Both the position numbers and the translations under genes were made by a program. Shown piece by piece: positions 1 to 64,000 of a stretch of 64,000 nucleotides of DNA. The notes under the pieces are model-generated. The model worked only from the letters and a program-made list of their open reading frames with translations. It made no database searches and was not told where the DNA came from. Numbering within the stretch: position 1 is the stretch's first letter; every line of letters starts with the position of its first letter. Source of the DNA: Homoserinimonas sp. OAct 916 (lineage in GTDB: Bacteria > Actinomycetota > Actinomycetes > Actinomycetales > Microbacteriaceae); assembly GCF_003260275.1 (NCBI RefSeq), contig NZ_QJHB01000001.1:186001-250000 (forward strand), read 5' to 3'.

Positions 1-1
1 C

Positions 2-67
2 ACCCGAATGTCCGACCTGCTGCAGGTGTACCCTGTGGGACTGCTGGTCTTGGCCGGTGAGCAGTGA
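2..67 (+). CDS. treY: Malto-oligosyltrehalose synthase, 3' end only
   Basis: Only the last 21 codons are in the window. The open frame ends in [12 protein letters not shown] and a TGA at 65-67. It lies directly upstream of treZ, and treY-treZ is the usual gene order for the TreY/TreZ trehalose route, in which TreY turns the reducing end of a maltodextrin into a trehalose unit. The YPV-LLV ending is compatible with TreY C-termini. The identification rests mainly on position, because too little sequence is present for a domain call. Confidence 0.55.
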
Positions 68-104
68 TCCCGGCCGACCGCCCCATTCCAACCAGGAGGC
101 GCCA

Positions 105-1967
105 ATGACGACCCCGCCCGCCCCGGAGGGCCACGACGACCAGGGCAACCGAGACAACCGAGACAACCGAGACAACCAGGAATTCAGCGTCTGGGCCCCG
201 GATGCCCACACCGTCGAACTCGCGCTCGGTGAGACGCGCTACTCGCTGCGCCAGAACGTGGACACCGGCTGGTGGACCGGCCAGGGACCGGCCGGCCCCG
301 TGGACTACGGTTTCGTCGTCGACGGCCAGGGCCCGTTCCCTGACCCGCGTTCCCGAAGACAACCAGCCGGGGTGCACGGCCCCTCCCGCCGCTTTGACCC
401 GTCAGCATTCGCGTGGAGCGACCAAGCCTGGCGGGGTCGGCCACTGGCCGGCGCGGTGATCTACGAACTGCACATCGGAACGTTCACCCCCGAGGGCACC
501 CTGGACGCCGCCGCCGGAAAGCTGGAGCATCTGCTCTCCCTCGGTGTCGACTTCGTCGAACTGCTGCCGGTGAATGCCTTCAACGGCGTACACAACTGGG
601 GCTACGACGGTGTGCTCTGGTACGCCGTGCACGAACCGTACGGCGGCCCAGACGCATACCAGCGGTTCGTGGATGCCTGCCACGGTGCCGGTATCGGGGT
701 CATCCAGGATGTCGTCTACAACCACCTCGGCCCCAGTGGAAACTATCTGCCCCAGTTCGGCCCCTACCTGCACGCCGACAGCGCGAACACCTGGGGCAGT
801 TCGGTGAACCTGGACGGGCCCGGCTCGGACGAGGTGCGCGGGTTCGTCATCGACAACGCGCTGATGTGGTTGCGTGACTTCCACGCCGATGGGCTGCGGC
901 TGGATGCCGTGCACGCCCTGGTCGACCAACGGGCGACCCCCATCCTGGAAGAACTGGCCTCCCGGGTCCACTCCCTGGCCAGTCACCTCGGCCGCGAGTT
1001 GATTCTGATCGCGGAATCCGATCGGAACGATCCGAAGCTGATCACCGCGCGCGAAGCCGGTGGCGCGGGGCTCGATGCCCAGTGGAGCGATGACTTCCAC
1101 CACGCTCTCCACGTCGCCCTGACCGGTGAGGTGAGCGGCTACTACGAAGACTTCTCGCATCCGGGGGCCCTTGAGAAAGTACTGAGATCCGGTTTCTTCC
1201 ACGACGGCACATACTCATCCTTCCGGCGCCGGCATCACGGCCGACCGATAGACACAGTGGCAATCGACCCGTCACGACTGGTCGTCTTCAGCCAGGACCA
1301 CGACCAGATCGGCAACCGTGCCGCCGGCGATCGCCTCACGGCCACCTTGAACGACGGCCAACTCGCCATTGCGGCCGCGCTGACCCTGCTCGGGCCCAAC
1401 ACGCCGATGCTGTTCATGGGTGAGGAGTGGGCGGCTTCCACACCGTGGCAGTTCTTCACCTCGCACCCGGAGACCGACCTCGGCGAGGCCACCGCTCGTG
1501 GCCGCATCGCCGAGTTCGCGCGCATGGGTTGGGACGAGTCGTCGGTGCCCAACCCGCAGGACCCGGCGACGTTCACGCGCTCGATCCTTGATTGGGCCGA
1601 GCCTGCCCGCGGGCGCCACGCCCGCCTTCTCAGCCTCTACCGCGATCTGGTCAGGTTGCGCCGGGAACGGGCCGACCTCACGGATCCACAGTTCGCGACC
1701 ATTCACGTCGAACTGGTCGACCGTGCGCTGGTGCTGCGGCGCAGCCACACGGCGCTGGCCGTCAACTTCGCGCCTGTTGCGGTGACGATTGGCTCCGTGT
1801 CCGGGCAGTCCGACGCGAGCACACTGCTGTCATTCGGCGGTTACACGCACGGCAACGACGGCCTGCATCTCGGCGGCCACAGTCTGGTCGTGATGGGCCT
1901 CACCGAAGACGCAATCAGCGGCCGGGGGAAGCCAACGAAGAGAAATCACGGAAGACTGTCAACATGA
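105..1967 (+). CDS. treZ: Malto-oligosyltrehalose trehalohydrolase
   Basis: Cytoplasmic GH13 enzyme of 620 residues that releases trehalose from maltooligosyl-trehalose. An N-terminal CBM48-like region (about 25-105) precedes the barrel. The three catalytic acids are visible: Asp267 in [10 protein letters not shown], Glu304 in [11 protein letters not shown] and Asp400 in [11 protein letters not shown]. Length is normal for TreZ. I chose ATG 105 because AGGAGG at 94-99 sits 5 nt upstream; a GTG at 57 in the same frame overlaps treY and has no such site. The N-terminus carries an Asn-Arg-Asp tandem repeat. The stop overlaps the next start by 4 nt (ATGA), which implies translational coupling. 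Confidence 0.93.
151..177 (+). repeat. 9-bp tandem repeat in treZ, three copies
   Basis: GAGACAACC occurs three times head to tail and encodes the [10 protein letters not shown] stretch just after the treZ start. The unit is a multiple of three, so copy-number change would keep the frame. It lies before the CBM48-like region and is probably a flexible, functionally neutral linker. Confidence 0.9.
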
Positions 1968-4237
1968 CCGAATTCGACGCCACCGCAGCCGAAACGCCCG
2001 ACGAGAACCAAACGGGAGATGAGAGCGAGCCTGAGGAACTCAGCTATGACGACGTGCGCTACCCGGCACGCCCACGTCGGCTGCGGCCCCGCGCCCAGTT
2101 GAGGGCGAGCGGTATCCGTCGCTCGTTCATCGACCCACGCTCGGTCGGTGCTTCGAACCCGTCGTATGTCGAATGGCTGAAACGCCAATCCATGTTGGGG
2201 GATGCTGACGTGCTGGGCCGCGGACTCTCGGGCCAGCCGAGCATGTGGCGCAACTCCTACGCGCGTCCGGACGCCCGGCGCGCCATCCGGTCGGCGTCGG
2301 TGTGGTTCACGGCCTACCCGATCTCGCTCATCACCAGCCCCGGGCAGTCCTACCTGGAGGCATTGGGCAATGATGAGCTCTGGCAGGCGTTCGAGGCGAT
2401 CGGCATCAGCGCCGTGCACACCGGCCCGGTCAAACAGGCCGGGGGAATCACCGGCTGGGCCCAGACGGCGAGCGTCGACGGACACTTCGACCGGATCAGC
2501 ACTCAGATCGACCCGGCATTCGGGTCGGAGGAGGAGTTCCGGCACTTGTGCGACACGGCCGAGAGCCATGGCGGCAGCGTGATCGACGATATCGTTCCCG
2601 GCCACACCGGCAAGGGTGCCGACTTCCGGCTGGCCGAGATGGCGTACAAGGACTACCCGGGGATCTACCACATGGTCGAGATTCCCGAGGAGGACTGGTC
2701 GCTGCTCCCCGATGTGCCCGACGGCCGTGATGCCGTCAACCTCGACGCCGCGTCGGAGGCGAAGTTGGCCGCGAGCGGCTTCATCATCGGTGAACTGCAG
2801 CGCGTGATCTTCTATTCGCCGGGGGTCAAGGAGACGAACTGGAGCGCGACCGCGCCGGTGGTCGGGGTCGACGGTCGAACCCGCCGCTGGGTCTACCTGC
2901 ACTATTTCAAACAGGGCCAACCGTCGATCAACTGGCTCGACCCGACCTTCGCCGGTATGCGGCTGGTCATCGGAGACGCCCTGCACTCCCTCGGCGACCT
3001 CGGCTCCAGCGCGCTGCGCCTGGACGCGAACGGGTTTCTCGGCGTGGAGAAGAGCGCGGAAGGGCCGGGCTGGTCGGAGGGCCACCCGCTGTCAGAGGCC
3101 GCAAACCACCTGATCGCGAGCATGGTGCGCAAGGTGGGCGGATTCTCCTTTCAGGAACTGAATCTGGGCATCGAGGACATCCGCGACACCGGCCGTGTCG
3201 GCGCCGACCTGTCTTACGACTTCATCAACCGCCCCGCCTATCACCACGCCCTGGCGACCGCAGACACCGAGTTTCTCCGGCTGACCCTGCGCACCTCGCT
3301 TCAGATCGGGGTCGAGCCGGCCAGTCTGGTGCACGCCCTGCAGAACCACGACGAGCTCACCTATGAGCTGGTGCACTGGGCCAACCGCCACCACACCGAC
3401 ACCTATGCGTTCCGCGGCGCCGAGCTGACCGGAGCCGACCTGGCCGACGCGATCCGCGCCGACCTCGTCGACGTGCTCACCGGTGCCGCTGCCGACTACA
3501 ACCGGGTGTTCACCACCAACGGCATCGCCTGCACCACCGCATCGGTGATCGCCGCCGTGCAGGGATTCACCGAACTGGACGCGATCGGCGAGGCCGACAT
3601 CGATCGTCTCCGCCGGGCACACCTGCTGCTGGCCAAATTCAACGCCTGGCAGCCCGGGGTGTTCGCGCTCTCCGCCTGGGACCTGCTGGGCATGCTGCCA
3701 CTGCCGGCCGACCAGGTCGCCGATCTGATCGCCGGCGGCGACACTCGCTGGATCCACCGCGGCGCCCACGACCTGACCGACGCCGACCCCTCTGCCACGA
3801 TGTCGAGTTCCGGCATGCCCCGGGGGCGTTCCCTGTACGGGTCGCTGACGACCCAGTTGGCCGACCCGAATTCGTTCGCATCCCAGCTGAAACACATCCT
3901 CCGGGTTCGCGGGCGCCTGGGCATCGACGTCGCCAGCCAGATCGACATCCCCGGGGTCGCCCATCGCGGCATGCTGGTCATGGTGCACCGGCTCGACGAG
4001 GGCGATCCCGCCAACGACGACGCCCAGTTGCAGGTCACGGTGCTGAATTTCAGCGGCGAGGCTGTTGAGGGCACCGTGCGGTCGGATGCCCTCATCCCCG
4101 GTCGCACCGTCACCGATGTGGAGACGGGCGAGGAGGTGGGCCCTGTCGACGATCTCAACAGCTTCTCTGTGCAACTGGAGCCCTACGCCGGGATGTTTCT
4201 CGTGCTCAGCCAGACGGGCGAAGCCACCAGCAGCTGA
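1964..4237 (+). CDS. GH13 glycosidase/transglycosylase, trehalose-synthase-like
   Basis: 757-residue GH13 protein that starts inside the treZ stop (ATGA overlap). The catalytic triad is intact: Asp354 in [10 protein letters not shown], Glu398 in FSFQELNLG and Asp463 in [15 protein letters not shown]; the last motif resembles the NHDELT motif of trehalose synthase (maltose alpha-D-glucosyltransferase). The barrel occupies about residues 100-600 and a C-terminal beta domain follows ([10 protein letters not shown]). The first 60 residues are acidic and low in complexity. From family resemblance and the coupling to treYZ I infer interconversion of maltose and trehalose or a related alpha-glucan step. 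The subfamily may not be classical TreS, so I give no symbol. The frame is open upstream to 1592, but only ATG 1964 fits the operon. Confidence 0.72.
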
Positions 4238-4239
4238 CC

Positions 4240-4279
4240 GTGCCGGCGTGGGCGGCTCGTGCCGCGGCCGCTCCGGCAC
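4240..4279. terminator. Nested inverted repeat between convergent genes, possible terminator
   Basis: GTGCCGG at 4240-4246 pairs with CCGGCAC at 4273-4279, and inside it GCGGC (4252-4256) pairs with GCCGC (4261-4265). It lies in the 54-bp gap between the convergent GH13 and MFS genes. There is no T-run, so an intrinsic terminator is plausible but unproven. Confidence 0.4.
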
Positions 4280-4291
4280 CCGCGGCTGCGC

Positions 4292-5674
4292 CTACTCCGG
4301 CTTCTCCCACTGCAGATCCTCGGGCTGCAGATCCTCGGGCGGCAGATCATCCTGCACCGGCTCCTCGCCGTCGGGCAGTACCCGCATACCCATCAGCGGC
4401 GAGAACAGCACGAACGCCGAGCCCAGCACACCGCCTGCGACCCCGATCCACATTGTGGGCAGAAGTCCGAGGCTCTGGCCGAGGACGCCGCTGGCGACGC
4501 CGGCGATCGGCATGACACCCCAGACCACGAACCGGATGGACGCGTTCATGCGCCCCAACAGGCGGGTCGGGCACAGCCGCTGCCTGAGGCTCACCTGCGT
4601 GATGTTGTAGACGAGCACCATGAAGCCGAGGCCGAATTCGGCCACCATCAAAAGCGGCAGCGCGGCCGCGGGGAAAACGGCCGACAGCGGTACCAGCGCT
4701 GCAAGCAACCCGCTGGCCACGACCGCGAGCGGGATCACGGTGCCCTCGCCGATTCGGCGGGTGAGCCACGGGGTCGCCAGGGCGCCGGTCACGCCCCCGA
4801 CCGCCCCGAAACTCATCATGATGCCGAGGCCCGCCGCACCCAGGTCGAGATCGCGCAGCACCAGGATCGGCACCAGGGTCGCCGTGATGGTGCCGAACAG
4901 GTTGGTGACGGCCGTGGTGGCCGTGATCCGCCGAAGCAGCGGGTGCCGCCAGACGAAGCCCACCCCTTCGCCGATCTCCCGAGCCAGGCTGTCGCGCTCG
5001 GCCGGGTCGGCGAGGCGTTCGGTGTCGCGAATGCGCCAGAGGAACGCGGCCGACACCAGGTACCCGATCGCGGTGCCGAAAAGCAGCATCGGAGCCAGCA
5101 TGACGTGCAGCAGGCCGCCGGCGGCGGCGGGCCCGCCGATCCGGGCCACCTGGGCGGTGCCCTCCAGTTTGGAGTTCGCCTCGGACACCTGTTTCTTCGC
5201 CACCAGTATCGGCACGTAGCTCTGGTACGACACGTCGAAGAAGACGGTGGCCGACCCGATCACAGCGGCCACCAAGTAGACGTGCCACATCTGCAGCAGC
5301 TCGAGGGCCCAGAGCGCCGGGATCAGCATGAGGGTCACCATGCGCACCAGATCGGCGACGATCATGACCCGGCGTTTCAACCACCGGTCGACCCAGGCGC
5401 CGGCGGGCAGCCCGATCACCAGGAAGGCGGCGGTTCCGGCCGCGCCCAAGAGCCCCACCTCGAACTCGGACGCGCCCAGCAAAGACACCGCCAGCACCGG
5501 AATCGCCAGAGACGTCAGTTGGGAGCCGAACTGGCTGGTGGTCTCGCCCGCCCAGAGCTTGAGGAAGCCGGGGTGCCGCCACAACGATGGGGACGGTCGC
5601 GATCCAGCGTTCCGAGGCGCTGCGACTGCGGGGCTGCTCACCGGTTGTCGGGTCTCCGCAGTCGATTCGGGCAT
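4292..5674 (-). CDS. MFS transporter (MFS_3 / EntS-like exporter)
   Basis: 460-residue integral membrane protein with about 12 hydrophobic segments between residues 35 and 425. FLKLWAGETTSQFGSQLTSLAIP at the first helix, the PAGAWVDRWLKRR loop after helix 2 and a LVMIVADLVRM-type stretch after it are typical of the MFS_3 group of proton-driven drug or siderophore exporters. Substrate unknown. The C-terminal tail carries a short acidic repeat (PEDLQPEDLQ). The minus-strand box TAGGCT (5686-5681) ends 6 nt before the ATG, so the gene may have its own leaderless promoter even though the SpoIIM-like gene lies 64 nt upstream on the same strand. Confidence 0.85.
   Translation of the reverse strand: MPESTAETRQPVSSPAVAAPRNAGSRPSPSLWRHPGFLKLWAGETTSQFGSQLTSLAIPVLAVSLLGASEFEVGLLGAAGTAAFLVIGLPAGAWVDRWLKRRVMIVADLVRMVTLMLIPALWALELLQMWHVYLVAAVIGSATVFFDVSYQSYVPILVAKKQVSEANSKLEGTAQVARIGGPAAAGGLLHVMLAPMLLFGTAIGYLVSAAFLWRIRDTERLADPAERDSLAREIGEGVGFVWRHPLLRRITATTAVTNLFGTITATLVPILVLRDLDLGAAGLGIMMSFGAVGGVTGALATPWLTRRIGEGTVIPLAVVASGLLAALVPLSAVFPAAALPLLMVAEFGLGFMVLVYNITQVSLRQRLCPTRLLGRMNASIRFVVWGVMPIAGVASGVLGQSLGLLPTMWIGVAGGVLGSAFVLFSPLMGMRVLPDGEEPVQDDLPPEDLQPEDLQWEKPE
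4310..4354 (-). repeat. 15-bp tandem repeat in the MFS gene tail
   Basis: CTGCAGATCCTCGGG occurs at 4310-4324 and 4325-4339, followed by a diverged third unit at 4340-4354. It encodes the repeated PEDLQ pentapeptide at the cytoplasmic C-terminus of the transporter. Confidence 0.85.
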
Positions 5675-5738
5675 GGCGCAAGCCTATTGGCCGATCCCGC
5701 CGCGCCGGGCCGCCCGCTGCGGGATCTGTCGGCCGGGC

Positions 5739-6734
5739 TCACCCCGCAGTGATGGTGCGCGCGCCCGCCTCGAACTCAACCAGGTCGCCGGTCTCGCCCG
5801 CCCGAACAGCACGGCCTCCGAAGAACAGCATGTAGAACAAGAAGCCGGCCAGGGCCAGCACGCCGATGCCGATCTTGACCGGCCACGGCCACGGCGCCGG
5901 GGTGACGAAGCCCTCGATCACGCCCGAGACCCCCAGCACGATCACCAGTCCGATGGCCACCGTGAACAGGGCGCGGCCATCCTCTGCGAGCGCTTCGCCA
6001 CGGCCACGCGCACCGGGGGCGACCCAGGCCCAGAAGATGCGCAGGCCCGCAGCGGCGGCCACGAAGACCGCGGTGAGTTCCAGCAACCCGTGCGGCAGGA
6101 TGTACAGGAAGAAGACGTCGCCCTTGCCATGGGCGAACATGACCGCCGCGGAGACTCCGATGCCTTGGGCGTTCTGGAAGAGCACGTACGGCACGTAGAC
6201 GCCGGTGACGCCAAACGCGACGCACTGGGCGGCGATCCAGGCGTTATTGGTCCACACCTGACCGGCGAAACTGGCTGCCGGGTTCTCGGAATAGTAGTCG
6301 ACGAACTTCTCTTCGGCGAGCTTCTTGAAATCGGCGTCCGATCCGAAGTTCGCCAGCACCTGCGGGTCGCCAAACGCCCACGCCCCATAGAGCCAGGCGA
6401 CAAGCACGGTGAACGCAGCCACCGCGAGGGTGATCCAACGCAGGCGGTAGAGCGCGGCCGGCAGTTGCGCGATGAAGAACCGGGGCAGCTGGGACAGCAG
6501 GTTGGCGCTCGCGCCGGTGAAACGCAATCGGGCACGCGAGAGCAGTACCGAGAGCCGGTCACCGTGCACCGACGAACCGGCCGAGGTCTTGATGGCCGAC
6601 AGGTCGGCGGCACCGGACTGGTAACGCTCGATCAGCTCGTCGGCCTCGGGGCCGGTGAATCGCCGCTGGCGCCCGAGAACCTGCAGGCGATCCCATTCAT
6701 CGCGGCGGGCGGTGGCGTAAGCGTCGAGGTCCAT
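5739..6734 (-). CDS. SpoIIM-like (DUF95) membrane protein
   Basis: 331-residue membrane protein of the stage II sporulation protein M family. The N-terminal 85 residues are hydrophilic and helical (MDLDAYATARRDEWDRLQ); a cluster of about six hydrophobic segments follows, with the conserved-looking core NNAWIAAQCVAFGVTGVY and LPHGLLELTAVFVAAAAGLR. In non-sporulating actinobacteria these proteins occur beside RDD-family genes, as here; their function is not established. The start lies 17 nt from that of the divergent RDD gene. Minus-strand TATCAT (6748-6743) ends 8 nt before the ATG and could be a near-leaderless -10 box. Confidence 0.85.
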   Translation of the reverse strand: MDLDAYATARRDEWDRLQVLGRQRRFTGPEADELIERYQSGAADLSAIKTSAGSSVHGDRLSVLLSRARLRFTGASANLLSQLPRFFIAQLPAALYRLRWITLAVAAFTVLVAWLYGAWAFGDPQVLANFGSDADFKKLAEEKFVDYYSENPAASFAGQVWTNNAWIAAQCVAFGVTGVYVPYVLFQNAQGIGVSAAVMFAHGKGDVFFLYILPHGLLELTAVFVAAAAGLRIFWAWVAPGARGRGEALAEDGRALFTVAIGLVIVLGVSGVIEGFVTPAPWPWPVKIGIGVLALAGFLFYMLFFGGRAVRAGETGDLVEFEAGARTITAG

Positions 6735-6751
6735 CTGCTTAAATGATACGT

Positions 6752-7615
6752 ATGACTGCCGAAAGATTCGACCACGCCATGCTGGTCGACGATTCGACCG
6801 AGCGAGAGTTGGTCACCGGCGAAGCCGTCGCGCTCGACGTGCGCCCGGCAAACTTCATTCTGCGCACGGCGGGAACACTGATCGACGCGGCCGCCTACCT
6901 TCTGCTGCTGGGCCTACTGGCGTGGTTGCTGCTGAACATCGCCACCGTCTGGCAGTTCGATGACGCGCTCGCCCAGGCGGTGCTGGTCGGCCTGTTGGTG
7001 TTCTGCCTGGTGATCGTGCCCATGACGGTGGAGACCGCCAGCCAGGGCCGATCCCTCGGGAAACTCGCGATCGGTGCGCGCATCGTGCGCGACGACGGGG
7101 GCTCGATCGGACCGAGGCACGCGTTCATCCGTGCCCTGACCGGCGTGGTCGAGATCTATCTCACGTTCGGCGGCCTGGCCGCGCTTACCGCACTGTTGAA
7201 CGGCAAGTCCAAACGCCTGGGCGATCTGCTCGCGGGCACGTACAGCCAACACGAGCGGGTGCCGCACGTGGTGGAACCGGTCTACGGGCTGCCCGAGTCG
7301 CTGACCGACTGGGCACCGGTGGCGGACGTTGCCCGGATGCCCGACCCGCTGGCTCGCCGGGTGACCCAATACGTGAAGCAGTCCGCAGGAATGACGTCGT
7401 TCGCACGGGCTGAACTCGCCCACCAACTCGCGGCCGAGGTGGCGCAGTACGTCTCCCCCATCCCCCAAGTTGCCGCCGAGGACTTTCTGGCGGGCGTGTC
7501 GGCGATGAGGCGCCAGCGCGACTACGCGTCCCTGCTGCTCGAGGCGGAACGCCTCGGCCGGTTGCAACCCGCACTCACCGGAACGCCGCATGGGTTCCCT
7601 CTGCGCGGCAGGTAG
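6752..7615 (+). CDS. RDD family membrane protein
   Basis: About 287 residues. The RDD domain spans roughly residues 25-170: the first membrane segment follows DVRPANFILRTAGTLIDAAAY, which has the Arg and Asp that name the family, then two more segments and the loop SQGRSLGKLAIGARIVRDDGG. The C-terminal third is soluble and helical. Function unknown. An in-frame ATG lies at 6743, but it overlaps the predicted -10 box of the divergent SpoIIM-like gene, so I prefer 6752; neither start has a ribosome binding site. The stop is 6 bp from the convergent manB stop. Confidence 0.83.
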   Translation: MTAERFDHAMLVDDSTERELVTGEAVALDVRPANFILRTAGTLIDAAAYLLLLGLLAWLLLNIATVWQFDDALAQAVLVGLLVFCLVIVPMTVETASQGRSLGKLAIGARIVRDDGGSIGPRHAFIRALTGVVEIYLTFGGLAALTALLNGKSKRLGDLLAGTYSQHERVPHVVEPVYGLPESLTDWAPVADVARMPDPLARRVTQYVKQSAGMTSFARAELAHQLAAEVAQYVSPIPQVAAEDFLAGVSAMRRQRDYASLLLEAERLGRLQPALTGTPHGFPLRGR

Positions 7616-7621
7616 ACAGCC

Positions 7622-9073
7622 TCAGCCGCGAATGAGGTCGAGCACCTGGTCACGCACGCGTACCATCACCTGTGTGGTCTCTGCCTCGACGTTCAGTCGA
7701 AGCAGTGGCTCGGTGTTCGACGGCCTGACGTTGAACCACCAGAACGGCTCATCCCCGGACAGCCCGGTCACGGTCAAGCCATCGAGTTCGTCGAATTCGG
7801 CCATGCCGGTGAACGTGGTCACGATGCGCTCGTAGGCCGCGGGCACGTCTGTCACGGTCGAGTTGATCTCGCCGGAGAGCGCGTAGGGGGTGAACCTGGT
7901 CGACATCTCCGACAGCGGCCGGTCCTGGTGTCCGAACTCCGCGAGCACGTGCATCGCGGCGAGCATACCGTTGTCCGCGCCCCAGAAATCCCGGAAGTAG
8001 TAGTGGGCGGAGTGTTCACCGCCGAATACAGCGCCGGTCTCGCGCATCTTGTCCTTGATCAGCGAGTGTCCGACCCGGGTTCGCACCGCGACGGCGCCCG
8101 CTGCGGTGATGGTCTCTTCGACGATCCTGGAGGTGATCAGATTGTGCAACACCACGGTTTCGGGTTCGGTACCGGCCACCCGGGTGATCTCGCGCAACGC
8201 CACCACGGCCGTAACCGCCGACGGATTCATCGGGTTTCCCTTTTCGTCGACGACGAAACAGCGGTCGGCATCCCCGTCGAACGCCAGACCCAGGTCGGCG
8301 CCGTGGTGCACGACGGCACGTTGCAGATCGACGAGGTTGGCCGGCTCCAACGGGTTGGCCTCATGGTTCGGAAAAGAGCCGTCCAACTCGAAATACAGCG
8401 GGATCACTGTGACCGGCAACTCGGGCAATCCGGCGGCGGTGCCCAGCACCGCCGGCACCGTGAGCCCGCCCATCCCGTTGCCGGCATCCACGACGACTCG
8501 GATCGGGCGAATATCTGACAGGTCGACCAGTGAGCGGAGCTTCTGCGCGTACCCGGCCAACACGTCCAGTTGCCGCACCTCTCCCTGGTCGGCGACCGCA
8601 GGGATGAAATCGGCGCCGACGCCCCCTGCAGTGCCCGCGGTCAGATACGCGGCCGCACGGTCACGGATCTCGGTCAACCCGGTTTCCGAGCTGATGCCGC
8701 GTGCACCGGAGCGAGAGAACTTGATCCCGTTGTAGCTGGCCGGGTTGTGGCTGGCGGTGAACATCACCGCGGGCACGTCGAGGTGACCTGAGGCGAAGTA
8801 GGTCTCGTCGGTGGAGCAGAGTCCAAGCATGATGACATCGGCGCCGCGCCGACGGGCGCCGGCAGCAAACGCCTCGGCAAAGCGCGGTGAGGAGTCCCGC
8901 ATGTCGTGGCCGACGGCGATCTCCGAACCCAGCGCCTCCAACTCATCGACGAACGCGGCGCCGAGCGCACTGACGATCTCATCGGTCAGTGTCTCATCAA
9001 CGATGCCGCGCACGTCATAGGTCTTGACAATGGCGTTCAGCTGGTCGACGACGGTGGCGCGTGCAGGAGTCAT
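7622..9073 (-). CDS. manB: Phosphomannomutase/phosphoglucomutase
   Basis: 483-residue alpha-D-phosphohexomutase that interconverts mannose-6-P and mannose-1-P (possibly also the glucose phosphates), feeding GDP-mannose and surface-glycan synthesis. The active-site phosphoserine is Ser108 in TASHNP; the metal loop DGDADR, the sugar loop GEHSAHYYF and the phosphate-binding RPSNTEPLLR near the C-terminus are all present. The start overlaps the stop of the DUF3499 gene by 4 nt (ATGA), so the two are coupled. The order manB, DUF3499, metallopeptidase, whiB2 is a conserved actinobacterial neighbourhood. Confidence 0.92.
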   Translation of the reverse strand: MTPARATVVDQLNAIVKTYDVRGIVDETLTDEIVSALGAAFVDELEALGSEIAVGHDMRDSSPRFAEAFAAGARRRGADVIMLGLCSTDETYFASGHLDVPAVMFTASHNPASYNGIKFSRSGARGISSETGLTEIRDRAAAYLTAGTAGGVGADFIPAVADQGEVRQLDVLAGYAQKLRSLVDLSDIRPIRVVVDAGNGMGGLTVPAVLGTAAGLPELPVTVIPLYFELDGSFPNHEANPLEPANLVDLQRAVVHHGADLGLAFDGDADRCFVVDEKGNPMNPSAVTAVVALREITRVAGTEPETVVLHNLITSRIVEETITAAGAVAVRTRVGHSLIKDKMRETGAVFGGEHSAHYYFRDFWGADNGMLAAMHVLAEFGHQDRPLSEMSTRFTPYALSGEINSTVTDVPAAYERIVTTFTGMAEFDELDGLTVTGLSGDEPFWWFNVRPSNTEPLLRLNVEAETTQVMVRVRDQVLDLIRG

Positions 9074-9291
9074 GTCCCAAAACCTATCTGGCCGGCCACG
9101 GTGTGGCGCACCAGATGCCAGCCCTCGGGTGCGGAGGTGCGTTCTGCATGCCTTTCGCAGAGATCGTAACTATGCGGCTCTGCTGATGTGCTCAAAGGCC
9201 CGAGTACCGCCATGGAATCGTCATAGTCGAAAGTGAGCGTGGCCACGGCATCGCGCGGGCACGCCACTCGGGAACAGGGCCTGGAGAACAT
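9070..9291 (-). CDS. DUF3499 family protein
   Basis: 73-residue protein with the DUF3499 pattern: CSRVAC near the start, then the ATLTFDYDDSMAVLGPL and SYDLCERHAERTSAPEGW signatures. Cys6, Cys11, Cys45 and His48 could bind one metal ion, like a small zinc ribbon. Function unknown. It is coupled to manB through a 4-nt overlap. Minus-strand TAGTCT (9304-9299) ends 7 nt before the ATG, with no Shine-Dalgarno, so a leaderless start is likely. Confidence 0.88.
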   Translation of the reverse strand: MFSRPCSRVACPRDAVATLTFDYDDSMAVLGPLSTSAEPHSYDLCERHAERTSAPEGWHLVRHTVAGQIGFGT

Positions 9292-9298
9292 CGTTGCC

Positions 9299-9327
9299 AG
9301 ACTACTAGCTGCCCGGTCGCTTAAGAT
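9299..9327. promoter_or_regulatory. Divergent pair of predicted leaderless -10 boxes
   Basis: The 42-bp gap between DUF3499 and the metallopeptidase contains TAGTCT on the minus strand (9304-9299, 7 nt before ATG 9291) and TAAGAT on the plus strand (9322-9327, 6 nt before ATG 9334). Both match TANNNT at leaderless spacing, and neither gene has a ribosome binding site. No clear -35 boxes were seen. Confidence 0.45.
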
Positions 9328-9333
9328 GGCGAC

Positions 9334-9780
9334 ATGCCCCGATCCCGTTCCAGGTTCTCCTCACCCAGCCGAACCGTGCGTGGGGCCTTCCGAGACCGGC
9401 ACGGCCGCGGGCTTCGCGGTTCTGTCACCGGCCCCCACCTGCCGATGTTGCGCGGGCGGATCGACGTGTTCGACATGACCGTTGCCTCCACTGTGGAGTA
9501 CCTGCGCGGCATGTGGGCGGATGAGCTCGCGCACGTGCACTTCGAGATCGGCGCCTACCCCGACGGGGCGGTGGGCGGCGACGGAGTGGAACGCTGGCGG
9601 GTCGACCGTGAGCACGACCGGGTGGTGCTCTATCGCTTGCCGATCCAGCGCCTCAGCAAGTTGCATCGGAACGATGAGTTCCACCAACGGATGATGATCG
9701 AGAGTTGTGTCTTCCGGGCGGTTGCAGAGCTGATGGGCAAGGACCCCTGGGATCTGGCGCCCGGCGGCTTTCACCACTGA
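9334..9780 (+). CDS. Metallopeptidase family protein, degenerate active site
   Basis: 148-residue member of the small zincin-like family (DUF1025-related) that accompanies DUF3499 in actinobacteria. The DRHGRGLRG box (about 21-29), the FDMTVASTVEYL helix, the RVVLYRLPIQRL strand and the C-terminal MMIESCVFRAVAELMG helix fit the family. At the place of the HExxH zinc site the sequence reads IESCVFRAV, so zinc binding and proteolysis are doubtful. Transcribed away from DUF3499/manB, with TAAGAT 6 nt before the ATG. Confidence 0.75.
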   Translation: MPRSRSRFSSPSRTVRGAFRDRHGRGLRGSVTGPHLPMLRGRIDVFDMTVASTVEYLRGMWADELAHVHFEIGAYPDGAVGGDGVERWRVDREHDRVVLYRLPIQRLSKLHRNDEFHQRMMIESCVFRAVAELMGKDPWDLAPGGFHH

Positions 9781-9821
9781 GCTGCTGACCGGGCCCGCGC
9801 CGGCGTGGAACGGCTGAACCG

Positions 9822-11258
9822 CTAACCGCGGTAGACCGTGATCGGTGTGGCAAGTGGACTGATCGCACTGATCGGGAACGACGACGACATTCCGTCGCCC
9901 AGGTAACTGACCGAGGCGTACAACCCGGCCGGCCCGGTCACGAGATACTGTCCACCGGCCGCAACGTTGGTCGATACGCTCGCACCGGCGTTCACCGTGA
10001 GGGCCACCTCGCTGCCGGGGGCCTTGATCGGAGTGAGGGTCACTTCGGCATTCTGGTCGCCCTGATTGGCAACATGCAATCGGGGCTGGGGCCCGGCCGG
10101 AACCTCGACGAGGAAGGACTCGGCCAGTGCCTCGCCGGCCTGGAACCACGCGAAGTCGAGCGCGGCGTCGCCACTCGTGTTTCCCCGCACCGCCGCGACG
10201 ATCGGGGATGACGCCTCGACCACCACCGTGTAGGTGCCGGCCTGAAGATCCTCGATCGGCAGGTCGGCCACCGCACCGGCGGCCACACGGGCGTTGAGGA
10301 CGGTGCCCTGGCCGGTCTGCTCGCTGAGGATGCGAACCATCAGGTCCCCGTCCTGGTCGCTCACGCTGTGCACGCGAAGTATGGGTTCGGCGTCATTCAG
10401 GGTTCTGCCGGTGTCATTGGAGATGCCTGAGGCATTCTGAACCACGTGAACCCCGGGGATCACCTGCCTGCCGGCCGGCCAGGCCGCATGCCCGACGAGC
10501 TCGATCCCCCCCGGCCTGAGCCCACGAACCACGCTGTGCTGCAACCAGGCCGCGATCTTTCCCCCGCGGCTGGTGATGTGCACCACCGGGGACTCGACAT
10601 CGGGGGCGAGCCCGGCAAGGGGGATCACTCGCTGGCTCGCGGGTTCGACGATCAGGCCGGAGGCGCCCGTGATCTCGACCGGCCCCTCGGCTCCGGCGAT
10701 CTGGATGTCAACGGTTGCCGCAACCGGTGACGGGTTGATGAGCATGATCAGAGTGGTGCGGCCCACATCGGTGGAGCCGGCGACCAGCCAGCTCTCGGGT
10801 GTTGCCTCCTGGCACTCGGTGGCGGCCAGCCCCGAGAGCTCATCTCCCGACAGCGCCTGGCTCTGGCTGCCGGCGAGCAGCGGGGCGGTCGCCTCGGCCG
10901 GGTCGACGGGAACGCGGATCGCCGTGGGGACGGCTGTACCGTCCGGATCGACGCCCGTGAGCGGCATGGTCTCCACTGTGCGGTCGGGATCCTGCGCTCC
11001 AGCGACCACACCGGCTTCTCCGATGGGCGAAACCGCGTTTGCATCGGTCGCACTGGCTGCGATCGTGAGCAACGGCCCGGGGCAGACGCGCTCCTGCGCC
11101 GCCGGCTGTGGCGTGACCACTGTTGATGGCGCCGACTGGCGAACCTCTGGCAGGGGGGTCACGAGCGCGGCGGCGGTGAAGGCCACCACCGCTGTCGTCG
11201 CGAGCGCCCCGAACAGTGTGCGCGCGCCGATCTTCCAGATACTTCGATCACGCGTCAT
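9822..11258 (-). CDS. DUF5719 family extracytoplasmic protein
   Basis: 478 residues: short cytoplasmic N-terminus, one signal-anchor segment (TLFGALATTAVVAFTAAALV, about 14-33), then an extracellular part rich in beta-strand and Ala/Val/Thr. The architecture and neighbours match DUF5719, whose function is unknown. ATG 11258 overlaps the stop of the large GT2 gene (ATGA, 11258-11255), so the two are made together and may form one envelope assembly. A longer frame to 11345 would run into the GT2 repeat region and is not used. Confidence 0.8.
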   Translation of the reverse strand: MTRDRSIWKIGARTLFGALATTAVVAFTAAALVTPLPEVRQSAPSTVVTPQPAAQERVCPGPLLTIAASATDANAVSPIGEAGVVAGAQDPDRTVETMPLTGVDPDGTAVPTAIRVPVDPAEATAPLLAGSQSQALSGDELSGLAATECQEATPESWLVAGSTDVGRTTLIMLINPSPVAATVDIQIAGAEGPVEITGASGLIVEPASQRVIPLAGLAPDVESPVVHITSRGGKIAAWLQHSVVRGLRPGGIELVGHAAWPAGRQVIPGVHVVQNASGISNDTGRTLNDAEPILRVHSVSDQDGDLMVRILSEQTGQGTVLNARVAAGAVADLPIEDLQAGTYTVVVEASSPIVAAVRGNTSGDAALDFAWFQAGEALAESFLVEVPAGPQPRLHVANQGDQNAEVTLTPIKAPGSEVALTVNAGASVSTNVAAGGQYLVTGPAGLYASVSYLGDGMSSSFPISAISPLATPITVYRG

Positions 11259-14200
11259 CGTTCGCCTCCGCTCTCGACCTGCTCTTCGGCGGAATGCTCT
11301 GCCGCTTCCACGGTGCCGGCTCCCACCGATATCCGTTGACGCCAATCGGCGTCGGCAGGCTCGGGTTCCGGCTCGGCTTGGTGAGGATGGCCCTGTTCCG
11401 GCCCAGCGCTTTCTGGCTCGACCTGTTCTGGCTCGACCTGTTCCGGCACGTCCTGTTCCGGCTCGTCCTGTTCCGACTCGACCACGTCCGACTCAAGCAG
11501 TTCCGACTCAAGCAGTTCCGACTCAACCAGTTCTGGCTCAACCCCTTCTGGCTCAACCGGTTCTGGCTCAACTGGCCGAGGCTCGGCCGGATCGGCGGCG
11601 CCCCGGTTGTCGGCGGCGAGGCGTGGCTTGTCACGCTTCGGCCGGCGGTCGCGGGCATCACGCCTGCCCGGTTTTGCCGCGCTCCGCCTGCGTCGACGTG
11701 GATTCACGGCGAGAGAATCGAAATCGCGCACCGGGCCGGTGGGCACCGCCAGCAGGAACATGAGCGCGAACACGATCACCTGAGCCCAGAGCAATTGGCT
11801 GACACCCGGCGGCACCGCCTCGGGCAGCATGGATGCCGGGGTCTCGCTGGTGGTCAGCGGGTGACTCCAGAGCGTGCCGAACCCGGTTTCACCGATCGGA
11901 ACGAGCCCCGCGTTGCCGTCGAGGGCAGCCGTGACCCGGCGCAACACGGCGTCCTGCGCGGAGACGTCACCACCGGCCTCGCCGAGGGCCGAATCACCCC
12001 GGCCGACGATTTGTCCCGCGGTCGGTACGGGTTCCACCGGGGCTTCCGAATCCAGCTCAAGTTTCGGCACCGGTGTCAGACTCGGTGGGCTCGCCGCGAT
12101 CTCTGGGCTCTGCAGAACAACGAACCCGATCGCCAACTCAGACAGCTGGGTGCTGGCATCGAAGCCGCTGGTGGAGGCGAGGTTCGCCGCGAGTTGCGCC
12201 AATTTCACATCGTCTGGGCTGAGAAACGGGTCGGTCGTCTGCAGCGTCGATTCCCGGTCGAGGGTTCGTCCTGCGCCACGGTCAAGCCGCACGGTGAGGC
12301 TTCCATCCGGTTGGCCGATCAGCACCATGGTGCCCAGTCGGGGCTGCAGCTGCGCCTCGGCAGTGACCACGGCGGGCAGGGTTCGCCCGGCCGTCGGGGT
12401 GACCGCGGCTGTTCCAGCCAACACTGCGATTGCGGCGGGGCTGACGGCCAGAGCTGCCGCCAGCAACGCGGCCACTGCCGGTACAGGCGCAACCCGGGGC
12501 ACGGCGTCCAGACCGATGACGGCCGCGCAACCGATGCCGAGCCAGAGAAGGCTCAGCCCGGTACCGGGCCACACCGGGGTGGCATCCGCACCGAGCAGGC
12601 TGACGGACAATTGACCGGAGACGACCGCCGTGGCGAAGCCGGCCATTCCGATACTGACCGCAATGGCCGCCCGTCGCCAACCCCGCAGGAACAGTGCGAC
12701 CAGGGCGAGCGCGGCCAACGGCGCAAAGAGCAGGCCCACCACGAGTCCGGCTGGCGTCTCGACGCTGAGGGCGGCGAGCAGGTTGGACCAACTGTCGAGG
12801 CCGGTTCCGGGAAAGCCCGCGAGCAGTTGCCCGGCCGGCGCCACGGCGGTGGCGATCACCAGCCCGGGGTCGGCGAGCAGCCCCATCGGGTTGTCGCGCT
12901 GGAGCAGCTGGCTGAGAACCAGCGGCGCGAACAGTGCGACGGTGGGAACGGCAACGGCAATCAGGCGTGCGAGGCGCCGCCCGGACGAGAACACCGCGAC
13001 CAACCAGATCAGAGCAAGCGCCACGAAAAGGATGGGAGCGCAGGCAATGGTCGCCGCCGCGAGCAGCCCCGTGGTGGCTGCCGCTGACCAGGAGCGCGCC
13101 GCCCGCATTCCGGCGAAGAAGAGCCAGGGAAGCAGCAGATGCACCAGGATCGCAGCCAGTCGGCCGTCGGCCAGCGCGATCATCAACGTGGGAGCGAGCG
13201 CATATATGACAGCCAGAAACGCGCGCAGCCCACCTCTTTCGGTGAACCGGCTGGCGAGGAACCATGCCCCCATCGTCGCGAGTGGAAGTGCTGAAAGGTA
13301 CACGAGGGTGACGATCAACGATGGGGACCAGAAGGTGATCGAACCCAGCACTGCGAGCACGTAGCTGAAGGGGTCGGCACCTCCGGCGAATCCGAGGCCG
13401 ACGTCACGCCAGCCGGTACCGAGCTGGCCCCAGAGTTCGGCCGGCCGATCGGACAGCGGTAGCAGACCGCCGCCGCCGAGCGACGATGCGCCGATGAACG
13501 GCAGGAAGACACCCAGACCGACCACGAACATGGCTGCCACGGTCCACGCACCGCCGGTGGAGAAGAACTGCACCGGCTGGCGTTTGCCATCGCGGCGCAC
13601 CCGGGCCTGGTCGCGCTCGATGGCGCGCCGCTGCCGGACCTGATCCGGCGGCATCCGCAGGTCGTCGATGGCCGACCAGCCCAGGGTCTTGGTACGCGCC
13701 AGGGCACGACGCGCACGTGGCACACGCAGCCCGGAGAATGCCGCACCGAACGCCGCGAGAAACTCTCCCGCGACCGCGCCCGGTTGTTTGCGCAGCACGA
13801 ACAGCAGCGAACGCAGGATCGCCAGGGGCACGAGCGCCAACCAGTGCAACGGAACGGCTGGCAGGGGCGCGTACACCAGGCGCCGGTGCAACTGGGCGCG
13901 ACGATTCTGCCGCATGCGGGTGCGTCGGGCTCTGGCCCGGCGAGACCCGGTCGGGCCGGCGACACCGTCACCGGCCGAGAGGACACGGGCGTCGGGCACC
14001 ACCACGATACGGTGCCCCGCAAGCCTCACCCGGATGCAGAAGTCAAGCGCGTCGTCGACGACGGGGAGCCCGGGGTCGAATCCGCCGAGTTCACTCCACA
14101 GGGTGTGGCGCACGAACATTCCGCCGGCACCGACCGCCAGAACATCGCTGGCCACGTCGTGTTGCGCCTGGTCGAGTTCATTCTCGACCAGCGCGACCGT

Positions 14201-14629
14201 TGCACCGGTGGCGGTCACCGTCTCGCCGAACTCTCGAATGTAGTCGGTGGCGTGCCAGTCCATCTGCTTGGGCCCGGCGACGGCGACTGACGGGGCCACC
14301 TCGACCGTGGCGAGCAACGCCGCCAGTGCGCCCGAGTCGGGTGCGCTGTCCTGGGCGAGCAGCCAGAGCCATTCGGAATCGGAGGCGGGCGGAGCCGAAA
14401 CCCTCACCGCTTGGGCGATCGCGGCACCGAAGCTGAGTGGCGTGCTCGACGAGACGATCCGGTCAGGCACAAACCTCGCCGCAATGTCGGTGGTCTCGGC
14501 ACCCGAGCCGACAGTGACGATGATGACCTCGTCGGCCGGGCGCGACTGAGCGGCCAGCGCATCAAGGGTGCGCTCGAGGTGGTCTGCTCCGTCGTGGGCG
14601 ACGACGATGGCGGTGACTCGTGGCTGCAT
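11255..14629 (-). CDS. Large GT2 glycosyltransferase/polytopic membrane protein
   Basis: 1124 residues. A GT-A domain (about 1-240) starts TAIVVAHDGADHLERTLDAL and has GGMFVRHTLWSELGGFDPGL and DDALDFCIRVRLAG, typical of rhamnosyl/galactofuranosyl-type GT2 enzymes. About 12 membrane segments follow (roughly 265-310 and 360-735), then an extracytoplasmic region (about 735-985), one more membrane segment and a highly charged cytoplasmic tail: a basic stretch, then an acidic pentapeptide repeat. Substrate unknown; the site between whiB2 and manB suggests a conserved cell-envelope glycan step. Minus-strand TAGGCT (14642-14637) ends 7 nt before the ATG, so it is probably leaderless. Confidence 0.82.
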   Translation of the reverse strand: MQPRVTAIVVAHDGADHLERTLDALAAQSRPADEVIIVTVGSGAETTDIAARFVPDRIVSSSTPLSFGAAIAQAVRVSAPPASDSEWLWLLAQDSAPDSGALAALLATVEVAPSVAVAGPKQMDWHATDYIREFGETVTATGATVALVENELDQAQHDVASDVLAVGAGGMFVRHTLWSELGGFDPGLPVVDDALDFCIRVRLAGHRIVVVPDARVLSAGDGVAGPTGSRRARARRTRMRQNRRAQLHRRLVYAPLPAVPLHWLALVPLAILRSLLFVLRKQPGAVAGEFLAAFGAAFSGLRVPRARRALARTKTLGWSAIDDLRMPPDQVRQRRAIERDQARVRRDGKRQPVQFFSTGGAWTVAAMFVVGLGVFLPFIGASSLGGGGLLPLSDRPAELWGQLGTGWRDVGLGFAGGADPFSYVLAVLGSITFWSPSLIVTLVYLSALPLATMGAWFLASRFTERGGLRAFLAVIYALAPTLMIALADGRLAAILVHLLLPWLFFAGMRAARSWSAAATTGLLAAATIACAPILFVALALIWLVAVFSSGRRLARLIAVAVPTVALFAPLVLSQLLQRDNPMGLLADPGLVIATAVAPAGQLLAGFPGTGLDSWSNLLAALSVETPAGLVVGLLFAPLAALALVALFLRGWRRAAIAVSIGMAGFATAVVSGQLSVSLLGADATPVWPGTGLSLLWLGIGCAAVIGLDAVPRVAPVPAVAALLAAALAVSPAAIAVLAGTAAVTPTAGRTLPAVVTAEAQLQPRLGTMVLIGQPDGSLTVRLDRGAGRTLDRESTLQTTDPFLSPDDVKLAQLAANLASTSGFDASTQLSELAIGFVVLQSPEIAASPPSLTPVPKLELDSEAPVEPVPTAGQIVGRGDSALGEAGGDVSAQDAVLRRVTAALDGNAGLVPIGETGFGTLWSHPLTTSETPASMLPEAVPPGVSQLLWAQVIVFALMFLLAVPTGPVRDFDSLAVNPRRRRRSAAKPGRRDARDRRPKRDKPRLAADNRGAADPAEPRPVEPEPVEPEGVEPELVESELLESELLESDVVESEQDEPEQDVPEQVEPEQVEPESAGPEQGHPHQAEPEPEPADADWRQRISVGAGTVEAAEHSAEEQVESGGER
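11395..11585 (-). repeat. Degenerate 15-bp tandem repeat coding acidic pentapeptides
   Basis: About a dozen imperfect 15-bp units encode a run of VEPEx, VESEL and EPEQ-type pentapeptides near the C-terminus of the GT2/membrane protein. The resulting polyacidic tail follows a basic segment rich in Arg and Lys. The copy number probably varies between strains. Confidence 0.88.
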
Positions 14630-14723
14630 TCCAGTCAGCCTAAACGCGGTCCCGGCACATCGTGCACATCAGGTGCGGTGCGCCGCATCTGGGGTTCGTT
14701 CACCCCCGGATTGGGGGCGTGGA

Positions 14724-15041
14724 TCAGCCCGCGCGACGCCGCAGTTTGCGACGCTCGCGCTCCGAGAGTCCGCCCCAGATACCAAATCTCTCGTCGTTCA
14801 TCAACGCGTATTCGAGGCATTGCGTCTTCACTTCGCACGTTTCGCAGATCTTCTTGGCGTCGCGGGTGGAGCCTCCCTTTTCAGGGAAGAAGGCCTCAGG
14901 ATCGGTCTGCGCGCACAGCGCATCCTCCTGCCAGGCAAGCGGATCTTCGCGCGGGGCCTGACGCACGCCCGGCACACCGAGGTCAACCGGATCCACAAAC
15001 CAGTTGTCGGGAACCCCCGCACGATATTCTGGTATTGACAT
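14724..15041 (-). CDS. whiB2: WhiB-family iron-sulphur regulator, WhiB2/WhmD type
   Basis: 105-residue Wbl protein. Four cysteines, Cys43, Cys66, Cys69 and Cys75, in the C-x22-C-x2-C-x5-C pattern bind a [4Fe-4S] cluster; GIWGG (87-91) is the beta-turn that contacts sigma factor, and the C-terminus RERRKLRRRAG is the basic DNA-binding tail. The neighbourhood (DUF5719, DUF3499, manB) is that of whiB2/whmD, linked to septation and cell division in related actinobacteria. It has its own strong promoter and a purine-rich ribosome binding site (GGAAAGGG) before the ATG. The large GT2 gene starts 94 nt downstream. Confidence 0.93.
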   Translation of the reverse strand: MSIPEYRAGVPDNWFVDPVDLGVPGVRQAPREDPLAWQEDALCAQTDPEAFFPEKGGSTRDAKKICETCEVKTQCLEYALMNDERFGIWGGLSERERRKLRRRAG

Positions 15042-15088
15042 CGTGTTTCCCTTTCCACTCGGTTCTCGCTAAAAATTCGCTTCTAGTA

Positions 15089-15118
15089 ATTACACCGGTG
15101 TAGTTACCGGTTAGTCAA
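15089..15118 (-). promoter_or_regulatory. whiB2 promoter with an embedded palindrome
   Basis: Reading the minus strand, TTGACT (15118-15113) is followed after 18 nt by TGTAAT (15094-15089), close to the housekeeping consensus. The perfect 12-bp palindrome TACACCGGTGTA (15091-15102) overlaps the end of the spacer and the -10 box, and a second ACCGGT lies just upstream inside the spacer. That is a natural position for a repressor or an autoregulatory factor. The leader to the ATG would be about 40 nt. Confidence 0.65.
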
Positions 15119-15383
15119 GCCGCAAATGCTAAACCCTCAATCTGCTCTGGAAGGTTGCGACGCGCCGAATGGGGAGATCGTCAGCAAATTTCGGTACCTG
15201 CGGGCTCATATTGATCAGAAATTCAGGCGGAGAGGGTCGCCAGAGTTTTGTAGTCTCTGCCGAACCTCTGTGCCTGAATTTTTACCCGCGGCACCCGCCG
15301 CGAACCTGAGTAGAAGCTGAAGATGCGGTAACAATACAGGCCAGAATTCGGCACGGACGCCTTCCTGCGCATACGTTGGAAAT
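15119..15383. other. Intergenic region between whiB2 and the O-antigen-ligase-like gene
   Basis: AT-richer than its surroundings and without a credible gene; the only open frame (15126-15320) lacks codon bias and motifs. Near its right end TACGTT (15372-15377) ends 6 nt before ATG 15384 and is a plausible leaderless -10 box for the next gene. No terminator or other strong structure was recognised. Confidence 0.6.
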
Positions 15384-16781
15384 ATGGCACAGCTGCTACC
15401 CGCAGCGCGGGTCATGATTTCAAAAACCAATTCCTCCCTGCGGAGATTCTCCTCAGCGGAGCTCGCGGGCTTCGTCTTCTTCGTCACGTTCGCCGGTCAG
15501 GCGTTGCGCAACCTCGCCGGGTGGGCCGGGTTCGCAGCCATCATCCTTGCGGTGTTCCTGGCCACTGTCAGCGTGCTCGGGCCGCGCATCCAGTCGGGGC
15601 GCCTCGCCGCCGTTCCGGTGCCGCTTCTCCTGTTCCTCGGCCTGTGTGCCGCCTCGCTCACCTGGTCCAAGTACGGCGACGCGACGCTGCTCGGCCTGGT
15701 GGTGCAATGGATGCCGACGGTCGCCGGAGTGCTCATCGCCGTCACGCTGGATTGGCAGCAGCTTCTGGATGCGCTCTGGAGCGCACTGAAGTGGATCCTC
15801 GGACTCTCGCTGGTGTTCGAACTGTTCGTGGCCGTGGTGGTGCGCGGGCCGTTGATGCCCGTCGGTATGCGCGCCGGCGCCCACCCCGAGACGTTCGCCT
15901 GGTCAACCGGTGACCTGTTCTCACTCGGCCCCATTCAGGGGATCGTGGCCAACCGCAACCTGTTGGCATTCGTCGCCCTGCTGGCCATCATCACCCTGGC
16001 CGTGCGCTGGTTCGAGCGCCCGGCGTTGCACCGCAACACGGGCGTGTGGCTCGGCATCGCTGCTCTCACCCTCGCCCTGACCCGCTCGGCAACGGTGACC
16101 ATCGCCTTGTTCACGATCGCGGCGCTGGCCGCCGTCGTGCTGTTGATGCGGCACATTCCGGACGCGTGGCGCCGCTACCTCTACCCCGGCGGCGCCCTCG
16201 TATTGTTGGTCGGCCTGGCCGCTTTCGTGGTCAACTCGGCCACTCTCTTCTCCATCGTCGGCCGCGACGACGACATGACCGGGCGAATGGAGATCTGGGA
16301 GAAGGTAACGACCCTTGCCTCCCAGCAGCCCATGTTCGGCTGGGGCTGGGTGGGATACTGGGCGCCCTGGGTGAAGCCGTTTCACAATCTCGTCGTCATC
16401 GATGGCACCACCTACCTGCAGGCGCACAACGCGCTGCTCGACGTCTGGCTGCAACTGGGGCTCGCCGGTGTGCTCCTCGCCCTGTTCGTGGCGGTCACCG
16501 CTGGTGCACGGGCTTGGCGCATCGCTTTGTCCCCCGTCGATCGGCACGGCCGGCGTCGCCCGTTCAGCGCGATCACGCTGCTGCCCCTGCTTCTGATGGC
16601 CGCCCTGCTCATCCAGTCGCTCACCGAGAGCCGCCTGCTGATCGAGGGCAACTGGTTGCTGTTCGTTCTTCTGGCGTGCGCGGTGAAGGCCGATGCGCCA
16701 CCATTCGGTTCGTCGAAACAGTTCGGTCTGGCTGTGCGCGAGATCTACCAGCGCAACTCCCGGGAAGTGCAACGCACCTGA
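15384..16781 (+). CDS. Wzy/O-antigen-ligase-like membrane protein
   Basis: 465 residues with about 11 membrane segments. Features of the Wzy_C (O-antigen ligase/polymerase) fold are present: GRMEIWEKV (about 299), FGWGWVGYW (about 317) and the loop LQAHNALLDVWLQLGLAGVLL (about 345-365), where Arg and His contribute to the active site in this family. The likely role is polymerisation or transfer of an undecaprenyl-linked glycan outside the membrane. TACGTT lies 6 nt before ATG 15384, supporting that start; an internal ATG at 15414 is the alternative. It heads a polysaccharide gene cluster and is followed by a diverged paralogue. Confidence 0.82.
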   Translation: MAQLLPAARVMISKTNSSLRRFSSAELAGFVFFVTFAGQALRNLAGWAGFAAIILAVFLATVSVLGPRIQSGRLAAVPVPLLLFLGLCAASLTWSKYGDATLLGLVVQWMPTVAGVLIAVTLDWQQLLDALWSALKWILGLSLVFELFVAVVVRGPLMPVGMRAGAHPETFAWSTGDLFSLGPIQGIVANRNLLAFVALLAIITLAVRWFERPALHRNTGVWLGIAALTLALTRSATVTIALFTIAALAAVVLLMRHIPDAWRRYLYPGGALVLLVGLAAFVVNSATLFSIVGRDDDMTGRMEIWEKVTTLASQQPMFGWGWVGYWAPWVKPFHNLVVIDGTTYLQAHNALLDVWLQLGLAGVLLALFVAVTAGARAWRIALSPVDRHGRRRPFSAITLLPLLLMAALLIQSLTESRLLIEGNWLLFVLLACAVKADAPPFGSSKQFGLAVREIYQRNSREVQRT

Positions 16782-16835
16782 AAACTGGCGCCGGGGCGCC
16801 GGGGCGTCTTCGCCTGAGGGCTTAGTCTTGAGGGC

Positions 16836-18026
16836 ATGGCTTGGGGCAGGACGCGACTGGCGGTCAACGTGTTCGGGACCTTCGTCGTCTTCATGTCGTT
16901 CACGGCTCTCACCTGGATGAACCTGATCGGTCGGTGGGCCTTCGGCACCGCGGCCGCCGTCATTGTGATCGTGTGCGTCGGACTGGTCATCCAGAGCAAA
17001 CCGGACATGCGCTGGTGGGGCGCCCCGAAGGCGGTCGGGCTCTTCGTTCTCTACGCCCTGCTGATGGTGATCCTGTGGCCTCCGGGCGGGCAGGGCAGCC
17101 AGGACACCCTGTTCGGCGTGGCCATCATCATCGCGGTGACGTGCATCGGCTTGTTCCTGGCCCTCGCCCTGAGCTGGCCCGAATTGCTGCGCGCCATGGA
17201 GCACGGGCTGCGCTGGGCGATCGGGTTGTCGCTGCTCTTCGAGTTGGTGGTCGCCATCTTCGTGCGCCATCCGGTCGCGGCTTTGTTCACCGGTGTCTCA
17301 GGGTCCGGGGCGGCGGCGCCGATGCTCTCCGAAGCGAACCTGTTCTCGGGTGGGCCGATCCTCGGCGCCACTGGGCTCGAACTGCTGCCACTGACGGCAC
17401 TTTTCGCCCTGATCGTCTGGTCGATCCGTCTCGGATCCTCGTCGTGGCGACTGCAGCGACCCACACGAAGGTTCTGGTTGATCGTCTGGATCGTTCTGGC
17501 GGTCATCACGCTTGTTCTCACCCGCTCTCCGGCCGCAATCGTCGGGCTGGGAGTTGTCGCTGTCACCTTTGGATTCGCGATCTGGGGCCGTACCGCAGGG
17601 CCGGCCGGCCGGTTGCCGGTCTACTTGGTGATGACCATCGTGGTGGCGGTCGGGGTCGCCGCAGCCATCGTGTTCACCCCGGAGATCACGGCATATTTCG
17701 AGCACCCCTTCGGCGCTCCCAGCCAGGCGAGTAGCGCACCGAGTTGGCCCGGCATCTGGGGCCAATTGGATGTGCTCGGAGTGGTGCTGCTCGCAATGGT
17801 GTTCATATCATCGCTGTGGCGCGCCTGGTTCCGGGCGGTGGACCGCGCACAGGTGCGGCCGAACGAACGCATGCGGTATCAGACCTCGGCGCTGCTCGCG
17901 CTGCTCGTGGTGATTCTGCTGCTGGTGGCGAGCCTGACGGGGGGGCTGCTGATCGCCATCGCCGGTGGAATCTGGCTGATCACGTTCGCCACCAAGTCGA
18001 AGCTGGACGTCGTCATCACGTCCTGA
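16836..18026 (+). CDS. Diverged Wzy-like membrane protein
   Basis: 396 residues with about 11 membrane segments, visibly related to the preceding protein: ALRWAIGLSLLFELVVAIFVR here versus ALKWILGLSLVFELFVAVVVR there, and similar LFSGGPILGA/LFSLGPIQGI and LVLTRSPA/LALTRSAT stretches. The GRMEIW, GWGWVGYW and AHNALLDVWLQ signatures are missing, and the region after TPEITAYFEHPFG is shorter. It may have lost catalysis or act as a partner of the first protein. TAGTCT (16823-16828) ends 7 nt before the ATG, so a separate leaderless promoter is likely. Confidence 0.72.
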   Translation: MAWGRTRLAVNVFGTFVVFMSFTALTWMNLIGRWAFGTAAAVIVIVCVGLVIQSKPDMRWWGAPKAVGLFVLYALLMVILWPPGGQGSQDTLFGVAIIIAVTCIGLFLALALSWPELLRAMEHGLRWAIGLSLLFELVVAIFVRHPVAALFTGVSGSGAAAPMLSEANLFSGGPILGATGLELLPLTALFALIVWSIRLGSSSWRLQRPTRRFWLIVWIVLAVITLVLTRSPAAIVGLGVVAVTFGFAIWGRTAGPAGRLPVYLVMTIVVAVGVAAAIVFTPEITAYFEHPFGAPSQASSAPSWPGIWGQLDVLGVVLLAMVFISSLWRAWFRAVDRAQVRPNERMRYQTSALLALLVVILLLVASLTGGLLIAIAGGIWLITFATKSKLDVVITS

Positions 18027-18056
18027 CTGCGCGTCGCCGCCCCGTTGCTGAAGTCA

Positions 18057-18488
18057 CTACTTCTCGACGGGCGGACCCTCGGGCGGGTCAGCCGGCGGGT
18101 CTCCGGGCCGAATGGGCGGGGTGGGCCGGGCCGGCGAGCCGCCAGAGGGCACGTCGGTGGGGCCCCCAGCGCGGTCAATCGCGATCCTGCGGGCCAGTTC
18201 CGTCACCTGGCCCTCCAGCGCCCGAAACCGGCGATAGCTGGTCGCCACGAACCCGAGGAAGGTGAGCACGAGAAAGTACAGCAGCAGGTCGGCCCCGCGC
18301 GCGACGCCGAACAGGTTGGCCAGTTTCGTCCAGATCTGCGGCAAAAAGACGCTGGAGGCGGCCGCGATGATGAACACCATCATCAGGATGCGGCGGATCG
18401 CCTGGTGGCGTGCTCCCCCGCCCCGCAGCATGAAGAAGGCCGCCACGGCGATGGCCAGCACCGCGAGAAGTTGGAAGACGATCAGCAT
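18057..18488 (-). CDS. DUF2304 domain protein
   Basis: 143 residues with three hydrophobic segments in the first 90, ending in the family-typical YRRFRALEGQVTELARRIAI helix, then a Pro/Gly-rich tail (PGDPPADPPEGPP). DUF2304 proteins usually sit beside DPM-type GT2 glycosyltransferases and are thought to be their membrane partners. Here it starts 4 nt after the stop of exactly such a gene, so the two are co-transcribed. Confidence 0.82.
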   Translation of the reverse strand: MLIVFQLLAVLAIAVAAFFMLRGGGARHQAIRRILMMVFIIAAASSVFLPQIWTKLANLFGVARGADLLLYFLVLTFLGFVATSYRRFRALEGQVTELARRIAIDRAGGPTDVPSGGSPARPTPPIRPGDPPADPPEGPPVEK

Positions 18489-18492
18489 CGGA

Positions 18493-19158
18493 TCACCGGA
18501 ACAGCATCTCGACGAGGATATTGACGGAGTTCAGCAAGGATTGCCCCTTCGACCGGGAGTAGTCGGTGTAGATGATGTGAGTCGGGTATTCTGCCCAGTT
18601 CGCCTTGAGGTCGCCGATCTGGTCGATCAGCTCAGACGCATGGGCCATCCGATTCTGCCGGAGCCGGATCTTCGCGAGCAGGTCGCGGTCGATCACCCGC
18701 AAGCCGTTGTGCGCGTCGGTGAGTGCCATCCCGGTCGTCCAGCGGGTGTAGCGGGCAGCCGACTTCAGGATCAGTTTTCGTAGGCCACCGATCTCGGTGC
18801 GGTCGTCGAGAAAACGAGATCCCACCACCACGTCGAGGTTCTTCGCACGAAGTTCTTCGACCATGGCCTTCGCATCCGCGACCGAATGCTGTCCGTCGGC
18901 GTCGAAGGTCACCACCTCGGTCATCTGCGGGTCGGCCAGGGCAAAGCTGAAACCGGTCTGCAGGCTGGCACCCTGACCGAGGTTGGTCGGATGCTCGACC
19001 ACGGTCGCGCCGGCAGAACGCGCCTGGGCCACAGAATCGTCAGTGGATCCATCGTCGATGCAGACCACGAAATCGAAGGCTCGACGCACCTCTTCCACCA
19101 CCTGAGCGATGACGGTTGCCTCATTGAGCATGGGGACAACAACCCAGGTACGCGCCAT
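18493..19158 (-). CDS. DPM-like GT2 glycosyltransferase
   Basis: 221-residue single-domain GT-A enzyme: WVVVPMLNEATVIAQVVEEV at the N-terminus, nucleotide-binding CIDDGSTDDS, metal-binding TFDADGQHS (the DxD site) and GSRFLDD. It resembles polyprenyl-phosphate hexose synthases, lacks its own membrane segments and probably works with the adjacent DUF2304 protein. The likely product is a polyprenyl-phosphate-linked sugar for extracytoplasmic glycosylation; the sugar is unknown. The frame is open upstream to 19653, but the catalytic fold begins at MARTWVVVP, so ATG 19158 is the start. Confidence 0.85.
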   Translation of the reverse strand: MARTWVVVPMLNEATVIAQVVEEVRRAFDFVVCIDDGSTDDSVAQARSAGATVVEHPTNLGQGASLQTGFSFALADPQMTEVVTFDADGQHSVADAKAMVEELRAKNLDVVVGSRFLDDRTEIGGLRKLILKSAARYTRWTTGMALTDAHNGLRVIDRDLLAKIRLRQNRMAHASELIDQIGDLKANWAEYPTHIIYTDYSRSKGQSLLNSVNILVEMLFR

Positions 19159-19199
19159 GCGTACAGTTTGGCATATCGTGGTGTTGCCTCCGTGACCGC

Positions 19200-19241
19200 T
19201 AGCGTTGGGGCATGAACCCGAGGGACGACGAATGCGCATGA
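19200..19241 (+). other. Possible leaderless leader ORF (MNPRDDECA) before the flippase gene
   Basis: TAGCGT (19200-19205) ends 6 nt before ATG 19212. That ATG opens a 9-codon frame whose TGA (19239-19241) overlaps ATG 19238 of the flippase gene as ATGA. The arrangement would couple flippase translation to a short leader peptide. The ORF is tiny and could be accidental. Confidence 0.3.
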
Positions 19242-20698
19242 GCAGTTGGCTCGGCCGCGTGGATATCGCCCACGACGAGAAGACGAGTCTTGCCAACAAG
19301 GGTCTGCTCTCCACCATCAGCGTGACCGTGCAGGGTCTGATCCGCACGGTGTACAGCATCCTGATCGGAAACCTGCTGACACCGGCCCTGCTGGCTGCCG
19401 TCAACAGCGCCATCTCCCTGGCCCTGTTCATGTCCCTGCTCTGGCCCAATGCGACCAGTGCCGCCGCCACGAAATTCATCGCCCGCTCACGCGGGTCAGG
19501 CGACTCCGGCCAGGCGGCTGCCATCGCCGCGCACCTGGCCAGGGTCACCGCGGTCACCGCGGGGTTGCTCGCCGTGCCCGCCGGGGCGTTCTCGTACCTG
19601 TTCCAGGCACGCAACGACCTGGCCACCGCGGTGCTGGTCATGCTGCTGGTCATCGCATACTCGGGCTATACGTTCGTACGAGGAATCTATTTCGCGATCG
19701 GCCAGATCAACCGATCCGTGGCCTGGGATGTGATCACAGCGGTCGTTGCCATCGGGCTGCTGGTCGGAGTGATCTGGGCCGGCTGGACCGCCCTCCTGCT
19801 CGCCCCACTGACGGTGGGCTACCTGATCTATGCGATCGCCGGGTGGCCCAGGCGCCACCGCGGAGACCGGCTGCCGCACCCCCTCCGCCAGGAGATGAAC
19901 GGTTTCACCGCGTGGACCCTGGTCGGCACCCTCGCCAGCACCGGGTTTCTGCAACTCACCATGATCATCGCCCAAGGGGTGGGCCACGGCACCGAGGCCG
20001 GCATGTATGCGGCCGCCCTCACCCTGGCCACCCCCACCTCCATGCTCGCCCGGTCGCTGTCGCTGGTGCTGTTCCCGGCGATGGCGCACGCCACTGGCCG
20101 CGGCGACCTCGCCGCCGTTCGCCGGCAGACCGACCTGGCCACCCGCGGCCTGGTGGTGGTTATGGGGGGCGCCTTCGCCGCGCTCATCCTGAACAGCCAA
20201 CTCATCATCGATCTGTTCTGGGGTGCACGCTATGCGGATGCGGTCGGTATCCTGCCGATCCTTCTGATCGCGTCACTTCTGGTCACCCTGAACGTGGGCG
20301 CCGTGAACTCGCTCAGCACGACCACATCGTCGGGGGTGCGCATCCCCGCGCTGCTCAGCGTGGTCGGCATGGCGGTGGGGCTGACCACGATGGCGCTTCT
20401 GATCCCGAGGCTCGGGGTCACCGGCGTCGCCTGGGGCTATCTGGCGGGCACCGTGGTGACCGGGTTCGGCCCGATCGTGTTCATCTGGGTGCAGGACCGG
20501 ATGCCGTGGGGCGGCCTCTGGCTGCGTGCCGCGCTCGGGGCGATCGCCCTGGTACTCATCAGCATCGGCCGAGACGGCCTCGGTTGGGGCCTCGCCGGTG
20601 ACGTGCTGGCGACCGTTGCCTTCGCACTCGTCTGGGCTGCGCTGATGTGGCCGTACCTGGGCATGCTAAATTCGGTGAGGAAACCCACGGCCGGCTAG
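19232..20698 (+). CDS. Polysaccharide flippase (MATE/MurJ-like, Wzx type)
   Basis: 488 residues with 12-14 hydrophobic segments and few charged loops, like Wzx/PST-type lipid-linked oligosaccharide flippases. The N-terminal KTSLANKGLLSTISVTVQGLIRTVYSILIG and the internal MYAAALTLATPTSMLARSLSLVLFPAMA fit the fold. It would move undecaprenyl-linked glycan units across the membrane, in line with the Wzy-like proteins upstream. ATG 19232 has AGGGA 6 nt upstream; ATG 19238, which overlaps a short leader frame, is also possible. Confidence 0.85.
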   Translation: MRMSSWLGRVDIAHDEKTSLANKGLLSTISVTVQGLIRTVYSILIGNLLTPALLAAVNSAISLALFMSLLWPNATSAAATKFIARSRGSGDSGQAAAIAAHLARVTAVTAGLLAVPAGAFSYLFQARNDLATAVLVMLLVIAYSGYTFVRGIYFAIGQINRSVAWDVITAVVAIGLLVGVIWAGWTALLLAPLTVGYLIYAIAGWPRRHRGDRLPHPLRQEMNGFTAWTLVGTLASTGFLQLTMIIAQGVGHGTEAGMYAAALTLATPTSMLARSLSLVLFPAMAHATGRGDLAAVRRQTDLATRGLVVVMGGAFAALILNSQLIIDLFWGARYADAVGILPILLIASLLVTLNVGAVNSLSTTTSSGVRIPALLSVVGMAVGLTTMALLIPRLGVTGVAWGYLAGTVVTGFGPIVFIWVQDRMPWGGLWLRAALGAIALVLISIGRDGLGWGLAGDVLATVAFALVWAALMWPYLGMLNSVRKPTAG

Positions 20699-20755
20699 TC
20701 GGCCTGTGTCGGTGCCCCCCAGTTGTTCCGCAAAACTCCGAGAGGACGGTCACAG

Positions 20756-21349
20756 GTGGTCTTCGTTGCGCCCAGCGCCGATGTGTCAGACGAAGCCGTG
20801 ATCGGTGACGGCTCGAGCATCTGGCATCTGGCCCAGGTTCGCGAGCGGGCACAGCTCGGCACCCGGTGCATCATCGGGCGCGGGGCGTACATCGGCACCG
20901 GTGTGGTGATGGGCGACAACTGCAAGGTGCAGAACTACGCCCTGGTCTACGAGCCGGCCGTGCTCGGCGACGGCGTATTCATCGGCCCCGCCGTGGTGCT
21001 CACCAACGACACCTACCCGCGCGCGGTCACCCCGGACGGCGCCCTCAAATTGGCCTCCGACTGGGACGCCGTCGGCGTGACGATCGGCGATGGGGCATCC
21101 ATCGGCGCCCGCGCCGTCTGCATCGCCCCGGTCACCATCGGAGCCTGGGCGACGGTGGCCGCCGGCGCCGTGGTCACCGCCGACGTACCCGATTTTGCCC
21201 TCGTCGCGGGGGTGCCCGCCAAGCGCATCCGCTGGGTCGGCCGCGCGGGGGTTCCCCTGGAACGTGACGGCGACGGGTGGGTGTGCCCGGCCACCGGAGC
21301 CCGCTACTTCGAAGAGAACGACAGCCTGCGAGAGGCCACCAATGACTGA
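20756..21349 (+). CDS. WbpD-like N-acetyltransferase (left-handed beta helix)
   Basis: 197 residues of hexapeptide repeats: IGDGSSIWHLAQVRERAQLG, IGRGAYIGTGVVMGDNCKVQNYALVYE, IGPAVVLTNDTYPRA, then a late coil ending VAGVPAKRIRWVGRAG. This matches WbpD/WlbB enzymes, which N-acetylate the 3-amine of UDP-2-acetamido-3-amino-2,3-dideoxy-glucuronate; the IWH and TND-YPRA motifs are typical. The C-terminal 20 residues (WVCPATGARYFEEND) look like the small metal-site tail found in many homologues. GTG 20756 is chosen because VVFVAPSADVSDEAVIGDG matches family N-termini. The next gene overlaps by 8 nt. Confidence 0.85.
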   Translation: MVFVAPSADVSDEAVIGDGSSIWHLAQVRERAQLGTRCIIGRGAYIGTGVVMGDNCKVQNYALVYEPAVLGDGVFIGPAVVLTNDTYPRAVTPDGALKLASDWDAVGVTIGDGASIGARAVCIAPVTIGAWATVAAGAVVTADVPDFALVAGVPAKRIRWVGRAGVPLERDGDGWVCPATGARYFEENDSLREATND

Positions 21350-22466
21350 GCACCAATCGACGCGGCACGACGTGACAGAGTATGAATTCATCCCCGCCGC
21401 CCGGCCCATCATCGGCGACGAGGAGCGCAGGGCTGTCGACGAGGTGCTGGTTTCGGGCATGCTCGCCCAGGGCACCGAGGTGGCCCGGTTCGAACGCGAG
21501 TTCTCTGAGGTGCTGCTGGACGGTCGTGCGGCGGTCGCCGTGAACTCGGGCACCGCCGGACTGCACCTGGGTCTGCTGGCCGCCGGTGTGGGCCCGGGCG
21601 ATGAGGTGATCGTGCCGTCGTTCACCTTCGCGGCCACCGCCAACTCGGTCGCCCTGACCGGGGCCACCCCGGTGTTCGCCGACATCGACCCGAACTCGTT
21701 CTGCCTCGATGCGGCGAGTGTCGCCCAGGTGGTCTCCGAGCGCACCGTGGGCATCATGCCGGTGCACCTGTACGGGCATCCGGCCGACATGAATGCACTC
21801 GGCACGCTCGCGGCCGAACACGGCCTCAAGATCTTCGAGGACGCCGCGCAGGCGCACGGCGCCTCCCTCGACGGCCGCAGGGTGGGCACATTCGGCGACT
21901 TCGCGATGTTCAGTCTCTACCCGACGAAGAACATGACCAGCGGCGAGGGCGGAATGGTCTCCACTGCCGACCCGGAGGTCGAGCGCCGACTGCGTCTGCT
22001 GCGCAACCAGGGCATGGAGCGGCAGTACGAGAATGAACTGGTCGGCTTCAACGCGCGGATGACGAACATCCACGCGGCGATCGGACGGGTTCAGTTGACG
22101 AAAGTATGGGGCTGGACAGCGAAACGGCAGGCGAACGCCGCGTTCCTGTCCCAGAACCTGGCCGGGGTCACCACCCCGCCGCTCGCTGTGGGTGCCAGCC
22201 ACGTCTACCACCAGTACACGATCCGGGTCGGCGAAGACCGCGACGGTCTGGCGGAGGCGTTGAAGAGCGAGTACAACATCGGCAGCGGGGTCTACTACCC
22301 GATCCCGAACCACAGGCTGCCGTCATTCCAACGCCCGGAAGATCTGCCGGAGACCGAGAAGGCGGCGGCCGAGGTGCTGAGCCTTCCGGTGCATCCGTCG
22401 CTGACCGAGCACGACCTCGAACGCATCGTGACCGCTGTGAACGCACTCGCTGCGGCAGGTGCCTGA
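21342..22466 (+). CDS. WbpE-like sugar aminotransferase (DegT/DnrJ/EryC1)
   Basis: 374-residue PLP enzyme. Lys196 in SLYPTKNMTSGEGG forms the Schiff base, Asp167 in IFEDAAQAHGA binds the pyridine nitrogen, and the GTAGLHLGLLA loop contacts phosphate. By context it transaminates the 3-keto sugar made by the next gene's product to UDP-2-acetamido-3-amino-2,3-dideoxy-glucuronate, the substrate of the preceding acetyltransferase. The start overlaps the acetyltransferase by 8 nt and the stop overlaps the next ATG by one base (TGATG), so the three genes are tightly coupled. Confidence 0.88.
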   Translation: MTEHQSTRHDVTEYEFIPAARPIIGDEERRAVDEVLVSGMLAQGTEVARFEREFSEVLLDGRAAVAVNSGTAGLHLGLLAAGVGPGDEVIVPSFTFAATANSVALTGATPVFADIDPNSFCLDAASVAQVVSERTVGIMPVHLYGHPADMNALGTLAAEHGLKIFEDAAQAHGASLDGRRVGTFGDFAMFSLYPTKNMTSGEGGMVSTADPEVERRLRLLRNQGMERQYENELVGFNARMTNIHAAIGRVQLTKVWGWTAKRQANAAFLSQNLAGVTTPPLAVGASHVYHQYTIRVGEDRDGLAEALKSEYNIGSGVYYPIPNHRLPSFQRPEDLPETEKAAAEVLSLPVHPSLTEHDLERIVTAVNALAAAGA

Positions 22467-23452
22467 TGGGTGATCTGCGGGTCGGGCTGGTCGGGCTCGG
22501 CATGATGGGCCGTCACCACGCACGCGTGGTGCGCGAGGTGGACGGCGTGCAACTGGTCGGTGTTGCCGACGCGATGGGTGACCCGCACGAGGTCTCCGGC
22601 AAGCTTCCCGTGCTGCAGACAGTCGCCGAGCTGATCGCCGAGGGGCTCGACATGGCGGTGGTCGCCGTGCCGACCGGGATGCACGAGGAGGTGGCGCTGG
22701 AATTGGCAGAGGCCGGCGTGCACACCCTGGTGGAGAAGCCGATCGCGAGCGACTCGGTGGCCGGTCGTCGCATCCTGGAGGCATTCGCCTCACGGGGGCT
22801 GGTCGGCGCCGTTGGGCACATCGAACGGTTCAACCCCGCCCTGCAGAGCCTGCGCTCGCGCATCGAGGCGGGCGATCTCGGCGAGGTCTACCAGATCGCC
22901 ACGAGGCGGCAGGGACCGTTCCCGGCACGGATCGCTGACGTGGGCGTGGTCAAAGACCTCGGCACGCACGACATCGATCTCACCAGCTGGTTGGCGCAGA
23001 GCCCGTACACCTCGGTGTCTGCGCGTACCACCACCCGCAGTGGGCGCCCCCACGAAGACATGGTCTCGATCTCGGGGCAATTGGCGAACGGTGTGATCAC
23101 CGACCATCTGGTCAACTGGCTGTCGCCGATGAAGGAGCGCTGCACCGTCGTCACCGGGGAGCGCGGTGCCTACGTCGCCGACACGATCGCGGCCGACCTC
23201 TACTTCTACGAGAACGGCACAATGACCACGCGCTGGGACTCTGTTGCCGCGTTCCGGGGCGTCTCCGAGGGCTCGATGATCCGCTACGCGCTGAAGAAGC
23301 AGGAGCCCCTGCGCTTGGAACACGAGGCGTTCCGGGATGCGGTGCTCGGGGTATCGAACAAAATCGTCACCATGCAGGAGGGCCTGGACACGCTGCGGGT
23401 TGCCGAGGCCGTTCTCGAATCCGCCCGCGAATCCACCGTGGTGTCCCTGTAA
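22466..23452 (+). CDS. WbpB-like UDP-GlcNAcA 3-dehydrogenase (Gfo/Idh/MocA)
   Basis: 328 residues. The NAD fold begins VGLVGLGMMGRHHARV (residues 6-21), the EKP motif is at 90-92 with the conserved lysine, and the active-site segment VVKDLGTHDIDL lies at about 170-181. Its size and position between the aminotransferase and a glycosyltransferase fit WbpB/WlbA, which oxidises C3 of UDP-N-acetylglucosaminuronate. Recycling of its NADH in known systems is tied to 2-oxoglutarate. Confidence 0.85.
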   Translation: MGDLRVGLVGLGMMGRHHARVVREVDGVQLVGVADAMGDPHEVSGKLPVLQTVAELIAEGLDMAVVAVPTGMHEEVALELAEAGVHTLVEKPIASDSVAGRRILEAFASRGLVGAVGHIERFNPALQSLRSRIEAGDLGEVYQIATRRQGPFPARIADVGVVKDLGTHDIDLTSWLAQSPYTSVSARTTTRSGRPHEDMVSISGQLANGVITDHLVNWLSPMKERCTVVTGERGAYVADTIAADLYFYENGTMTTRWDSVAAFRGVSEGSMIRYALKKQEPLRLEHEAFRDAVLGVSNKIVTMQEGLDTLRVAEAVLESARESTVVSL

Positions 23453-23454
23453 CG

Positions 23455-24735
23455 ATGGCGGCACTCTCGATGGCGGTCTCGGGCACACGGGTGCTGATCG
23501 CCAGCAGGTTGTTCACCCCGGAGGTGGGTGCTGCGGCGTTTCGGCTGCAGGCGCTGGCTGAGGGGTTGGTGGCTGCCGGGGCATCCGTTCGGGCGGTCAC
23601 GACGGTGCCGCCGAAAGGTGCCCCGGCGCCCGGCCGCACGCCCGGGCTCACGGTGTCCAGGTTCCCGGTGCTGCGGGATGCCGGCGGCAACGTGCGCGGC
23701 TATGTGCAGTACCTCAGCTTCGACATCCCGCTGTTCGTCCGGCTTCTGTTCGCGCGGGCCGATGTGGTGGTCTCCGAACCACCCCCGACGACCGGCCTCG
23801 TGGTCGCCGTGACCAGTTGGCTCCGGAGGCGCCCGTACGTGTACTACGCCGCAGACATCTGGACCGAGGCGTTGGCCGCGACATCCGCCCCCGGCCTCGT
23901 GACCCGGTTGATGCATCGGGTCGAGGGGCACGTGCTGCGACGGGCGGCACACGTGCTCGCAATCTCTGACGGTGTGGCCGAGAAGGTGAGAAGGTTCGGG
24001 GTGGATCCCACCCGCGTCACGACGGTCGGCAACGGGGTCGACACCAGCATTTTCACGGTCGATGGGCCGACGGCCGAAGGGGCGCCTGCACGCCTGCGAG
24101 CGCGCACCGCGGAGGCCGACGACGACCGCACGCAAACCCGAGACGCTCCCAGCGCGACTGGGGTGGCCGCCGCCGGAGCGACCCCGCCGTACTTCGTCTA
24201 CACCGGCACGATGAGCGAGTGGCAGGGAGCCGGAGTCTTCATCGAGGCATTGGCTGCGGTGCGCGAGACGTATCCGGATGCCCGACTGTACTTCTTCGGG
24301 CAGGGTTCGGCCGAGGATCAGTTGCGCGCCCTGGCGACGGCCCGGGTTCCCGGCGCCGTGGTCTTCGGCGGCGTCATCCCGCCGGCCGAGACCGCCACCT
24401 GGCTGCGGTCGGCAGCCGCCGCGCTGGTGAGCATCGTGCCGGGGCAGGGCTATGACTTCGCCAAACCGACGAAGATCTATGCGGCCGCCGCCTGTGGTGC
24501 GCCCGTTATCTTCGCGGGCACCGGTGCCTCCACCGAGATGGTGCGGCACGCACGACTGGGCTGGACGCCGGAGTACACGGCGTCTGCGGTGGCAGCGGCC
24601 ATGCTGGAGGCTGTGGCAGCGCATCCATCACCATCGGCGAGCGCCACCGCCCGAGCCGCGTGGGTGGCCGAGAATGCGTCGCTTTCTGCGGCCGGCACCC
24701 GTGCCGCCGCCGCTGTGCTCGACGTCGCCCCCTGA
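23455..24735 (+). CDS. GT4 glycosyltransferase (WbuB-like)
   Basis: 426-residue GT-B enzyme. The N-terminal half has RVLIASRLFTPEVGAAAFRL, as in WbuB-type transferases, and PPPTTGLVVAV; the C-terminal half has FVYTGTMSEWQGAGVFIEAL, a FGQGSAED loop and the nucleotide-sugar site GYDFAKPTKIYAAAACGAPVIFAG. It follows the wbpB-like stop by 2 nt, so it is in the same operon and likely transfers an amino sugar or uronic acid made by it. ATG 23455 and ATG 23470 are both possible. A 207-bp gap follows. Confidence 0.85.
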   Translation: MAALSMAVSGTRVLIASRLFTPEVGAAAFRLQALAEGLVAAGASVRAVTTVPPKGAPAPGRTPGLTVSRFPVLRDAGGNVRGYVQYLSFDIPLFVRLLFARADVVVSEPPPTTGLVVAVTSWLRRRPYVYYAADIWTEALAATSAPGLVTRLMHRVEGHVLRRAAHVLAISDGVAEKVRRFGVDPTRVTTVGNGVDTSIFTVDGPTAEGAPARLRARTAEADDDRTQTRDAPSATGVAAAGATPPYFVYTGTMSEWQGAGVFIEALAAVRETYPDARLYFFGQGSAEDQLRALATARVPGAVVFGGVIPPAETATWLRSAAAALVSIVPGQGYDFAKPTKIYAAAACGAPVIFAGTGASTEMVRHARLGWTPEYTASAVAAAMLEAVAAHPSPSASATARAAWVAENASLSAAGTRAAAAVLDVAP

Positions 24736-24942
24736 CACCGCCCGCCTTCGCACCTTCCCTTCCCCCCCCTCCCGCGAGAGGTGAGCAGATGGGGTTTTCA
24801 CGCTCGAATAACCTCAACGACTGCCCTCTCGACACCGATTTGACGAGCCCAGCCCCACCGCTGGTGAGCGGGCCCAGCCGAGTTGTCCCCAGATGCGCGT
24901 CAACTGGACAGCGGGCATGGGTGAGGTGGGCACACTGGGCCG

Positions 24943-25887
24943 ATGCGCACCCCGAGCCCGCTCCCGCCACGCTTTCGAGGGCGCGCCTTCCTTACGACCG
25001 AAGCCCAAGGCCACTTGACCCCGACCCGGATGCTCGCACGCGACATGCAACGAATCTCCCGCGGCGTGCGGGCCGTCGGTCTCGATCTGGGCACCGTCTA
25101 TGGCCGGTGTCTGGGCTACCAGCCTCGAATGCAACCAGGCCAGGCGTTCAGCCACATCACGGCGGCGCAGCTCTACCGCATTCCGCTGCCCCCCTTTTTT
25201 TTGCAAAACGCCCCTGCAGTTCATGTAAGCGTCGACGGCGAGGCGCACCAGCTGCGTGTGGTCGGCGTCGTCGGGCATCGTCTGGACAAACTGGCCGACC
25301 GCGTGGCGACCTACCGGGGTTTCACCGTCGTCAACCCGGCAACCGCATGGATTCAGCTCGCACCGTTCCTCGCGCACTACGATCTGGTGGCCGCCGCAGA
25401 CTTCCTGGTCTCCGGCCGGGTGACTGACCTCGGCCGCGAACCGGCGCTCGCCACTCCAGAACAGCTCTACGAAGGGGTCGCATCAGCTGCCGGCGCGCGT
25501 GGCGTACGAAAGCTGCGGGTGGCTTTCGAATTGGTTCGCGTCGGCGTCGATTCCCGCCCCGAGACGCGAGTGCGGCTGATCCTCGTGGATGCCGGCCTGC
25601 CGGAACCCCGGGTCAATATGCCCATCTACAGCGCGAGCGGTGAACGGCTGGGCAAGCCCGATCTCTCCTATCCCGAGCAGCGAGTGGTTTTCGAGTACGA
25701 AGGAGACGGCCACCGCGTTGACAAGTGGCAGTTTCGCCACGACATCTTTCGGCGGGAGCGCTTCGAGGCGCACGGCTGGCGCGTCATCCGGGTCACTGCA
25801 GACGATGTTTTCATCGACCCGCGGGCGTTCGTGTGTCGAGTCCGATTGGTTCTCGCGCAACAGCCGCACCGAGTGGGCAGTCGATGA
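24943..25887 (+). CDS. AbiEi/DUF559-like protein with VSR-type nuclease fold
   Basis: 314 residues. The N-terminal part (GRAFLTTEAQGHLTPTRMLA, then FSHITAAQLYRIPLP) resembles AbiEi-type winged-helix proteins, and the C-terminal part (EQRVVFEYEGDGHR, DIFRRERFEAHGWRVIRVTADDVF) resembles the DUF559/VSR-like endonuclease domain. Such proteins are abundant in Microbacteriaceae; some relatives are antitoxins of type IV systems, but no AbiEii-like toxin gene is adjacent. Role unknown. It seems unrelated to the glycan genes on either side. The frame contains a C6T8 homopolymer tract at 25189-25202. Confidence 0.65.
   Translation: MRTPSPLPPRFRGRAFLTTEAQGHLTPTRMLARDMQRISRGVRAVGLDLGTVYGRCLGYQPRMQPGQAFSHITAAQLYRIPLPPFFLQNAPAVHVSVDGEAHQLRVVGVVGHRLDKLADRVATYRGFTVVNPATAWIQLAPFLAHYDLVAAADFLVSGRVTDLGREPALATPEQLYEGVASAAGARGVRKLRVAFELVRVGVDSRPETRVRLILVDAGLPEPRVNMPIYSASGERLGKPDLSYPEQRVVFEYEGDGHRVDKWQFRHDIFRRERFEAHGWRVIRVTADDVFIDPRAFVCRVRLVLAQQPHRVGSR
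25189..25202 (+). repeat. C6T8 homopolymer tract inside a coding region
   Basis: Six C followed by eight T within the AbiEi-like gene, coding PPFFL. T-runs of this length are rare in DNA of this composition. The frame is open through the tract in this sequence; slippage here would truncate the protein before its nuclease-like domain. Confidence 0.85.
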
Positions 25888-25948
25888 GGGAATACGAGAG
25901 CTATTTGCCCAACTTCTGCACTCTCGGCAACACATTCACGAGGGGCGG

Positions 25949-27115
25949 TCAGGCGGGGCGCGGGGCTGTACTTGGCGGAGCGGCAGCGTTACGGGGGCGC
26001 CTCAAGACGGTGCGCAGCCCTATGAGGGCGTTGAACAGCCACTCCTGGTTGCGGTACTCCCGATAGCTCACCGGCTCTGCCGCCACGATGGCATCGAGCT
26101 CTGCCGCGGTCAGTCCCAATTTCTCGGCGATGAAGAGGTGGTCCTGCTCGCGCAACTCCTGGTCGTACGGGGGCAGACTCAATTCCTCGAGAGCCTCGAC
26201 CCTGGTCATCTGGCCTGAATTGATCAGGGACGACAGGTGTGCCCGCCGCTTGTCGAAACCGAACTTCGTCGGCAAGTAGTAGCCCTGAAAGTACCGGGTG
26301 AACACCGACTCATGGTGTTTGCCACCGTAGTCCTGCCAGTCAAGCTCCGCCGTGATTGTCGCCTTGGCGTCGTCTTTCACGTATGGCATGTAGTTCAACA
26401 TCTTCACGGTGCGGATCGCACGAACCCGGGAGTACCACACCTCGCGTTTGAAGATGCCCAGCGACGGATACGTGCGCAGCGGTGTGGTGCCAAAGCGGCG
26501 ATGAATGTCCTTAAGGTGCACGGCGTCCGACGAATTGTAACCCCACGCCTTCGGCAGGATCGACTCGGTGGCCAGGTTGCTGCCAGAAAGAATGAACTTG
26601 ATTCCGTGTTTGGCCGCCTGCCTGAACGCGATCGCCGGGAACGCGAAGTCGGTCGGGGTGTCACAATTGGCGACGGATGCCCTGAAGAACGCCAATTGCA
26701 GATCCTGCATCTCAGTCCAGTTCACCACATCCGTGACCAGGTCCAGTCCGAGTTTCTGAACAATGTTCTCAATGTTCTGGGTTGCCTGCGGCGAGTTCCA
26801 TCCGGAGTCGAAATGCACGGCCAACGGACGCAACCCGAATTTCACGGCTTGCCGAATCAGGTAGGAACTGTCGACTCCTCCGCTGACCCCCACCACGCAG
26901 TCGTAAGGTTTCCCGCGACCAGAGTCCTTGATCGTGGCCACCAGGCGCGCGAGTTCGCCTGCACGGTCGCCACGGTTCGCCGACTCCACGACGGCGCGAG
27001 AACTGCTGTCGTAACGCTGGCAGTGAGAACACAGGCCCTTGTCGTCAAAGAAGATTCCCGGGTCGGAGGTGTCCATCACGCACCGCGTGCACAGTTGCAA
27101 GCCGTCAGCCGTCAT
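25949..27115 (-). CDS. N-acetyl sugar amidotransferase (WbpG/PseA-like)
   Basis: 388-residue ATP-PPase. A Cys4 site is formed by Cys9/Cys12 (CTRCVMDT) and Cys29/Cys32 (CSHC), and the PP-loop SGGVDSS is at 78-84. In P. aeruginosa O5 the homologue, with HisH- and HisF-like subunits supplying ammonia, turns a 3-acetamido group of UDP-ManNAc(3NAc)A into an acetamidino group. No such subunits are in this window, so ammonia supply must come from elsewhere. Encoded on the strand opposite to the wbpD/E/B-like operon and upstream-facing to the wbpI-like gene on the same strand, with a 126-bp gap between them. Confidence 0.86.
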   Translation of the reverse strand: MTADGLQLCTRCVMDTSDPGIFFDDKGLCSHCQRYDSSSRAVVESANRGDRAGELARLVATIKDSGRGKPYDCVVGVSGGVDSSYLIRQAVKFGLRPLAVHFDSGWNSPQATQNIENIVQKLGLDLVTDVVNWTEMQDLQLAFFRASVANCDTPTDFAFPAIAFRQAAKHGIKFILSGSNLATESILPKAWGYNSSDAVHLKDIHRRFGTTPLRTYPSLGIFKREVWYSRVRAIRTVKMLNYMPYVKDDAKATITAELDWQDYGGKHHESVFTRYFQGYYLPTKFGFDKRRAHLSSLINSGQMTRVEALEELSLPPYDQELREQDHLFIAEKLGLTAAELDAIVAAEPVSYREYRNQEWLFNALIGLRTVLRRPRNAAAPPSTAPRPA

Positions 27116-27241
27116 GCGCCGAATCCACCGTTTCTTGACGTGCCGGTTGCCGCCCGCGGCCCCCGATCGGCGCTATTCTACGTGTCATTCGTGACGAAGC
27201 TCCAGAACTCATTCCGCGCGTTGAGGAACCTGCTGAAACGA

Positions 27242-28306
27242 TCAGTCGACGCTTACGCCGAGCAGAGTGTCCACGACGCGGTCGGCGGCATGCCCGTCAC
27301 CGTAAGGGGTGGCTTCGGTCGCCGGGGGCAATGGTCGATGCACCGCGTCGGCCAAGATCGAGAGATCGTCGGAGACCAATGTGTTCCAGCCGAGCTCGAC
27401 AGTTTCGACCCATTCGGTCTCGGGCCTGATGGTCGTGCACGGCACCCGCAACAGAAATGCTTCCTTCTGCAAGCCACCCGAGTCGGTGATCACACCGCGA
27501 CTCTGCATGACCGTCGCCACCAATTGCGGATAGGCCAGCGGAGCGATCGGCCGGATGCCACCCTGTTCCAGATCGATGCCGTGCTGGGCGGCCAACTGCA
27601 CCAGCCGGGGGTGGGCGGCCAGGAGCACCGGGGCATCCAACGCCGCGAGCCCCTCGATGATCGCGGCGAGGCGCTCCGGCGAATCCGTGTTGTCAGGCCT
27701 GTGCAGGGTGCTCACGTAGTACTCCCCCACATGCACGCCGAGGGGCAGGTCGGGCTCGGTGCCAGCAACGCTGTCGCGCACCCGATGAAGCACATCGGTC
27801 ATCACATCGCCGACCAGAACGCTGCGGTCGACCAAACCCTCGTGGGCGAGGTGGCCCATCGCCACCTCGGTGGGTGCGAGACAGAGATCGGCGGCGTGGT
27901 CGGTGAGTACGCGGTTGTGCTCTTCGGGCATCCGCCGGTTGAAGGAGCGCAGACCCGCCTCCAGATGCGCTACCGGGAAGTGTAGTTTCACCGCCGCGAT
28001 CGCCGCGGCGAGGGTCGAGTTCGTGTCGCCGTACACGAGCACCCAATCGGGTGCAAAACGCTCGAACTCGGCCTCCAGGCCGGCGAGCATCGTCCCGGTC
28101 TGTTGCCCGTGTTTGCCGCTGCCGACCGCGAGGTTCACATCGGGAGCGGGGATGCCCAGGTCACGGAAGAACACGTCACTCATGAGTTCGTCGTAGTGTT
28201 GCCCGGTGTGCACGACGATGTGCTCGGCCCGGCCCGCCATTGCACGCGCAATCGGAGCGAGTTTGACGAATTGGGGGCGGGCGCCGACCACGCTGAGGAT
28301 TCGCAT
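27242..28306 (-). CDS. UDP-GlcNAc 2-epimerase family (WecB/WbpI-like)
   Basis: 354-residue non-hydrolysing epimerase: ILSVVGARPQFVKLAPI (2-18), HTGQHYDELMSD, VYGDTNSTLA, AHLEAGLRSFNRRMPEEHNR with the catalytic acids, and ITDSGGLQKEAF near the C-terminus. By context it fits WbpI, which inverts C2 of UDP-2,3-diacetamido-2,3-dideoxy-glucuronate to the manno form; plain WecB (UDP-GlcNAc/UDP-ManNAc) is the alternative. The frame extends to 28411, but ATG 28306 begins at the family start and has AGAAGG 8 nt upstream. Confidence 0.86.
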   Translation of the reverse strand: MRILSVVGARPQFVKLAPIARAMAGRAEHIVVHTGQHYDELMSDVFFRDLGIPAPDVNLAVGSGKHGQQTGTMLAGLEAEFERFAPDWVLVYGDTNSTLAAAIAAVKLHFPVAHLEAGLRSFNRRMPEEHNRVLTDHAADLCLAPTEVAMGHLAHEGLVDRSVLVGDVMTDVLHRVRDSVAGTEPDLPLGVHVGEYYVSTLHRPDNTDSPERLAAIIEGLAALDAPVLLAAHPRLVQLAAQHGIDLEQGGIRPIAPLAYPQLVATVMQSRGVITDSGGLQKEAFLLRVPCTTIRPETEWVETVELGWNTLVSDDLSILADAVHRPLPPATEATPYGDGHAADRVVDTLLGVSVD

Positions 28307-28412
28307 TGAGGAGACCTTCTTGTCTGGGTTTCGAGCATATGGGCTGTCAACGTAGGGGCTGGGGAGAACTGCGTTGGGAAGATCTGTGCTGGTACGGGTG
28401 ATCGCTGGCACG

Positions 28413-29576
28413 TCAGGCGGATGCCGGCCGCCGGCGTCCGAGCAGGCGTTCGATGATGCCGCGTTGCACTCGTTCGTCTTCGGCCGAGCTCAAGGCGGGA
28501 GCGGCCGCGTGAGAGGCTGCCTTGAACCGCTCGACATCATGAGTTGTGAGCGACGCGAGTGACCGAGTGAGTGAGTCAGTTTCAAAGTCGGGCAAGATCA
28601 CTCCGAGCCCAAACTTCTCGATCAATGCGCTGGTCTCCACGGCCGGGCTGAAGACCATCCCCAGCCGCGATTGCACAAAGTCGAAGAACTTGTTGGGCAG
28701 CATGAGTCGGTGGTTCGTGGTCTGCGGGGGAAGGACGTAGATGCCCATGTCGAACGTGTTCAACGTTTTCGGCAATTCGGACGGTTTCACCGCCGGATGG
28801 AACGAGATGCGCTCCGACCCTGCTGCACGCGCTTTCAACTGCTGCAGGTAGCGACCGCCATCTCGTGCCTCGATGAGGTACAGATCGAGCGTGAATCGGG
28901 CGTCGAGCGCCAGTGTGGCGTCGATCAGCGCCTCCAGGTTGCGTCCGGGGACAGCGCCCCCGCTGTGCACCAAGCGGATCCGTCCCGGCTCGAGGGGGCT
29001 CGGCTCCAGGTTCTGCAGGGCGATCGCATTGCGCACCACCTCCACGTCACAGCCGAACTGTTCCCGGTACAACTCGGCGATGGAACCGTTGACCGTGGTG
29101 ACAGCCGCGGTCAGTGGGAGGTAGCGGGCGCAGATGGAGCGCATGAACGGTGCCACCAGCAGCCGCCACGACAACACGTGGGTGCGCTCTTCCGGCGCCC
29201 ACTCGTGCATGTCTCCCCAGATCGGAGCGCCGCCAGCCACCGTGTGCGCGAGCGGCAACGCGCGGGCCTCGTTCGCGACCACCAGGTCGAACTCGCGCCC
29301 GGCCAGCATCTCGAGTGCCGCCCGGTTGGCCGGCGCCGCCAGGTCTGCGGAGCGATGCATTCTCAGCGCGAGCCTGGTCACACCAGTCGCCGTCTGCGGC
29401 AGTGACGCCGGCGATCCGACCAGTTCGAGGTGTTCGGTCGCCCCCTCGGGTTTGGGCCCATAGCCGATCGTGGTCACCTCGCCGTAGTCGGCCAGCACCC
29501 GCAACTGTCGAAGCACCCGAGCATCTGCGACGTATTCCGAGAACGAGATCGAGAGGATGCGTGCCGGGCCGGTCAT
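28413..29576 (-). CDS. Glycosyltransferase, GT-B fold (GT4-like)
   Basis: 387 residues. The N-terminus RILSISFSEYVADARVLRQLRVL and the C-terminal RIRLVHSGGAVPGRNLEALIDA followed by LPNKFFDFVQSRLGMVFSP are typical of GT-B enzymes. WGDMHEWAPEE in the first half resembles a conserved acceptor-side motif of this subgroup. It lies upstream of the epimerase and amidotransferase genes on the same strand, so it may start that transcription unit. Minus-strand TAGCAT (29589-29584) ends 7 nt before the ATG, consistent with a leaderless mRNA. Acceptor and donor unknown. Confidence 0.8.
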   Translation of the reverse strand: MTGPARILSISFSEYVADARVLRQLRVLADYGEVTTIGYGPKPEGATEHLELVGSPASLPQTATGVTRLALRMHRSADLAAPANRAALEMLAGREFDLVVANEARALPLAHTVAGGAPIWGDMHEWAPEERTHVLSWRLLVAPFMRSICARYLPLTAAVTTVNGSIAELYREQFGCDVEVVRNAIALQNLEPSPLEPGRIRLVHSGGAVPGRNLEALIDATLALDARFTLDLYLIEARDGGRYLQQLKARAAGSERISFHPAVKPSELPKTLNTFDMGIYVLPPQTTNHRLMLPNKFFDFVQSRLGMVFSPAVETSALIEKFGLGVILPDFETDSLTRSLASLTTHDVERFKAASHAAAPALSSAEDERVQRGIIERLLGRRRPASA

Positions 29577-29644
29577 ACTCTCAATGCTAGAGGTACCGGT
29601 CAGATCGGCCCGACAACGTGGCTGGGCGGGCAACCAGTCCTTGG

Positions 29645-32344
29645 TTACCCGCAGCTCTTCAGTGACGCGACGTCTTTCGACAGCGCCCCGGTGCCCCCGA
29701 GGAGCGTCACCCGCAACGCACCAGCAGCCTTGATGTCCGTCAGGATCCCCGCCGGCACACACTTCGGCTGCACCACATACAACGGCGCCTTACTCGCCCC
29801 CGCCAACGCAGCCCCGGCCAACGCATCCGGGAACTGATACCCGGTCGCGAAAAACACCCTGGCCGCCTTCGGGAACGCTTGCTTGTTGATCTTCTGGCTC
29901 GTCTCGAACCGGTCATTGCCGGCGAACCTGGTCGGCGAATACGCCTTCAACCCCGTCTCGATCCCTTTACTGAGCACCCCGGTGCCGCCGGCGATCAGCA
30001 CCTTCGTCACCGCCAACTTCTTCAACAGGGCCGCCGTGCCCGTGTCCAACGACTTCGCCTTACCATTCACCAAAACCACGGGTGCCCCGATCGCCCCGGC
30101 CGCCGCCGACGCCGACAACGCATCCGGATAATCCATCCCCGTCGCCACATACGCCGTGCCGGATGACGGGAATGCGTCACCGATCAACTTGCGAGACGTG
30201 TCGAACCTGTCCGTGCCACCGATTCGTTTCACCGACGCTGCGGGCAGCAGTTTCTTCACGGCATCCATCACCTGGTTCGAGACCGCCCCCGTCCCGCCGA
30301 CCACGACAACCTTCTGCGGCTTCAACCGTTTGATCTCCGCCGCAACCGGCCCCGGCAACGACTTCGGCATCGTCAACAGCAACGGGCCGCCCTTCTTCGT
30401 CGCCGCCGGCGCCGCCGACAACGCATCCGGATAATTGGTGCCCGTCGCCAGGTAGACCACCGGAGCCGTCCCAGCGAACCCCGCCTTGGAGATCTCCACC
30501 GCCGTCACATACCGATCATCACCCGAAATCCGATCCACTTTCGCCGGGCCCATCCCCTTCAAAGTGATGGATACCGTCGCCGTATCCGCGGCCAGATCCA
30601 CCTGTGACGCCGTCACCATGAGGCCGCCTCCCCGACTGGTCAGACTCTTCCCCTCCGCCAGGAAGATGTCCCGCCACCCCTCACCGTCGATGTCTATCGC
30701 CCTGAGCGCCGCCGTCGAATTGTCCCAACGGCGCTTCACGATCCGCACGCCAACGCCGAGCCCATCGATGGCTCCGAGTTCTTGAGCCCATTCGATGTTG
30801 GGCTGGGTATAGAGCGCGTCCTTATCGACGCCGCTCCCGGAACGGAACTCAACGTAGTAGGTCTCCAGGTTTTTCGGATCCTTGACCTTCAACGCCCGCA
30901 GTCCGCTCGTCACGGTAGCCGCGTTGATCGTATAGGTCTTCGTCGACGCGGCCACTCCGGCCTCCTGTGCAACCGGCTCGAGCTCCCCCGTGTTGTACAG
31001 CCCGAGCCTCTCGCGGTCGGGAGCGTTCAGCGCGGTCAGGGTGTTGTTGCTCGTGGGCACCCCGTTGTAGGTCAGCACCATGCCCCCCGACATGAAGTCG
31101 AAATAGTCTGCATAGGTGACGTCCGTGCAGTCGTCTGAAAAGGTGTACGTCGCTGCCGTGTACTTGCCTTCGACGACTGCGGCATCGGGACAGTGGTGCG
31201 CGTTGGAGTGATCGAGACTTGTGTTGTGACCGAACTCATGCCCTATGGTTTGCAGGTCAGTGTCCGCGCCGAGCCCGGCCCAGATTACCCCGCCCGAGTG
31301 GAGACCTGCACTCAGTGTTCCCAGACCGTTTCCGCCGCCGCACTGGTTCGGGCTGAGCACCACGAGATGCTCTGCACCTGTGCCCCTCTCATAGTCGAAC
31401 TGGGCTCGCCCGAACTTGGCCGCGGCCTCAGTCCAGAGCGTGAAAGCATCGCAGCCGCCTTGGGCAATCGTCTTCGACGAGCTGTAGTTCTTGAAGGAGC
31501 GGACAGTGATAGTCGGCAGGCCACCTCGTGACTCAATCTTCCAGAAAGCACTCATCTTGGCGACGAGCCCACTGACCTGCGCCTTACTGATGAACGTGCT
31601 GGTTCCTGAGTCTTTTGGCGCCACGACGGCGATGTCGAGAATATGCGCCTTACTGGGCTGCACCGCATACGTCGCCGTTCGGATCTCTGCCGCTGCGATC
31701 TCCAACGGAAGATCCTGCTCGACGACCGCCTCGACGACCTGCGTTCCTGCTTCACTGTCCAGGCGCACCGGATCGTCTGCCGAACCCTCGACGAGTGCAG
31801 CCTGTCCCGAGTCCACAGCATCGACGACCGCCTTGGGCAACGCGAGCGTGCCGGCGAATTCACTCCCCGACCGAACCGAGGTGGGAACATCTCCGACAAC
31901 GTCAAACCTCTCACCCGATTCTGTGACCAGAAGATACTTCCGGCCGCCGTCGACAGGGTCGGATGCTGCGCCGCCACCGTCACTCGAAACGATTCGCGGC
32001 CCTGCATCCACGATGTAGACCATGAGGGTGCCCTCGACCATCAGTTTGGGCTCCGCTTCGAGACTCGCGTCGTCGATCTCGACGTTCTCCGACTGGTCGG
32101 ATGCTCCGGATGAGGGGTCATCCGCAGCCCCGGTCTCACCGACGTTGTCGAACAGTGGGGCGGAATCCGTGACGAGCGTGGATTCCGGGACGGCGTCGCT
32201 GGCAACAGCAGCGCCAGTGTCGTCCTCCGCCATTGCGGCGGGCAGGGCAATTGTGCTCATCACGAGCGCCAGCATCGCCGCCCCGGAAACAATCAGGTGC
32301 CGTGATCGTGGGTCGGGAAATGGGCGAAATCCATCCTTGGGCAT
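29645..32344 (-). CDS. Secreted metalloprotease with cell-wall-binding repeats (1)
   Basis: 899-residue exported protein. A signal peptide (about 1-38, ending ALPAAMA) precedes an acidic linker and a propeptide-like region. The zinc protease domain (about 210-540) carries HEFGHNTSLDHSNAHHC at about 368, an HExxHxxxxxH site as in gametolysin/metzincin enzymes, with FDFMSGGM as a possible Met-turn. Three cell-wall-binding 2 repeats end the protein (about 590-899: RISGDDRYVTAVEISK, RIGGTDRFDTSRKLI, RFAGNDRFETSQKIN, each followed by YPDALS or FPDALA). GAGGAG lies 7 nt before ATG 32344. A paralogue is at 39172-41847. Likely a wall-attached protease; its substrate is unknown. Confidence 0.87.
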   Translation of the reverse strand: MPKDGFRPFPDPRSRHLIVSGAAMLALVMSTIALPAAMAEDDTGAAVASDAVPESTLVTDSAPLFDNVGETGAADDPSSGASDQSENVEIDDASLEAEPKLMVEGTLMVYIVDAGPRIVSSDGGGAASDPVDGGRKYLLVTESGERFDVVGDVPTSVRSGSEFAGTLALPKAVVDAVDSGQAALVEGSADDPVRLDSEAGTQVVEAVVEQDLPLEIAAAEIRTATYAVQPSKAHILDIAVVAPKDSGTSTFISKAQVSGLVAKMSAFWKIESRGGLPTITVRSFKNYSSSKTIAQGGCDAFTLWTEAAAKFGRAQFDYERGTGAEHLVVLSPNQCGGGNGLGTLSAGLHSGGVIWAGLGADTDLQTIGHEFGHNTSLDHSNAHHCPDAAVVEGKYTAATYTFSDDCTDVTYADYFDFMSGGMVLTYNGVPTSNNTLTALNAPDRERLGLYNTGELEPVAQEAGVAASTKTYTINAATVTSGLRALKVKDPKNLETYYVEFRSGSGVDKDALYTQPNIEWAQELGAIDGLGVGVRIVKRRWDNSTAALRAIDIDGEGWRDIFLAEGKSLTSRGGGLMVTASQVDLAADTATVSITLKGMGPAKVDRISGDDRYVTAVEISKAGFAGTAPVVYLATGTNYPDALSAAPAATKKGGPLLLTMPKSLPGPVAAEIKRLKPQKVVVVGGTGAVSNQVMDAVKKLLPAASVKRIGGTDRFDTSRKLIGDAFPSSGTAYVATGMDYPDALSASAAAGAIGAPVVLVNGKAKSLDTGTAALLKKLAVTKVLIAGGTGVLSKGIETGLKAYSPTRFAGNDRFETSQKINKQAFPKAARVFFATGYQFPDALAGAALAGASKAPLYVVQPKCVPAGILTDIKAAGALRVTLLGGTGALSKDVASLKSCG

Positions 32345-32654
32345 GGTGACTCCTCGGGTATCACTGCAGTGCCACTGAAGAAAACGGTTGCCCATTCTTA
32401 GCGGATTATTGTGAAACACCGCGACCCCCCGTTCGTGGGGCAGACAATCGAGAGGCTTCATGCAGTATCACGCGGTTCCTTCAGTCAATTGCCGGGGTTC
32501 AGCCATCCACCTCGGGTACCCTGAACTGATCACATGACGCCGCCACCGTTCCCGGTGGGCACACCCCATGGCATGAGGGCCACCCCACACAGATGAGAAC
32601 CAGACCCATGACGCGAGCGGATGCCGCCCCAGGCGCCGCCCGGCAGGCTGCGCG
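32345..32654. other. Intergenic region between the divergent protease and DUF6541 genes
   Basis: 310 bp with no credible gene. It must hold the promoters of both flanking genes. I see no convincing -35/-10 pair. A short inverted repeat CCCCC-GTTCGT-GGGGC-type stem lies near 32428-32443. A frame opening at ATG 32609 runs through the DUF6541 start and is a shadow. Confidence 0.5.
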
Positions 32655-34655
32655 GTGAGCTGGCTCGACGTCGTTCCGACCTTCCTCATCGCGCTCACTC
32701 TCGTGGTTCTGCCCGGGGTACCGGTGGCCTGGGCGCTCGGGGCCCGAGGGGTCACTTTCGTCGGGATCAGCATCGGTGGCTCGGTCACCGCCACGGCGGT
32801 TGCGGCCATCATCGCCCCCTGGCTGAATCTGCCGTGGCAGGCCTGGCTGCCGTTCCTCGTATCACTCCCGGTGGCCGCAACCGGGTTCGGGTTGCGCCGA
32901 TGGTGGCGCAGACGATTCGTGCCCCCTGAGCCGGCGCTCGTTCGCGACCGCTGGCCGCTGCTGGTCACAGCGCTCGGGGCCGTCGCCATCCCCGCGGTGC
33001 TGATCGGGGGCGTGCTGGTGCGCTGGATGGTCTTGCCCGAACACCCGACCCAGACCTACGACGGAGTGTTCCACCTGAACGCCGTGCGCCTGATACTCGA
33101 CACGGGCAACGCCTCATCGCTGACGCTCGGCCTCACGTCGGCGGAGGGCAGCTTCTACCCGGCCGCGTGGCACGGCATCACCGCCCTCGTCGTGCAGTTG
33201 ACCGGTGTGCCGATCGTGGTCGCCGCGAACGTGATGACTTTCGTCATCTCCTGTGTGATCTGGCCCGGCGCGAGCATCTTCGTGGCCCGCCAACTATTCG
33301 GTGCGCAGAAGTTGCCGATCCTCATCACCGGGATTCTCGCCGCAGCCTTCGTGTCGTTCCCGCTCTACCTCTCCGCCTACGGTGTGCTCTATCCCTACCT
33401 GCTGGCGGTGGCACTCGCTCCGATCCTGCTCGGCCTGCTGGTGTCGGCACTCGGCATGGCCCGGGGTGTCGGCATGGAGACTCCGGGGCGCTGGCTGGCG
33501 CTCGCCTGGGTGGTGCCCGGAGCGACTCTGGCGCACCCCTCTATCCTGTTCGCACTGATCGCACTGTCTCTGCCACTGTCGGTACAGGCACTGGTGCGTC
33601 ATCTCGGCAGGGTTCGCGCCGAGGGACGGATGCGCACTGTCGGCATCGCCACGATCTTCGGCTTCACCGCCGCGTATGCCGGAGGCGCCCTGATCTGGTT
33701 GAACACGGCAACCTCAGACAACTCGTGGCTGCCCCACCTCACGGTGATCAAGGCCGCCGGGGAGGCGGTGCTGAACGTGCCCCTGGTACGGCCCGCGGCT
33801 TTCGCGGTGAGCGCGCTCATGCTGCTCGGCATCGTTGTCGCGCTCGTTGTGGAGCGCCACCGCTGGATGGTGTTCTCCTGGCTGATCCTGGTCTTTCTCT
33901 ACGTGATGGTCGCCGCCTGGCCACCCGGTGTCCTCCGCAACGCCTTCACCGGGATCTGGTACAACAACACCCAACGACTGGCCGGGCTGATCCCGATCAT
34001 GGCCCTGCCGCTGGCCGTGCTCGGAACGACTGCGCTCATCCGATGGGCGCAACGGCGCGTCCGAACCGCGCGCACACCTGGCCTGGATCGCGAGGTCGCG
34101 GGCCGCCCATTGCGCGCCTGGGCCGCCGTCGCGATCACCGCCCTGGCCGCCGGCATCCTGATCCCCGCCACACAGACCGGCGCTGTTCCCGCGGTGGAAC
34201 ACAAGATGGCCGCGCAGTACCGGTTCTCTGAGAAGTCGCACGTGCTCAGCCCTGACGAGGTGGCCATCTTCGAGATCGTCGCCCGCGAGACGCCACCCGA
34301 TGCGGTGATCGCCGGCAACCCGTGGAACGGCAGCGCCCTGGTCTACGCCTACACCGGTCGCCCCGCCCTCTTCCCCCACCTCAGCGGCGAATGGAGCGAC
34401 GAGCAGTGGTTGCTGGCGGAAGGCTTGACGTCGGCGACCGCCGAGGTCTGCGAGGCCGTCCACAGTTACGGGATCACCCACGTGCTCGACTTCGGGGGCA
34501 GGAAGCTGTTCAAGAACGACCCACGCGCCGAGAAGTTTCCGGGCTTCAGTTCGTTGAAGAAGTCGGATGCGGTCACCCTGGTCGCCGAGCAGGGCAAGGC
34601 GAAACTGTACCGGGTGACCGCGTGCGGCCTGGGCACATCGGGGAGTGACGAATGA
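32655..34655 (+). CDS. DUF6541 polytopic membrane protein (1), GT-C-like
   Basis: 666 residues with about 13-14 membrane segments and a C-terminal extracytoplasmic domain of about 150 residues. QTYDGVFHLNAV in the first outer loop has an Asp and a His at the place where GT-C glycosyltransferases keep catalytic acids. FYPAAWHG, VVQLTGVPIVVAANV and VLYPYLLA follow, and the outer domain has PPDAVIAGNPWNGSAL and FPHLSGEW. This fits DUF6541, suspected to be a polyprenyl-phosphate-sugar-dependent transferase. GTG 32655 is used because the same MSW start and helix open the paralogue. Its stop overlaps the paralogue's start by 4 nt. Confidence 0.75.
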   Translation: MSWLDVVPTFLIALTLVVLPGVPVAWALGARGVTFVGISIGGSVTATAVAAIIAPWLNLPWQAWLPFLVSLPVAATGFGLRRWWRRRFVPPEPALVRDRWPLLVTALGAVAIPAVLIGGVLVRWMVLPEHPTQTYDGVFHLNAVRLILDTGNASSLTLGLTSAEGSFYPAAWHGITALVVQLTGVPIVVAANVMTFVISCVIWPGASIFVARQLFGAQKLPILITGILAAAFVSFPLYLSAYGVLYPYLLAVALAPILLGLLVSALGMARGVGMETPGRWLALAWVVPGATLAHPSILFALIALSLPLSVQALVRHLGRVRAEGRMRTVGIATIFGFTAAYAGGALIWLNTATSDNSWLPHLTVIKAAGEAVLNVPLVRPAAFAVSALMLLGIVVALVVERHRWMVFSWLILVFLYVMVAAWPPGVLRNAFTGIWYNNTQRLAGLIPIMALPLAVLGTTALIRWAQRRVRTARTPGLDREVAGRPLRAWAAVAITALAAGILIPATQTGAVPAVEHKMAAQYRFSEKSHVLSPDEVAIFEIVARETPPDAVIAGNPWNGSALVYAYTGRPALFPHLSGEWSDEQWLLAEGLTSATAEVCEAVHSYGITHVLDFGGRKLFKNDPRAEKFPGFSSLKKSDAVTLVAEQGKAKLYRVTACGLGTSGSDE

Positions 34656-36658
34656 GTTGGTTCGCGGCGGTCCCCGCATTTCTCACCGCCGTGACGCTGG
34701 TCGTCCTTCCCGGTGTGCCGATCGCGTGGGCTGTGGGGGCACGTGGGATCTCGTTCGTCGCGCTGAGCATCGCCGCTTCGGTCTCTTCGTCTGTCGTGGC
34801 CGGAGTGATCGGGCCACTGGTCGGATTCTCCTGGCAGGTGGCCGCACCGTTCACCGTTTCGATTCCGGTGGCCGTGGTCGGGTTCGGGCTGCGCCGCTTT
34901 TGGCTGCGCGCCTACCCGGCAGATGACCGGGCAACCCGGCGCACCGATTGGGGCCCGCTGTTCCTGGTCGCGCTGGTCGCCGCCGGAATCGGCGCTGTGC
35001 TCATCGCCATTCCGCTGAAGGCCGGCATCGGCATGCCCGACTGGCCTTCTCAGACATACGACGCCATCTTCCACCTGAACGCGGTACAGCAGGTTCTGAA
35101 CACCGGCAACGCGTCCACTCTCGCGCTGAATCTCAGCACACCCGCGTCAGCCGTGGCCTTCTATCCCGCCGCGTGGCATGGCTTGACCGCTCTCGTGGTG
35201 CAGCTCACGGGCGCCCCGATCGTCGTTGCCGCCAACACGATGTCGTTTGTCATCGCGTGTGTGATCTGGCCGGTGTCCAGCGTGTATCTGGCCCGGCAAC
35301 TGTTCGGGCCGAGCCGACTCGCCCTGCTGATCACCGGGGTGTTGGCTGCCGCGTTTGCCGCGTTTCCGTTGCTGCTGGTGCAGTACGGCGTCCTCTACCC
35401 CTATCTGCTGGCGATTGCTCTCTCCCCGATCGCGATCGGGCTTCTGCTGTCTGCACTCGGCAAGGCGAACGCCCCCGACCTCGAGCCTCCCGCCCGCTGG
35501 ATCCTGTTCACCTGGACGTTGATCGGAATCGGAGCTGCGCACCCCGAAGCCATCTTCGGATTGATGGTGATCGCCGCGCCTCTCGTCGTGCAGGCCGTGG
35601 TGGAGTATCTGCGTCGGCTGCACGCCCAGGATCGTCTGGCGCTACGAGGCACGGTCGCGGTTGCCCTCACCCTTCTGGTGACGGCGGCCTGCATCTACGC
35701 GTGGCGCACCAACGGCACCACCGACAGCCGCTGGAAGCCGAACCAGACCATCGCGCAGGCGATCGGCGAGGCGATCATGAACGGGACGGTCGAGCGGCCG
35801 GCCTCCTTCGTTGTGAGCGCCCTGATGGTCATCGGCATGTTTGTCGCGTTGAGGACCCGCCGCCACCTGTGGCTCGTGTTCGCGTGGGCGCTGATCACGT
35901 TCCTCTACGTCGTGGCATCGGCGGGGCCACTCGGTGAGACCCGCACCGCTCTCGTGGGTCTCTGGTTCAACGACATGAGGCGCTTCGCAGCACTGCTCCC
36001 GCTGATAGCGCTCCCGTTGGCCGCGCTCGGCGGTCTCACCGTGATTCGTTGGCTCCAAGGCGCGTTGGAGAACGCTGGCCCCCGGTTCGTGTCGCTCACC
36101 CAGCCACGAAACCGCAGCATCGCGGCCACCACCATCGCCGCGCTGGTGCTGGTGCTGTTGGTCCCCTCCACTCAGGATGCACCCATTCGTGCTGCGGTGA
36201 AGGAGCTCAAGGTCAAGTACACGCTCAGCGACGAATCGGTGGTGGTCTCCCCCGATGAGATAGCCGTCTTCGCCGATGCGGCCCGGTTGACCCCGCCAGA
36301 CGCGGTGATCGCCGGCAACCCGTGGAACGGAAGCGGGCTGGCCTACGCCTACGCCAACCGAAAGGTCTTGTTCCCCCATGTCTCCGGAACCTGGAGTGCC
36401 GAACGTTGGGAGATCGCCGACGACTTGAACACGGTGACCCCCGTCACACCGTCGCAGGCACCCATCTGCCAGGCACTTCGTGACGAGGGCGTCGGCTACG
36501 TTCTAGACTTTGGCACGAGGATGCTGCATCCGCATGATGAACGCACGACCCTGTATCCGGGTTTCGACGACATCGCCGCGTCGGATGCCGTCACCCTCGT
36601 AGCCCGCCACGGTGACGCCGCGCTCTATCAGATCACCGCCTGCGGTCTGAAGCCGTAA
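34652..36658 (+). CDS. DUF6541 polytopic membrane protein (2), tandem paralogue
   Basis: 668 residues, collinear with the preceding protein and clearly a tandem duplicate: MSWFAAVPAFLTAVTLVVLPG at the start, QTYDAIFHLNAV, FYPAAWHGLTALVVQLTG, VLYPYLLA and PPDAVIAGNPWNGSGL at equivalent places. The middle and the loops have diverged strongly, so the copies probably differ in donor or acceptor. ATG 34652 overlaps the previous stop (ATGA), which implies equimolar production and perhaps a heteromeric complex. A dehydrogenase gene follows after 47 nt. Confidence 0.75.
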   Translation: MSWFAAVPAFLTAVTLVVLPGVPIAWAVGARGISFVALSIAASVSSSVVAGVIGPLVGFSWQVAAPFTVSIPVAVVGFGLRRFWLRAYPADDRATRRTDWGPLFLVALVAAGIGAVLIAIPLKAGIGMPDWPSQTYDAIFHLNAVQQVLNTGNASTLALNLSTPASAVAFYPAAWHGLTALVVQLTGAPIVVAANTMSFVIACVIWPVSSVYLARQLFGPSRLALLITGVLAAAFAAFPLLLVQYGVLYPYLLAIALSPIAIGLLLSALGKANAPDLEPPARWILFTWTLIGIGAAHPEAIFGLMVIAAPLVVQAVVEYLRRLHAQDRLALRGTVAVALTLLVTAACIYAWRTNGTTDSRWKPNQTIAQAIGEAIMNGTVERPASFVVSALMVIGMFVALRTRRHLWLVFAWALITFLYVVASAGPLGETRTALVGLWFNDMRRFAALLPLIALPLAALGGLTVIRWLQGALENAGPRFVSLTQPRNRSIAATTIAALVLVLLVPSTQDAPIRAAVKELKVKYTLSDESVVVSPDEIAVFADAARLTPPDAVIAGNPWNGSGLAYAYANRKVLFPHVSGTWSAERWEIADDLNTVTPVTPSQAPICQALRDEGVGYVLDFGTRMLHPHDERTTLYPGFDDIAASDAVTLVARHGDAALYQITACGLKP

Positions 36659-36705
36659 GAACATTCCGCCAATCGCCCACGACAATCCGCAAAGGTCGCA
36701 CCCCC

Positions 36706-38001
36706 ATGAAGATCGCCGTCATCGCCCTCGGGAAGATCGGCCTGCCGCTGGCCGTGCAGTTCGCAGACAAAGGACATGAGGTCGTCGGCGTCGATGTGAA
36801 CCAGCACACGGTCGACCAGGTGAATGCCGGCACGGAGCCGTTCCCCGGCGAGGCCCACCTGCAGGAGAAGCTGTCGGCCCTGGTGCCGGCCGGGCGGCTG
36901 CGGGCAACCACCGACTACGCGGATGCCATTCCCGGAGCCGATGCGGTGGTGCTGGTGGTGCCGCTGTTCGTCGACCAGGAGGCTCAACCCGACTTCGGCT
37001 GGATGGATGCCGCCACACGGTCGCTGGCCGAACACCTGACCGCCGACACTCTCGTCGCCTACGAGACGACCCTGCCGGTCGGCACCACGCGCACACGATG
37101 GAAGCCTCTGATCGAGGAGGTCTCCGGCCTGGCCGAGGGGAAGGATTTCCATCTGGTCTTCTCACCCGAGCGTGTGCTGACCGGACGCGTTTTCGAAGAT
37201 CTGCGCAAGTACCCGAAACTTGTCGGCGGCCTGTCAGAAGCCGGTGCCGCCCGGGCGGTGGAGTTCTACAACGCAGTTCTCGACTTCGACGATCGGCCCG
37301 ACCTGGCTCGCGGAAACGGGGTGTGGGATCTCGGCTCGGCGGAGGCATCCGAACTCGCCAAACTCGCCGAGACCACCTACCGGGATGTGAACATCGGACT
37401 CGCGAACCAGTTCGCCCGCTATGCGGCCAGCGCTGGAATCGACATCTACCAGGTGATCGAGGCCTCCAACTCGCAGCCCTACAGCCACATCCACCAGCCG
37501 GGAATCGCGGTCGGCGGGCATTGCATTCCGGTCTACCCCAGGCTGTACCTGTGGAACGACCCGGCCGCGACCGTGGTGCGGGCTGCCCGCGAGGCGAACG
37601 CGGGTATGCCCGACTACACGGTCGGCCTGCTCGAGGGAGCCCACGGCACCCTCGACGGGCAGAGGGTGGTCGTGCTCGGCGCCGCATACCGGGGCGGGGT
37701 GAAGGAAACGGCCTTCTCCGGGGTGTTCCAGGCGGTCACCGCCCTCGAATCCCGCGGCGCGATCGTCAGCGTGCACGATCCGCTCTACTCAGATGACGAA
37801 CTGGGCCGGCTCGGGTTCACCCCCTACCATCTGGGCGAACCGGTCGACGCTGCGGTGGTGCAGGCCGACCACGTCGAGTACCGCCGCCTCACATCGGCCG
37901 ACCTGCCGGGCATCCGCACTCTCGTCGACGGCCGCAGGGTGACCGACCCCGCGGCCTGGCCCGGCGTCACCCACCGGGTCATCGGCCGGTCATATTCGTG
38001 A
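36706..38001 (+). CDS. UDP-sugar 6-dehydrogenase (WbpA/WecC-like)
   Basis: 431-residue NAD-dependent dehydrogenase. The Rossmann start reads MKIAVIALGKIGLPLAVQFA; the nucleophile is Cys273 in AVGGHCIPVYP, with ELAKLAETTYRDVNI (Lys219) as the central signature and AYRGGVKETAFS in the C-terminal domain. The VPVYP-type segment after the cysteine suits UDP-N-acetyl-hexosamine dehydrogenases better than UDP-glucose dehydrogenase. It would make UDP-GlcNAcA, the input for the WbpB-like enzyme 13 kb upstream. AAAGG lies about 10 nt before the ATG. The stop overlaps the next GTG by 4 nt. Confidence 0.86.
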   Translation: MKIAVIALGKIGLPLAVQFADKGHEVVGVDVNQHTVDQVNAGTEPFPGEAHLQEKLSALVPAGRLRATTDYADAIPGADAVVLVVPLFVDQEAQPDFGWMDAATRSLAEHLTADTLVAYETTLPVGTTRTRWKPLIEEVSGLAEGKDFHLVFSPERVLTGRVFEDLRKYPKLVGGLSEAGAARAVEFYNAVLDFDDRPDLARGNGVWDLGSAEASELAKLAETTYRDVNIGLANQFARYAASAGIDIYQVIEASNSQPYSHIHQPGIAVGGHCIPVYPRLYLWNDPAATVVRAAREANAGMPDYTVGLLEGAHGTLDGQRVVVLGAAYRGGVKETAFSGVFQAVTALESRGAIVSVHDPLYSDDELGRLGFTPYHLGEPVDAAVVQADHVEYRRLTSADLPGIRTLVDGRRVTDPAAWPGVTHRVIGRSYS

Positions 38002-39146
38002 GAATCGCGCTCACCGAGAGCAGGTTGGTCCTTCCGCCGACCTACTTCACCCTGAGCCACGCGGAGCGGCTCAAGGCCGAGCACGAGTTCAGCATGTTCA
38101 CCATGATCGCCCGCATCGACGACCCTCGTGTGAGCGTGCCGGTGCAGCAATCGGTGCCGCACGAGCGCTGGCCGTTCAGCCGCATGTCCTTTCGTCAGCG
38201 GGAGCTGCTCATGCCCGCATTCATGCCGCGGCTCACCCGGCAGATCGTGCGGTACACGCCCGACGTGATCCACCTGCATTTCGCGACGTGGTCTCTGGCC
38301 GCGGTCAAAGCCGCGCGATCAAGCGGCACCCCGCTGATCACCACCGTGCACGGCGCCGATGTGGCGGCGGCCCTCCGCACCCCCCACACCGCAATGGAGC
38401 GATGGCACCAGCGCAATGTGGCCGCTGCCCGAACGGCAAGCACCCGCGTCTTGGCGGTGAGCGAGTACCTCGCCGGCCGTGCGGTGCGCGCCGGATTCGA
38501 CCCGTCTCGGCTCGAGGTACATTATTTGGGGGTGGATGCCGACTACTTCACCCCAGCCGCGCCCGGGGCAGAAGCACACAGTTGCGCAGATTCTGAACTG
38601 CCGCTGGTCTTGTTCGTCGGCGCCCTGAGCGTGCTGAAAGGGGCGCGCGACCTGGTGCGGGCATCCGTCGGCCTCGTCGACACGGTGCCCCATCGGCTGG
38701 TTCTGGTCGGGGAGGGGCCTCTTGAGAAAGAACTGCGGTCGAGCACGGAAGATCAACCACACGTGTCGTTCACCGGTTCGATCGACCGCGAGGCGGTGCG
38801 CGAGTTGATGCGCACAGCGACGGTCTTCGTGCTGCCGACCCAGGAGACCCGCGGCCAACGGGAGTCGGCCGGGCTCGTTCTTCTTGAGGCGCAGGCCTGC
38901 GGAACCCCGGTCGTCGCCTATGACAGTGGGGGCACCACGGAGATGTTCCGCAAAGACGTGACCGGTGTTGCTGTTCCGGAGAAAGACACTGCCGCGCTGC
39001 AGTTTGCCATCGGCCAGGTTCTGGCCATGCCGACAACGGAATACATCGCGATGCGAACGGCCGCGCGCGAATTCGTGCTGACGGAACGCAGCCTTGCGCT
39101 CAGCTGCACCCAACTGGTCGACCACTACCGCGACGTGCTGGGCTGA
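37998..39146 (+). CDS. GT4 glycosyltransferase
   Basis: 382-residue GT-B enzyme: DVIHLHFATWSLAAVKAA and TTVHGADVAAALR in the N-terminal domain; PLVLFVGALSVLKGARDLVRA, RLVLVGEGPLEKELR and ESAGLVLLEAQACGTPVVAYDSGG in the C-terminal domain, with the E-x7-E-type nucleotide-sugar site. It starts with GTG 37998 inside the dehydrogenase stop (GTGA), so it is translated with it and may use a UDP-uronic acid derived from that enzyme's product. Convergent with the second protease gene 25 bp away. Confidence 0.87.
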   Translation: MRIALTESRLVLPPTYFTLSHAERLKAEHEFSMFTMIARIDDPRVSVPVQQSVPHERWPFSRMSFRQRELLMPAFMPRLTRQIVRYTPDVIHLHFATWSLAAVKAARSSGTPLITTVHGADVAAALRTPHTAMERWHQRNVAAARTASTRVLAVSEYLAGRAVRAGFDPSRLEVHYLGVDADYFTPAAPGAEAHSCADSELPLVLFVGALSVLKGARDLVRASVGLVDTVPHRLVLVGEGPLEKELRSSTEDQPHVSFTGSIDREAVRELMRTATVFVLPTQETRGQRESAGLVLLEAQACGTPVVAYDSGGTTEMFRKDVTGVAVPEKDTAALQFAIGQVLAMPTTEYIAMRTAAREFVLTERSLALSCTQLVDHYRDVLG

Positions 39147-39171
39147 AGCCCGAAGACAGCACGACCGAAGA

Positions 39172-41847
39172 TCAGCAGCGACCCAGCTTCGCCACCGTTC
39201 CGGAAAGCGCCCCGGTGCCTCCCAGCAGGGTGACCTTTTTCGACCCTGAGGAGTGGATGTCCTTCAGGATTCCGTCCGGCACGCACTTCGGCATGACCAC
39301 GTAGAGCGGCGCCTTGGTCTTGCCGGCCAGTGCCGCCCCGGCAAGCGCGTCGGGGAACTGCATCCCCGTGGCCAGGAACGTGCGCTCCGCCTTCGGGAAG
39401 GCGTGCTTGTTGATCTTCTGGCTGGTGTCGAAACGATCCGTTCCGGCGAACCGCGTCACCGTGTAACTCGTGAGCGACGCCTCGAAGGTCGAGTTGACCG
39501 CGCCGGTGCCGCCCGCGATGAAGACACTCTTCGGCTTCACCTTCTTCAGCAGCGCCGCCGTCGCGGAGTCGAGCTTCTTGCCCGTGCGCCCGTCAACGAG
39601 GATGACCGGGGCCTTCTTCGCCCCACCGGCCGCCGATGCCGACAAGGCGTCCGGATAGTTGAACCCGGTCGCCAGATAGGCAGCAGACGCCGACGGGAAT
39701 GCTTCACTGCTCACCTTGCGCGACGTGTCGAACCGGTCTTTGCCGGCGATCCGCTTCACCGTGGCCAATTTCTTCAACTCGTTCTCGACGGCCTTCGAAA
39801 CAGCGCCTGTACCGCCGACCACGACGATCTGCGATGGTTTCAGGCGCTTGATCTCCGCTTTCACCACGGCGGGAAGCGTCTTGGTCATCGTCAGGAGCAG
39901 TGGCGCACCCTTTGCTGCGGCAGCCGGGGCCGCCGAAAGTGCATCCGGGTAGTCCTGGCCGGTCGCTACGTAGACGACTTTGGCGGTCGTGAAGCCGTAC
40001 TTGGAGATATTCGCGGCGGTGGCATAGCGGTCGTCGCCCTGGATCCGGTCGATCGAGGTGACGCTGCTGCCAAAACCCTTCAGCGTGATCTCGACGGTGG
40101 CCTTGCCGCTCGCAATGGAGGCGACCTTGACGTTCACTCCACCACCCCGCCCGGAGAGGCTCTCCCCCGCGATCATGGCGATCGCGCGGGGTTCGTCGGC
40201 AGCAGGCTCCGGGGCTCTCAGCACCGCGCTGGTGCCGTCGATCGCCTTCGAAGTAGCGTCTTCGTCGACGTCGGTGCGTACTTTCAAGACTCGCACTCCG
40301 GTGCCGAGCCAGCTGGCGTAAGGCCGAGGCATCCACAGTGGTTCATCGATGGTGTAGAAGGCATTCTTGTCCAGCCCTGTGCCACCGCGGTATTCGACGT
40401 AGTACTTCTCACCGGTCTTCGGGTCGGTGATGCGGATGCCGCGCAGACCCTCGGTCGCCGAGGCCGGTTCCAGTGTGACCTTCACCTTCCCAACAGCGCC
40501 GGTCTTGGGGAGGGTGACCGACTTGAGTTCGCCTGCGCGGTAGAAGCCCAGGCGGGCCTTGTGGGTCGCGTTCAACGCGTTCGCCGTGTCGGCGTCGTTG
40601 ACACCGCTGAAACCCATGACGTCATAGAGATCCATGTAGCTGTAGTCGTCACAGTCGCTGGAGAACGTGTTCGTCTTCGAGTTGTACGCCCCATCGACGA
40701 CCTTGCCCCCCACACAGTTGTGCACATTTGAGTGGTTCAGGCTGAGATTGTGCCCGAACTCGTGGGTAGTCAACTCGTTGTTCGCACCGCCCTGAGCGGC
40801 AACCCAGAGCACGCCGCCGCTGGTCGACTCGGACCCGATTGAGGCCAGCCCGGAGAAGTCGACCACGTCCTCGCAATAGGTGGGGCTGAACACCGCAAGG
40901 TGCCGTGAGCTGGTCTGCGCCAAGTAGTACTCGGGAGTGTTGTACTTGCCGAACTTCTTCAGCGCCTCGTTCCAGAGGAAGCCATCTGGACTGCACCCGC
41001 CAGAATACGTGCCGCGTTCAGACGTGTAGGTCTTGACCGTGCCGACGGCGATGCTCGAAATGCTTCCGTTCGACTGCCCGTTCCAGTAGGTGCTGAGCTT
41101 GCCGAACAGCGTCTTCGCCCCAGCTGCGGTGAGAATCTGCCCTGTGGCCTCGCCAGCGGGAGTGACGATAGCCACGTCGACAGTGTGTTTCTTAACGGCA
41201 TTTGCAGCAGCAACCCCGGCTTCGAATCTGGCCGAGGCCAGCGGAAATTCCGACTCCAGACCAGACGACGCCTCGAACACGGCAGCGCTTGTCTCCGAGT
41301 CGAGAACGACCGACTTCTGGGCGGATTGGCCAACCGCGTCCTGCTGCTCCGTCGAAAGCTCCCCAAGAACCGCAGCAGGGACGGTGACAGTTCCGGTCAC
41401 GTGGCTGCCGGTCTGTATAACAGGGTCGATGTCGCCGGTGACCCGCACGGTTTCACCGGTCGTGGTGAACACCAGATACAGAAAGTCGGAATCTGGTTGC
41501 TCGCCCGGCTGGCCAAAAGTCGCCGGGTCGAACCGCGGGGCTTCGACGGGAATCACAGCGAAGGTGCCATCGATGCGCAACAGGGCCTCCCCTTCACCGA
41601 CTGTGGATTCGAGTTCGATCACAGCCGGCTGCTCCGACTGCTCGCCCTCGTCAGCAGGATCGGCGTCCTCTACTTCAAGACTCACATCGGAGTCGATTCC
41701 CGCCTCGACCGATTCGGCGAGTTCTGGACCTTCCGCGAATGCGGCGGGCGCCGAGACCGCGCCCGCCAGCACCGCGAAGATCGCGGCGGCCGACACAGAC
41801 AGTCTTCGAAAACGGCAGACGGAGTCAGTGCGATCGGTCAGAGCCAT
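39172..41847 (-). CDS. Secreted metalloprotease with cell-wall-binding repeats (2)
   Basis: 891-residue paralogue of the protease at 29645-32344, with the same order: signal peptide (ends APAAFA, about 38), acidic linker, propeptide-like region, zinc site HEFGHNLSLNHSNVHNC at about 360, possible Met-turn LYDVMGFSG, and three cell-wall-binding 2 repeats (RIQGDDRYATAANISK, RIAGKDRFDTSRKVS, RFAGTDRFDTSQKIN). GAGGAA lies before ATG 41847. The two proteases differ mostly in the N-terminal 200 residues and around the active site, so substrates may differ. Sequence identity in the repeats makes this pair a possible recombination site. Confidence 0.87.
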   Translation of the reverse strand: MALTDRTDSVCRFRRLSVSAAAIFAVLAGAVSAPAAFAEGPELAESVEAGIDSDVSLEVEDADPADEGEQSEQPAVIELESTVGEGEALLRIDGTFAVIPVEAPRFDPATFGQPGEQPDSDFLYLVFTTTGETVRVTGDIDPVIQTGSHVTGTVTVPAAVLGELSTEQQDAVGQSAQKSVVLDSETSAAVFEASSGLESEFPLASARFEAGVAAANAVKKHTVDVAIVTPAGEATGQILTAAGAKTLFGKLSTYWNGQSNGSISSIAVGTVKTYTSERGTYSGGCSPDGFLWNEALKKFGKYNTPEYYLAQTSSRHLAVFSPTYCEDVVDFSGLASIGSESTSGGVLWVAAQGGANNELTTHEFGHNLSLNHSNVHNCVGGKVVDGAYNSKTNTFSSDCDDYSYMDLYDVMGFSGVNDADTANALNATHKARLGFYRAGELKSVTLPKTGAVGKVKVTLEPASATEGLRGIRITDPKTGEKYYVEYRGGTGLDKNAFYTIDEPLWMPRPYASWLGTGVRVLKVRTDVDEDATSKAIDGTSAVLRAPEPAADEPRAIAMIAGESLSGRGGGVNVKVASIASGKATVEITLKGFGSSVTSIDRIQGDDRYATAANISKYGFTTAKVVYVATGQDYPDALSAAPAAAAKGAPLLLTMTKTLPAVVKAEIKRLKPSQIVVVGGTGAVSKAVENELKKLATVKRIAGKDRFDTSRKVSSEAFPSASAAYLATGFNYPDALSASAAGGAKKAPVILVDGRTGKKLDSATAALLKKVKPKSVFIAGGTGAVNSTFEASLTSYTVTRFAGTDRFDTSQKINKHAFPKAERTFLATGMQFPDALAGAALAGKTKAPLYVVMPKCVPDGILKDIHSSGSKKVTLLGGTGALSGTVAKLGRC

Positions 41848-42029
41848 TCTGGGGATTCCTCTACATTGAGCAACGGCACTGCCGCGGTGTGTGAAGTTAA
41901 GTGAACCTCAATTATTAGCAGGAAGCCCCGACAGAGTACAGTTCACCCTCCCACCCAAAAGGCGGGCCATCTGCCCCTGAGCACCCAGTTGGAGTTCACC
42001 CGGAGGCGGCGGTGCATTCCGTTGGAACG

Positions 42030-44405
42030 TCAGCAGGTGTTGAGCCGGCTGACGTCTGCCGTGAGTACACCCGGGCCTCCGAGCAGTGAAACGCGTGTCG
42101 CGCTCGACACGGTGATGTCGAAGAGAACCTGGGGAGCCAGGCAGTTCTTGGCCACGACGTACACGGGGGCGTTCTGCGCCCCGGCCAGGGCCGCTCCGGT
42201 GAGGGCATCGGGGAACTGGCTTGCCGAGGCCACGTAGGCGCGTGCGGTCGTCGGGAACGCGGCCTTGTTGATCAGCCGGCTCGTTTCGTACCTGTCGGCG
42301 CCGGCCCGACGAGCGGGATTGAACGCTTTCAGTGAAGTCTGGATGCCCGAAGTCACCACTCCGGTGCCCCCGGCGATGATCGTGCGGGTCACCCCAAGCT
42401 TTGTGAGCAACGCCTTGGTGGGCGCATCAATGGCATTCTTGCGGCCGTCCACGAGCATCACCGGCGCCTTGATCGCACCCGCTGCGGCCGATGCCGAAAG
42501 CGCATCTGGGAAGTCCATCCCCGTCGCCAGATAGGCGGTCTCGGCCGACGGGAAGGCGTTGGAGATGACCTTGCGGGCAGTGTCGAACCGGTCGGTCCCG
42601 CCCAGTCGCTTCGTTGGTGCGATCGTTTTGAGCACGTCCATCACCGAGTTGGAAACCGCAGAGGTTCCACCCACGACGACAATACTCTTGGGCTGGAGGC
42701 GTTTGATCTCGTTCTTGACCACGTCGGGCAGGCGGTTGGGGATGGTCAGAAGCAGAGGACCGCCCTGCTTGGCGGCCGCCGGGGCTGCGGCCAGGGCGTC
42801 CGGATAGTCGTTCCCCGTGGTCACGTAGACCACGTTGGCGGTCTTCGGGTAGCCGGACTTGGAGATCGCCACTGCGGTCCAGTAGCGGTCATCGCCGGAG
42901 ATCCGGTCGGTCTTGAGGGCAGCACGCATGACCACCTTCGGTTGCGTGGTCGACGACCAGCTGATGGTGCCCTTCTCGAACTCGGATCGAATCTGCCCGC
43001 CCGCGGCGGTGATCGGTTCAGCCAGCGGAAAGCCGAGCTTGCCGCCCGGTCCCCCAGCATCGGCATAGGCAGACAGCGCGACTTTCGGTACGCTGACCGC
43101 GCCGGTCGCACTTGACCAGAAGATTGCGCCGCTCTCGAAGACCTGACTGTACCCGCCCGGTTCCGGTTGCATGCCCGCCGCGGGATAGCCGAGCGTGCCG
43201 CCCGCACCGCCCAGAGCCGCATAGAGCGAGTAGATCCCGCCGGAGGAGTGTTGGGTGCCTCGTGCTGAACTCCAGAAGATCGCACCATTCTGGAACTTCT
43301 GGCTGTAGCCGCCCTTGCCGTCATTCACCATGTCACCGACCGGGTAGCCGAGCGTGCCGGTGGGGCCACCGAGCCCGATGTAGCTATGGCCGATCGCACC
43401 GGAGGTTCGGTAGGCGCCGGTCTTCTGGTGCCAGTAGGCCCAACCGCGCTGGAACTCCTGCCCGATGCCGCCGTTGGAGTACTTGACGGGCACGTTTGTC
43501 GCGTAGCCGAGCAACCCGGTGGAACCGCCGGTGGAATCCCAGAGTGCCTTCAGCTTGGCATCGGCCGCGTACCCCTGCGTCGAGCCGAACCAGTCGACGA
43601 AGTAGTTGAAGAAGTTGCGGTTGCCATAGGCCGAGCATCCGTTGCCCAACCCATAGCCGGCGTTCAGCGCCGCGGCATTCGGCGTGTACGGGGTATAGGT
43701 GTAGAGGCTGCTGGTGGCCTCGTTCTGGATCCTGACCGCCTTGGTGCCGCAGGAGGCATCAGGGTGGTAGCGCACGTTCACGGTCTTGCCGGGAGCGTAC
43801 TGGCGGAAGGTGGAGTACCATTCCGTGCCGGGGCCGGTACCTTTCGGCATGGTGTAGCGCTGGAAGGCCCACGTGCCGGTGTAGACCTGGTTGAAGAATC
43901 CGTAGTAGTTGATGTCGCAGTCGGCGGTGTCGGGGCATCCGTAGCCCATCGCCGAGCGGTACATGCGGGCGCTCGGCCAATCATCGGTGATGAATCCCTG
44001 CTCCTTCTGGAGCGTGACCAGGATGACCTGGGGGTTCACGTTGCAGGCCTTGGCCACTTTGTAGATGATGGTGGCCGCCGACTCGTTCTTGGCGCCGGTG
44101 TAGCCGGCGCACATCGGGTCTTTCGGCCGGTTCGGTGTGTCCTGCTTGTAATCGATGAGGCAGGTGTATCCGGTGCGACAGGTCGAGACCTTCGACTTCA
44201 AGAACGCCTGGATCTGTGCGACGGTCATGGTGCTCGGATTGAAGAACACGGTGTCGCTGATGATGTTGCCCGGATCGAACTTCGAGAGGTCGGCAGCTTC
44301 AGCAGAGGGCGGCGTGGTGACGGTGGCTTCGACAGCGACCAGACCGGCAGCCAGCATGCCGACGGCGGCGACGGCAGCCAGAAATCGGCGCATACCTCGA
44401 CGCAT
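42030..44405 (-). CDS. Secreted LGFP-repeat protein with cell-wall-binding repeats
   Basis: 791 residues. A signal peptide (about 1-37, ending SAEAA) precedes a Cys-rich N-terminal domain (about 38-260) with VNPQVILVTLQKEQGFITD, which looks like a lysozyme/transglycosylase-type helix with a Glu. About five LGFP repeats (roughly 275-500; GGSTGLLGYATN, GGPTGTLGYPVG, GGAGGTLGYPAAG, GGPGGKLGFPLAE) may bind wall arabinogalactan or teichoic acid. Three cell-wall-binding 2 repeats end it, as in the two proteases. A strong GGAGGTGAAC site is 2-7 nt before ATG 44405. Possibly a wall-remodelling hydrolase; catalysis is unproven. Confidence 0.85.
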   Translation of the reverse strand: MRRGMRRFLAAVAAVGMLAAGLVAVEATVTTPPSAEAADLSKFDPGNIISDTVFFNPSTMTVAQIQAFLKSKVSTCRTGYTCLIDYKQDTPNRPKDPMCAGYTGAKNESAATIIYKVAKACNVNPQVILVTLQKEQGFITDDWPSARMYRSAMGYGCPDTADCDINYYGFFNQVYTGTWAFQRYTMPKGTGPGTEWYSTFRQYAPGKTVNVRYHPDASCGTKAVRIQNEATSSLYTYTPYTPNAAALNAGYGLGNGCSAYGNRNFFNYFVDWFGSTQGYAADAKLKALWDSTGGSTGLLGYATNVPVKYSNGGIGQEFQRGWAYWHQKTGAYRTSGAIGHSYIGLGGPTGTLGYPVGDMVNDGKGGYSQKFQNGAIFWSSARGTQHSSGGIYSLYAALGGAGGTLGYPAAGMQPEPGGYSQVFESGAIFWSSATGAVSVPKVALSAYADAGGPGGKLGFPLAEPITAAGGQIRSEFEKGTISWSSTTQPKVVMRAALKTDRISGDDRYWTAVAISKSGYPKTANVVYVTTGNDYPDALAAAPAAAKQGGPLLLTIPNRLPDVVKNEIKRLQPKSIVVVGGTSAVSNSVMDVLKTIAPTKRLGGTDRFDTARKVISNAFPSAETAYLATGMDFPDALSASAAAGAIKAPVMLVDGRKNAIDAPTKALLTKLGVTRTIIAGGTGVVTSGIQTSLKAFNPARRAGADRYETSRLINKAAFPTTARAYVASASQFPDALTGAALAGAQNAPVYVVAKNCLAPQVLFDITVSSATRVSLLGGPGVLTADVSRLNTC

Positions 44406-44431
44406 CGTTCACCTCCGTCCCGAAAATCATT

Positions 44432-44470
44432 TGGCGAACACTGATGTGGCGAACACTGATGTGGCGAACT
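44432..44470 (-). repeat. 15-bp direct repeat upstream of the LGFP-repeat gene
   Basis: TGGCGAACACTGATG occurs at 44432-44446 and 44447-44461, with a third partial copy at 44462-44470. It lies 27 bp upstream of the ATG on the minus strand. A possible -10 box (TACGAT on the minus strand, just upstream) would place the repeats in the 5' leader; otherwise they could be a tandem operator. Confidence 0.85.
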
Positions 44471-44665
44471 CGCACATCGAGCCATCGTACAGTGCCACAT
44501 TTGCTGGGGACGCTTACTCGCCGCGTGTCCGAAGATCAGACCCGGTTGCGCTCCCCGTGTGCAGGGGGCACGTCAAATCCGCGGGTTGAGGAAATAGCGT
44601 GCAGGCAGGTCGTCCGTTCGAGACGGTCGCTGCGCGAGACCCTCCGCCAATGTAGAGATCGCTCT

Positions 44666-45634
44666 TCAGCCTGCGAAAACGTGGGCCGACCAGGCCGAGC
44701 GGATGATCTCGGGCAGGTCGTATTTCGACGTCCAGCCGAGTTCGTCGGCTATCAGTTTCACGTCGGCAATGAGTTGGGCCGGGTCGCCGGGTCGCCGGTC
44801 GACGACGATCGGCGTGAGTTCCTTTTCGCTGGCCACACCGATCTCACGGATGACGTCGGCCACGCTGGCGCCGCTCCCCGTGCCCACGTTGAAGATCGAA
44901 TGCGGCCGATCGTCACGGTCGAGATAGTCGAGGGCCGCAATGTGCGCCTCGGCAAGGTCGAGCACGTGCACGTAGTCACGGATGCAGGTGCCGTCGGGCG
45001 TGGGATAGTCGTCGCCGAAGATCAGTGGTTCGGCCCCGGCATCCATCTTCTCGAACACCATCGTTACAAGGTTGAGGGCTGCCGGGTCGCCCAGATCGTC
45101 CCAGCCCGCGCCGGCCACGTTGAAGTAGCGCAGGTTGGCACCGCGCAATCCCCACGCGGTGGCGGCGTCTGCCACCAGCCATTCGCCAACAAGTTTGGTC
45201 TCTCCGTACGGGTTGATCGGTTGCGGCAATTGTCTCTCATCTACCTGCTCCAGCGCAGGGATTCCGTACACGGCCGCCGACGAGGAGACCACCATGCGAT
45301 CGACGCCGGTCTCCTCCATCGCCTCGAGCAAGTTGGCCAGGCCGCCCACGTTCTGCTGAAAGTACCGGGCCGGCTTCGACACCGACTCGCCGACCTGTTT
45401 CTTGGCGGCAAAGTTGATCACTGCCGTGACCTCGTGTTCGCGCATCACCGCAGCGAGCGGTTTGCGCGACGAATCCGCGGCGATATCCAACTGAACCAGC
45501 GGTGCATCCCCGATTCGGGACGCGTCACCGGTGGTGAGGTCGTCGACGACCACCACGTTCCGACCCTGTTGCGCCAGAAGTCGAACAACGTGCGCACCGA
45601 TGTACCCGGCACCGCCGGCAACCAAAACTGTCAT
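44666..45634 (-). CDS. galE: UDP-glucose 4-epimerase
   Basis: 322-residue extended SDR. GGAGYIGAHVV (7-17) binds NAD, VSSSAAVYG holds the catalytic Ser, and the YGETK motif the Tyr and Lys; LRYFNVAGA and RDYVHVLDLAEAH complete the GalE pattern. It makes UDP-galactose (or UDP-GalNAc) for the glycosyltransferases of the region. Minus-strand TACTCT (45646-45641) ends 6 nt before the ATG, so the transcript is probably leaderless. Divergent from the following SDR gene. Confidence 0.92.
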   Translation of the reverse strand: MTVLVAGGAGYIGAHVVRLLAQQGRNVVVVDDLTTGDASRIGDAPLVQLDIAADSSRKPLAAVMREHEVTAVINFAAKKQVGESVSKPARYFQQNVGGLANLLEAMEETGVDRMVVSSSAAVYGIPALEQVDERQLPQPINPYGETKLVGEWLVADAATAWGLRGANLRYFNVAGAGWDDLGDPAALNLVTMVFEKMDAGAEPLIFGDDYPTPDGTCIRDYVHVLDLAEAHIAALDYLDRDDRPHSIFNVGTGSGASVADVIREIGVASEKELTPIVVDRRPGDPAQLIADVKLIADELGWTSKYDLPEIIRSAWSAHVFAG

Positions 45635-45640
45635 GCGTCA

Positions 45641-45693
45641 AGAGTACGGGGCAGTTGGCGTTCAGATGCTCCCAAGCGGCCTCCAGCTAACAT
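45641..45693. promoter_or_regulatory. Divergent leaderless -10 boxes of galE and the SDR gene
   Basis: TACTCT on the minus strand (45646-45641) ends 6 nt before ATG 45634, and TAACAT on the plus strand (45688-45693) ends 6 nt before ATG 45700. The region is only 65 bp, so the promoters are back to back. No -35 boxes are obvious. Confidence 0.45.
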
Positions 45694-45699
45694 GGAGCA

Positions 45700-46488
45700 A
45701 TGCGCACCGCACTCATCGGCCACACGGGCTTCGTCGGCTCCAACATCGCCGCGAACCAGCCGTTCGACGACCTCTACAACTCGTCGAACCTGCAGGAGAT
45801 CGCCGGTCGCGAATACGACCTTGTGGTGAGCGCGGCCGGCCGAGCCGACTCGTTCCGCATCAACGAGAATGGGGCCGCCGACCTCGCCGAACTCGACGCG
45901 CTTGCCGGGCTCGTCGAACAGGCGTCGATCACGAAGATGGTGCTGATCTCCACCGTCTGCGTGTACGAGGCATCCGACCGCTCCGATGAAGACACCCCGC
46001 TCGGCACCGAGAACCTTCCGCCGTATGGTGCGAACCGGTTGCACCTGGAACAGCGGTTTCAGCGGGCCTTCGACACCACGATCATCCGGCTCCCCCAACT
46101 CTTCGGCCCCGGGCTCAAGAAGGGCGTCATCTACGACCTGGCCCACAACTACCGGGTGGAGCACATCAGACCCCAGGGCCGGTTCCAGTACTACGACCTG
46201 ACCCGACTGTGGAGTGACATCACAATCGCGCTGGATGCCGGCCTCACCTCGCTCAACATCGCCACGCCCCCGCTGACCAGCGAGACGGTCGCGAGCCAGT
46301 GTTTCGGCATCGACCTGAGCGGCCAGGTACCCGGGGAACCCCAGTCACGGTTCGCGCAGATGTATACGCGTAACATGGTCACCAAACACGCCGACCTGTT
46401 CGGGCAGACCCACGACTACCTCATGACCGAGGAGCAGGAGCTCGAGGCCATCCGCGACTTCGTCGCAACCCTCGAACTGCCCACCTGA
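45700..46488 (+). CDS. NAD(P)-dependent epimerase/dehydratase-like SDR
   Basis: 262-residue Rossmann protein: MRTALIGHTGFVGSNIA (GxTGFVG), then VLISTVCVYEASD, and YGANRLHLEQRF in place of the usual Tyr-x3-Lys (here Tyr-x3-Arg). The substitution and the short length suggest that it is not a standard epimerase. It is followed after 56 nt by a cytidylyltransferase gene on the same strand, so the two may make a CDP-linked product together. TAACAT lies 6 nt before the ATG. Confidence 0.72.
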   Translation: MRTALIGHTGFVGSNIAANQPFDDLYNSSNLQEIAGREYDLVVSAAGRADSFRINENGAADLAELDALAGLVEQASITKMVLISTVCVYEASDRSDEDTPLGTENLPPYGANRLHLEQRFQRAFDTTIIRLPQLFGPGLKKGVIYDLAHNYRVEHIRPQGRFQYYDLTRLWSDITIALDAGLTSLNIATPPLTSETVASQCFGIDLSGQVPGEPQSRFAQMYTRNMVTKHADLFGQTHDYLMTEEQELEAIRDFVATLELPT

Positions 46489-46544
46489 TCCAATCCGGCA
46501 GGTAGCATGCCCCACGATTTTCAGCCGAATTGGAGACTGAGCAC

Positions 46545-47243
46545 ATGTACGAATCACAACGCGTCTCAGCCATTGTGACCTGCGCGGGCAAGGGTGTTCG
46601 TTTCGGCGGCAACAAACTGCTCGAGACGCTGCGCGGCATGACCGTGATCGAGAAGACGGTGCGTCAGTTCGTGCTCCCGGAAATCGACGAAATCATCGTC
46701 ACCATCGACCCCGACTTCGAGGGCGAATACCGCAGGATCCTGATCGAGGATGCGGGCCTGCCCGTGACGCTCGTGCACGGGGCCGAGGAGCGGCACCTGT
46801 CGGCGATGAAGGGTTTGGCCGCGACATCCGGCGACCTCATCCTGGTGCACGACGGTGTGCGGCCGTTCGTCACCGCCGAACTCATCCACGCCGCCCTCGC
46901 CGCCGGCGCCGAGCACGGTGCCGCCATGCTCGGCCTGCCGAGCACGGTGCAGGTGAAGCAGGTGTCGGATGACGAGTTCATCACCGGCTCACTTGATCGC
47001 GCCCACAGTTGGCTCGGCCAGACACCGCAGGTGTTTCGGCGTGACCTGCTCGACCGTGCCTATCAGGGCGCACTCGCCGACGAGTACCAGCGGGTGAGCG
47101 ACGACGCCGACCTTGTTGCCGAATACACCGGTCACCCGGTCAAGATCGTTCTCGGAAACGACAACAACATCAAGATCACCACGCCGATGGATATCTTCGT
47201 GGCCGGCAAAATCGCTGACCGGGTCGCGCGCGCGGAGGCCTAG
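46545..47243 (+). CDS. Cytidylyltransferase of the IspD/TarI family
   Basis: 232 residues. AIVTCAGKGVRFGGNKLL is a variant of the IspD/TarI nucleotide loop, and VHDGVRPFVTAELI, TPQVFRRDLLDRAY and SDDADLVAEYTGHPVKIV follow as in TarI/IspD. TPMDIFVAGKI near the end matches TarI-type enzymes better than IspD. In a teichoic-acid setting it most likely couples CTP to an alditol phosphate. IspD of the isoprenoid pathway is the alternative, but no isoprenoid gene is nearby. TAGCAT at 46503-46508 is a possible -10 box and GGAG (46532-46535) the ribosome binding site for ATG 46545. Its TAG stop overlaps the convergent stop in a shared CTAG. Confidence 0.78.
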   Translation: MYESQRVSAIVTCAGKGVRFGGNKLLETLRGMTVIEKTVRQFVLPEIDEIIVTIDPDFEGEYRRILIEDAGLPVTLVHGAEERHLSAMKGLAATSGDLILVHDGVRPFVTAELIHAALAAGAEHGAAMLGLPSTVQVKQVSDDEFITGSLDRAHSWLGQTPQVFRRDLLDRAYQGALADEYQRVSDDADLVAEYTGHPVKIVLGNDNNIKITTPMDIFVAGKIADRVARAEA

Positions 47244-49084
47244 GGCCGAGTCACAGCTTCAGTCGGCTCGTGGAACGTCAACGTGCCGTCGGTTGAGACG
47301 GTGGCCAGGAACTTGGCGGCAACTGTGCGACCGCCGAAGGTCAGCGTCACCGGATGGGTTCCCCGATTCGCGCGTACGACACCTTCCAACCGCGCCTGTC
47401 CGTCTGCTCCTACGACGGCGACCCGCGAGTGCCACCGATCGCCCACCCTCAACCGGCCCGGAATGCGCGTCTCGCCGGTCACGGCGACACCGTCCAGGGG
47501 AATGGATACCTCGAAGCGGGAGCCCCACCTGGGCTTGATCTGCGCGTCGGCCAGGCGCGGCCGAGACGAGTTGACGACGTTGCGCACGTTCTGCCCGAGG
47601 TCGAGGGTGAGCATTCCGTGTTTGCTGGTGTAGACGATGGCGACACGGCCGTTGATCAGCGCCACGTCGGCGTCGCGCTGAGCGCGAAGGCCACGTTGGT
47701 TCACCGTTCCGAACAGGTTGTTGCGCGCGTTGAACTCCCAGACCACATCCTCGAGCGGCTTGCCGAAAATGGCTGTGTCGATATCGAGGGTCGCGTGCGC
47801 ATCGACGGTTACTTCCGTCGCCCCGTTCTGCGCCTTCAGCACCACCTCGCATGTGCTGGGCACCATCCAGGTGACTCGCTCCACCCTTGACCTCAGGCCG
47901 ATCGTCGAGCTGGCCCGCATCACCTCGTCGGTCACATCGACCATGTGAGCCGGTAGTCCCTCCTCAACCGCTGCGGGCAGGTCACGCAGAATTCGGCCAC
48001 CGTGCTCGACCAGGCTCGGCCGGCGGTCGCCGCGCGTGTGCCACCTGGCAGTCGACCAGATGTGCAACTTGCCATCACGCCATTCGACGTCAGTGGTGTG
48101 GCTGAGCCCGGTGAGACCCGCGTCGACTTCGACCAGGTGCCTCAGCGACTCGTGTTCGCGGTTGCGAAGCAAATGGGCGCGGGCACGGAGCGTCATCGGG
48201 AGTTTCGCGTCGAACTCCTCGGGGATCAACTCGTCGATGATTGCCTCAGCATGCTCGAGAACCTCCTCCCGGGCGTCGTCGTCAACGTCGAAGAAGCCGG
48301 GCCCGACCTTCGTCAAGACCTTGTTGAGGTACTGCGAGTGCAACAGTTGGTCTCGCTGCTTGCCGTCGAGATTCTCGGCCACGTACTCCAGGAGCCAGCG
48401 CATGTTGCGCCAGTACTCGGTGGGATCGGTGGCGAATGTCGACGAGTTGTTCTCATCCGTCTGCACCCAGTGATAGAACGGGGTGTCCGCCAGGGTACTG
48501 ATCACCCGGGCGTGACGCTGCGCATCCACGTTGAAGTAGATGTCCTCCCAGAGCACGCGGCGCCCTTCGGGGAACCGAATCTCGTGCTCATTGAGGAACG
48601 CCCGACGGTAGAGCTTGTGCGGATTCATCGGGGTCAGAGGGAGAGCGCGGTCGGTGTCGAGCACATTGTCGATATTGCCCGGATAGGCACCGATCGCCCA
48701 CTTCGGATGATCGGTTCGTGCCTCTTTGCCGTTCAAGACGTCGGCCTTGTTTCGCTTCGCGAATTCGTAGCCGGCTCGGAGGGCATCCGGGTACAACTCG
48801 TCATCGTGATCCATGAAGAGCACGTATTCGCCGCGGGCCGATTCGATGCCGATATTGCGTGGGCGGCTCGGCCAGCCAGAATTCTCGATGCGCTGGATGC
48901 TCACATTCGAGTGCTCGGCGCGAACGTGCTGCAATCGCTCCCAGGTGTCGTCCGGCGATCCGTCGTCGATGAAGATGACCTCGAACTCGTCGGCTGGCAG
49001 CGTTTGATTGCGCAACGATTGCACTACCCGAAGCAGTCCCTCACCGGATCGGTAGGTGGGAACGATGACACTTACTTTGATCAC
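47240..49084 (-). CDS. TarS/TarP-like teichoic-acid GT2 glycosyltransferase
   Basis: 614 residues. GT-A domain at about 1-240: KVSVIVPTYRSGEGLLRVVQSL, VIFIDDGSPDDTW, NSGWPSRPRNIGIESARG, VLFMDHDDELYP (DxD-like) and RRVLWEDIYFNVDAQ. The same order of motifs, followed by LSP/LTP-x-KLYR and a long C-terminal part, occurs in TarS and TarP, which add GlcNAc to poly-ribitol-phosphate. The last 230 residues are beta-rich and could form a trimerisation or binding domain. GTG 49084 gives the family start; TTG 49114 is an alternative and neither has a good ribosome binding site. The stop overlaps the convergent cytidylyltransferase stop. Confidence 0.78.
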   Translation of the reverse strand: MIKVSVIVPTYRSGEGLLRVVQSLRNQTLPADEFEVIFIDDGSPDDTWERLQHVRAEHSNVSIQRIENSGWPSRPRNIGIESARGEYVLFMDHDDELYPDALRAGYEFAKRNKADVLNGKEARTDHPKWAIGAYPGNIDNVLDTDRALPLTPMNPHKLYRRAFLNEHEIRFPEGRRVLWEDIYFNVDAQRHARVISTLADTPFYHWVQTDENNSSTFATDPTEYWRNMRWLLEYVAENLDGKQRDQLLHSQYLNKVLTKVGPGFFDVDDDAREEVLEHAEAIIDELIPEEFDAKLPMTLRARAHLLRNREHESLRHLVEVDAGLTGLSHTTDVEWRDGKLHIWSTARWHTRGDRRPSLVEHGGRILRDLPAAVEEGLPAHMVDVTDEVMRASSTIGLRSRVERVTWMVPSTCEVVLKAQNGATEVTVDAHATLDIDTAIFGKPLEDVVWEFNARNNLFGTVNQRGLRAQRDADVALINGRVAIVYTSKHGMLTLDLGQNVRNVVNSSRPRLADAQIKPRWGSRFEVSIPLDGVAVTGETRIPGRLRVGDRWHSRVAVVGADGQARLEGVVRANRGTHPVTLTFGGRTVAAKFLATVSTDGTLTFHEPTEAVTRP

Positions 49085-49132
49085 TACAGCCCGTTCTCGA
49101 GAGTCATTCGGCAACCATCGCGCTCGTGGAAG

Positions 49133-49375
49133 TCAGCCTACCGACGGGTTGTCCTGACGCACCCGCTCGAACACCAGATCGTAGAGTTCGGCCATGCGTC
49201 GCTGGTCTCGGCGCAGCTCATTCATCTCAAGTTTGAGATCCTTGATCTCGTCCTGATAGGCGCGCAGGAGTTCGACCACGTCGCTGCCCTTCGCCCCGGA
49301 GCGGGACAGGAAGAGCAGGTTCTCAACGGTGCGCGGGGCGAGTTTGCGGGCGGTTTTGCCGATGATGTGTTTCAT
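49133..49375 (-). CDS. Small coiled-coil protein, DUF6752-like
   Basis: 80 residues, mostly helical. The C-terminal half (LLRAYQDEIKDLKLEMNELRR) has heptad spacing and ends in AELYDLVFERVRQDNP. The whole protein aligns by eye with the last 75 residues of the LicD-methyltransferase protein at 52705-54558 (ELVRSYEREVRELRAEVDEV, AELYDLVFERLRDGNP). Its start overlaps the stop of the LicD-methyltransferase gene upstream (ATGA, 49375-49372), so here the module is split off but still coupled. It may anchor or oligomerise that enzyme. Confidence 0.78.
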   Translation of the reverse strand: MKHIIGKTARKLAPRTVENLLFLSRSGAKGSDVVELLRAYQDEIKDLKLEMNELRRDQRRMAELYDLVFERVRQDNPSVG

Positions 49376-51000
49376 GATGTGGTTTCCTCATTCTCGAATT
49401 GAGACTCAATGGCGCGCTCCTCGTGCTGGGGAGACATCCGCCTGATCACGACGGATGCCGTCTGCCTGCGGCCGAGCGGCGAAGAACGGTGGCCCGTGTT
49501 GACCAATTGCAGGTCAAGGCCGAACGGTGAGGCCTCCTCATACAGCCAGTCCAGCGGCAGGTGCCAGCTGTCGGGTCGGCCCTTGCGATAGTGCTTGCCG
49601 AAGTCGGTGTCGAAACTGGCGTACGCCACTCCGCCGGAGGCCAGAGCGTGCCGCAGCATCAGAAAGACATTCGCGCGGCCGACCTTGGGCAACCCGGCAA
49701 GCAACTGGTTCGCAAAGAAGTGCCACGGTTGGCCAGACTCGACGATCTCGAGCGTGAACCCGAGGGTGGCGTGTGAATCGTTCAGGTTGAGGTAGCGATA
49801 GTCAACGTTGTCTGGCTTGCTGCGCCGGGCCAGACGCAGCGCCTCGTAGCTGTAGTCCACCCCGAGAACGGTGTGGCAGGCCGCCGCGATGCGCTCGGTC
49901 AGCCGACCGTCGCTCGATCCCAGATCGACCACACGGGCCTCTGGGGGAATAAGACGCAGGAACCTCTCGACATCGTCGAACCCTTCGTCGGAGTCGGGCC
50001 GGTCGAGCAACTTCTCGAAGTGCTTCTCCCAGAACACACGCCCGCGGTTGAAAACTCCGAACCACGTCTCGAAACGGCGAAGCGTCGACCGGGGGGTCTC
50101 GAAACTGAAGGACGGGTCGGGGACCAGCCAACTCGGGCCATAGGCGAATTCCAGCCATGCCTCGGGTTTCGCCGGGGCTGGAAACTCCACCCCGCTCAAG
50201 GTGATCGTGCCGATCGGCTCAAGATCGTCGGGAGCCAATTCGCCGCGTAGTGCAAATGGTTGGCCGTACAGGCCATCCATGAAGAACCCGGTGAAGATGT
50301 CGACGTAGTGGTCGGTGCCGTCGTCACTATTGAAGAAAGTGATCTGGAGGTGGGCCATACTCAATCGAATTGAGGTGTACCCGCGGTCAACGAGTTGGCG
50401 CTCCATCTTCATGCTGGCCAGCGCGATGTCGAGCGGGTTGGTCTCTCGGCAGATCCAGGCCAGGTCGATGTCGTCGTCGTGCGGCAACAGATTTCCGGTG
50501 CGCATGGCGCCCAAGAGCGTTCCGCCCACGATGAAGACCGGATATTCGAGCTCCTGCAGATCGGCGACGAGGCGTTGCGCACTGACGAGCAATCGCTCCT
50601 GAACCCCATCGTCGTTGCCCTCGAAAGACGGCCCCAGACGGTTCCATTTGTTCATGGCCAACCAGCGGCCCTGGGCATCCCTGATTTCGATCGGCTTCGT
50701 GCTGCGCCCGATCCGCACCCGGCTCTCGGCGAACACGTCTCCCGTGGCCGAGCTCGTGACGGTCACCTCTGCCACGCCCTGAAGGTATGGGGACAGTGCA
50801 TTCGGCCACCGGAAGTGAACCTGTCCCGCCTTGTTGGGGTCGTCCGGACGCACGGACCAGACCCGCCTGCCGTCGAAGTAGATGTCGACAGTGCCATCGC
50901 CCATGGGTTCGCGAGGCTCCACCACGAGGGTTCTTCTGCTCGCGCTCAGCCGGCCGATCGGCACCATGTCCTCCAATTGCGCCCGGGGAAGTGCAGACAC
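49372..51000 (-). CDS. LicD-family transferase fused to a SAM methyltransferase (1)
   Basis: 542 residues, three parts. About 1-110: beta-rich domain (TLVVEPREPMGDGTVDIYF). About 140-320: LicD/fukutin nucleotidyltransferase-like domain with GGTLLGAMRTGNLLPHDDDI (159-178), the DDDID metal site (175-179) and HYVDIFTGFF. About 350-530: class I SAM methyltransferase with VVDLGSSDG (357-365) and VLGVDYSYEALRLARR. LicD enzymes transfer phosphocholine, and the human LicD relatives FKTN and FKRP transfer ribitol phosphate from CDP-ribitol. Divergent from the fused CDP-alditol synthesis gene. I infer alditol-phosphate or phosphocholine transfer with methylation. GTG start; minus-strand TAAAAT (51014-51009) ends 8 nt before it. 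Confidence 0.8.
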   Translation of the reverse strand: MSALPRAQLEDMVPIGRLSASRRTLVVEPREPMGDGTVDIYFDGRRVWSVRPDDPNKAGQVHFRWPNALSPYLQGVAEVTVTSSATGDVFAESRVRIGRSTKPIEIRDAQGRWLAMNKWNRLGPSFEGNDDGVQERLLVSAQRLVADLQELEYPVFIVGGTLLGAMRTGNLLPHDDDIDLAWICRETNPLDIALASMKMERQLVDRGYTSIRLSMAHLQITFFNSDDGTDHYVDIFTGFFMDGLYGQPFALRGELAPDDLEPIGTITLSGVEFPAPAKPEAWLEFAYGPSWLVPDPSFSFETPRSTLRRFETWFGVFNRGRVFWEKHFEKLLDRPDSDEGFDDVERFLRLIPPEARVVDLGSSDGRLTERIAAACHTVLGVDYSYEALRLARRSKPDNVDYRYLNLNDSHATLGFTLEIVESGQPWHFFANQLLAGLPKVGRANVFLMLRHALASGGVAYASFDTDFGKHYRKGRPDSWHLPLDWLYEEASPFGLDLQLVNTGHRSSPLGRRQTASVVIRRMSPQHEERAIESQFENEETTS

Positions 51001-51105
51001 GAACCAACATTTTACGGGATGAGCCTGAGCGTTGGGTCTTGGGCACGGTCACGGTCGGCTTGGTTGCCGGGTCATCGCAATTCAGGGGTATCGCATATCG
51101 GTTGT

Positions 51106-51198
51106 TACAATCACAGGGTGCCGACGGGCAGCAGTGCCCCAGAGACTCTCACGATCTGCCCGCGATCTCAGAATAGGAACCTTCATTTCTTTGGATAG
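51106..51198 (+). other. Leaderless promoter and possible leader ORF before the CDP-alditol gene
   Basis: TACAAT (51106-51111) ends 6 nt before GTG 51118. That codon opens a 26-codon frame (MPTGSSAPETLTICPRS and onward) ending at TAG 51196-51198, which overlaps the TTG 51191 start of the following gene. Either the frame is a leader peptide coupled to the gene, or the gene simply has a leader of about 75 nt. A -10 box at this place is well supported; translation of the leader is not. Confidence 0.4.
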
Positions 51199-52645
51199 TA
51201 AGACTGCCCCCACTCTCCGCACGGTCGTCGTCATTCTCGCCGGTGGGATCGGCGTGCGAGCTGGGCTCGGCATGCCGAAGCAGCTGGCCCGCATCGCGGG
51301 CAAGACGATCATTGAGCACACCATCGAGGCGGTCAACGGGTCGCCAGACGTCGACGAGGTGATCGTCATGATGGAACCCGATCACATGGACCCGATCATC
51401 GAGATCCGAGATTCGGGAAAATACGCGAAACTCACAAGCGTGTTCGCCGGCGGCGCGTCCCGCAATGACACCACGCAATTGGCGCTCGACCAGTTGGGCG
51501 ACGGCGAGAAGAAAGTGCTCTTCCACGACGCGGTGCGCCCGTTCGTCGACCACCGCATCCTCAAGGACTGCGTCGACGCCCTCGACACCTACGCCGCTGT
51601 TGACACCGCGATTGCCACGGCTGACACCATCATCGAAGTCGGCGGTGAGCACGGCGTGATCGTCGACGTACCGGTGCGGGACACGCTGCGACGTGGCCAG
51701 ACACCGCAGGGGTTCCTGCTCTCCACGATTCGTGCCGCGTATGAGGTCGCCGCGAAAGACCCTCACCTGGCGGCCACCGATGACTGCACAATCGTCTTGA
51801 GGTACCTTCCGGATGTGCCGATAGCGGTCGTCAACGGATCGGCCGAGAACATGAAGATCACCGAGGGTATCGACGTCTTCGTGGCAGACAAACTATTCCA
51901 GCTGAAGTCAGCAGACCCAGCCGGGCTCGACCCCACCGAGCGCGAGGAGGCCATGGCGGGCAAGACGCTCGTGGTGTTCGGCGGAAGCGATGGGATCGGG
52001 CGCAGCATCTCCGAGGCAGCGCTGCTCTATGGCGCCAACGTGTTCTCGTTCAGCCGGTCGAGCACCAACACCCACGTGCAGAACCGTGACGACGTGCACG
52101 CGGCACTCAAAGAGGTACATGGCCAGACGGGCAGCATCGACTACGTGGTGAACTCCGCCGGGGTACTCGAGCTAGGGAGTCTTGAAGACACCGCCCACGC
52201 CGCGGTCGAGCAATCGATCGCCATCAACCTGCTGGCGCCCATTATCATCGCCCAGGAGTCGCTTCCCTTCCTGAAAAAGACTTCGGGTCAATTGCTCTTC
52301 TTCACGTCGAGTTCTTACACTCGCGGCCGCGCCAACTACGGCGTCTACTCCGCGACCAAAGCGGCCACGGTCAACTTGTCACAGTCTCTCGCTGAAGAGT
52401 GGGTGGAGCACGGAGTGCGGGTGAACTGCATCAATCCGGAACGCACGAAAACCTCGATGCGTATCCAGGCATTCGGCCACGAACCCGATGGCTCGCTTCT
52501 CGCGCCGGAGCAGGTTGCGCTGGCCTCGATCGACACGTTGATCTCCGACATCACGGGCCAGGTGATCGACGTTCGACGCAGCAACGGACACAAGGTGACC
52601 CAGAACAGCGGCGGCGGTGCGAGCACTGCTGTCGCCAAAGATTAG
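51191..52645 (+). CDS. Bifunctional cytidylyltransferase/SDR reductase (Bcs1/Acs1-like, CDP-ribitol synthesis)
   Basis: 484 residues. N-terminal IspD/TarI domain (about 10-235): VVVILAGGIGVRAGLGMPKQL, LFHDAVRPFVDHRIL, GQTPQGFLLSTIRAAY and MKITEGIDVFVADKL. C-terminal SDR domain (about 255-475): TLVVFGGSDGIGRSISEAAL, VVNSAGVLELG, and the catalytic YSATKAATVNLSQSL. The fusion equals Haemophilus Bcs1/Acs1 in order and length: ribulose-5-P is reduced to ribitol-5-P and activated to CDP-ribitol, the donor for ribitol teichoic acid. TTG 51191 has TAGGAA about 11 nt upstream; GTG 51134 is an alternative start. Confidence 0.85.
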   Translation: MDSKTAPTLRTVVVILAGGIGVRAGLGMPKQLARIAGKTIIEHTIEAVNGSPDVDEVIVMMEPDHMDPIIEIRDSGKYAKLTSVFAGGASRNDTTQLALDQLGDGEKKVLFHDAVRPFVDHRILKDCVDALDTYAAVDTAIATADTIIEVGGEHGVIVDVPVRDTLRRGQTPQGFLLSTIRAAYEVAAKDPHLAATDDCTIVLRYLPDVPIAVVNGSAENMKITEGIDVFVADKLFQLKSADPAGLDPTEREEAMAGKTLVVFGGSDGIGRSISEAALLYGANVFSFSRSSTNTHVQNRDDVHAALKEVHGQTGSIDYVVNSAGVLELGSLEDTAHAAVEQSIAINLLAPIIIAQESLPFLKKTSGQLLFFTSSSYTRGRANYGVYSATKAATVNLSQSLAEEWVEHGVRVNCINPERTKTSMRIQAFGHEPDGSLLAPEQVALASIDTLISDITGQVIDVRRSNGHKVTQNSGGGASTAVAKD

Positions 52646-52704
52646 TGCTGCTTTCTACTCTGGATGACTCCGCAACGGGTCGATACGCTCAGCGCTAGAA
52701 CTCG

Positions 52705-54558
52705 CTAGGGGTTGCCGTCTCTCAACCGCTCAAAAACGAGGTCGTAGAGTTCGGCGATCCGTAGGCTGTCTTTACGCACCTCGTCGACCTCGGCACGAAG
52801 CTCACGAACCTCCCTCTCGTAGGAGCGCACCAATTCAGCAATGCCTCCTTCGCTCTCGGCCTTATTCATCACCGCCCGGTTTGCCGCATGCTCTGGCGCT
52901 ATGCGAGCAAATATCCTGCTGAAGAGTCTTCTCATCGGGGCTCTATTCTTCTCTGGTAGTGCGGGTGAATCAGCTGGTCGCGTGCGTCGAAGCATCACAG
53001 TCGCGGTCCGTCTCCGACCGTACGGAGTGCATCTTTGACCAGTGGAGAGGGTCTCAACCACCAACCCGTGGCGTCGGGCCTCATCGCGCAGGGTTTTCTG
53101 CGGCAGATGCCATGTCTGCGGATTCCCCTCCTCGAACTTGCGCGACAGGTAATTTGTATCAACGGTCGCGAAAGCGAATGCCTCATCTGCCAGCGCCAAT
53201 CGCAAGCAACGAAAGACGCTTTCGCGGCCGTCTCCGGTGAGCCCTTCGAGCACGTGGTTCAGGTTGAAGTGCCACGGCAACCCGGTCTTCACCAATTCCA
53301 CACCGAATTCGAGCATCCGTCGTCGGTCGGCGAGATTGATCAACTGCCAATCAATCGGCACCGCCGTGTTCTCCTTGGCTACGTCAAGGGCCCGCGCGCT
53401 GAAGTCGACGCCGACTGCTCGATGACCGTGCTGGGCGATGACAGTCGTGGCGACACCCGTTCCGCAGCCCAGATCGACCACCGGGGCGTTTCTGGGCAAG
53501 TGTCTCGACAGGGCGCGCAGATGTGCGGCATCACCGTCCACCAGCGCAGGTGTATCGCTTGCCGCATGAACGTCATGCCAATAGTCACGATGGGTGTTGA
53601 GGGTGCCGAACCAGTTCTCGAATCGTCGCCGCGTCTCCGGCGGCGTCTCGAACCGGAACGAGGGGTCAGGAGTCTCCCAATCGGGCCCATAACACGCCGC
53701 CAGCCAATCCCCGGGCACCGCCGGGGCGGGCAGCGCCTCGCCACCCAGTGACATCGTCGTCGTCGGAACGATGGATGATCGCTCCATGGGAGTGCGCACA
53801 TGAAACGGTTGGCAGAATATTCCGTCGCGGAAGAACCCGCTGAAGATGTCGATGTAATAGGCGGATTCGTCGGCTGAACCGGAAAAATGCACCTGCAAGT
53901 GAGCGGTGCTGTGCCGCATCACCCTGTAGCCGAGACCTTCCAGTTCGTCTTCCATCCGAAAGCTCGCCAACGAGAGGTCAGACGGATGCTCGGCGGGTAA
54001 CAGCACCGCAAGATCGATATCGTCGTCGTGCGGGAGAATCTCGCCGGTGCGCACCGCCCCCAACAGGCTGCCGCCCGTGATGTAGACCTTGTAACCGAGC
54101 GTCTGCAGGTCCGTGGTGAGTCGAGCAGCGTCCACAACAAGTAGTTCGCGCACGCGGGAATTGCCTTCCAGCGCTGGCGACATTCGCTGCCATTTGTTGA
54201 CGACCAGCCATCGGCCCCGCGCGTCGCGAACTTCTACCGGCGACGCCGATCTGCCGAATCGGACACTCGACGTAGCCAAGAGTTTTCCCGACGACGAATC
54301 GCGCACTTCTATCGTTCCGAGGCCGCTCAGGTACGGCACCAGGGCTTTGGGCCATCGCAAAGTCACCTTGCCCTTTTCCGACGCAGTGCCGGGCATGGTG
54401 GACCAAATCCGGTTTCCGTCGACCAAAACATCGATGCTCCCCTCGCGCCCGCTGCCGTGGGTCGAAAAAGTGAGGCGTCGCCTGTTGGCTTCAAGTTCAG
54501 TTGTCACACAACTCGTTCCTACACCTGAGATGCCACCTGCGAGGCTCCTCGTATTCAT
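52705..54558 (-). CDS. LicD-SAM methyltransferase-coiled-coil fusion (2)
   Basis: 617 residues with the layout of the protein at 49372-51000 plus a fused C-terminal coiled coil. Beta-rich domain about 20-115; LicD domain about 140-325 with ITGGSLLGAVRTGEILPHDD and the DDDID site (178-182), then YYIDIFSGFF; methyltransferase about 345-525 with the classical VVDLGCGTGVATTVI and AVGVDFSARALDVAK; and about 540-617 a DUF6752-like tail homologous to the whole 80-residue protein at 49133-49375. ATG 54558 is used; GTG 54507, with AGGAA upstream, is a good alternative. The membrane-protein gene is 50 nt upstream on the same strand. Confidence 0.8.
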   Translation of the reverse strand: MNTRSLAGGISGVGTSCVTTELEANRRRLTFSTHGSGREGSIDVLVDGNRIWSTMPGTASEKGKVTLRWPKALVPYLSGLGTIEVRDSSSGKLLATSSVRFGRSASPVEVRDARGRWLVVNKWQRMSPALEGNSRVRELLVVDAARLTTDLQTLGYKVYITGGSLLGAVRTGEILPHDDDIDLAVLLPAEHPSDLSLASFRMEDELEGLGYRVMRHSTAHLQVHFSGSADESAYYIDIFSGFFRDGIFCQPFHVRTPMERSSIVPTTTMSLGGEALPAPAVPGDWLAACYGPDWETPDPSFRFETPPETRRRFENWFGTLNTHRDYWHDVHAASDTPALVDGDAAHLRALSRHLPRNAPVVDLGCGTGVATTVIAQHGHRAVGVDFSARALDVAKENTAVPIDWQLINLADRRRMLEFGVELVKTGLPWHFNLNHVLEGLTGDGRESVFRCLRLALADEAFAFATVDTNYLSRKFEEGNPQTWHLPQKTLRDEARRHGLVVETLSTGQRCTPYGRRRTATVMLRRTRPADSPALPEKNRAPMRRLFSRIFARIAPEHAANRAVMNKAESEGGIAELVRSYEREVRELRAEVDEVRKDSLRIAELYDLVFERLRDGNP

Positions 54559-54608
54559 GTGCCGATGTTCTCGGGGATGCTCTCCCGCATTCGCTACTTA
54601 CGCAAAGC

Positions 54609-55871
54609 CTATTGCCCACCGATGCAGACGACGTAGTTCTCGGCGCGCACGACGACGCGTTCACACTGTTCAGAAACTATTTGCTTGAAGGTCGTCTGGC
54701 CGAGCTCTCCTCGGGCTGGGTTGGCGATTATCAACGGAATCGAGTCGGCCGCATCATCCAACGCATGAAACTCCGCGCCCGCAAGGAACGCGACACTTTC
54801 AGCGGGGCCCGGGTCTCCTCGAACAGCGGTTATGCCGGCCGTTTCCATCGCTGTCGCCGCAACTCGCTGCTCCGGCAGAGTCTCGTGGCCAATTCTCGCG
54901 AGCACGGACGGAAGAACTACGGGTGCCGTGGACACAGCCATGCCCGCCGCGACCATGATCACGAGCGCGCGGCCCGCCCACCTGCCCCGTTTCCAGATCC
55001 GGAGTGACTCGCGGAACAGGTACGTGATCAGCAGCGGCACCACGGCGAACAGAACAATCGCGGCGACTGTAGACAGCGGCTCGGACATACCGGCCTCGAC
55101 CGTCCACCGCCAGGACGACTGCAGATGTGCCCAATAGATCGAAGGGCCGAGCCGAATCAGGTTGACCACCGCCACCGAAAGCGTCGGCAAAAGAGCGAAA
55201 AAAGTAAAACTGAAGCCACGAAGAATCCGTGCCTTCGACTTCCGTACTTGCGGTATTGAAAGGAGCACCACCAGCATTATTGGTATCGCGAGTGCGGCCA
55301 AGAGTTGGCTCTGCACCGCAAGACCGGCGAGCACCCCCGAGAGCCAGGGCCGCTTTGAAAGGTTGTAACTGGCCCACACGAGGAAAGCCGCAGCGGGGAT
55401 TACCCCCGAAAGGATTGCGAAGCCATCCAGCGGCAGGCCAAGTGTTGTGGTGCTCACCACAACCGCCGTCGTCGCTGCAACGAGACCCGCCCATCGGCCA
55501 CCGAGACGGATGCCGCACAACCACACACCCACGAGCAGTGCACCGAAGAAGAGAATCATGGTAGCTCGAGCGCTGACCACCGGGTCTAACCCGAATGCCA
55601 ACGCACCGGACACGGGCAACAGGGGAATCGAGCCAACTGGGGCGTACGCGCCTGTCGCCGTTACCAGGTCGCTGGCGTAGCTGGGACCCGAACCCGCGAA
55701 AACGTCACGAGGCACGCTCGATACTGCCAGTCTGTGTTTCTCAGACTCCCTCAGCCTGTCCAGGGTCAGCGAACAAACAACGACTACTGTCTGCAGCAGA
55801 GCGAAGGTCGACGCCAGCAGCCAGAATGTTATGCGAGCGCGAAACGACGGGCCTTGAACGGTGATGGTCAT
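54609..55871 (-). CDS. Polytopic membrane protein, possibly GT-C-like
   Basis: 420 residues with about 9-10 hydrophobic segments and a short C-terminal outer domain (about 345-420) holding two Cys (SEQCERVVV, YVVCIGGQ). The first outer loop (VPRDVFAGSGPSYASDLVTA) and the overall plan recall GT-C or polysaccharide-export membrane proteins, but no family signature is decisive. Codon use looks less GC-biased than in the flanking locus. It probably shares a transcript with the second LicD fusion downstream. Function unknown. Confidence 0.65.
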   Translation of the reverse strand: MTITVQGPSFRARITFWLLASTFALLQTVVVVCSLTLDRLRESEKHRLAVSSVPRDVFAGSGPSYASDLVTATGAYAPVGSIPLLPVSGALAFGLDPVVSARATMILFFGALLVGVWLCGIRLGGRWAGLVAATTAVVVSTTTLGLPLDGFAILSGVIPAAAFLVWASYNLSKRPWLSGVLAGLAVQSQLLAALAIPIMLVVLLSIPQVRKSKARILRGFSFTFFALLPTLSVAVVNLIRLGPSIYWAHLQSSWRWTVEAGMSEPLSTVAAIVLFAVVPLLITYLFRESLRIWKRGRWAGRALVIMVAAGMAVSTAPVVLPSVLARIGHETLPEQRVAATAMETAGITAVRGDPGPAESVAFLAGAEFHALDDAADSIPLIIANPARGELGQTTFKQIVSEQCERVVVRAENYVVCIGGQ

Positions 55872-55877
55872 GTCCGG

Positions 55878-56150
55878 CTAAAAGAGCCAACTCGCTTGTT
55901 CTTTGAACTGGGCACGTAATGCGGGCGCAGGGGTCTTTGAGTACGTGGCAGTCATATGGTCATCATCACGATACGCGAGGATGTTCCCCACGTCAGCTTC
56001 GCAGGTGCTCTCGGAACAGAATGAGTCAGAAAGATCAACGAAGGCTGTTCTATCTGGAAGCTCGACTTCGTCCAACAGCGGCGCGCGATCCAGGAACAGT
56101 TCTGGGAATGCTGGCGCTCCGTCAATGACGAGACCACACGTTGCGATCAA
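55878..56150 (-). pseudogene. Truncated SGNH acyltransferase remnant (C-terminal end)
   Basis: About 90 codons matching the end of an OafA/YrhL-type acyltransferase with SGNH domain: FVDLSDSFCSESTCEADVGN and the catalytic-end motif YRDDDHMTATYSKT, where the Asp and His of SGNH hydrolases lie. The N-terminal membrane domain and the GDS motif are absent. The frame stays open backwards to about 56216 and then meets a stop. No start codon with a ribosome binding site is present, so I regard it as gene debris at a recombination junction. Confidence 0.7.
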
Positions 56151-56176
56151 GGCCGAGCCGATCCACGCGAACGAGT

Positions 56177-56443
56177 TTCGCGCCCATTCGGGTCGCTGCG
56201 GGAGTTCCCGCCAAAGTCATTCGTCGTGACCATGCTTGGGAGCGTCCACACCTTTCTCTAACCAAGCCGTATTACAAATTGGACGCATCCACGGTTAAGA
56301 AGTCTGGTTATTGGAACCTCACCATCGACGACACCGATGCCAGCCCCGTGAGGGGTAGAGGTCTTGTGACGAGGGCACTCTCCAAAGGTCGGAGGGTTTC
56401 GAATAAGCTTCTGGCAAACCTCCGCTCCAGGAAAACGCCCTGA
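56177..56443 (+). pseudogene. Truncated hexapeptide acetyltransferase remnant (C-terminal end)
   Basis: The frame reads VAAGVPAKVIRRDHAWERP, the terminal coil and tail of left-handed beta-helix acetyltransferases (AGVPAKVIR), followed by a basic tail of about 60 residues (LSLTKPYYKLDASTVKKSGYW). The repeat-bearing N-terminal part is missing, and the frame runs into the oppositely oriented SGNH remnant. Both fragments are 5'-truncated and meet head to head, so a deletion or rearrangement between two acyltransferase genes is likely. Confidence 0.65.
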
Positions 56444-56470
56444 GCCACCACACGCTTCAACTCCGAGAAT

Positions 56471-59131
56471 CTACCACTGGTCTCTCGCCGCGGCTACAGA
56501 ACCCCGAGAAAACGACAAGGGCCGATCAAGCTGGCGTATAGCGTTGAACACTCGCTCTGAATTCTTCCCATCCTTTACCGGAAATGTTTTCAACGTCCGC
56601 GCCACAAACTCTCGCTTCGCCGAAGGGTTGTTCTCTAACGTGTGCAGGGAATTTACAACTTCATCACACGTAGAAACAACCGGGCCGAAACCGTCCGTTT
56701 CATAGTCGTAGTACGCCTTTCCTTCAGTGTGTTCTGCCTCGTAGATCTCCTTGTCAAACTGAAAATACACGACGGGTCGCCCGAGATACGCCATGTTGAA
56801 CGCTTGTGATGAATAGTCCGTGATCATGACCGATGAACGACAGATGATGTCCTGAATATCGTTGTCACCGTACTTCTGGACCACAACATCGTCAGGGACA
56901 TCAAAACTGGAAAGATAAGGCTGAATGTTCGGATGGGGGAGAAAGACGATTTTCAGATCATTCCGGCGTGCGTAGTCTCGCAATCCTTCCGAGTGCAGGA
57001 GGGATTTCCACTGATGCGCGAACTCGCTCGACGCGAAATTCGGGTTCAATTCACGGTCCGTGATCGTTTTCTTGCCAGCTCCGACCAAGTACTGCCGCCA
57101 CGTCGGCGCGATGACAATCTGGTTGATCTCCCCTGCAGCAATCCCGCTGCTCTTTTCCAACAGCGCATCGTGCCTGGGCAGACCTGTGAGCTTCACTTCC
57201 CTCGGGCCGAATCGAAACGGCGACGTCCCACTTATGTAGTCATGTTCGGCCTGCGTCGACGTAGCAAAAAGGTCAATATTCTTCCCGTTCAACCAATGGG
57301 ACAGATCCCCTTTGATGATTCCGTGTTGCAGAAATGTGAGCTTCCATTGGGGCTTTCCGTAGCGGCTCGCCGGCAACGGATTCGAAATGTAATGGTCAAC
57401 ATGGCTCGAGATGACATGAGCGGCCGAGAGGAGGAGGAGTCTCCAGCGATAGGATCCAAACTCGATGAGTTTGAAACCGTCTCGACTCAGTCGCGACCAA
57501 TCCGGAGAATCACGTCGCAACACGTACCAGATCTTGGTGTCGGACTTGTTCTCCCTGATCCAGCGGTACAACTGTTCGGCGCTGTCATTTGCCTCGTTGT
57601 CCTTATCCATCAGAACCCAGGCATCGAGATATCTCCTACGGATCCACACTTGGCGCAAAGTGATCCCCAGGAAGACGTCTTGAATGTTAGCCAGCTCGAA
57701 ACGCTGAGCCTGCTTCTTGGCCCAATTTTTCGTCGCGCGGGCCAAGTGGGAGGACATACGCCCGTGTACCTTCTGAAACCGCGGCGGGATGCCTCTGACC
57801 GCTTGGTTGGCCTCGGCCTCCAACACCTGACTACGCCTGAACTTGAAGTTGCTTGAGTCGACTTCTTTCGTCAGCAGTGGTTGCGGTTTGCCATCGAGTT
57901 CGAACCTAATCACACCGAGCGATGTGACCCAGAGTCTTCGTTCCTTAATGACATCGTGCCCTATCGTCCTTCGAAGCTGGGTCTTCGCAAATCGCGGTTC
58001 GACCAATTCGCCACGCACATAGATATCCTCGCGTGGCTGAGTACCGGTGTATCGATACCTGATTTGTAGAAGGTTTCGATCTGCATCCGTCGGCCCAACG
58101 TACACGTTGCCAAGATAACGTTCCTCGCTGTACCCATAAGCGAGTGCTTCCTTCATCCAAAGCGGAACTCTCATCATGTCGAAGCCAAGCACGACTTCCG
58201 GTTCAATGTGATCCATGACCTCTTCGAGCGTGCGGTGAAAGGCCGCAAGCACCTCCGGGGCCTGGGAGCGAGCACCAGACGGGTTTACAGAATCACTCTT
58301 GAACATCCAAAGGATGTCATAAATTACAAGGGTCTGGAGCCACCGGGGAACTTCACCGGCGCTCTGCTGGGCGGCCAGCAACGCATTGAGGTAGCCAGAT
58401 TTCGGCACATCCGTGTACGAGCGAGAATCCGCTTTACTATTCTGGACGGTCGAACTTCCGTCACTGCGCTGACGATAGAAGTAGTGGGCCTCAGATACCA
58501 GTCCGATCACGGGCGCGGGCGCTGCCAACAGATACCGCGATATAAAGTTTCCATCTTCGAATCGTGATCTCAACTTCTCATCGAACTTGAGCTCATTATT
58601 TTGAATGACTTCGCGCTTGAAGAAACTCATGACCGCGTTGCCATGGATAAAGTTGGGCTTCCCGATGAGATTTGTCGTCGAATTGCCAAGCCTGAAACGA
58701 AAGCTAGTTGGGTGGTTGTCGACAAATCGCTCGGGTGATTCGTGCCACATGATTATGTGGCCAGCGAACAGCACTGTGTTACGGCTTTCCGGGGCACCCA
58801 TATATTCACGAATTTCTTCGAAGAAATTGGAACTCAAAGTATCATCAGGGTCAGGGAAACAAACCCATTGGCCAGATGCCAGCGTCAAGCCTCTATTTCT
58901 TGCAGAGGCCTGCCCGCCATTCTCTTTATGGATGACTCTTACGTTGTTCGGAAACTTCCGCGCGAACTCTTCACAAAGGCGCAAAGACTCGTCTGTCGAG
59001 CCGTCGTCAACCAGAGTTATGTCGAGACTTTCAATGCCAACGGTTTGAGCCTGGAGCGAAGCGAAGTAGTCGGGAAGGTACCGTGCGACGTTGTAAACGG
59101 GAGAAATTACAGAGAACTGCCGGGTGGTCAC
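56471..59131 (-). CDS. GT2 fused to CDP-alditol phosphotransferase (TagF/TarL family)
   Basis: 886 residues. GT2 domain at about 1-330: FSVISPVYNVARYLPDYFAS, ITLVDDGSTDESL, NGGQASARNRGL and FPDPDDTLS. Glyphos_transf domain at about 500-870: YLDAWVLMDKDNEANDSAEQ, FLQHGIIKGDLSHWLN with the catalytic-type His, TGLPRHDALL, IAPTWRQY and MITDYSSQAFNMAYLGRPV. Such proteins polymerise glycerol- or ribitol-phosphate from the CDP-alditol onto a teichoic-acid primer; the fused GT2 may add the sugar of the repeat unit. GTG start with GAAGGA 7 nt upstream. The gene is visibly AT-richer than most of the window. Confidence 0.84.
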   Translation of the reverse strand: MTTRQFSVISPVYNVARYLPDYFASLQAQTVGIESLDITLVDDGSTDESLRLCEEFARKFPNNVRVIHKENGGQASARNRGLTLASGQWVCFPDPDDTLSSNFFEEIREYMGAPESRNTVLFAGHIIMWHESPERFVDNHPTSFRFRLGNSTTNLIGKPNFIHGNAVMSFFKREVIQNNELKFDEKLRSRFEDGNFISRYLLAAPAPVIGLVSEAHYFYRQRSDGSSTVQNSKADSRSYTDVPKSGYLNALLAAQQSAGEVPRWLQTLVIYDILWMFKSDSVNPSGARSQAPEVLAAFHRTLEEVMDHIEPEVVLGFDMMRVPLWMKEALAYGYSEERYLGNVYVGPTDADRNLLQIRYRYTGTQPREDIYVRGELVEPRFAKTQLRRTIGHDVIKERRLWVTSLGVIRFELDGKPQPLLTKEVDSSNFKFRRSQVLEAEANQAVRGIPPRFQKVHGRMSSHLARATKNWAKKQAQRFELANIQDVFLGITLRQVWIRRRYLDAWVLMDKDNEANDSAEQLYRWIRENKSDTKIWYVLRRDSPDWSRLSRDGFKLIEFGSYRWRLLLLSAAHVISSHVDHYISNPLPASRYGKPQWKLTFLQHGIIKGDLSHWLNGKNIDLFATSTQAEHDYISGTSPFRFGPREVKLTGLPRHDALLEKSSGIAAGEINQIVIAPTWRQYLVGAGKKTITDRELNPNFASSEFAHQWKSLLHSEGLRDYARRNDLKIVFLPHPNIQPYLSSFDVPDDVVVQKYGDNDIQDIICRSSVMITDYSSQAFNMAYLGRPVVYFQFDKEIYEAEHTEGKAYYDYETDGFGPVVSTCDEVVNSLHTLENNPSAKREFVARTLKTFPVKDGKNSERVFNAIRQLDRPLSFSRGSVAAARDQW

Positions 59132-59262
59132 GAATTAGTTCCTTCACGGATTGGTATCTGCCCCTTGGAAGGGCTCTGAACATGCTGGCTTCGGGCGACA
59201 GCGAAAACCGGGAATCCTATGAGGCTATTCGCTACTCGCCGATAAGCGGTAACTGGCAATAC

Positions 59263-61641
59263 CTATGTCAGTTTCTTGAGGCACAGAGTTCGTCCACTCC
59301 TACGCACCGCCAGGAGGTCAGTATCCCTGATCGGCAGTGGCAGATCCCGTAACGCCTGTGCGCCGAGAACTACCGGTACCGAATGTGGCTCGGCCTTTCC
59401 GCCGCGAGCGGCCAAGAGTGCAACTTCAAGCTCTCCGTCACTCGAGACGGTCCAAGAGCTCATCTGATCGGAGATGTCAAGCCTGACGGACCAATTTTGC
59501 TCCGATTTTGTGACCGTCGCGTGCGTCGCCAGGCCCGCAACGTGCGCTCCGACGATAGTGGTCTGTGGAGGCAAAATGACATTCCCAGAAAAGCCCAAGG
59601 ACCTCGGTGCGTCTGATGTGACCGCATCCAAGAAAATGCACCCCTGAGGATACTCCTCTAGCTTGAGGTTTCCGGTCGCGGCCCCGTAAGCCCTCAGCGT
59701 TCCCGTTCCTGCCGGCACCGAATGGGTTCTGCCTTCCGCCCAGCTGAGAGCCGCCTGGTTCCCGGCCACATCCTCAACACGAACTGTCCAAGACACCGAC
59801 TTCGCGGTCGAGTCCTGTTCTGCCAGGAATGGAAGGTCAGCAACAGCCTCCAATTGGCCGTCTGCGAGCTTGCTCACGCGTGTCACATGCTTGGTTTCGA
59901 AAGAATCTGCTCGAAAGATCATTTTCACGAATTGACGATTGTCAGTCGATCGAAAAGTGACTCGAATCTGCCTTTCGTCGAGAAGAACATTGCCGACGAT
60001 GCACGCAGGCCTTTCAAGAAGCAGCTTTGCGCCCACATGTCGGTTGGGGTTCGTCACGAACCTTAGTCGAAGGCCCTGCCCCACCATGCGCGAGCCCATC
60101 TCTGTCAGGGCTCCCCGGGAGGAGATGTTTCCCAGCGCCTCCGTGATGCTCAAGCCCCCTGCGGATACGCGCACGTCAAGTGTCCACTCGCTGGGGTCGC
60201 TGAGTCGAGAGACAAGGTCGTGAATTCGGAACTCTGCGACATAACCGCGACCCACGGTGTTTGCGGAGCCCGCTGCCTTCGAAGGAACTAACGCCGGTTC
60301 ATCCGACTGACGGACCACAGCATGGGTGACCGCACCATTCGACCTATTCGTCGCCAGTACCTCAACGCGATTCGGCTGCAGTTTTTGGTCGACCCCGGGG
60401 ATAGACGCGCTGCCAGAAAGCCGAAGCGTCAAGTCGGTTTGGTCGCCGACCCAGGCACCACGAACCAACTGTTGTCTCAAGGTCATCTGGTCCGGTCGAG
60501 TCAACAACACGTCAGAAGGCAGGGTATTGAGGGTGGCCTCGGTCAAAGGAAGGGAGTGGACAACGCCGGAGGGCGATACTGTGGCCGGAAAATTCGACAA
60601 TTCGTATCCGCCGCCCTCACGGAAAGAGTTCAGCTGCCCGCTCAAACCCAAGTCAAGAAGCAGCAGGGCAACTCGCTTCTCTGGCGAAACTCGCACCAGC
60701 GCACCCGATAGCTCATGCTCCCGCAGCCTCTGGAGCACCGAGCGCAGTATCTGAAAATACTCAGCATCTGCGATGGAGTCATTGTTCAAGTACCAGTGCA
60801 GATGCGTGCCGTAAATCGTGTCGTACCAACCCTCGAGGACCTCACTCGAGGCTTCGGCGCGAAGCGTCTCGAGGCTGAGATCCCAAGCGGCAACTCGATC
60901 AATGAGATCGGCCAACTCTTCGGGGCGCTGACTGATCGACGAGCGATCTTCCCGTCTCCGGTACTCGTAGGTGACATCGGTGAGCACGTTCAAACATGAA
61001 GCACGGTTGAGCATCTGCGCAATCAGCGGTTGATCCTCATAGATGACACCAATCCGAAACTTCAGCCCCTGCTGGTTCCAGAACTCACGCCGATAAACTT
61101 TGCCGACGGGATAGTTGTTGCGCAACAGCGCAGGGAACTCCCTCAGCGTGATTCCTTGGCGGGAAATCGAGTGCACGCCCTTGGCCCAGGCCGGTACCCA
61201 TTTACGAGTGGAGTCGAATCGGCTCAGCGCCCCGACAACGATATCTGCATCATTGGAGCGCGCAGAGCGCACGAGCACTGCGAGCGCATCGCGCGGGAGT
61301 CGATCGTCAGAATCGACGAAAGATACATATTGCCCCCGTGCGCGCGCGACGCCGGCGTTTCGAGCTGCCCCTGGGCCGGAATTGGCCTGGGTCAGCACCT
61401 TCACTCTCGGGTCACGGTTTGCGAGTTCGGCGGCGATAGCCGCTGAACCATCTGTTGAACCGTCATCAACCAGTATCACCTCGATGTCGCGCAAGGTTTG
61501 ATTCACGATCGATGCCAGGCTCTCGGCAAGATAGCCTTCCACGTTGTAGAAAGGAAGTATGACACTCACCGAAGGTGCATTCGGGGCGACCGTTGTTATT
61601 GCCCGTCGGACGCCGCTTCTCAGTCGTTGCCAAAGGCTCAT
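59263..61641 (-). CDS. GT2 glycosyltransferase with long beta-rich C-terminus
   Basis: 792 residues. GT-A domain at about 25-270: VSVILPFYNVEGYLAESLAS, VILVDDGSTDGSAA, NSGPGAARNAGVARARG, VSFVDSDDRLP and GVIYEDQPLIAQM. The remaining 450 residues are beta-rich and without a recognised family; they may bind the polymer or mediate oligomerisation, as the C-terminus of TarS does. ATG 61641 starts a short basic leader helix (MSLWQRLRSGVRRAI) before the domain; the frame is open to 61707. It sits between the two CDP-alditol polymerase genes, so teichoic acid glycosylation or linkage synthesis is likely. Confidence 0.8.
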   Translation of the reverse strand: MSLWQRLRSGVRRAITTVAPNAPSVSVILPFYNVEGYLAESLASIVNQTLRDIEVILVDDGSTDGSAAIAAELANRDPRVKVLTQANSGPGAARNAGVARARGQYVSFVDSDDRLPRDALAVLVRSARSNDADIVVGALSRFDSTRKWVPAWAKGVHSISRQGITLREFPALLRNNYPVGKVYRREFWNQQGLKFRIGVIYEDQPLIAQMLNRASCLNVLTDVTYEYRRREDRSSISQRPEELADLIDRVAAWDLSLETLRAEASSEVLEGWYDTIYGTHLHWYLNNDSIADAEYFQILRSVLQRLREHELSGALVRVSPEKRVALLLLDLGLSGQLNSFREGGGYELSNFPATVSPSGVVHSLPLTEATLNTLPSDVLLTRPDQMTLRQQLVRGAWVGDQTDLTLRLSGSASIPGVDQKLQPNRVEVLATNRSNGAVTHAVVRQSDEPALVPSKAAGSANTVGRGYVAEFRIHDLVSRLSDPSEWTLDVRVSAGGLSITEALGNISSRGALTEMGSRMVGQGLRLRFVTNPNRHVGAKLLLERPACIVGNVLLDERQIRVTFRSTDNRQFVKMIFRADSFETKHVTRVSKLADGQLEAVADLPFLAEQDSTAKSVSWTVRVEDVAGNQAALSWAEGRTHSVPAGTGTLRAYGAATGNLKLEEYPQGCIFLDAVTSDAPRSLGFSGNVILPPQTTIVGAHVAGLATHATVTKSEQNWSVRLDISDQMSSWTVSSDGELEVALLAARGGKAEPHSVPVVLGAQALRDLPLPIRDTDLLAVRRSGRTLCLKKLT

Positions 61642-61721
61642 CTGGCTGCTGCTCTCAATTCTTGACTCCGGCAGCCCATCGGCCAGCCCGCGTCCATACT
61701 CGCACACGCCGCAGCTCGCCT

Positions 61722-61746
61722 CCTCCCCATGCTATTTTTGGGGAGG
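61722..61746. promoter_or_regulatory. Inverted repeat between divergent teichoic-acid genes
   Basis: CCTCCCC (61722-61728) and GGGGAGG (61740-61746) form a perfect 7-bp inverted repeat around the AT-rich 11-nt loop ATGCTATTTTT. It lies in the 187-bp gap between two divergent genes, where a terminator would have no purpose, so a regulator binding site is the better reading. Confidence 0.45.
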
Positions 61747-61828
61747 CTCATCAGACGGCCGGGTGCTGCTGACATTTGAAGCCTGATCGACTACGCACGC
61801 AAACCCCTGAAGGAGCTGGTCTCGGGAG

Positions 61829-63538
61829 ATGACGACTGACCGGGCTCCTGGCAACGCGACGGATCGCGGATCGCTCGCTGAGCGATTTGCTTCAGCAGCG
61901 GGATACGAGCTACTGACCAATATCTTCGCCATCGCCGGTATCTCTGCCCTTCTGGCCGGTACAACGACGTGGGTCGTTCTTGCGTTGACGGGGATCTCGT
62001 TCGTACTCTCTCTCAGTTCGCACCTCCGTCGGATAAAAAAGGGCACTCAGCATATTCGCCCGACTGGGGAGTTCACGGTATCCCGCGTCATCATCGCCGT
62101 CACCGTCGGTGCGTTGTACATGGGAGAGTCACCACTGTGGGTCGTCTGGCTCGCCACCGGCCTTCTGGCTGCGTTGATCGCCGCCGAGATCAGCTGCGCG
62201 CGCGTCGCCTGGGGTGCTATCCCACATTCCGTCAGACTCCCCGGAATCACCATCCCCAACAAGTGCCCATTCGCTGCCGCCTGGATCTTCTATATCAATT
62301 CCGCGGCCCTGCTCGTTCTCGCTGCGTCGTCACTTGCCGGGGCTTCCGCGTGGATCGGCATGGCGGTCACAGTTGTGGCTGCCGTTCCGAGCGCCGTGAT
62401 TCTGCTCGACGGGATCTACCGCATTCGGGCGCGACGTATCGCCGAAAGGCGCATCCGCCACTCGCTCACTGAGTTGGCTCCGACCTTCGCCGTGCATTGG
62501 GATGCGCCGCTTGGCACCGAATACCAACTCTCGATGTGGCTGCCCTACTTGGAACGGCTGAACAAGAAGTTCTTCGTGATCGTGCGCAACCAGGGCACGT
62601 TTCACGCGGTGAGTGCGCTCACCAGCGCCCCCGTACTCTTGCGCAAGACGATGGCCGACCTCGATGCGATGATCGTGCCGACTCTCAAGACTGCTTTTTA
62701 CACCAACAATGCGGTACGCAATTCACACTTCGTGCGGTTCTCGGAGCTCACTCACATCCAGTTGAATCACGGCGACAGCGATAAGGCTCCGAGCTATAAC
62801 CCGGTTTTCCGCATGTTCGACAAGAACTTCGTCGCAGGCCAGGCGGCCATCGACCGCTTCGCGAACCACGGGGTGGTTGTACCCCGCGAGTTCTTCTCCA
62901 TCGTCGGCCGGCCCCAGGTCGAAGGCATCCAGGTTGGACCGGCCACCTCCAGCGGAGCGGGACTGACGGTGCTCTACGCTCCGACCTGGGCCGGACACAA
63001 CGCCGACTCGGACTACAGTTCGCTTCCCGTGGGATACGGCATCGTGGAAGGGCTCGTGAAGCGGGGCTGCACAGTCATCTTCCGCAGTCATCCTTACACC
63101 CGCCGCAACAAGGCGCACGCGGCGGAAGCAGACCGCATTCAGAGTCTCCTGGCCCAGGACGCCGCCGCAACAGGTCGCCCGCACCGCTGGGGTGAGGCCG
63201 CAGAGAAGACTCTGGGCATGACCGAGTGCTTCAACGCCGCGGATGCCCTGATTTCTGATGTCTCCAGCGTGGTGCCCGACTTTCTCTACAGCGAGAAGCC
63301 GTTCGCCATGGCGAGCATGACGGCAAGCATCGCGACGTTCGTGGACGAGTTTCCGATCGCCAGGGTCGCCTACCTCTTCGACCGCCAGCTGGAGAACTTG
63401 GAGGCTCAACTCGATCTGCTTCTCGGCACCGACCCCCTGAAGCAGCAGCGCCACGCGCTGAAGTCGTACTACCTGGGCGACTTCGATCCGGCTCACTACG
63501 CCGATGCGTTTCTCACGGAAGCAACAAAGTTCGTCTGA
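61829..63538 (+). CDS. CDP-alditol phosphotransferase with N-terminal membrane domain
   Basis: 569 residues. Five to six membrane segments (about 25-200) precede a Glyphos_transf domain (about 220-560) with ELTHIQLNHGDSDKAPSYNP (the catalytic-type His), VLYAPTWAGHN, FRSHPYTRRN and ALISDVSSVVPDFLYSEKPF. The motif order is that of TagF/TarL/TagB proteins. The membrane anchor makes it a candidate primase or polymerase acting on undecaprenyl-linked substrate at the inner face. Start ATG 61829 follows CGGGAG closely and GAAGGAG further upstream. It is less AT-rich than the neighbouring GT2 genes. Confidence 0.82.
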   Translation: MTTDRAPGNATDRGSLAERFASAAGYELLTNIFAIAGISALLAGTTTWVVLALTGISFVLSLSSHLRRIKKGTQHIRPTGEFTVSRVIIAVTVGALYMGESPLWVVWLATGLLAALIAAEISCARVAWGAIPHSVRLPGITIPNKCPFAAAWIFYINSAALLVLAASSLAGASAWIGMAVTVVAAVPSAVILLDGIYRIRARRIAERRIRHSLTELAPTFAVHWDAPLGTEYQLSMWLPYLERLNKKFFVIVRNQGTFHAVSALTSAPVLLRKTMADLDAMIVPTLKTAFYTNNAVRNSHFVRFSELTHIQLNHGDSDKAPSYNPVFRMFDKNFVAGQAAIDRFANHGVVVPREFFSIVGRPQVEGIQVGPATSSGAGLTVLYAPTWAGHNADSDYSSLPVGYGIVEGLVKRGCTVIFRSHPYTRRNKAHAAEADRIQSLLAQDAAATGRPHRWGEAAEKTLGMTECFNAADALISDVSSVVPDFLYSEKPFAMASMTASIATFVDEFPIARVAYLFDRQLENLEAQLDLLLGTDPLKQQRHALKSYYLGDFDPAHYADAFLTEATKFV

Positions 63539-63547
63539 ACCGAACCT

Positions 63548-63591
63548 CCGGCCTTACGGCCGGTAGAGCCTCAGATCGTGAGAGCTGAGGC
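63548..63591. terminator. Two hairpins between convergent genes
   Basis: CCGGCC (63548-63553), loop TTAC, GGCCGG (63558-63563) make a stable 6-bp stem, followed by GCCTCAG (63568-63574) pairing with CTGAGGC (63585-63591). The 57-bp gap lies between two convergent stops, so this is a likely bidirectional terminator, although no T-tract follows. Confidence 0.65.
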
Positions 63592-63595
63592 CAGA

Positions 63596-64000
63596 TCATC
63601 TGATCCCGACATCGGCCCACTGCAGGTTGTGATCGGAACCCTGGTAGGCGGGGTCGATCTTCCCGCTCTTCAGAACAATCTGGTTCACGTACTCGAAGGC
63701 GCCCGGGGCCTTCTTCAGCATCACATAGTCGATTCTGGGCGCGGTGTACTTGTAGGCGAACGCCGTGAACGGGTAGCCCTTGGCGCCCTTGTTGTCGATC
63801 TGGTTCGTGATGTTCGCCGTCGCATGTTTCGGGTTCGAGCGTTTCGTCGCGGCGCTGGCGTCGTAGTACCCCGCGTCTCTCAATGCAGTCTGTGCGCCGT
63901 TCGGCATTTCTTCAAAGCTGGAGTTCAAATCGCCCAAGAGCACGATAGGGAGCTCTCCCGCCTTCTGGGACAGATACGAATCGATCGCTTTCGCCTCTGC
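63596..64000 (-). CDS. Endonuclease/exonuclease/phosphatase-family protein, 3' part
   Basis: The last 134 codons are in the window; the 5' end lies beyond 64000. LPIVLLGDLNSSFEEMPNG holds the GDxN motif of the EEP fold, APRIDYVMLKK the metal/phosphate strand, and YQGSDHNLQWADVGI the terminal catalytic Asp-His (SDH). EEP proteins include secreted nucleases, sphingomyelinases and inositol phosphatases; the Thr/Asn/Lys-rich middle suggests a secreted protein. Substrate unknown. Confidence 0.83.
   Translation of the reverse strand, partial: AEAKAIDSYLSQKAGELPIVLLGDLNSSFEEMPNGAQTALRDAGYYDASAATKRSNPKHATANITNQIDNKGAKGYPFTAFAYKYTAPRIDYVMLKKAPGAFEYVNQIVLKSGKIDPAYQGSDHNLQWADVGIR

Follow-up and report, generated by a model that had tools for sequence, protein, structure and literature searches.

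What ties wall-anchored secreted proteins to the glycan genes among which they lie? The question arises from a 64,000-nucleotide stretch of the Homoserinimonas sp. OAct 916 genome (here, the window), where an initial annotation had picked out two metalloproteases and one further protein, all ending in cell-wall-binding 2 (CWB2) repeats, and had proposed that their anchor recognises, and is inherited with, the polymer that adjacent genes produce. We found that this trio is not a unit: the proteases and the anchor mostly occur elsewhere, and it is the third protein, named here after its LYS domain, that regularly stays with polymer clusters. The reading we favour, and regard as probable with some reservation, is that of an autolysin-like protein of the polymer locus that is tethered by interchangeable anchors, with the proteases as accessories.

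The trio itself was confirmed: all three open reading frames (ORFs) are present at the positions first noted, with three CWB2 repeats at the C terminus of each and, read by eye, a signal-peptide-like N terminus. MP1 (29645..32461, minus strand, likely start at 32344) is a secreted, metzincin-like metalloprotease with the HExxHxxxxxH motif HEFGHNTSLDH (31208..31240, minus) and a C-terminal CWB2 triplet (29669..30532, minus). Its paralogue MP2 (39172..41847, minus) carries HEFGHNLSLNH (40732..40764, minus) and a triplet at 39193..40047 (minus); the pair, first described as paralogous, shares the motif and 38% identity over the protease parts. The LYS–LGFP–CWB2 protein (42030..44405, minus, 791 amino acids) consists of an N-terminal LYS domain of 235 residues (43590..44294, minus) with a predicted lysozyme-type fold and the motif TLQKEQGF with an invariant Glu (43992-44015, minus), an LGFP repeat region with four Pfam stretches (42906..43580, minus, its limits being the edges of the neighbouring domains) and a CWB2 triplet (42051..42905, minus). 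Of its earlier description as ‘LGFP/transglycosylase-like’, the first half stands and the second is now a matter of predicted fold. In Pfam, CW_binding_2 (PF04122) matches three stretches per trio protein with 173-186 bits against a cut-off of 24.9 (E values of 5.3e-55 for MP1, 1.3e-55 for MP2 and 1.6e-51 for the LYS protein).

On the minus strand, MP1 and MP2 flank a plus-strand block of two DUF6541 membrane proteins (PF20176; 32655..34655, E value 2.6e-163, and 34652..36658, E value 2.1e-170), a nucleotide-sugar (UDP-sugar) dehydrogenase (36706..38001; TIGR03026, 299.6 bits, cut-off 189.8) and a GT4 glycosyltransferase (37998..39146). The dehydrogenase is as first described; the ‘membrane transferase’ was a guess, DUF6541 carrying no assigned function in Pfam. 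The whole segment at 29645-44405 appears to lie within a wall-glycopolymer biosynthesis locus that also houses secreted proteins. To its left are a DegT/DnrJ-type sugar aminotransferase (21090..22466, plus), a GFO/IDH/MocA oxidoreductase (22106..23452, plus, with a listed start too far upstream; best NCBIfam match UDP-GlcNAc 3-dehydrogenase, below cut-off), a WbuX-type N-acetyl sugar amidotransferase (25949..27115, minus; TIGR03573, 276.8 bits, cut-off 203.2) and a WecB-type UDP-GlcNAc 2-epimerase (27242..28411, minus). To its right follow a GalE-type epimerase (44666..45634, minus), a GT2 glycosyltransferase with a TarS-type linker (47240..49114, minus), two LicD-like proteins with methyltransferase matches (49372..51000 and 52705..54558, both minus), an IspD/TarI-like cytidylyltransferase fused to a short-chain dehydrogenase (51032..52645, plus) and a GT2 plus TagF/TarL-like glycerophosphotransferase-type protein (56471..59131, minus). 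The C-terminal part of a fourth CWB2 protein (63596..64000, minus) crosses the right edge of the window and continues in region L001. Read against the Wbp/Wlb and teichoic-acid pathways, this gene content suggests an anionic polymer with an amino-uronic acid and alditol phosphate. A Pfam scan of 35 ORFs in the window found no LytR-CpsA-Psr gene, which counts against the reading we favour. In a passage of a genome paper (PMC6106888), Microbacteriaceae seem usually to be users of teichoic acid, some perhaps of polyrhamnose.

That the trio’s anchors specifically recognise the polymer of the neighbouring genes, with anchor and ligand inherited together, has a precedent in Clostridioides difficile, where, in the passages concerned of PMC4973711, CWB2 proteins bind PSII, and the AP locus, the likely source of PSII, directly follows the S-layer/cwp locus on its downstream side. 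There as here, three tandem CWB2 repeats form the anchor and several CWB2 genes lie beside a likely anionic-polymer locus, and there is a sequence match to the C. difficile Cwp8, Cwp6 and SlpA structures. In contrast to C. difficile, the host is an actinobacterium, the sugar genes are others and the recurrent locus member is the LYS protein. Anchoring in C. difficile requires the PILL motif. Its strict form (P[ILV][ILV][ILV]) is found in five of the trio’s nine repeats, a count that omits the L001 protein and incomplete triplets; the second repeat of the LYS protein reads PVML, and in the third repeats of all three proteins P[LV]YV takes the place of the C. difficile PILL.

Within its own genome, the CWB2 triplet serves as a general anchor: 13 proteins carry it (39 repeats), of which four lie at the locus, one of them over the window edge. 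The other nine lie elsewhere, and this genome-wide use counts against the anchor–ligand model. Seven regions (L002-L008) hold eight of these nine, among them a CAP-domain protein, and a glycan gene, a single one, appears in one of the seven.

Across the family, CWB2 occurs in 97 of 349 genomes and a close relative of the dehydrogenase (E value ≤ 1e-100) in 62. CWB2 is commoner with the dehydrogenase (29/62) than without it (68/287; Fisher p 5e-4, uncorrected for relatedness), as the anchor–ligand model would have it, but strict co-occurrence was rejected, with 68 genomes holding CWB2 and 33 the dehydrogenase alone. At the level of genes, 51 of 165 CWB2 genes lie within 50 kb of the dehydrogenase compared to 5.4 expected under uniform placement, again in the model’s favour; a count over about 10 kb around the dehydrogenase, with CWB2 in only 7 of 60 regions, underestimates this linkage. 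Much of it is the fusion of LYS to CWB2. The fusion is present in 25 of the 28 examined genomes with both dehydrogenase and CWB2, which together hold the 165 CWB2 proteins (24 fusions in frame by coordinates, that of our own genome by ORF), has a linker of 30-42 bases in 17 cases and is the sole CWB2 protein in genomes G243 and G198. G290, which has the dehydrogenase and two CWB2 repeats, was left out of the LYS and CWB2 searches of dehydrogenase genomes. Once LYS-adjacent genes are removed, 25 of 136 CWB2 genes lie within 50 kb (4.4 expected); if G000 and G309 are also set aside, 13 of 103 do (3.2 expected), spread over 7 of 22 genomes; thus, a smaller linkage remains beyond LYS, in figures that ignore the relatedness of the genomes. 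The model first proposed is partly supported: the enrichment near the dehydrogenase speaks for it, and the 9 of 13 CWB2 proteins that lie elsewhere and the 68 plus 33 genomes with one partner alone speak against it.

The repeats themselves were compared in trees, where the trio’s triplets form no supported clade, a further point against the model. A private anchor set for the trio was rejected, with the MP2 triplet pairing with the CAP-domain protein of L007 at 96/94; this pairing is unresolved in a larger tree of 50 triplets, in which each trio member has its nearest rows among further proteins of its own genome. On that tree, 29 changes suffice when triplets are labelled by genome (mean of 36.5 after shuffling, with none of 300 shufflings reaching so few), a clustering that speaks for the model. 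Labelled by glycan locus they need 9 (mean of 12.3 after shuffling, with 6 of 300 reaching so few), a signal that is confounded with genome. The nearest neighbour of a triplet comes from the same genome in 20 of 32 cases and has the same head in 10, and the idea that repeat sequence tracks the glycan locus was rejected on these grounds. Protease tails in our genome and in G121 resemble other tails of the same genome, and those in G341, G280 and G060 have their closest counterparts on proteases from other genomes, which again speaks against the model. The covariation that the initial annotation had suggested as a check is thus seen as clustering by genome and not as a consistent following of the glycan locus, a result that neither proves nor excludes ligand matching. 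Taken with its evidence on both sides, we consider specific recognition of the local polymer by the trio’s anchors unlikely.

The proteases, too, mostly occur elsewhere. A relative of the protease domain is found in 56 of 349 family genomes, from which 40 protease-centred regions were taken, several from the same genomes; 33 were long enough (L087 was dropped). Six of these 33 also contain a LYS gene, and in the 27 without LYS glycan genes are absent from 21 by a wide query set and from 23 by profiles. The initial annotation had held that finding the trio away from glycan genes in most relatives would refute it, and the LYS-less protease regions, most of them without glycan genes, bear this out in part. 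Proteases do adjoin glycan genes in G189, G014, G290 and G207, and LYS lies beside a protease in the short region L085 too.

Metzincins combine the HExxHxxxxxH zinc motif with a Met-turn Met. Both window proteases have these features, and the His, Glu, His and His of the motif and the Met that follows are invariant in 32 protease sequences. A structure predicted from an MP2-led alignment that includes MP1 aligns by VIA with Bacillus InhA2 (immune inhibitor A2; Z 17.5, rmsd 4.3, 318 aligned) and at Z about 11 with ulilysin and adamalysin-type enzymes, so that the domain is predicted to have a metzincin fold closest to InhA2. Despite the similar predicted fold, the window proteases differ from InhA2 in their C-terminal CWB2 anchor and in giving no Pfam peptidase match: at E ≤ 0.001, only CW_binding_2 was found in them and the profile of peptidase family M6 was not. 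They are probably accessory users of the CWB2 anchor, placed at the same locus.

The LYS protein behaves differently from the proteases. It is present in 58 of the 61 dehydrogenase genomes searched. Of these 58, 47 have their nearest LYS gene no more than 50 kb from the dehydrogenase, 35 no more than 20 kb and 13 no more than 10 kb, compared to 2.6 expected at 50 kb (uniform placement, 3 Mb genomes); 9 of the 11 genomes beyond that distance have LYS on another contig. For genera without the dehydrogenase, LYS-centred regions were taken from 20 genera, and 19 of them had sufficient length. With profiles that draw on nothing but the window and the dehydrogenase loci, glycosyltransferase or DUF6541 genes are detected in 17 of these 19 regions (16 with at least two), compared to 4 of 27 LYS-less protease-centred regions (two with at least two) and 1 of 7 regions around other CWB2 genes of our genome. 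With the wide query set, glycan genes appear in 19 of 19 LYS-centred regions (14 of 14 when the five query-donating regions are dropped) compared to 6 of 27 LYS-less protease-centred ones. The contrast emerges with profiles and is small with window-derived single-sequence queries (at least 40 bits), which score in 10 of 20 regions centred on LYS (mean 0.55) and in 8 of 40 centred on a protease (mean 0.53); the GT4 labels in these counts and in the one over about 10 kb partly stand for the oxidoreductase at 22106. Profile and wide-query counts omit L087, L009 and regions under 15 kb (L061, L064, L079, L083-L085, L151); in L009, single-sequence queries find no glycan gene. P values are optimistic, given the relatedness of the genomes and the common origin of some control regions (four come from G211). 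LYS thus resides at wall-polymer loci across the family, a linkage that is weaker with single-sequence queries. A scan of genome contigs for relatives gave five loci, two of them from one Leifsonia genome.

Conserved gene order alone could hold LYS at polymer loci, and in a neutral account the locus would be an exchangeable surface-gene island in which genes for secreted proteins gather or persist without a functional tie to the polymer. CWB2 gene arrays occur both near the dehydrogenase (G309) and in a genome without that dehydrogenase orthologue (G121), which fits such an account, and wall teichoic acid (WTA) cassettes of Bacillus subtilis recombine, as a passage of PMC8753576 reports. However, LYS is nearly universal and lies beside different kinds of polymer genes, its neighbours in other genera including RgpF/WbsX and GlfT2/Emb-type genes, and we find it improbable that neighbourhood without function explains the linkage.

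The near universality of LYS is a feature of the family: the domain is found in 324 of 349 Microbacteriaceae genomes, in 51 of the 198 genomes that sample the order (14 of the 51 from Microbacteriaceae) and in 7 of the 246 that sample the phylum, where two are Microbacteriaceae and the other five match weakly and over part of the domain only. It is absent from the phage records searched, and a plasmid search with the whole LYS protein returned nine records that match its CWB2 or LGFP parts only. The domain belongs to no Pfam or NCBIfam family, has no sequence match in the PDB, and none of 19 LYS members matches a hydrolase profile (Pfam E ≤ 1; NCBIfam E ≤ 0.1); among the matches listed in the literature search there is no paper on LYS or on CWB2 in Microbacteriaceae.

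The predicted LYS model (pLDDT 90) has no Foldseek match at E ≤ 0.001; lysozyme-type enzymes, mixed with unrelated folds, lead the list (best E value 0.66). VIA, which re-aligns Foldseek’s rows only and of which just three rows reach Z 8, gives Z 9.3 to LytB (rmsd 3.1, 138 aligned) and, below it, mostly lysozyme-type rows (AtlE 7.9, SagB 6.8, MltF 6.2, goose lysozyme 6.0). Glu98 and several Cys are invariant in all 19 LYS sequences. In the reading we favour, LYS is a predicted glycan-cleaving enzyme of the lysozyme superfamily; the Foldseek result, the few VIA rows at Z 8 and the lack of a Pfam hydrolase match weigh against this. Its substrate might be the glycopolymer itself, to be trimmed or released, instead of peptidoglycan, and both the linkage to polymer loci and the lack of a sequence match to a known peptidoglycan hydrolase fit that idea. 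Yet the same conserved LYS domain is found with predicted polymer genes of very different kinds, so a common substrate such as peptidoglycan would fit better, and we hold action on the glycopolymer to be distinctly improbable.

The conserved head is joined to varied tails. Among the 19 LYS proteins of genera without the dehydrogenase, one has CWB2 by profile and the others have, by eye, LGFP and several other repeat types. In the autolysin-like reading that we prefer, the LYS protein would be secreted, its predicted lysozyme-superfamily head would cleave glycan and its C-terminal anchor would hold it on the wall polymer or the wall, so that cleavage would be confined to sites of polymer display, as WTA does for some autolysins; the head would be kept while the anchor, be it a CWB2 triplet, LGFP or other repeats, swaps between lineages.

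The arrangement has parallels in Firmicutes. LytD is a glucosaminidase. Its gene, lytD, is conserved in 108 of 108 B. subtilis strains, within a WTA cassette whose remaining genes are exchanged (in the relevant passage of PMC8753576), and LYS likewise would be a wall-enzyme gene kept within a polymer cassette of changing genes; LYS departs from LytD in lacking a match to any hydrolase profile of Pfam and in bearing C-terminal repeats that can be exchanged. In Listeria, wall teichoic acid retains LygA, a peptidoglycan hydrolase with a LYZ2 domain and GW modules (per a passage of PMC10335673), and we propose that the LYS protein too is a hydrolase, tethered through repeats that would bind a polymer of the wall; its catalytic and anchor families differ from those of LygA. 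The arrangement is an actinobacterial variant of a known one, in which exchangeable anchors are joined to a catalytic-looking domain that has no name.

For the Microbacteriaceae, a large actinobacterial family, this points to an unnamed and nearly core domain family as a marker of wall-polysaccharide loci, and it predicts a testable role in wall-polymer display. Natural anchor swapping on one conserved head offers a way into the co-evolution of anchors and wall polymers, and the CWB2/PSII question is extended beyond Firmicutes. In a bolder version, which we put forward tentatively and think unlikely, LYS would serve the display of wall glycopolymers as a dedicated partner, nearly universal in the family and needed wherever the polymer is laid down, with exchangeable anchors that evolve after the polymer or wall feature of each lineage; if so, the tail type would be a readable record of anchor–ligand co-evolution.

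A DegT aminotransferase and a UDP-GlcNAc 3-dehydrogenase-like oxidoreductase form a recurring amino-sugar module, the two genes co-occurring in 18 of the 60 regions (L088–L147) defined by the nucleotide-sugar dehydrogenase, whose gene in the wall-glycan locus of the window lies at 36706–38001. Immediately before it, two DUF6541 membrane proteins are encoded in tandem (32655–36658), and DUF6541 is likewise contained in L149 and L152, regions centred on LYS, the N-terminal domain of protein 42030–44405 with a predicted lysozyme-type fold. The locus also encloses an ORF (24943–25887) with a weak, below cut-off match to the restriction-endonuclease-like family PF18741.

Proteins with cell-wall-binding 2 repeats (CWB2, PF04122) also occur in Microbacteriaceae relatives. 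The 2.4 Mb genome G309 encodes roughly 22, ten of which lie within 50 kb of the dehydrogenase (contig C1, 98–147 kb), including an array at 131–147 kb. In G121, which has no dehydrogenase orthologue, a gene related to the window's CWB2-ended metalloproteases and a LYS gene are surrounded by a series of CWB2 genes (region L066). Outside the locus in Homoserinimonas sp. OAct 916 itself, two neighbouring CWB2 proteins (L006:8549–11809) have triplets that are 92% identical; the pair is a recent tandem duplication within this genome.

In the ORFs at 52705–61707, third-position GC is 0.56–0.69, below that of most other ORFs in the window, which suggests that the locus gained this TagF-like portion later.

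Follow-up and report, generated by a model that had tools for sequence, protein, structure and literature searches.

Two proteins encoded in the window (the whole 64,000-nucleotide stretch of Homoserinimonas sp. OAct 916 DNA that was analysed) consist of an Ig-like beta domain, a LicD/FKRP-type nucleotidyltransferase and a class I methyltransferase, and these LicD-methyltransferase (LicD-MT) proteins are sister enzymes that probably attach alditol phosphates to a cell-wall glycan and methylate them. Together with a coiled-coil protein, LicD-MT forms a widespread and apparently undescribed actinobacterial enzyme unit; among the open-access titles and abstracts listed by our search, none reported a LicD-methyltransferase fusion. 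The unit adds to the bacterial FKRP-like enzymes for which CDP-alditols are likely donors and which should be more tractable experimentally than their human counterparts, and it gives the DUF6752 family a partner.

The architecture, which the earlier note had read as beta domain, LicD domain and SAM methyltransferase, was upheld by Pfam and by structure prediction. Both copy A (P0001, 542 aa; 49372..51000, minus strand) and copy B (P0002, 617 aa; 52705..54558, minus strand) pass the cut-offs for LicD (PF04991; 28.0 and 28.9 bits, respectively, vs. 22.6) and Methyltransf_11 (21.3 and 28.3 bits vs. 21.2), and copy B additionally exceeds those for Methyltransf_25 and Methyltransf_31. The AlphaFold2 model of copy B, built from an alignment of 62 homologues (pLDDT 86.9, pTM 0.80), contains three folded domains: the beta domain (residues ~20–130), the LicD/FKRP-type domain (~130–322) and the methyltransferase (~325–530), followed by a helical/coiled-coil tail (~536–613) that copy A lacks. 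Modelled separately, the beta domain reached a pLDDT of 93.4; its Foldseek matches were weak and Ig/FnIII-like only (best E 7e-3), and a known carbohydrate-binding module was dropped as an identification on that ground. The 62 homologues (the two window copies plus 60 from outside the window, with genes in GC-rich loci called by codon-position GC score), together with a further set in another family, indicate that this architecture is not a chance product. Nor is the LicD-methyltransferase pairing, singled out earlier as the unusual element, peculiar to this locus; it forms a family in Micrococcales and recurs in a second actinobacterial family. A plasmid search returned no full LicD-MT homologue.

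The LicD domain is related to human FKRP, its sole significant PDB profile match (E 2.6e-11). Among the best 50 Foldseek matches of the whole model, FKRP appeared repeatedly and all others were methyltransferase-fold proteins. Four aspartates shown to be essential in FKRP (Asp360, Asp362, Asp364 and Asp416; PMC6965139) have equivalents that are invariant in 62/62 homologues; one check set by the earlier note, for intact metal ligands, thus favours its proposal. In copy B numbering, D178, D179, D180, D182 and D237 are all invariant, and the catalytic DDDxD at residues 178–182 (54013..54027, minus strand) corresponds to FKRP Asp360/362/364. An hG[GS]-like motif is present, with Thr at its third position in 54/62 homologues. 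The profile match spans FKRP chain positions 283–436 only and leaves the zinc-finger loop unaligned, a loop that is absent from FKTN (PMC6965139). In the methyltransferase, the SAM motif [DE]xGxGxG is intact in 57/62 homologues (copy A carries the variant DLGSSDG, and a few members have a degenerate version), and the acidic residue after beta-2, D/E385, is kept in all 62.

Open reading frames and Pfam domains bear out the description of two LicD-MT proteins flanking an IspD-SDR fusion (P0003, 537 aa; 51032..52645, plus strand, with the true start probably near 51190). Both copies had been called divergent from the fusion, which is correct for copy A; copy B is convergent with it, the genes ending at 52705 and 52645. 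The fusion matches IspD (149 bits) and adh_short (116 bits), is 46% identical to a protein named by NCBI as 'bifunctional cytidylyltransferase/SDR family oxidoreductase', and has TarI-type cytidylyltransferases as the best PDB relatives of its IspD part (E 1e-30 to 3e-28; best IspD 4e-23). Bcs1/Acs1 enzymes make CDP-ribitol from ribulose-5-phosphate, CTP and NADPH, and by its sequence P0003 is a putative CDP-ribitol synthase of this type.

Our data do not match the picture of a single duplicated pair around one synthase. Instead, the locus holds two modules with separate CDP-alditol supply: copy B pairs with the fusion, and copy A pairs with a separate IspD-like and SDR gene pair at 45700–47243. 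The latter comprises a stand-alone IspD-like cytidylyltransferase (46530..47243, plus strand; IspD 151 bits) and an NAD-epimerase/dehydratase-like SDR, the proposed reductase (45700..46488, plus strand; Epimerase PF01370, 38.7 bits), for which a PDB search at E 0.1 returned no relative. Module A also includes a TarS-like GT2 glycosyltransferase (47240..49114, minus strand; Pfam Glycos_transf_2 and TarS_linker), kept beside type A genes at loci L035, L036, L038 and L062. The SDR and the stand-alone IspD-like gene occur together in 7/7 type A loci. Phylogeny follows these contexts, with the context label requiring 5 changes on the tree vs. 24.6 in shuffles, and copy A falls in a starred clade (100/98), where 7/8 members have the IspD-like plus SDR context. 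Pneumococcal Abp1/Abp2 and Mnp1/Mnp2 produce CDP-arabinitol and CDP-mannitol and, by description, likewise combine a cytidylyltransferase with an NAD-epimerase-like reductase; arabinitol or mannitol is no more than a lead for the module A alditol. The paired modules permit a direct test of the alditol used by each enzyme.

Association with CDP-alditol genes, another check set by the earlier note, also favours its proposal but is not universal. Such genes lie near 29/62 LicD-MT genes (a fusion in 21, an IspD-like plus SDR pair in 8), or, among the 60 loci outside the window, in 20 and 7, respectively; the gap between fusion and LicD-MT is ≤286 bp at 16 of those 20. A recognised CDP-alditol gene was not found near the remaining 33/62 (mostly Leucobacter, with Cellulosimicrobium and some Cryobacterium), and only two of these 33 have a fusion elsewhere in the genome. 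Loci of the second family sit among non-glycan genes, with no recognised CDP-alditol gene adjacent to LicD-MT. Glf, GlfT2 or ABC-exporter genes are present in 43/60 loci, and the GlfT2, Glf and ABC pair of the Homoserinimonas genome lies immediately to the right of the window.

The coiled-coil protein, which is DUF6752-like, is an obligate partner and the most constant element near LicD-MT, found at 59/60 loci and 1.7 kb away in the sixtieth. DUF6752 and LicD of the LicD-MT type occupy the same 18 of 297 genomes of the class, at 24 places vs. 24. The partner is fused as the tail of copy B (residues 555–613; 52720..52896, minus strand) and follows copy A as a separate 80-aa ORF (49133..49375, minus strand) that overlaps the end of that gene by 4 bp. 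Against PF20537 (cut-off 27), the tail scored 23.9 bits by Pfam and 28.2 in the genome search and the small ORF 23.8 bits, while small ORFs of two homologues scored 28.4 and 35.5 bits. The coiled coil is short (about 45–60 residues) and conserved, with a basic N-terminal stretch. We found no paper on DUF6752 among the open-access papers searched. The earlier description omitted the small ORF, although the start it gave, 49133, takes it in.

On balance, we lean modestly towards a mechanism in which LicD-MT and its coiled-coil partner, fused or separate, would be cytoplasmic and recruited to the membrane, where the LicD domain would transfer alditol phosphate from a CDP-alditol onto a lipid-linked wall glycan of galactofuranan or teichoic-acid type by the metal-dependent mechanism of FKRP. 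The methyltransferase domain would next methylate the alditol phosphate or the residue to which it is attached, presumably yielding a methylated alditol phosphate. Copy B would draw on CDP-ribitol from the adjacent Bcs1-like fusion, and copy A on a CDP-alditol, probably a different one, from its IspD-like and SDR pair. By comparison with WbdD, the added group may cap the chain and end it: these loci unite phosphoryl transfer, methylation and a coiled coil, and in many of them an ABC exporter is encoded as well. If capping is confirmed, it would show how the length of Gram-positive wall glycans may be set. Several observations count against the mechanism: the members with no recognised CDP-alditol gene nearby, the non-glycan surroundings of second-family loci, the TagF-like proteins of the window, the relatives with a fusion but no LicD-MT, the few degenerate methyltransferase motifs, the shortness of the coiled coil and an ABC ATPase that has no terminus-binding domain.

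A contending version of this mechanism, less probable than not but to be taken seriously, differs in the site and frequency of the added unit: methylated alditol phosphates would be side groups along the chain, or form a galactan-teichoic acid linkage unit, and the coiled coil would do no more than recruit the enzyme to the membrane or a complex. LicD relatives typically add single units, and CpsC is a LicD transition transferase that makes a polyol-phosphate linker (PMC11666461). The shortness of the coiled coil also fits decoration, as does the finding that a single locus holds two copies, each with its own donor supply, for which side groups seem likelier than two different chain ends. However, methylation of a linker would be out of the ordinary, and phosphoryl transfer, methyl transfer, an Ig-like domain and a coiled coil together are the set found in known chain terminators (PMC11231755). 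The boldest form of the capping model, in which LicD-MT and its DUF6752-like partner act as a Gram-positive chain terminator for ABC-exported wall glycans, ending each chain in a methylated alditol phosphate, with the coiled coil as spacer, convergence with WbdD and clade-specific alditols from dedicated CDP-alditol modules, is a speculative possibility that we would not favour at present.

It is unlikely that the CDP-ribitol synthase feeds only TagF-like ribitol-phosphate polymerases, leaving LicD-MT as a neighbour with another donor. The window does encode a GT2-Glyphos_transf (TagF/TarL-like) fusion (56471..59131, minus strand; PF04464, 145 bits), possibly a second user of CDP-alditol, and a second, weaker Glyphos_transf (TagF-like) protein (61829..63538, plus strand; PF04464, 36 bits), and these could be the true CDP-ribitol users. 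Relatives G016, G029 and G056 carry a fusion without LicD-MT (69–70% identical in G016 and G029), and a fusion is missing from the neighbourhood of many LicD-MT genes. Yet adjacency of fusion and LicD-MT recurs across distant clades, a cytidylyltransferase pair of its own accompanies type A, and at five Arthrobacter-group loci the Bcs1-like gene overlaps the following LicD-MT gene by 4 bp. As no PF04464 (TagF-family) transferase was found genome-wide in these five genomes, LicD-MT is the sole visible user of CDP-ribitol there.

Phosphocholine is the best-known LicD substrate, and the LicD domain could instead transfer phosphoethanolamine (or phosphocholine), with N-methylation on the glycan producing phosphocholine in place. 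We consider this very improbable: LicD-MT is linked to CDP-alditol genes, and no choline/ethanolamine kinase (PF01633) was detected in 27/30 carrier genomes, that of Homoserinimonas included. A plant phosphoethanolamine methyltransferase (5wp5) is among the best 50 Foldseek matches, but it is unspecific, as these matches cover many class I methyltransferases. Finally, that the two IspD-like proteins, the only full-scoring members of their family in the genome, both at this locus, are isoprenoid (MEP pathway) enzymes in an accidental neighbourhood was ruled out for practical purposes, despite the IspD name given by Pfam/NCBIfam and the closer PDB match of the stand-alone protein to IspD than to TarI, because the genome has no match to IspF (PF02542) and encodes HMG-CoA reductase, and both proteins also score below the TIGR00453 cut-off.

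Several known systems resemble parts of these modules. Bcs1/Acs1 share with P0003 the fusion of an IspD-type cytidylyltransferase to an SDR reductase, a likeness at the level of domains, but accompany a capsule polymerase, whereas the fusion here adjoins LicD-MT. FKRP and FKTN have the NTase fold, the hG[GS]-like motif and Asp360/362/364/416 in common with LicD-MT, which differs in having an apparently different beta domain in place of the stem, a fused methyltransferase and a bacterial host. The bacterial parallel to alpha-dystroglycan glycosylation drawn in the earlier note is not new in itself: CpsC/Cps7C of Actinobacillus pleuropneumoniae is a published LicD-family polyol-phosphate transferase that uses CDP-polyol, acts on a surface glycan and depends on FKRP-like Asp residues for activity (PMC11666461). 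The available part of that source reports TPR and NTase domains for CpsC/Cps7C, and neither a methyltransferase fusion nor a coiled-coil partner. In WbdD-type terminators the coiled coil has an amphipathic membrane helix and the ABC transporter a terminus-binding domain. The ABC ATPase of a representative LicD-MT locus (250 aa) contains ABC_tran only, without a terminus-binding domain, and the open frame for the Homoserinimonas ATPase spans about 247 aa. WbdD and Klebsiella O7 ORF6 combine, like LicD-MT, a phosphoryl-transfer domain, a methyltransferase and a coiled coil beside ABC-exporter glycan genes (PMC3482155, PMC11231755), and O7 ORF6 also has an Ig-like domain (PMC11231755). Both have a kinase where LicD-MT has LicD, the phosphoryl-transfer domains not being homologous, and a long coiled-coil ruler acting on Gram-negative O antigens; LicD-MT may work in a way parallel to WbdD but is not a member of its family.

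The three genes reported in the earlier note were found as ORFs at the positions it gave. Two encode LicD-MT proteins (beta domain, LicD/FKRP-type domain and methyltransferase), copy A (P0001, 49372–51000, minus strand) and copy B (P0002, 52705–54558, minus), both with LicD matches above the Pfam cut-off and methyltransferase family matches; the third encodes a Pfam-supported fusion of an IspD-like cytidylyltransferase and a short-chain dehydrogenase (SDR; P0003, 51032–52645, plus). Both copies had been described as divergent from the fusion, which holds for copy A, whereas copy B is convergent with it. Nor do they form one duplicated pair around one synthase: gene contexts and the LicD-MT tree show two modules. 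Copy A adjoins a stand-alone IspD-like gene with an SDR (45700–47243) and a TarS-like glycosyltransferase (module at 45700–49114), copy B adjoins the fusion, and the window carries both gene sets next to each other.

A species-level genome collection, scanned once, yielded 60 loci with LicD-MT architecture (Microbacteriaceae, Cellulosimicrobium, Isoptericola, Arthrobacter and a few others). The fusion lies near LicD-MT in 20 of them (gap of at most 286 bp in 16), and seven others have a stand-alone IspD-like gene instead, with an NAD-epimerase-like SDR beside it in all seven and a strongly matching TarS-like glycosyltransferase also in four. Copy B clusters with fusion-adjacent Cryobacterium members (support 100/99), the copy A clade (100/98) has the stand-alone pair in 7/8 members, and context labels change five times on the tree versus 24.6 in shuffles. 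Leifsonia sp. Leaf264 has one LicD-MT of each type, about 28 kb apart (L038, L040). We infer that copies A and B draw on different CDP-alditols.

LicD-MT is absent from most close relatives (full-length homologues in 3/59). Additional members turned up when 297 genomes of the class were searched, most of them in a single second family; LicD and methyltransferase matches were present in both of the two that were scanned against Pfam. In L175–L193, mostly from this second family, LicD-MT and its coiled coil mostly sit amid non-glycan genes (acyl-CoA dehydrogenase, PLD-like, Exo_endo_phos and MgtE-like). Gammaproteobacterial loci L096, L102, L104, L106 and L107 have two adjoining genes for LicD-like proteins of about 650 and 430 aa, with no match to the methyltransferase part.

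The coiled-coil partner, related to Pfam DUF6752, is a fused tail in copy B and a separate small ORF by copy A (49133–49375, minus), which went unnoticed earlier even though the reported interval starts at its end. A basic stretch precedes a coiled coil ending AELYDLVFERV/L. Seeded with the two window sequences, a profile search found the partner at 59 of the 60 loci (11 fused, 48 separate), with no further matches within them; at the sixtieth it lies 1.7 kb off. In an independent comparison over the 297 class genomes, counting only strong LicD-domain profile matches (E 1e-45 or better), that profile and Pfam's DUF6752 model marked the same 18 genomes, each with 24 hits that pair up on shared contigs (Fisher p about 3e-29, although kinship of the genomes overstates independence). 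Among 40 relatives, DUF6752 is limited to that set's three LicD-MT carriers, and the open-access literature searched yielded no mention of it.

Both enzymatic domains look active in most members, since the FKRP-equivalent aspartates, and with them the metal ligands expected of a LicD active site, are invariant across 62 homologues and the SAM-binding motif [DE]xGxGxG is kept in 57. FKRP is the sole significant PDB relative of the LicD domain by itself (profile search, E 2.6e-11); in the LicD-domain profile alignment D178/D180/D182 match FKRP D360/D362/D364 and D237 matches D416, residues that in FKRP are metal-binding and essential (PMC6965139). Copy A has the variant SAM motif DLGSSDG. Three long-branch members (L044, L054, L074) are without a Pfam methyltransferase match, and the motif is degenerate in L044 and L054. 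AlphaFold2 (alignment of the 62 homologues) gave a confident model of three domains plus a helical tail (mean pLDDT 86.9, pTM 0.80), whose 50 listed Foldseek PDB matches include methyltransferase-fold proteins and FKRP (E 4.9e-9).

On balance, the most likely reaction would begin with the LicD domain moving alditol phosphate off a CDP-alditol; methylation would come after this transfer, and the coiled coil would recruit or space the enzyme. Known chain terminators of ABC-exported O antigens likewise unite methyltransferase and phosphoryl-transfer domains with a coiled coil, in one case with an Ig-like module (PMC11231755, PMC3482155), a likeness that is functional and not by descent. Two features set LicD-MT apart from those systems, its short coiled coil and an ABC ATPase that lacks a terminus-binding domain, so that capping of chains seems rather doubtful and decoration in the form of side chains or linkers somewhat more likely.

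As to the donor, TarI-type ribitol-5-phosphate enzymes are the nearest relatives of the fusion's IspD part; the stand-alone protein is not clearly TarI-like, so the alditol of copy A's module need not be ribitol. MEP-pathway service by either was excluded, since the strain's genome has HMG-CoA reductase, no match to IspF and only these two full-scoring IspD-family proteins. Within the window, TagF-like genes at 56471 and 61829 could also use CDP-ribitol. The cleanest evidence pointing to LicD-MT as a user comes from five Arthrobacter-group loci: because LicD-MT overlaps the fusion by 4 bp there and no Glyphos_transf (TagF/TarL) protein was found in their genomes (two being metagenome bins of unestablished completeness), no candidate other than LicD-MT is visible. 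When the strain is taken together with its 59 close relatives (60 genomes), the full fusion occurs in 3/4 LicD-MT carriers versus 3/56 others (Fisher p 0.002). The proposed link to CDP-alditol genes holds for the fusion and stand-alone-pair loci but is not universal: 33 of the 62 members, most of them from Leucobacter, have no such gene linked, and the fusion occurs elsewhere in just two of their genomes. The GT2/TagF stretch (56001–60000) has a G+C of about 0.54 versus about 0.65 elsewhere and may have been acquired recently.

Since Glf, GlfT2 or ABC-exporter genes occur in 43/60 loci and also directly right of the window, the substrate would most likely be a wall polymer of galactofuranan or teichoic-acid type, still lipid-linked and not yet exported. 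The genes right of the window (GlfT2-like, Glf and an ABC exporter pair; L121 2773–4602 and 13753–16538, C51:252272–266037) suggest a galactofuranan locus. Three cell-wall-binding domain 2 (CWB2) surface proteins lie in the same locus (29645–32461, 39172–41847 and 42030–44405, minus), and regions homologous to their genes (cluster c33) recur by LicD-MT in Agromyces, Microbacterium and two close-relative genomes (G001, G014); the modified glycan may be their anchor. Tandem large DUF6541 proteins (32655–34655 and 34652–36658, plus, overlapping by 4 bp) adjoin a UDP-sugar dehydrogenase. Phosphocholine or phosphoethanolamine as the unit transferred is argued against by 27 of 30 carrier genomes, in which no choline/ethanolamine kinase was found.

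As far as the open-access literature and databases searched show, the new elements are a defined family that joins LicD to a methyltransferase, the coiled-coil protein as its obligate partner, and the association of this family with CDP-alditol modules of two kinds. That a bacterial LicD protein acts with a CDP-polyol is already known from CpsC/Cps7C (PMC11666461).
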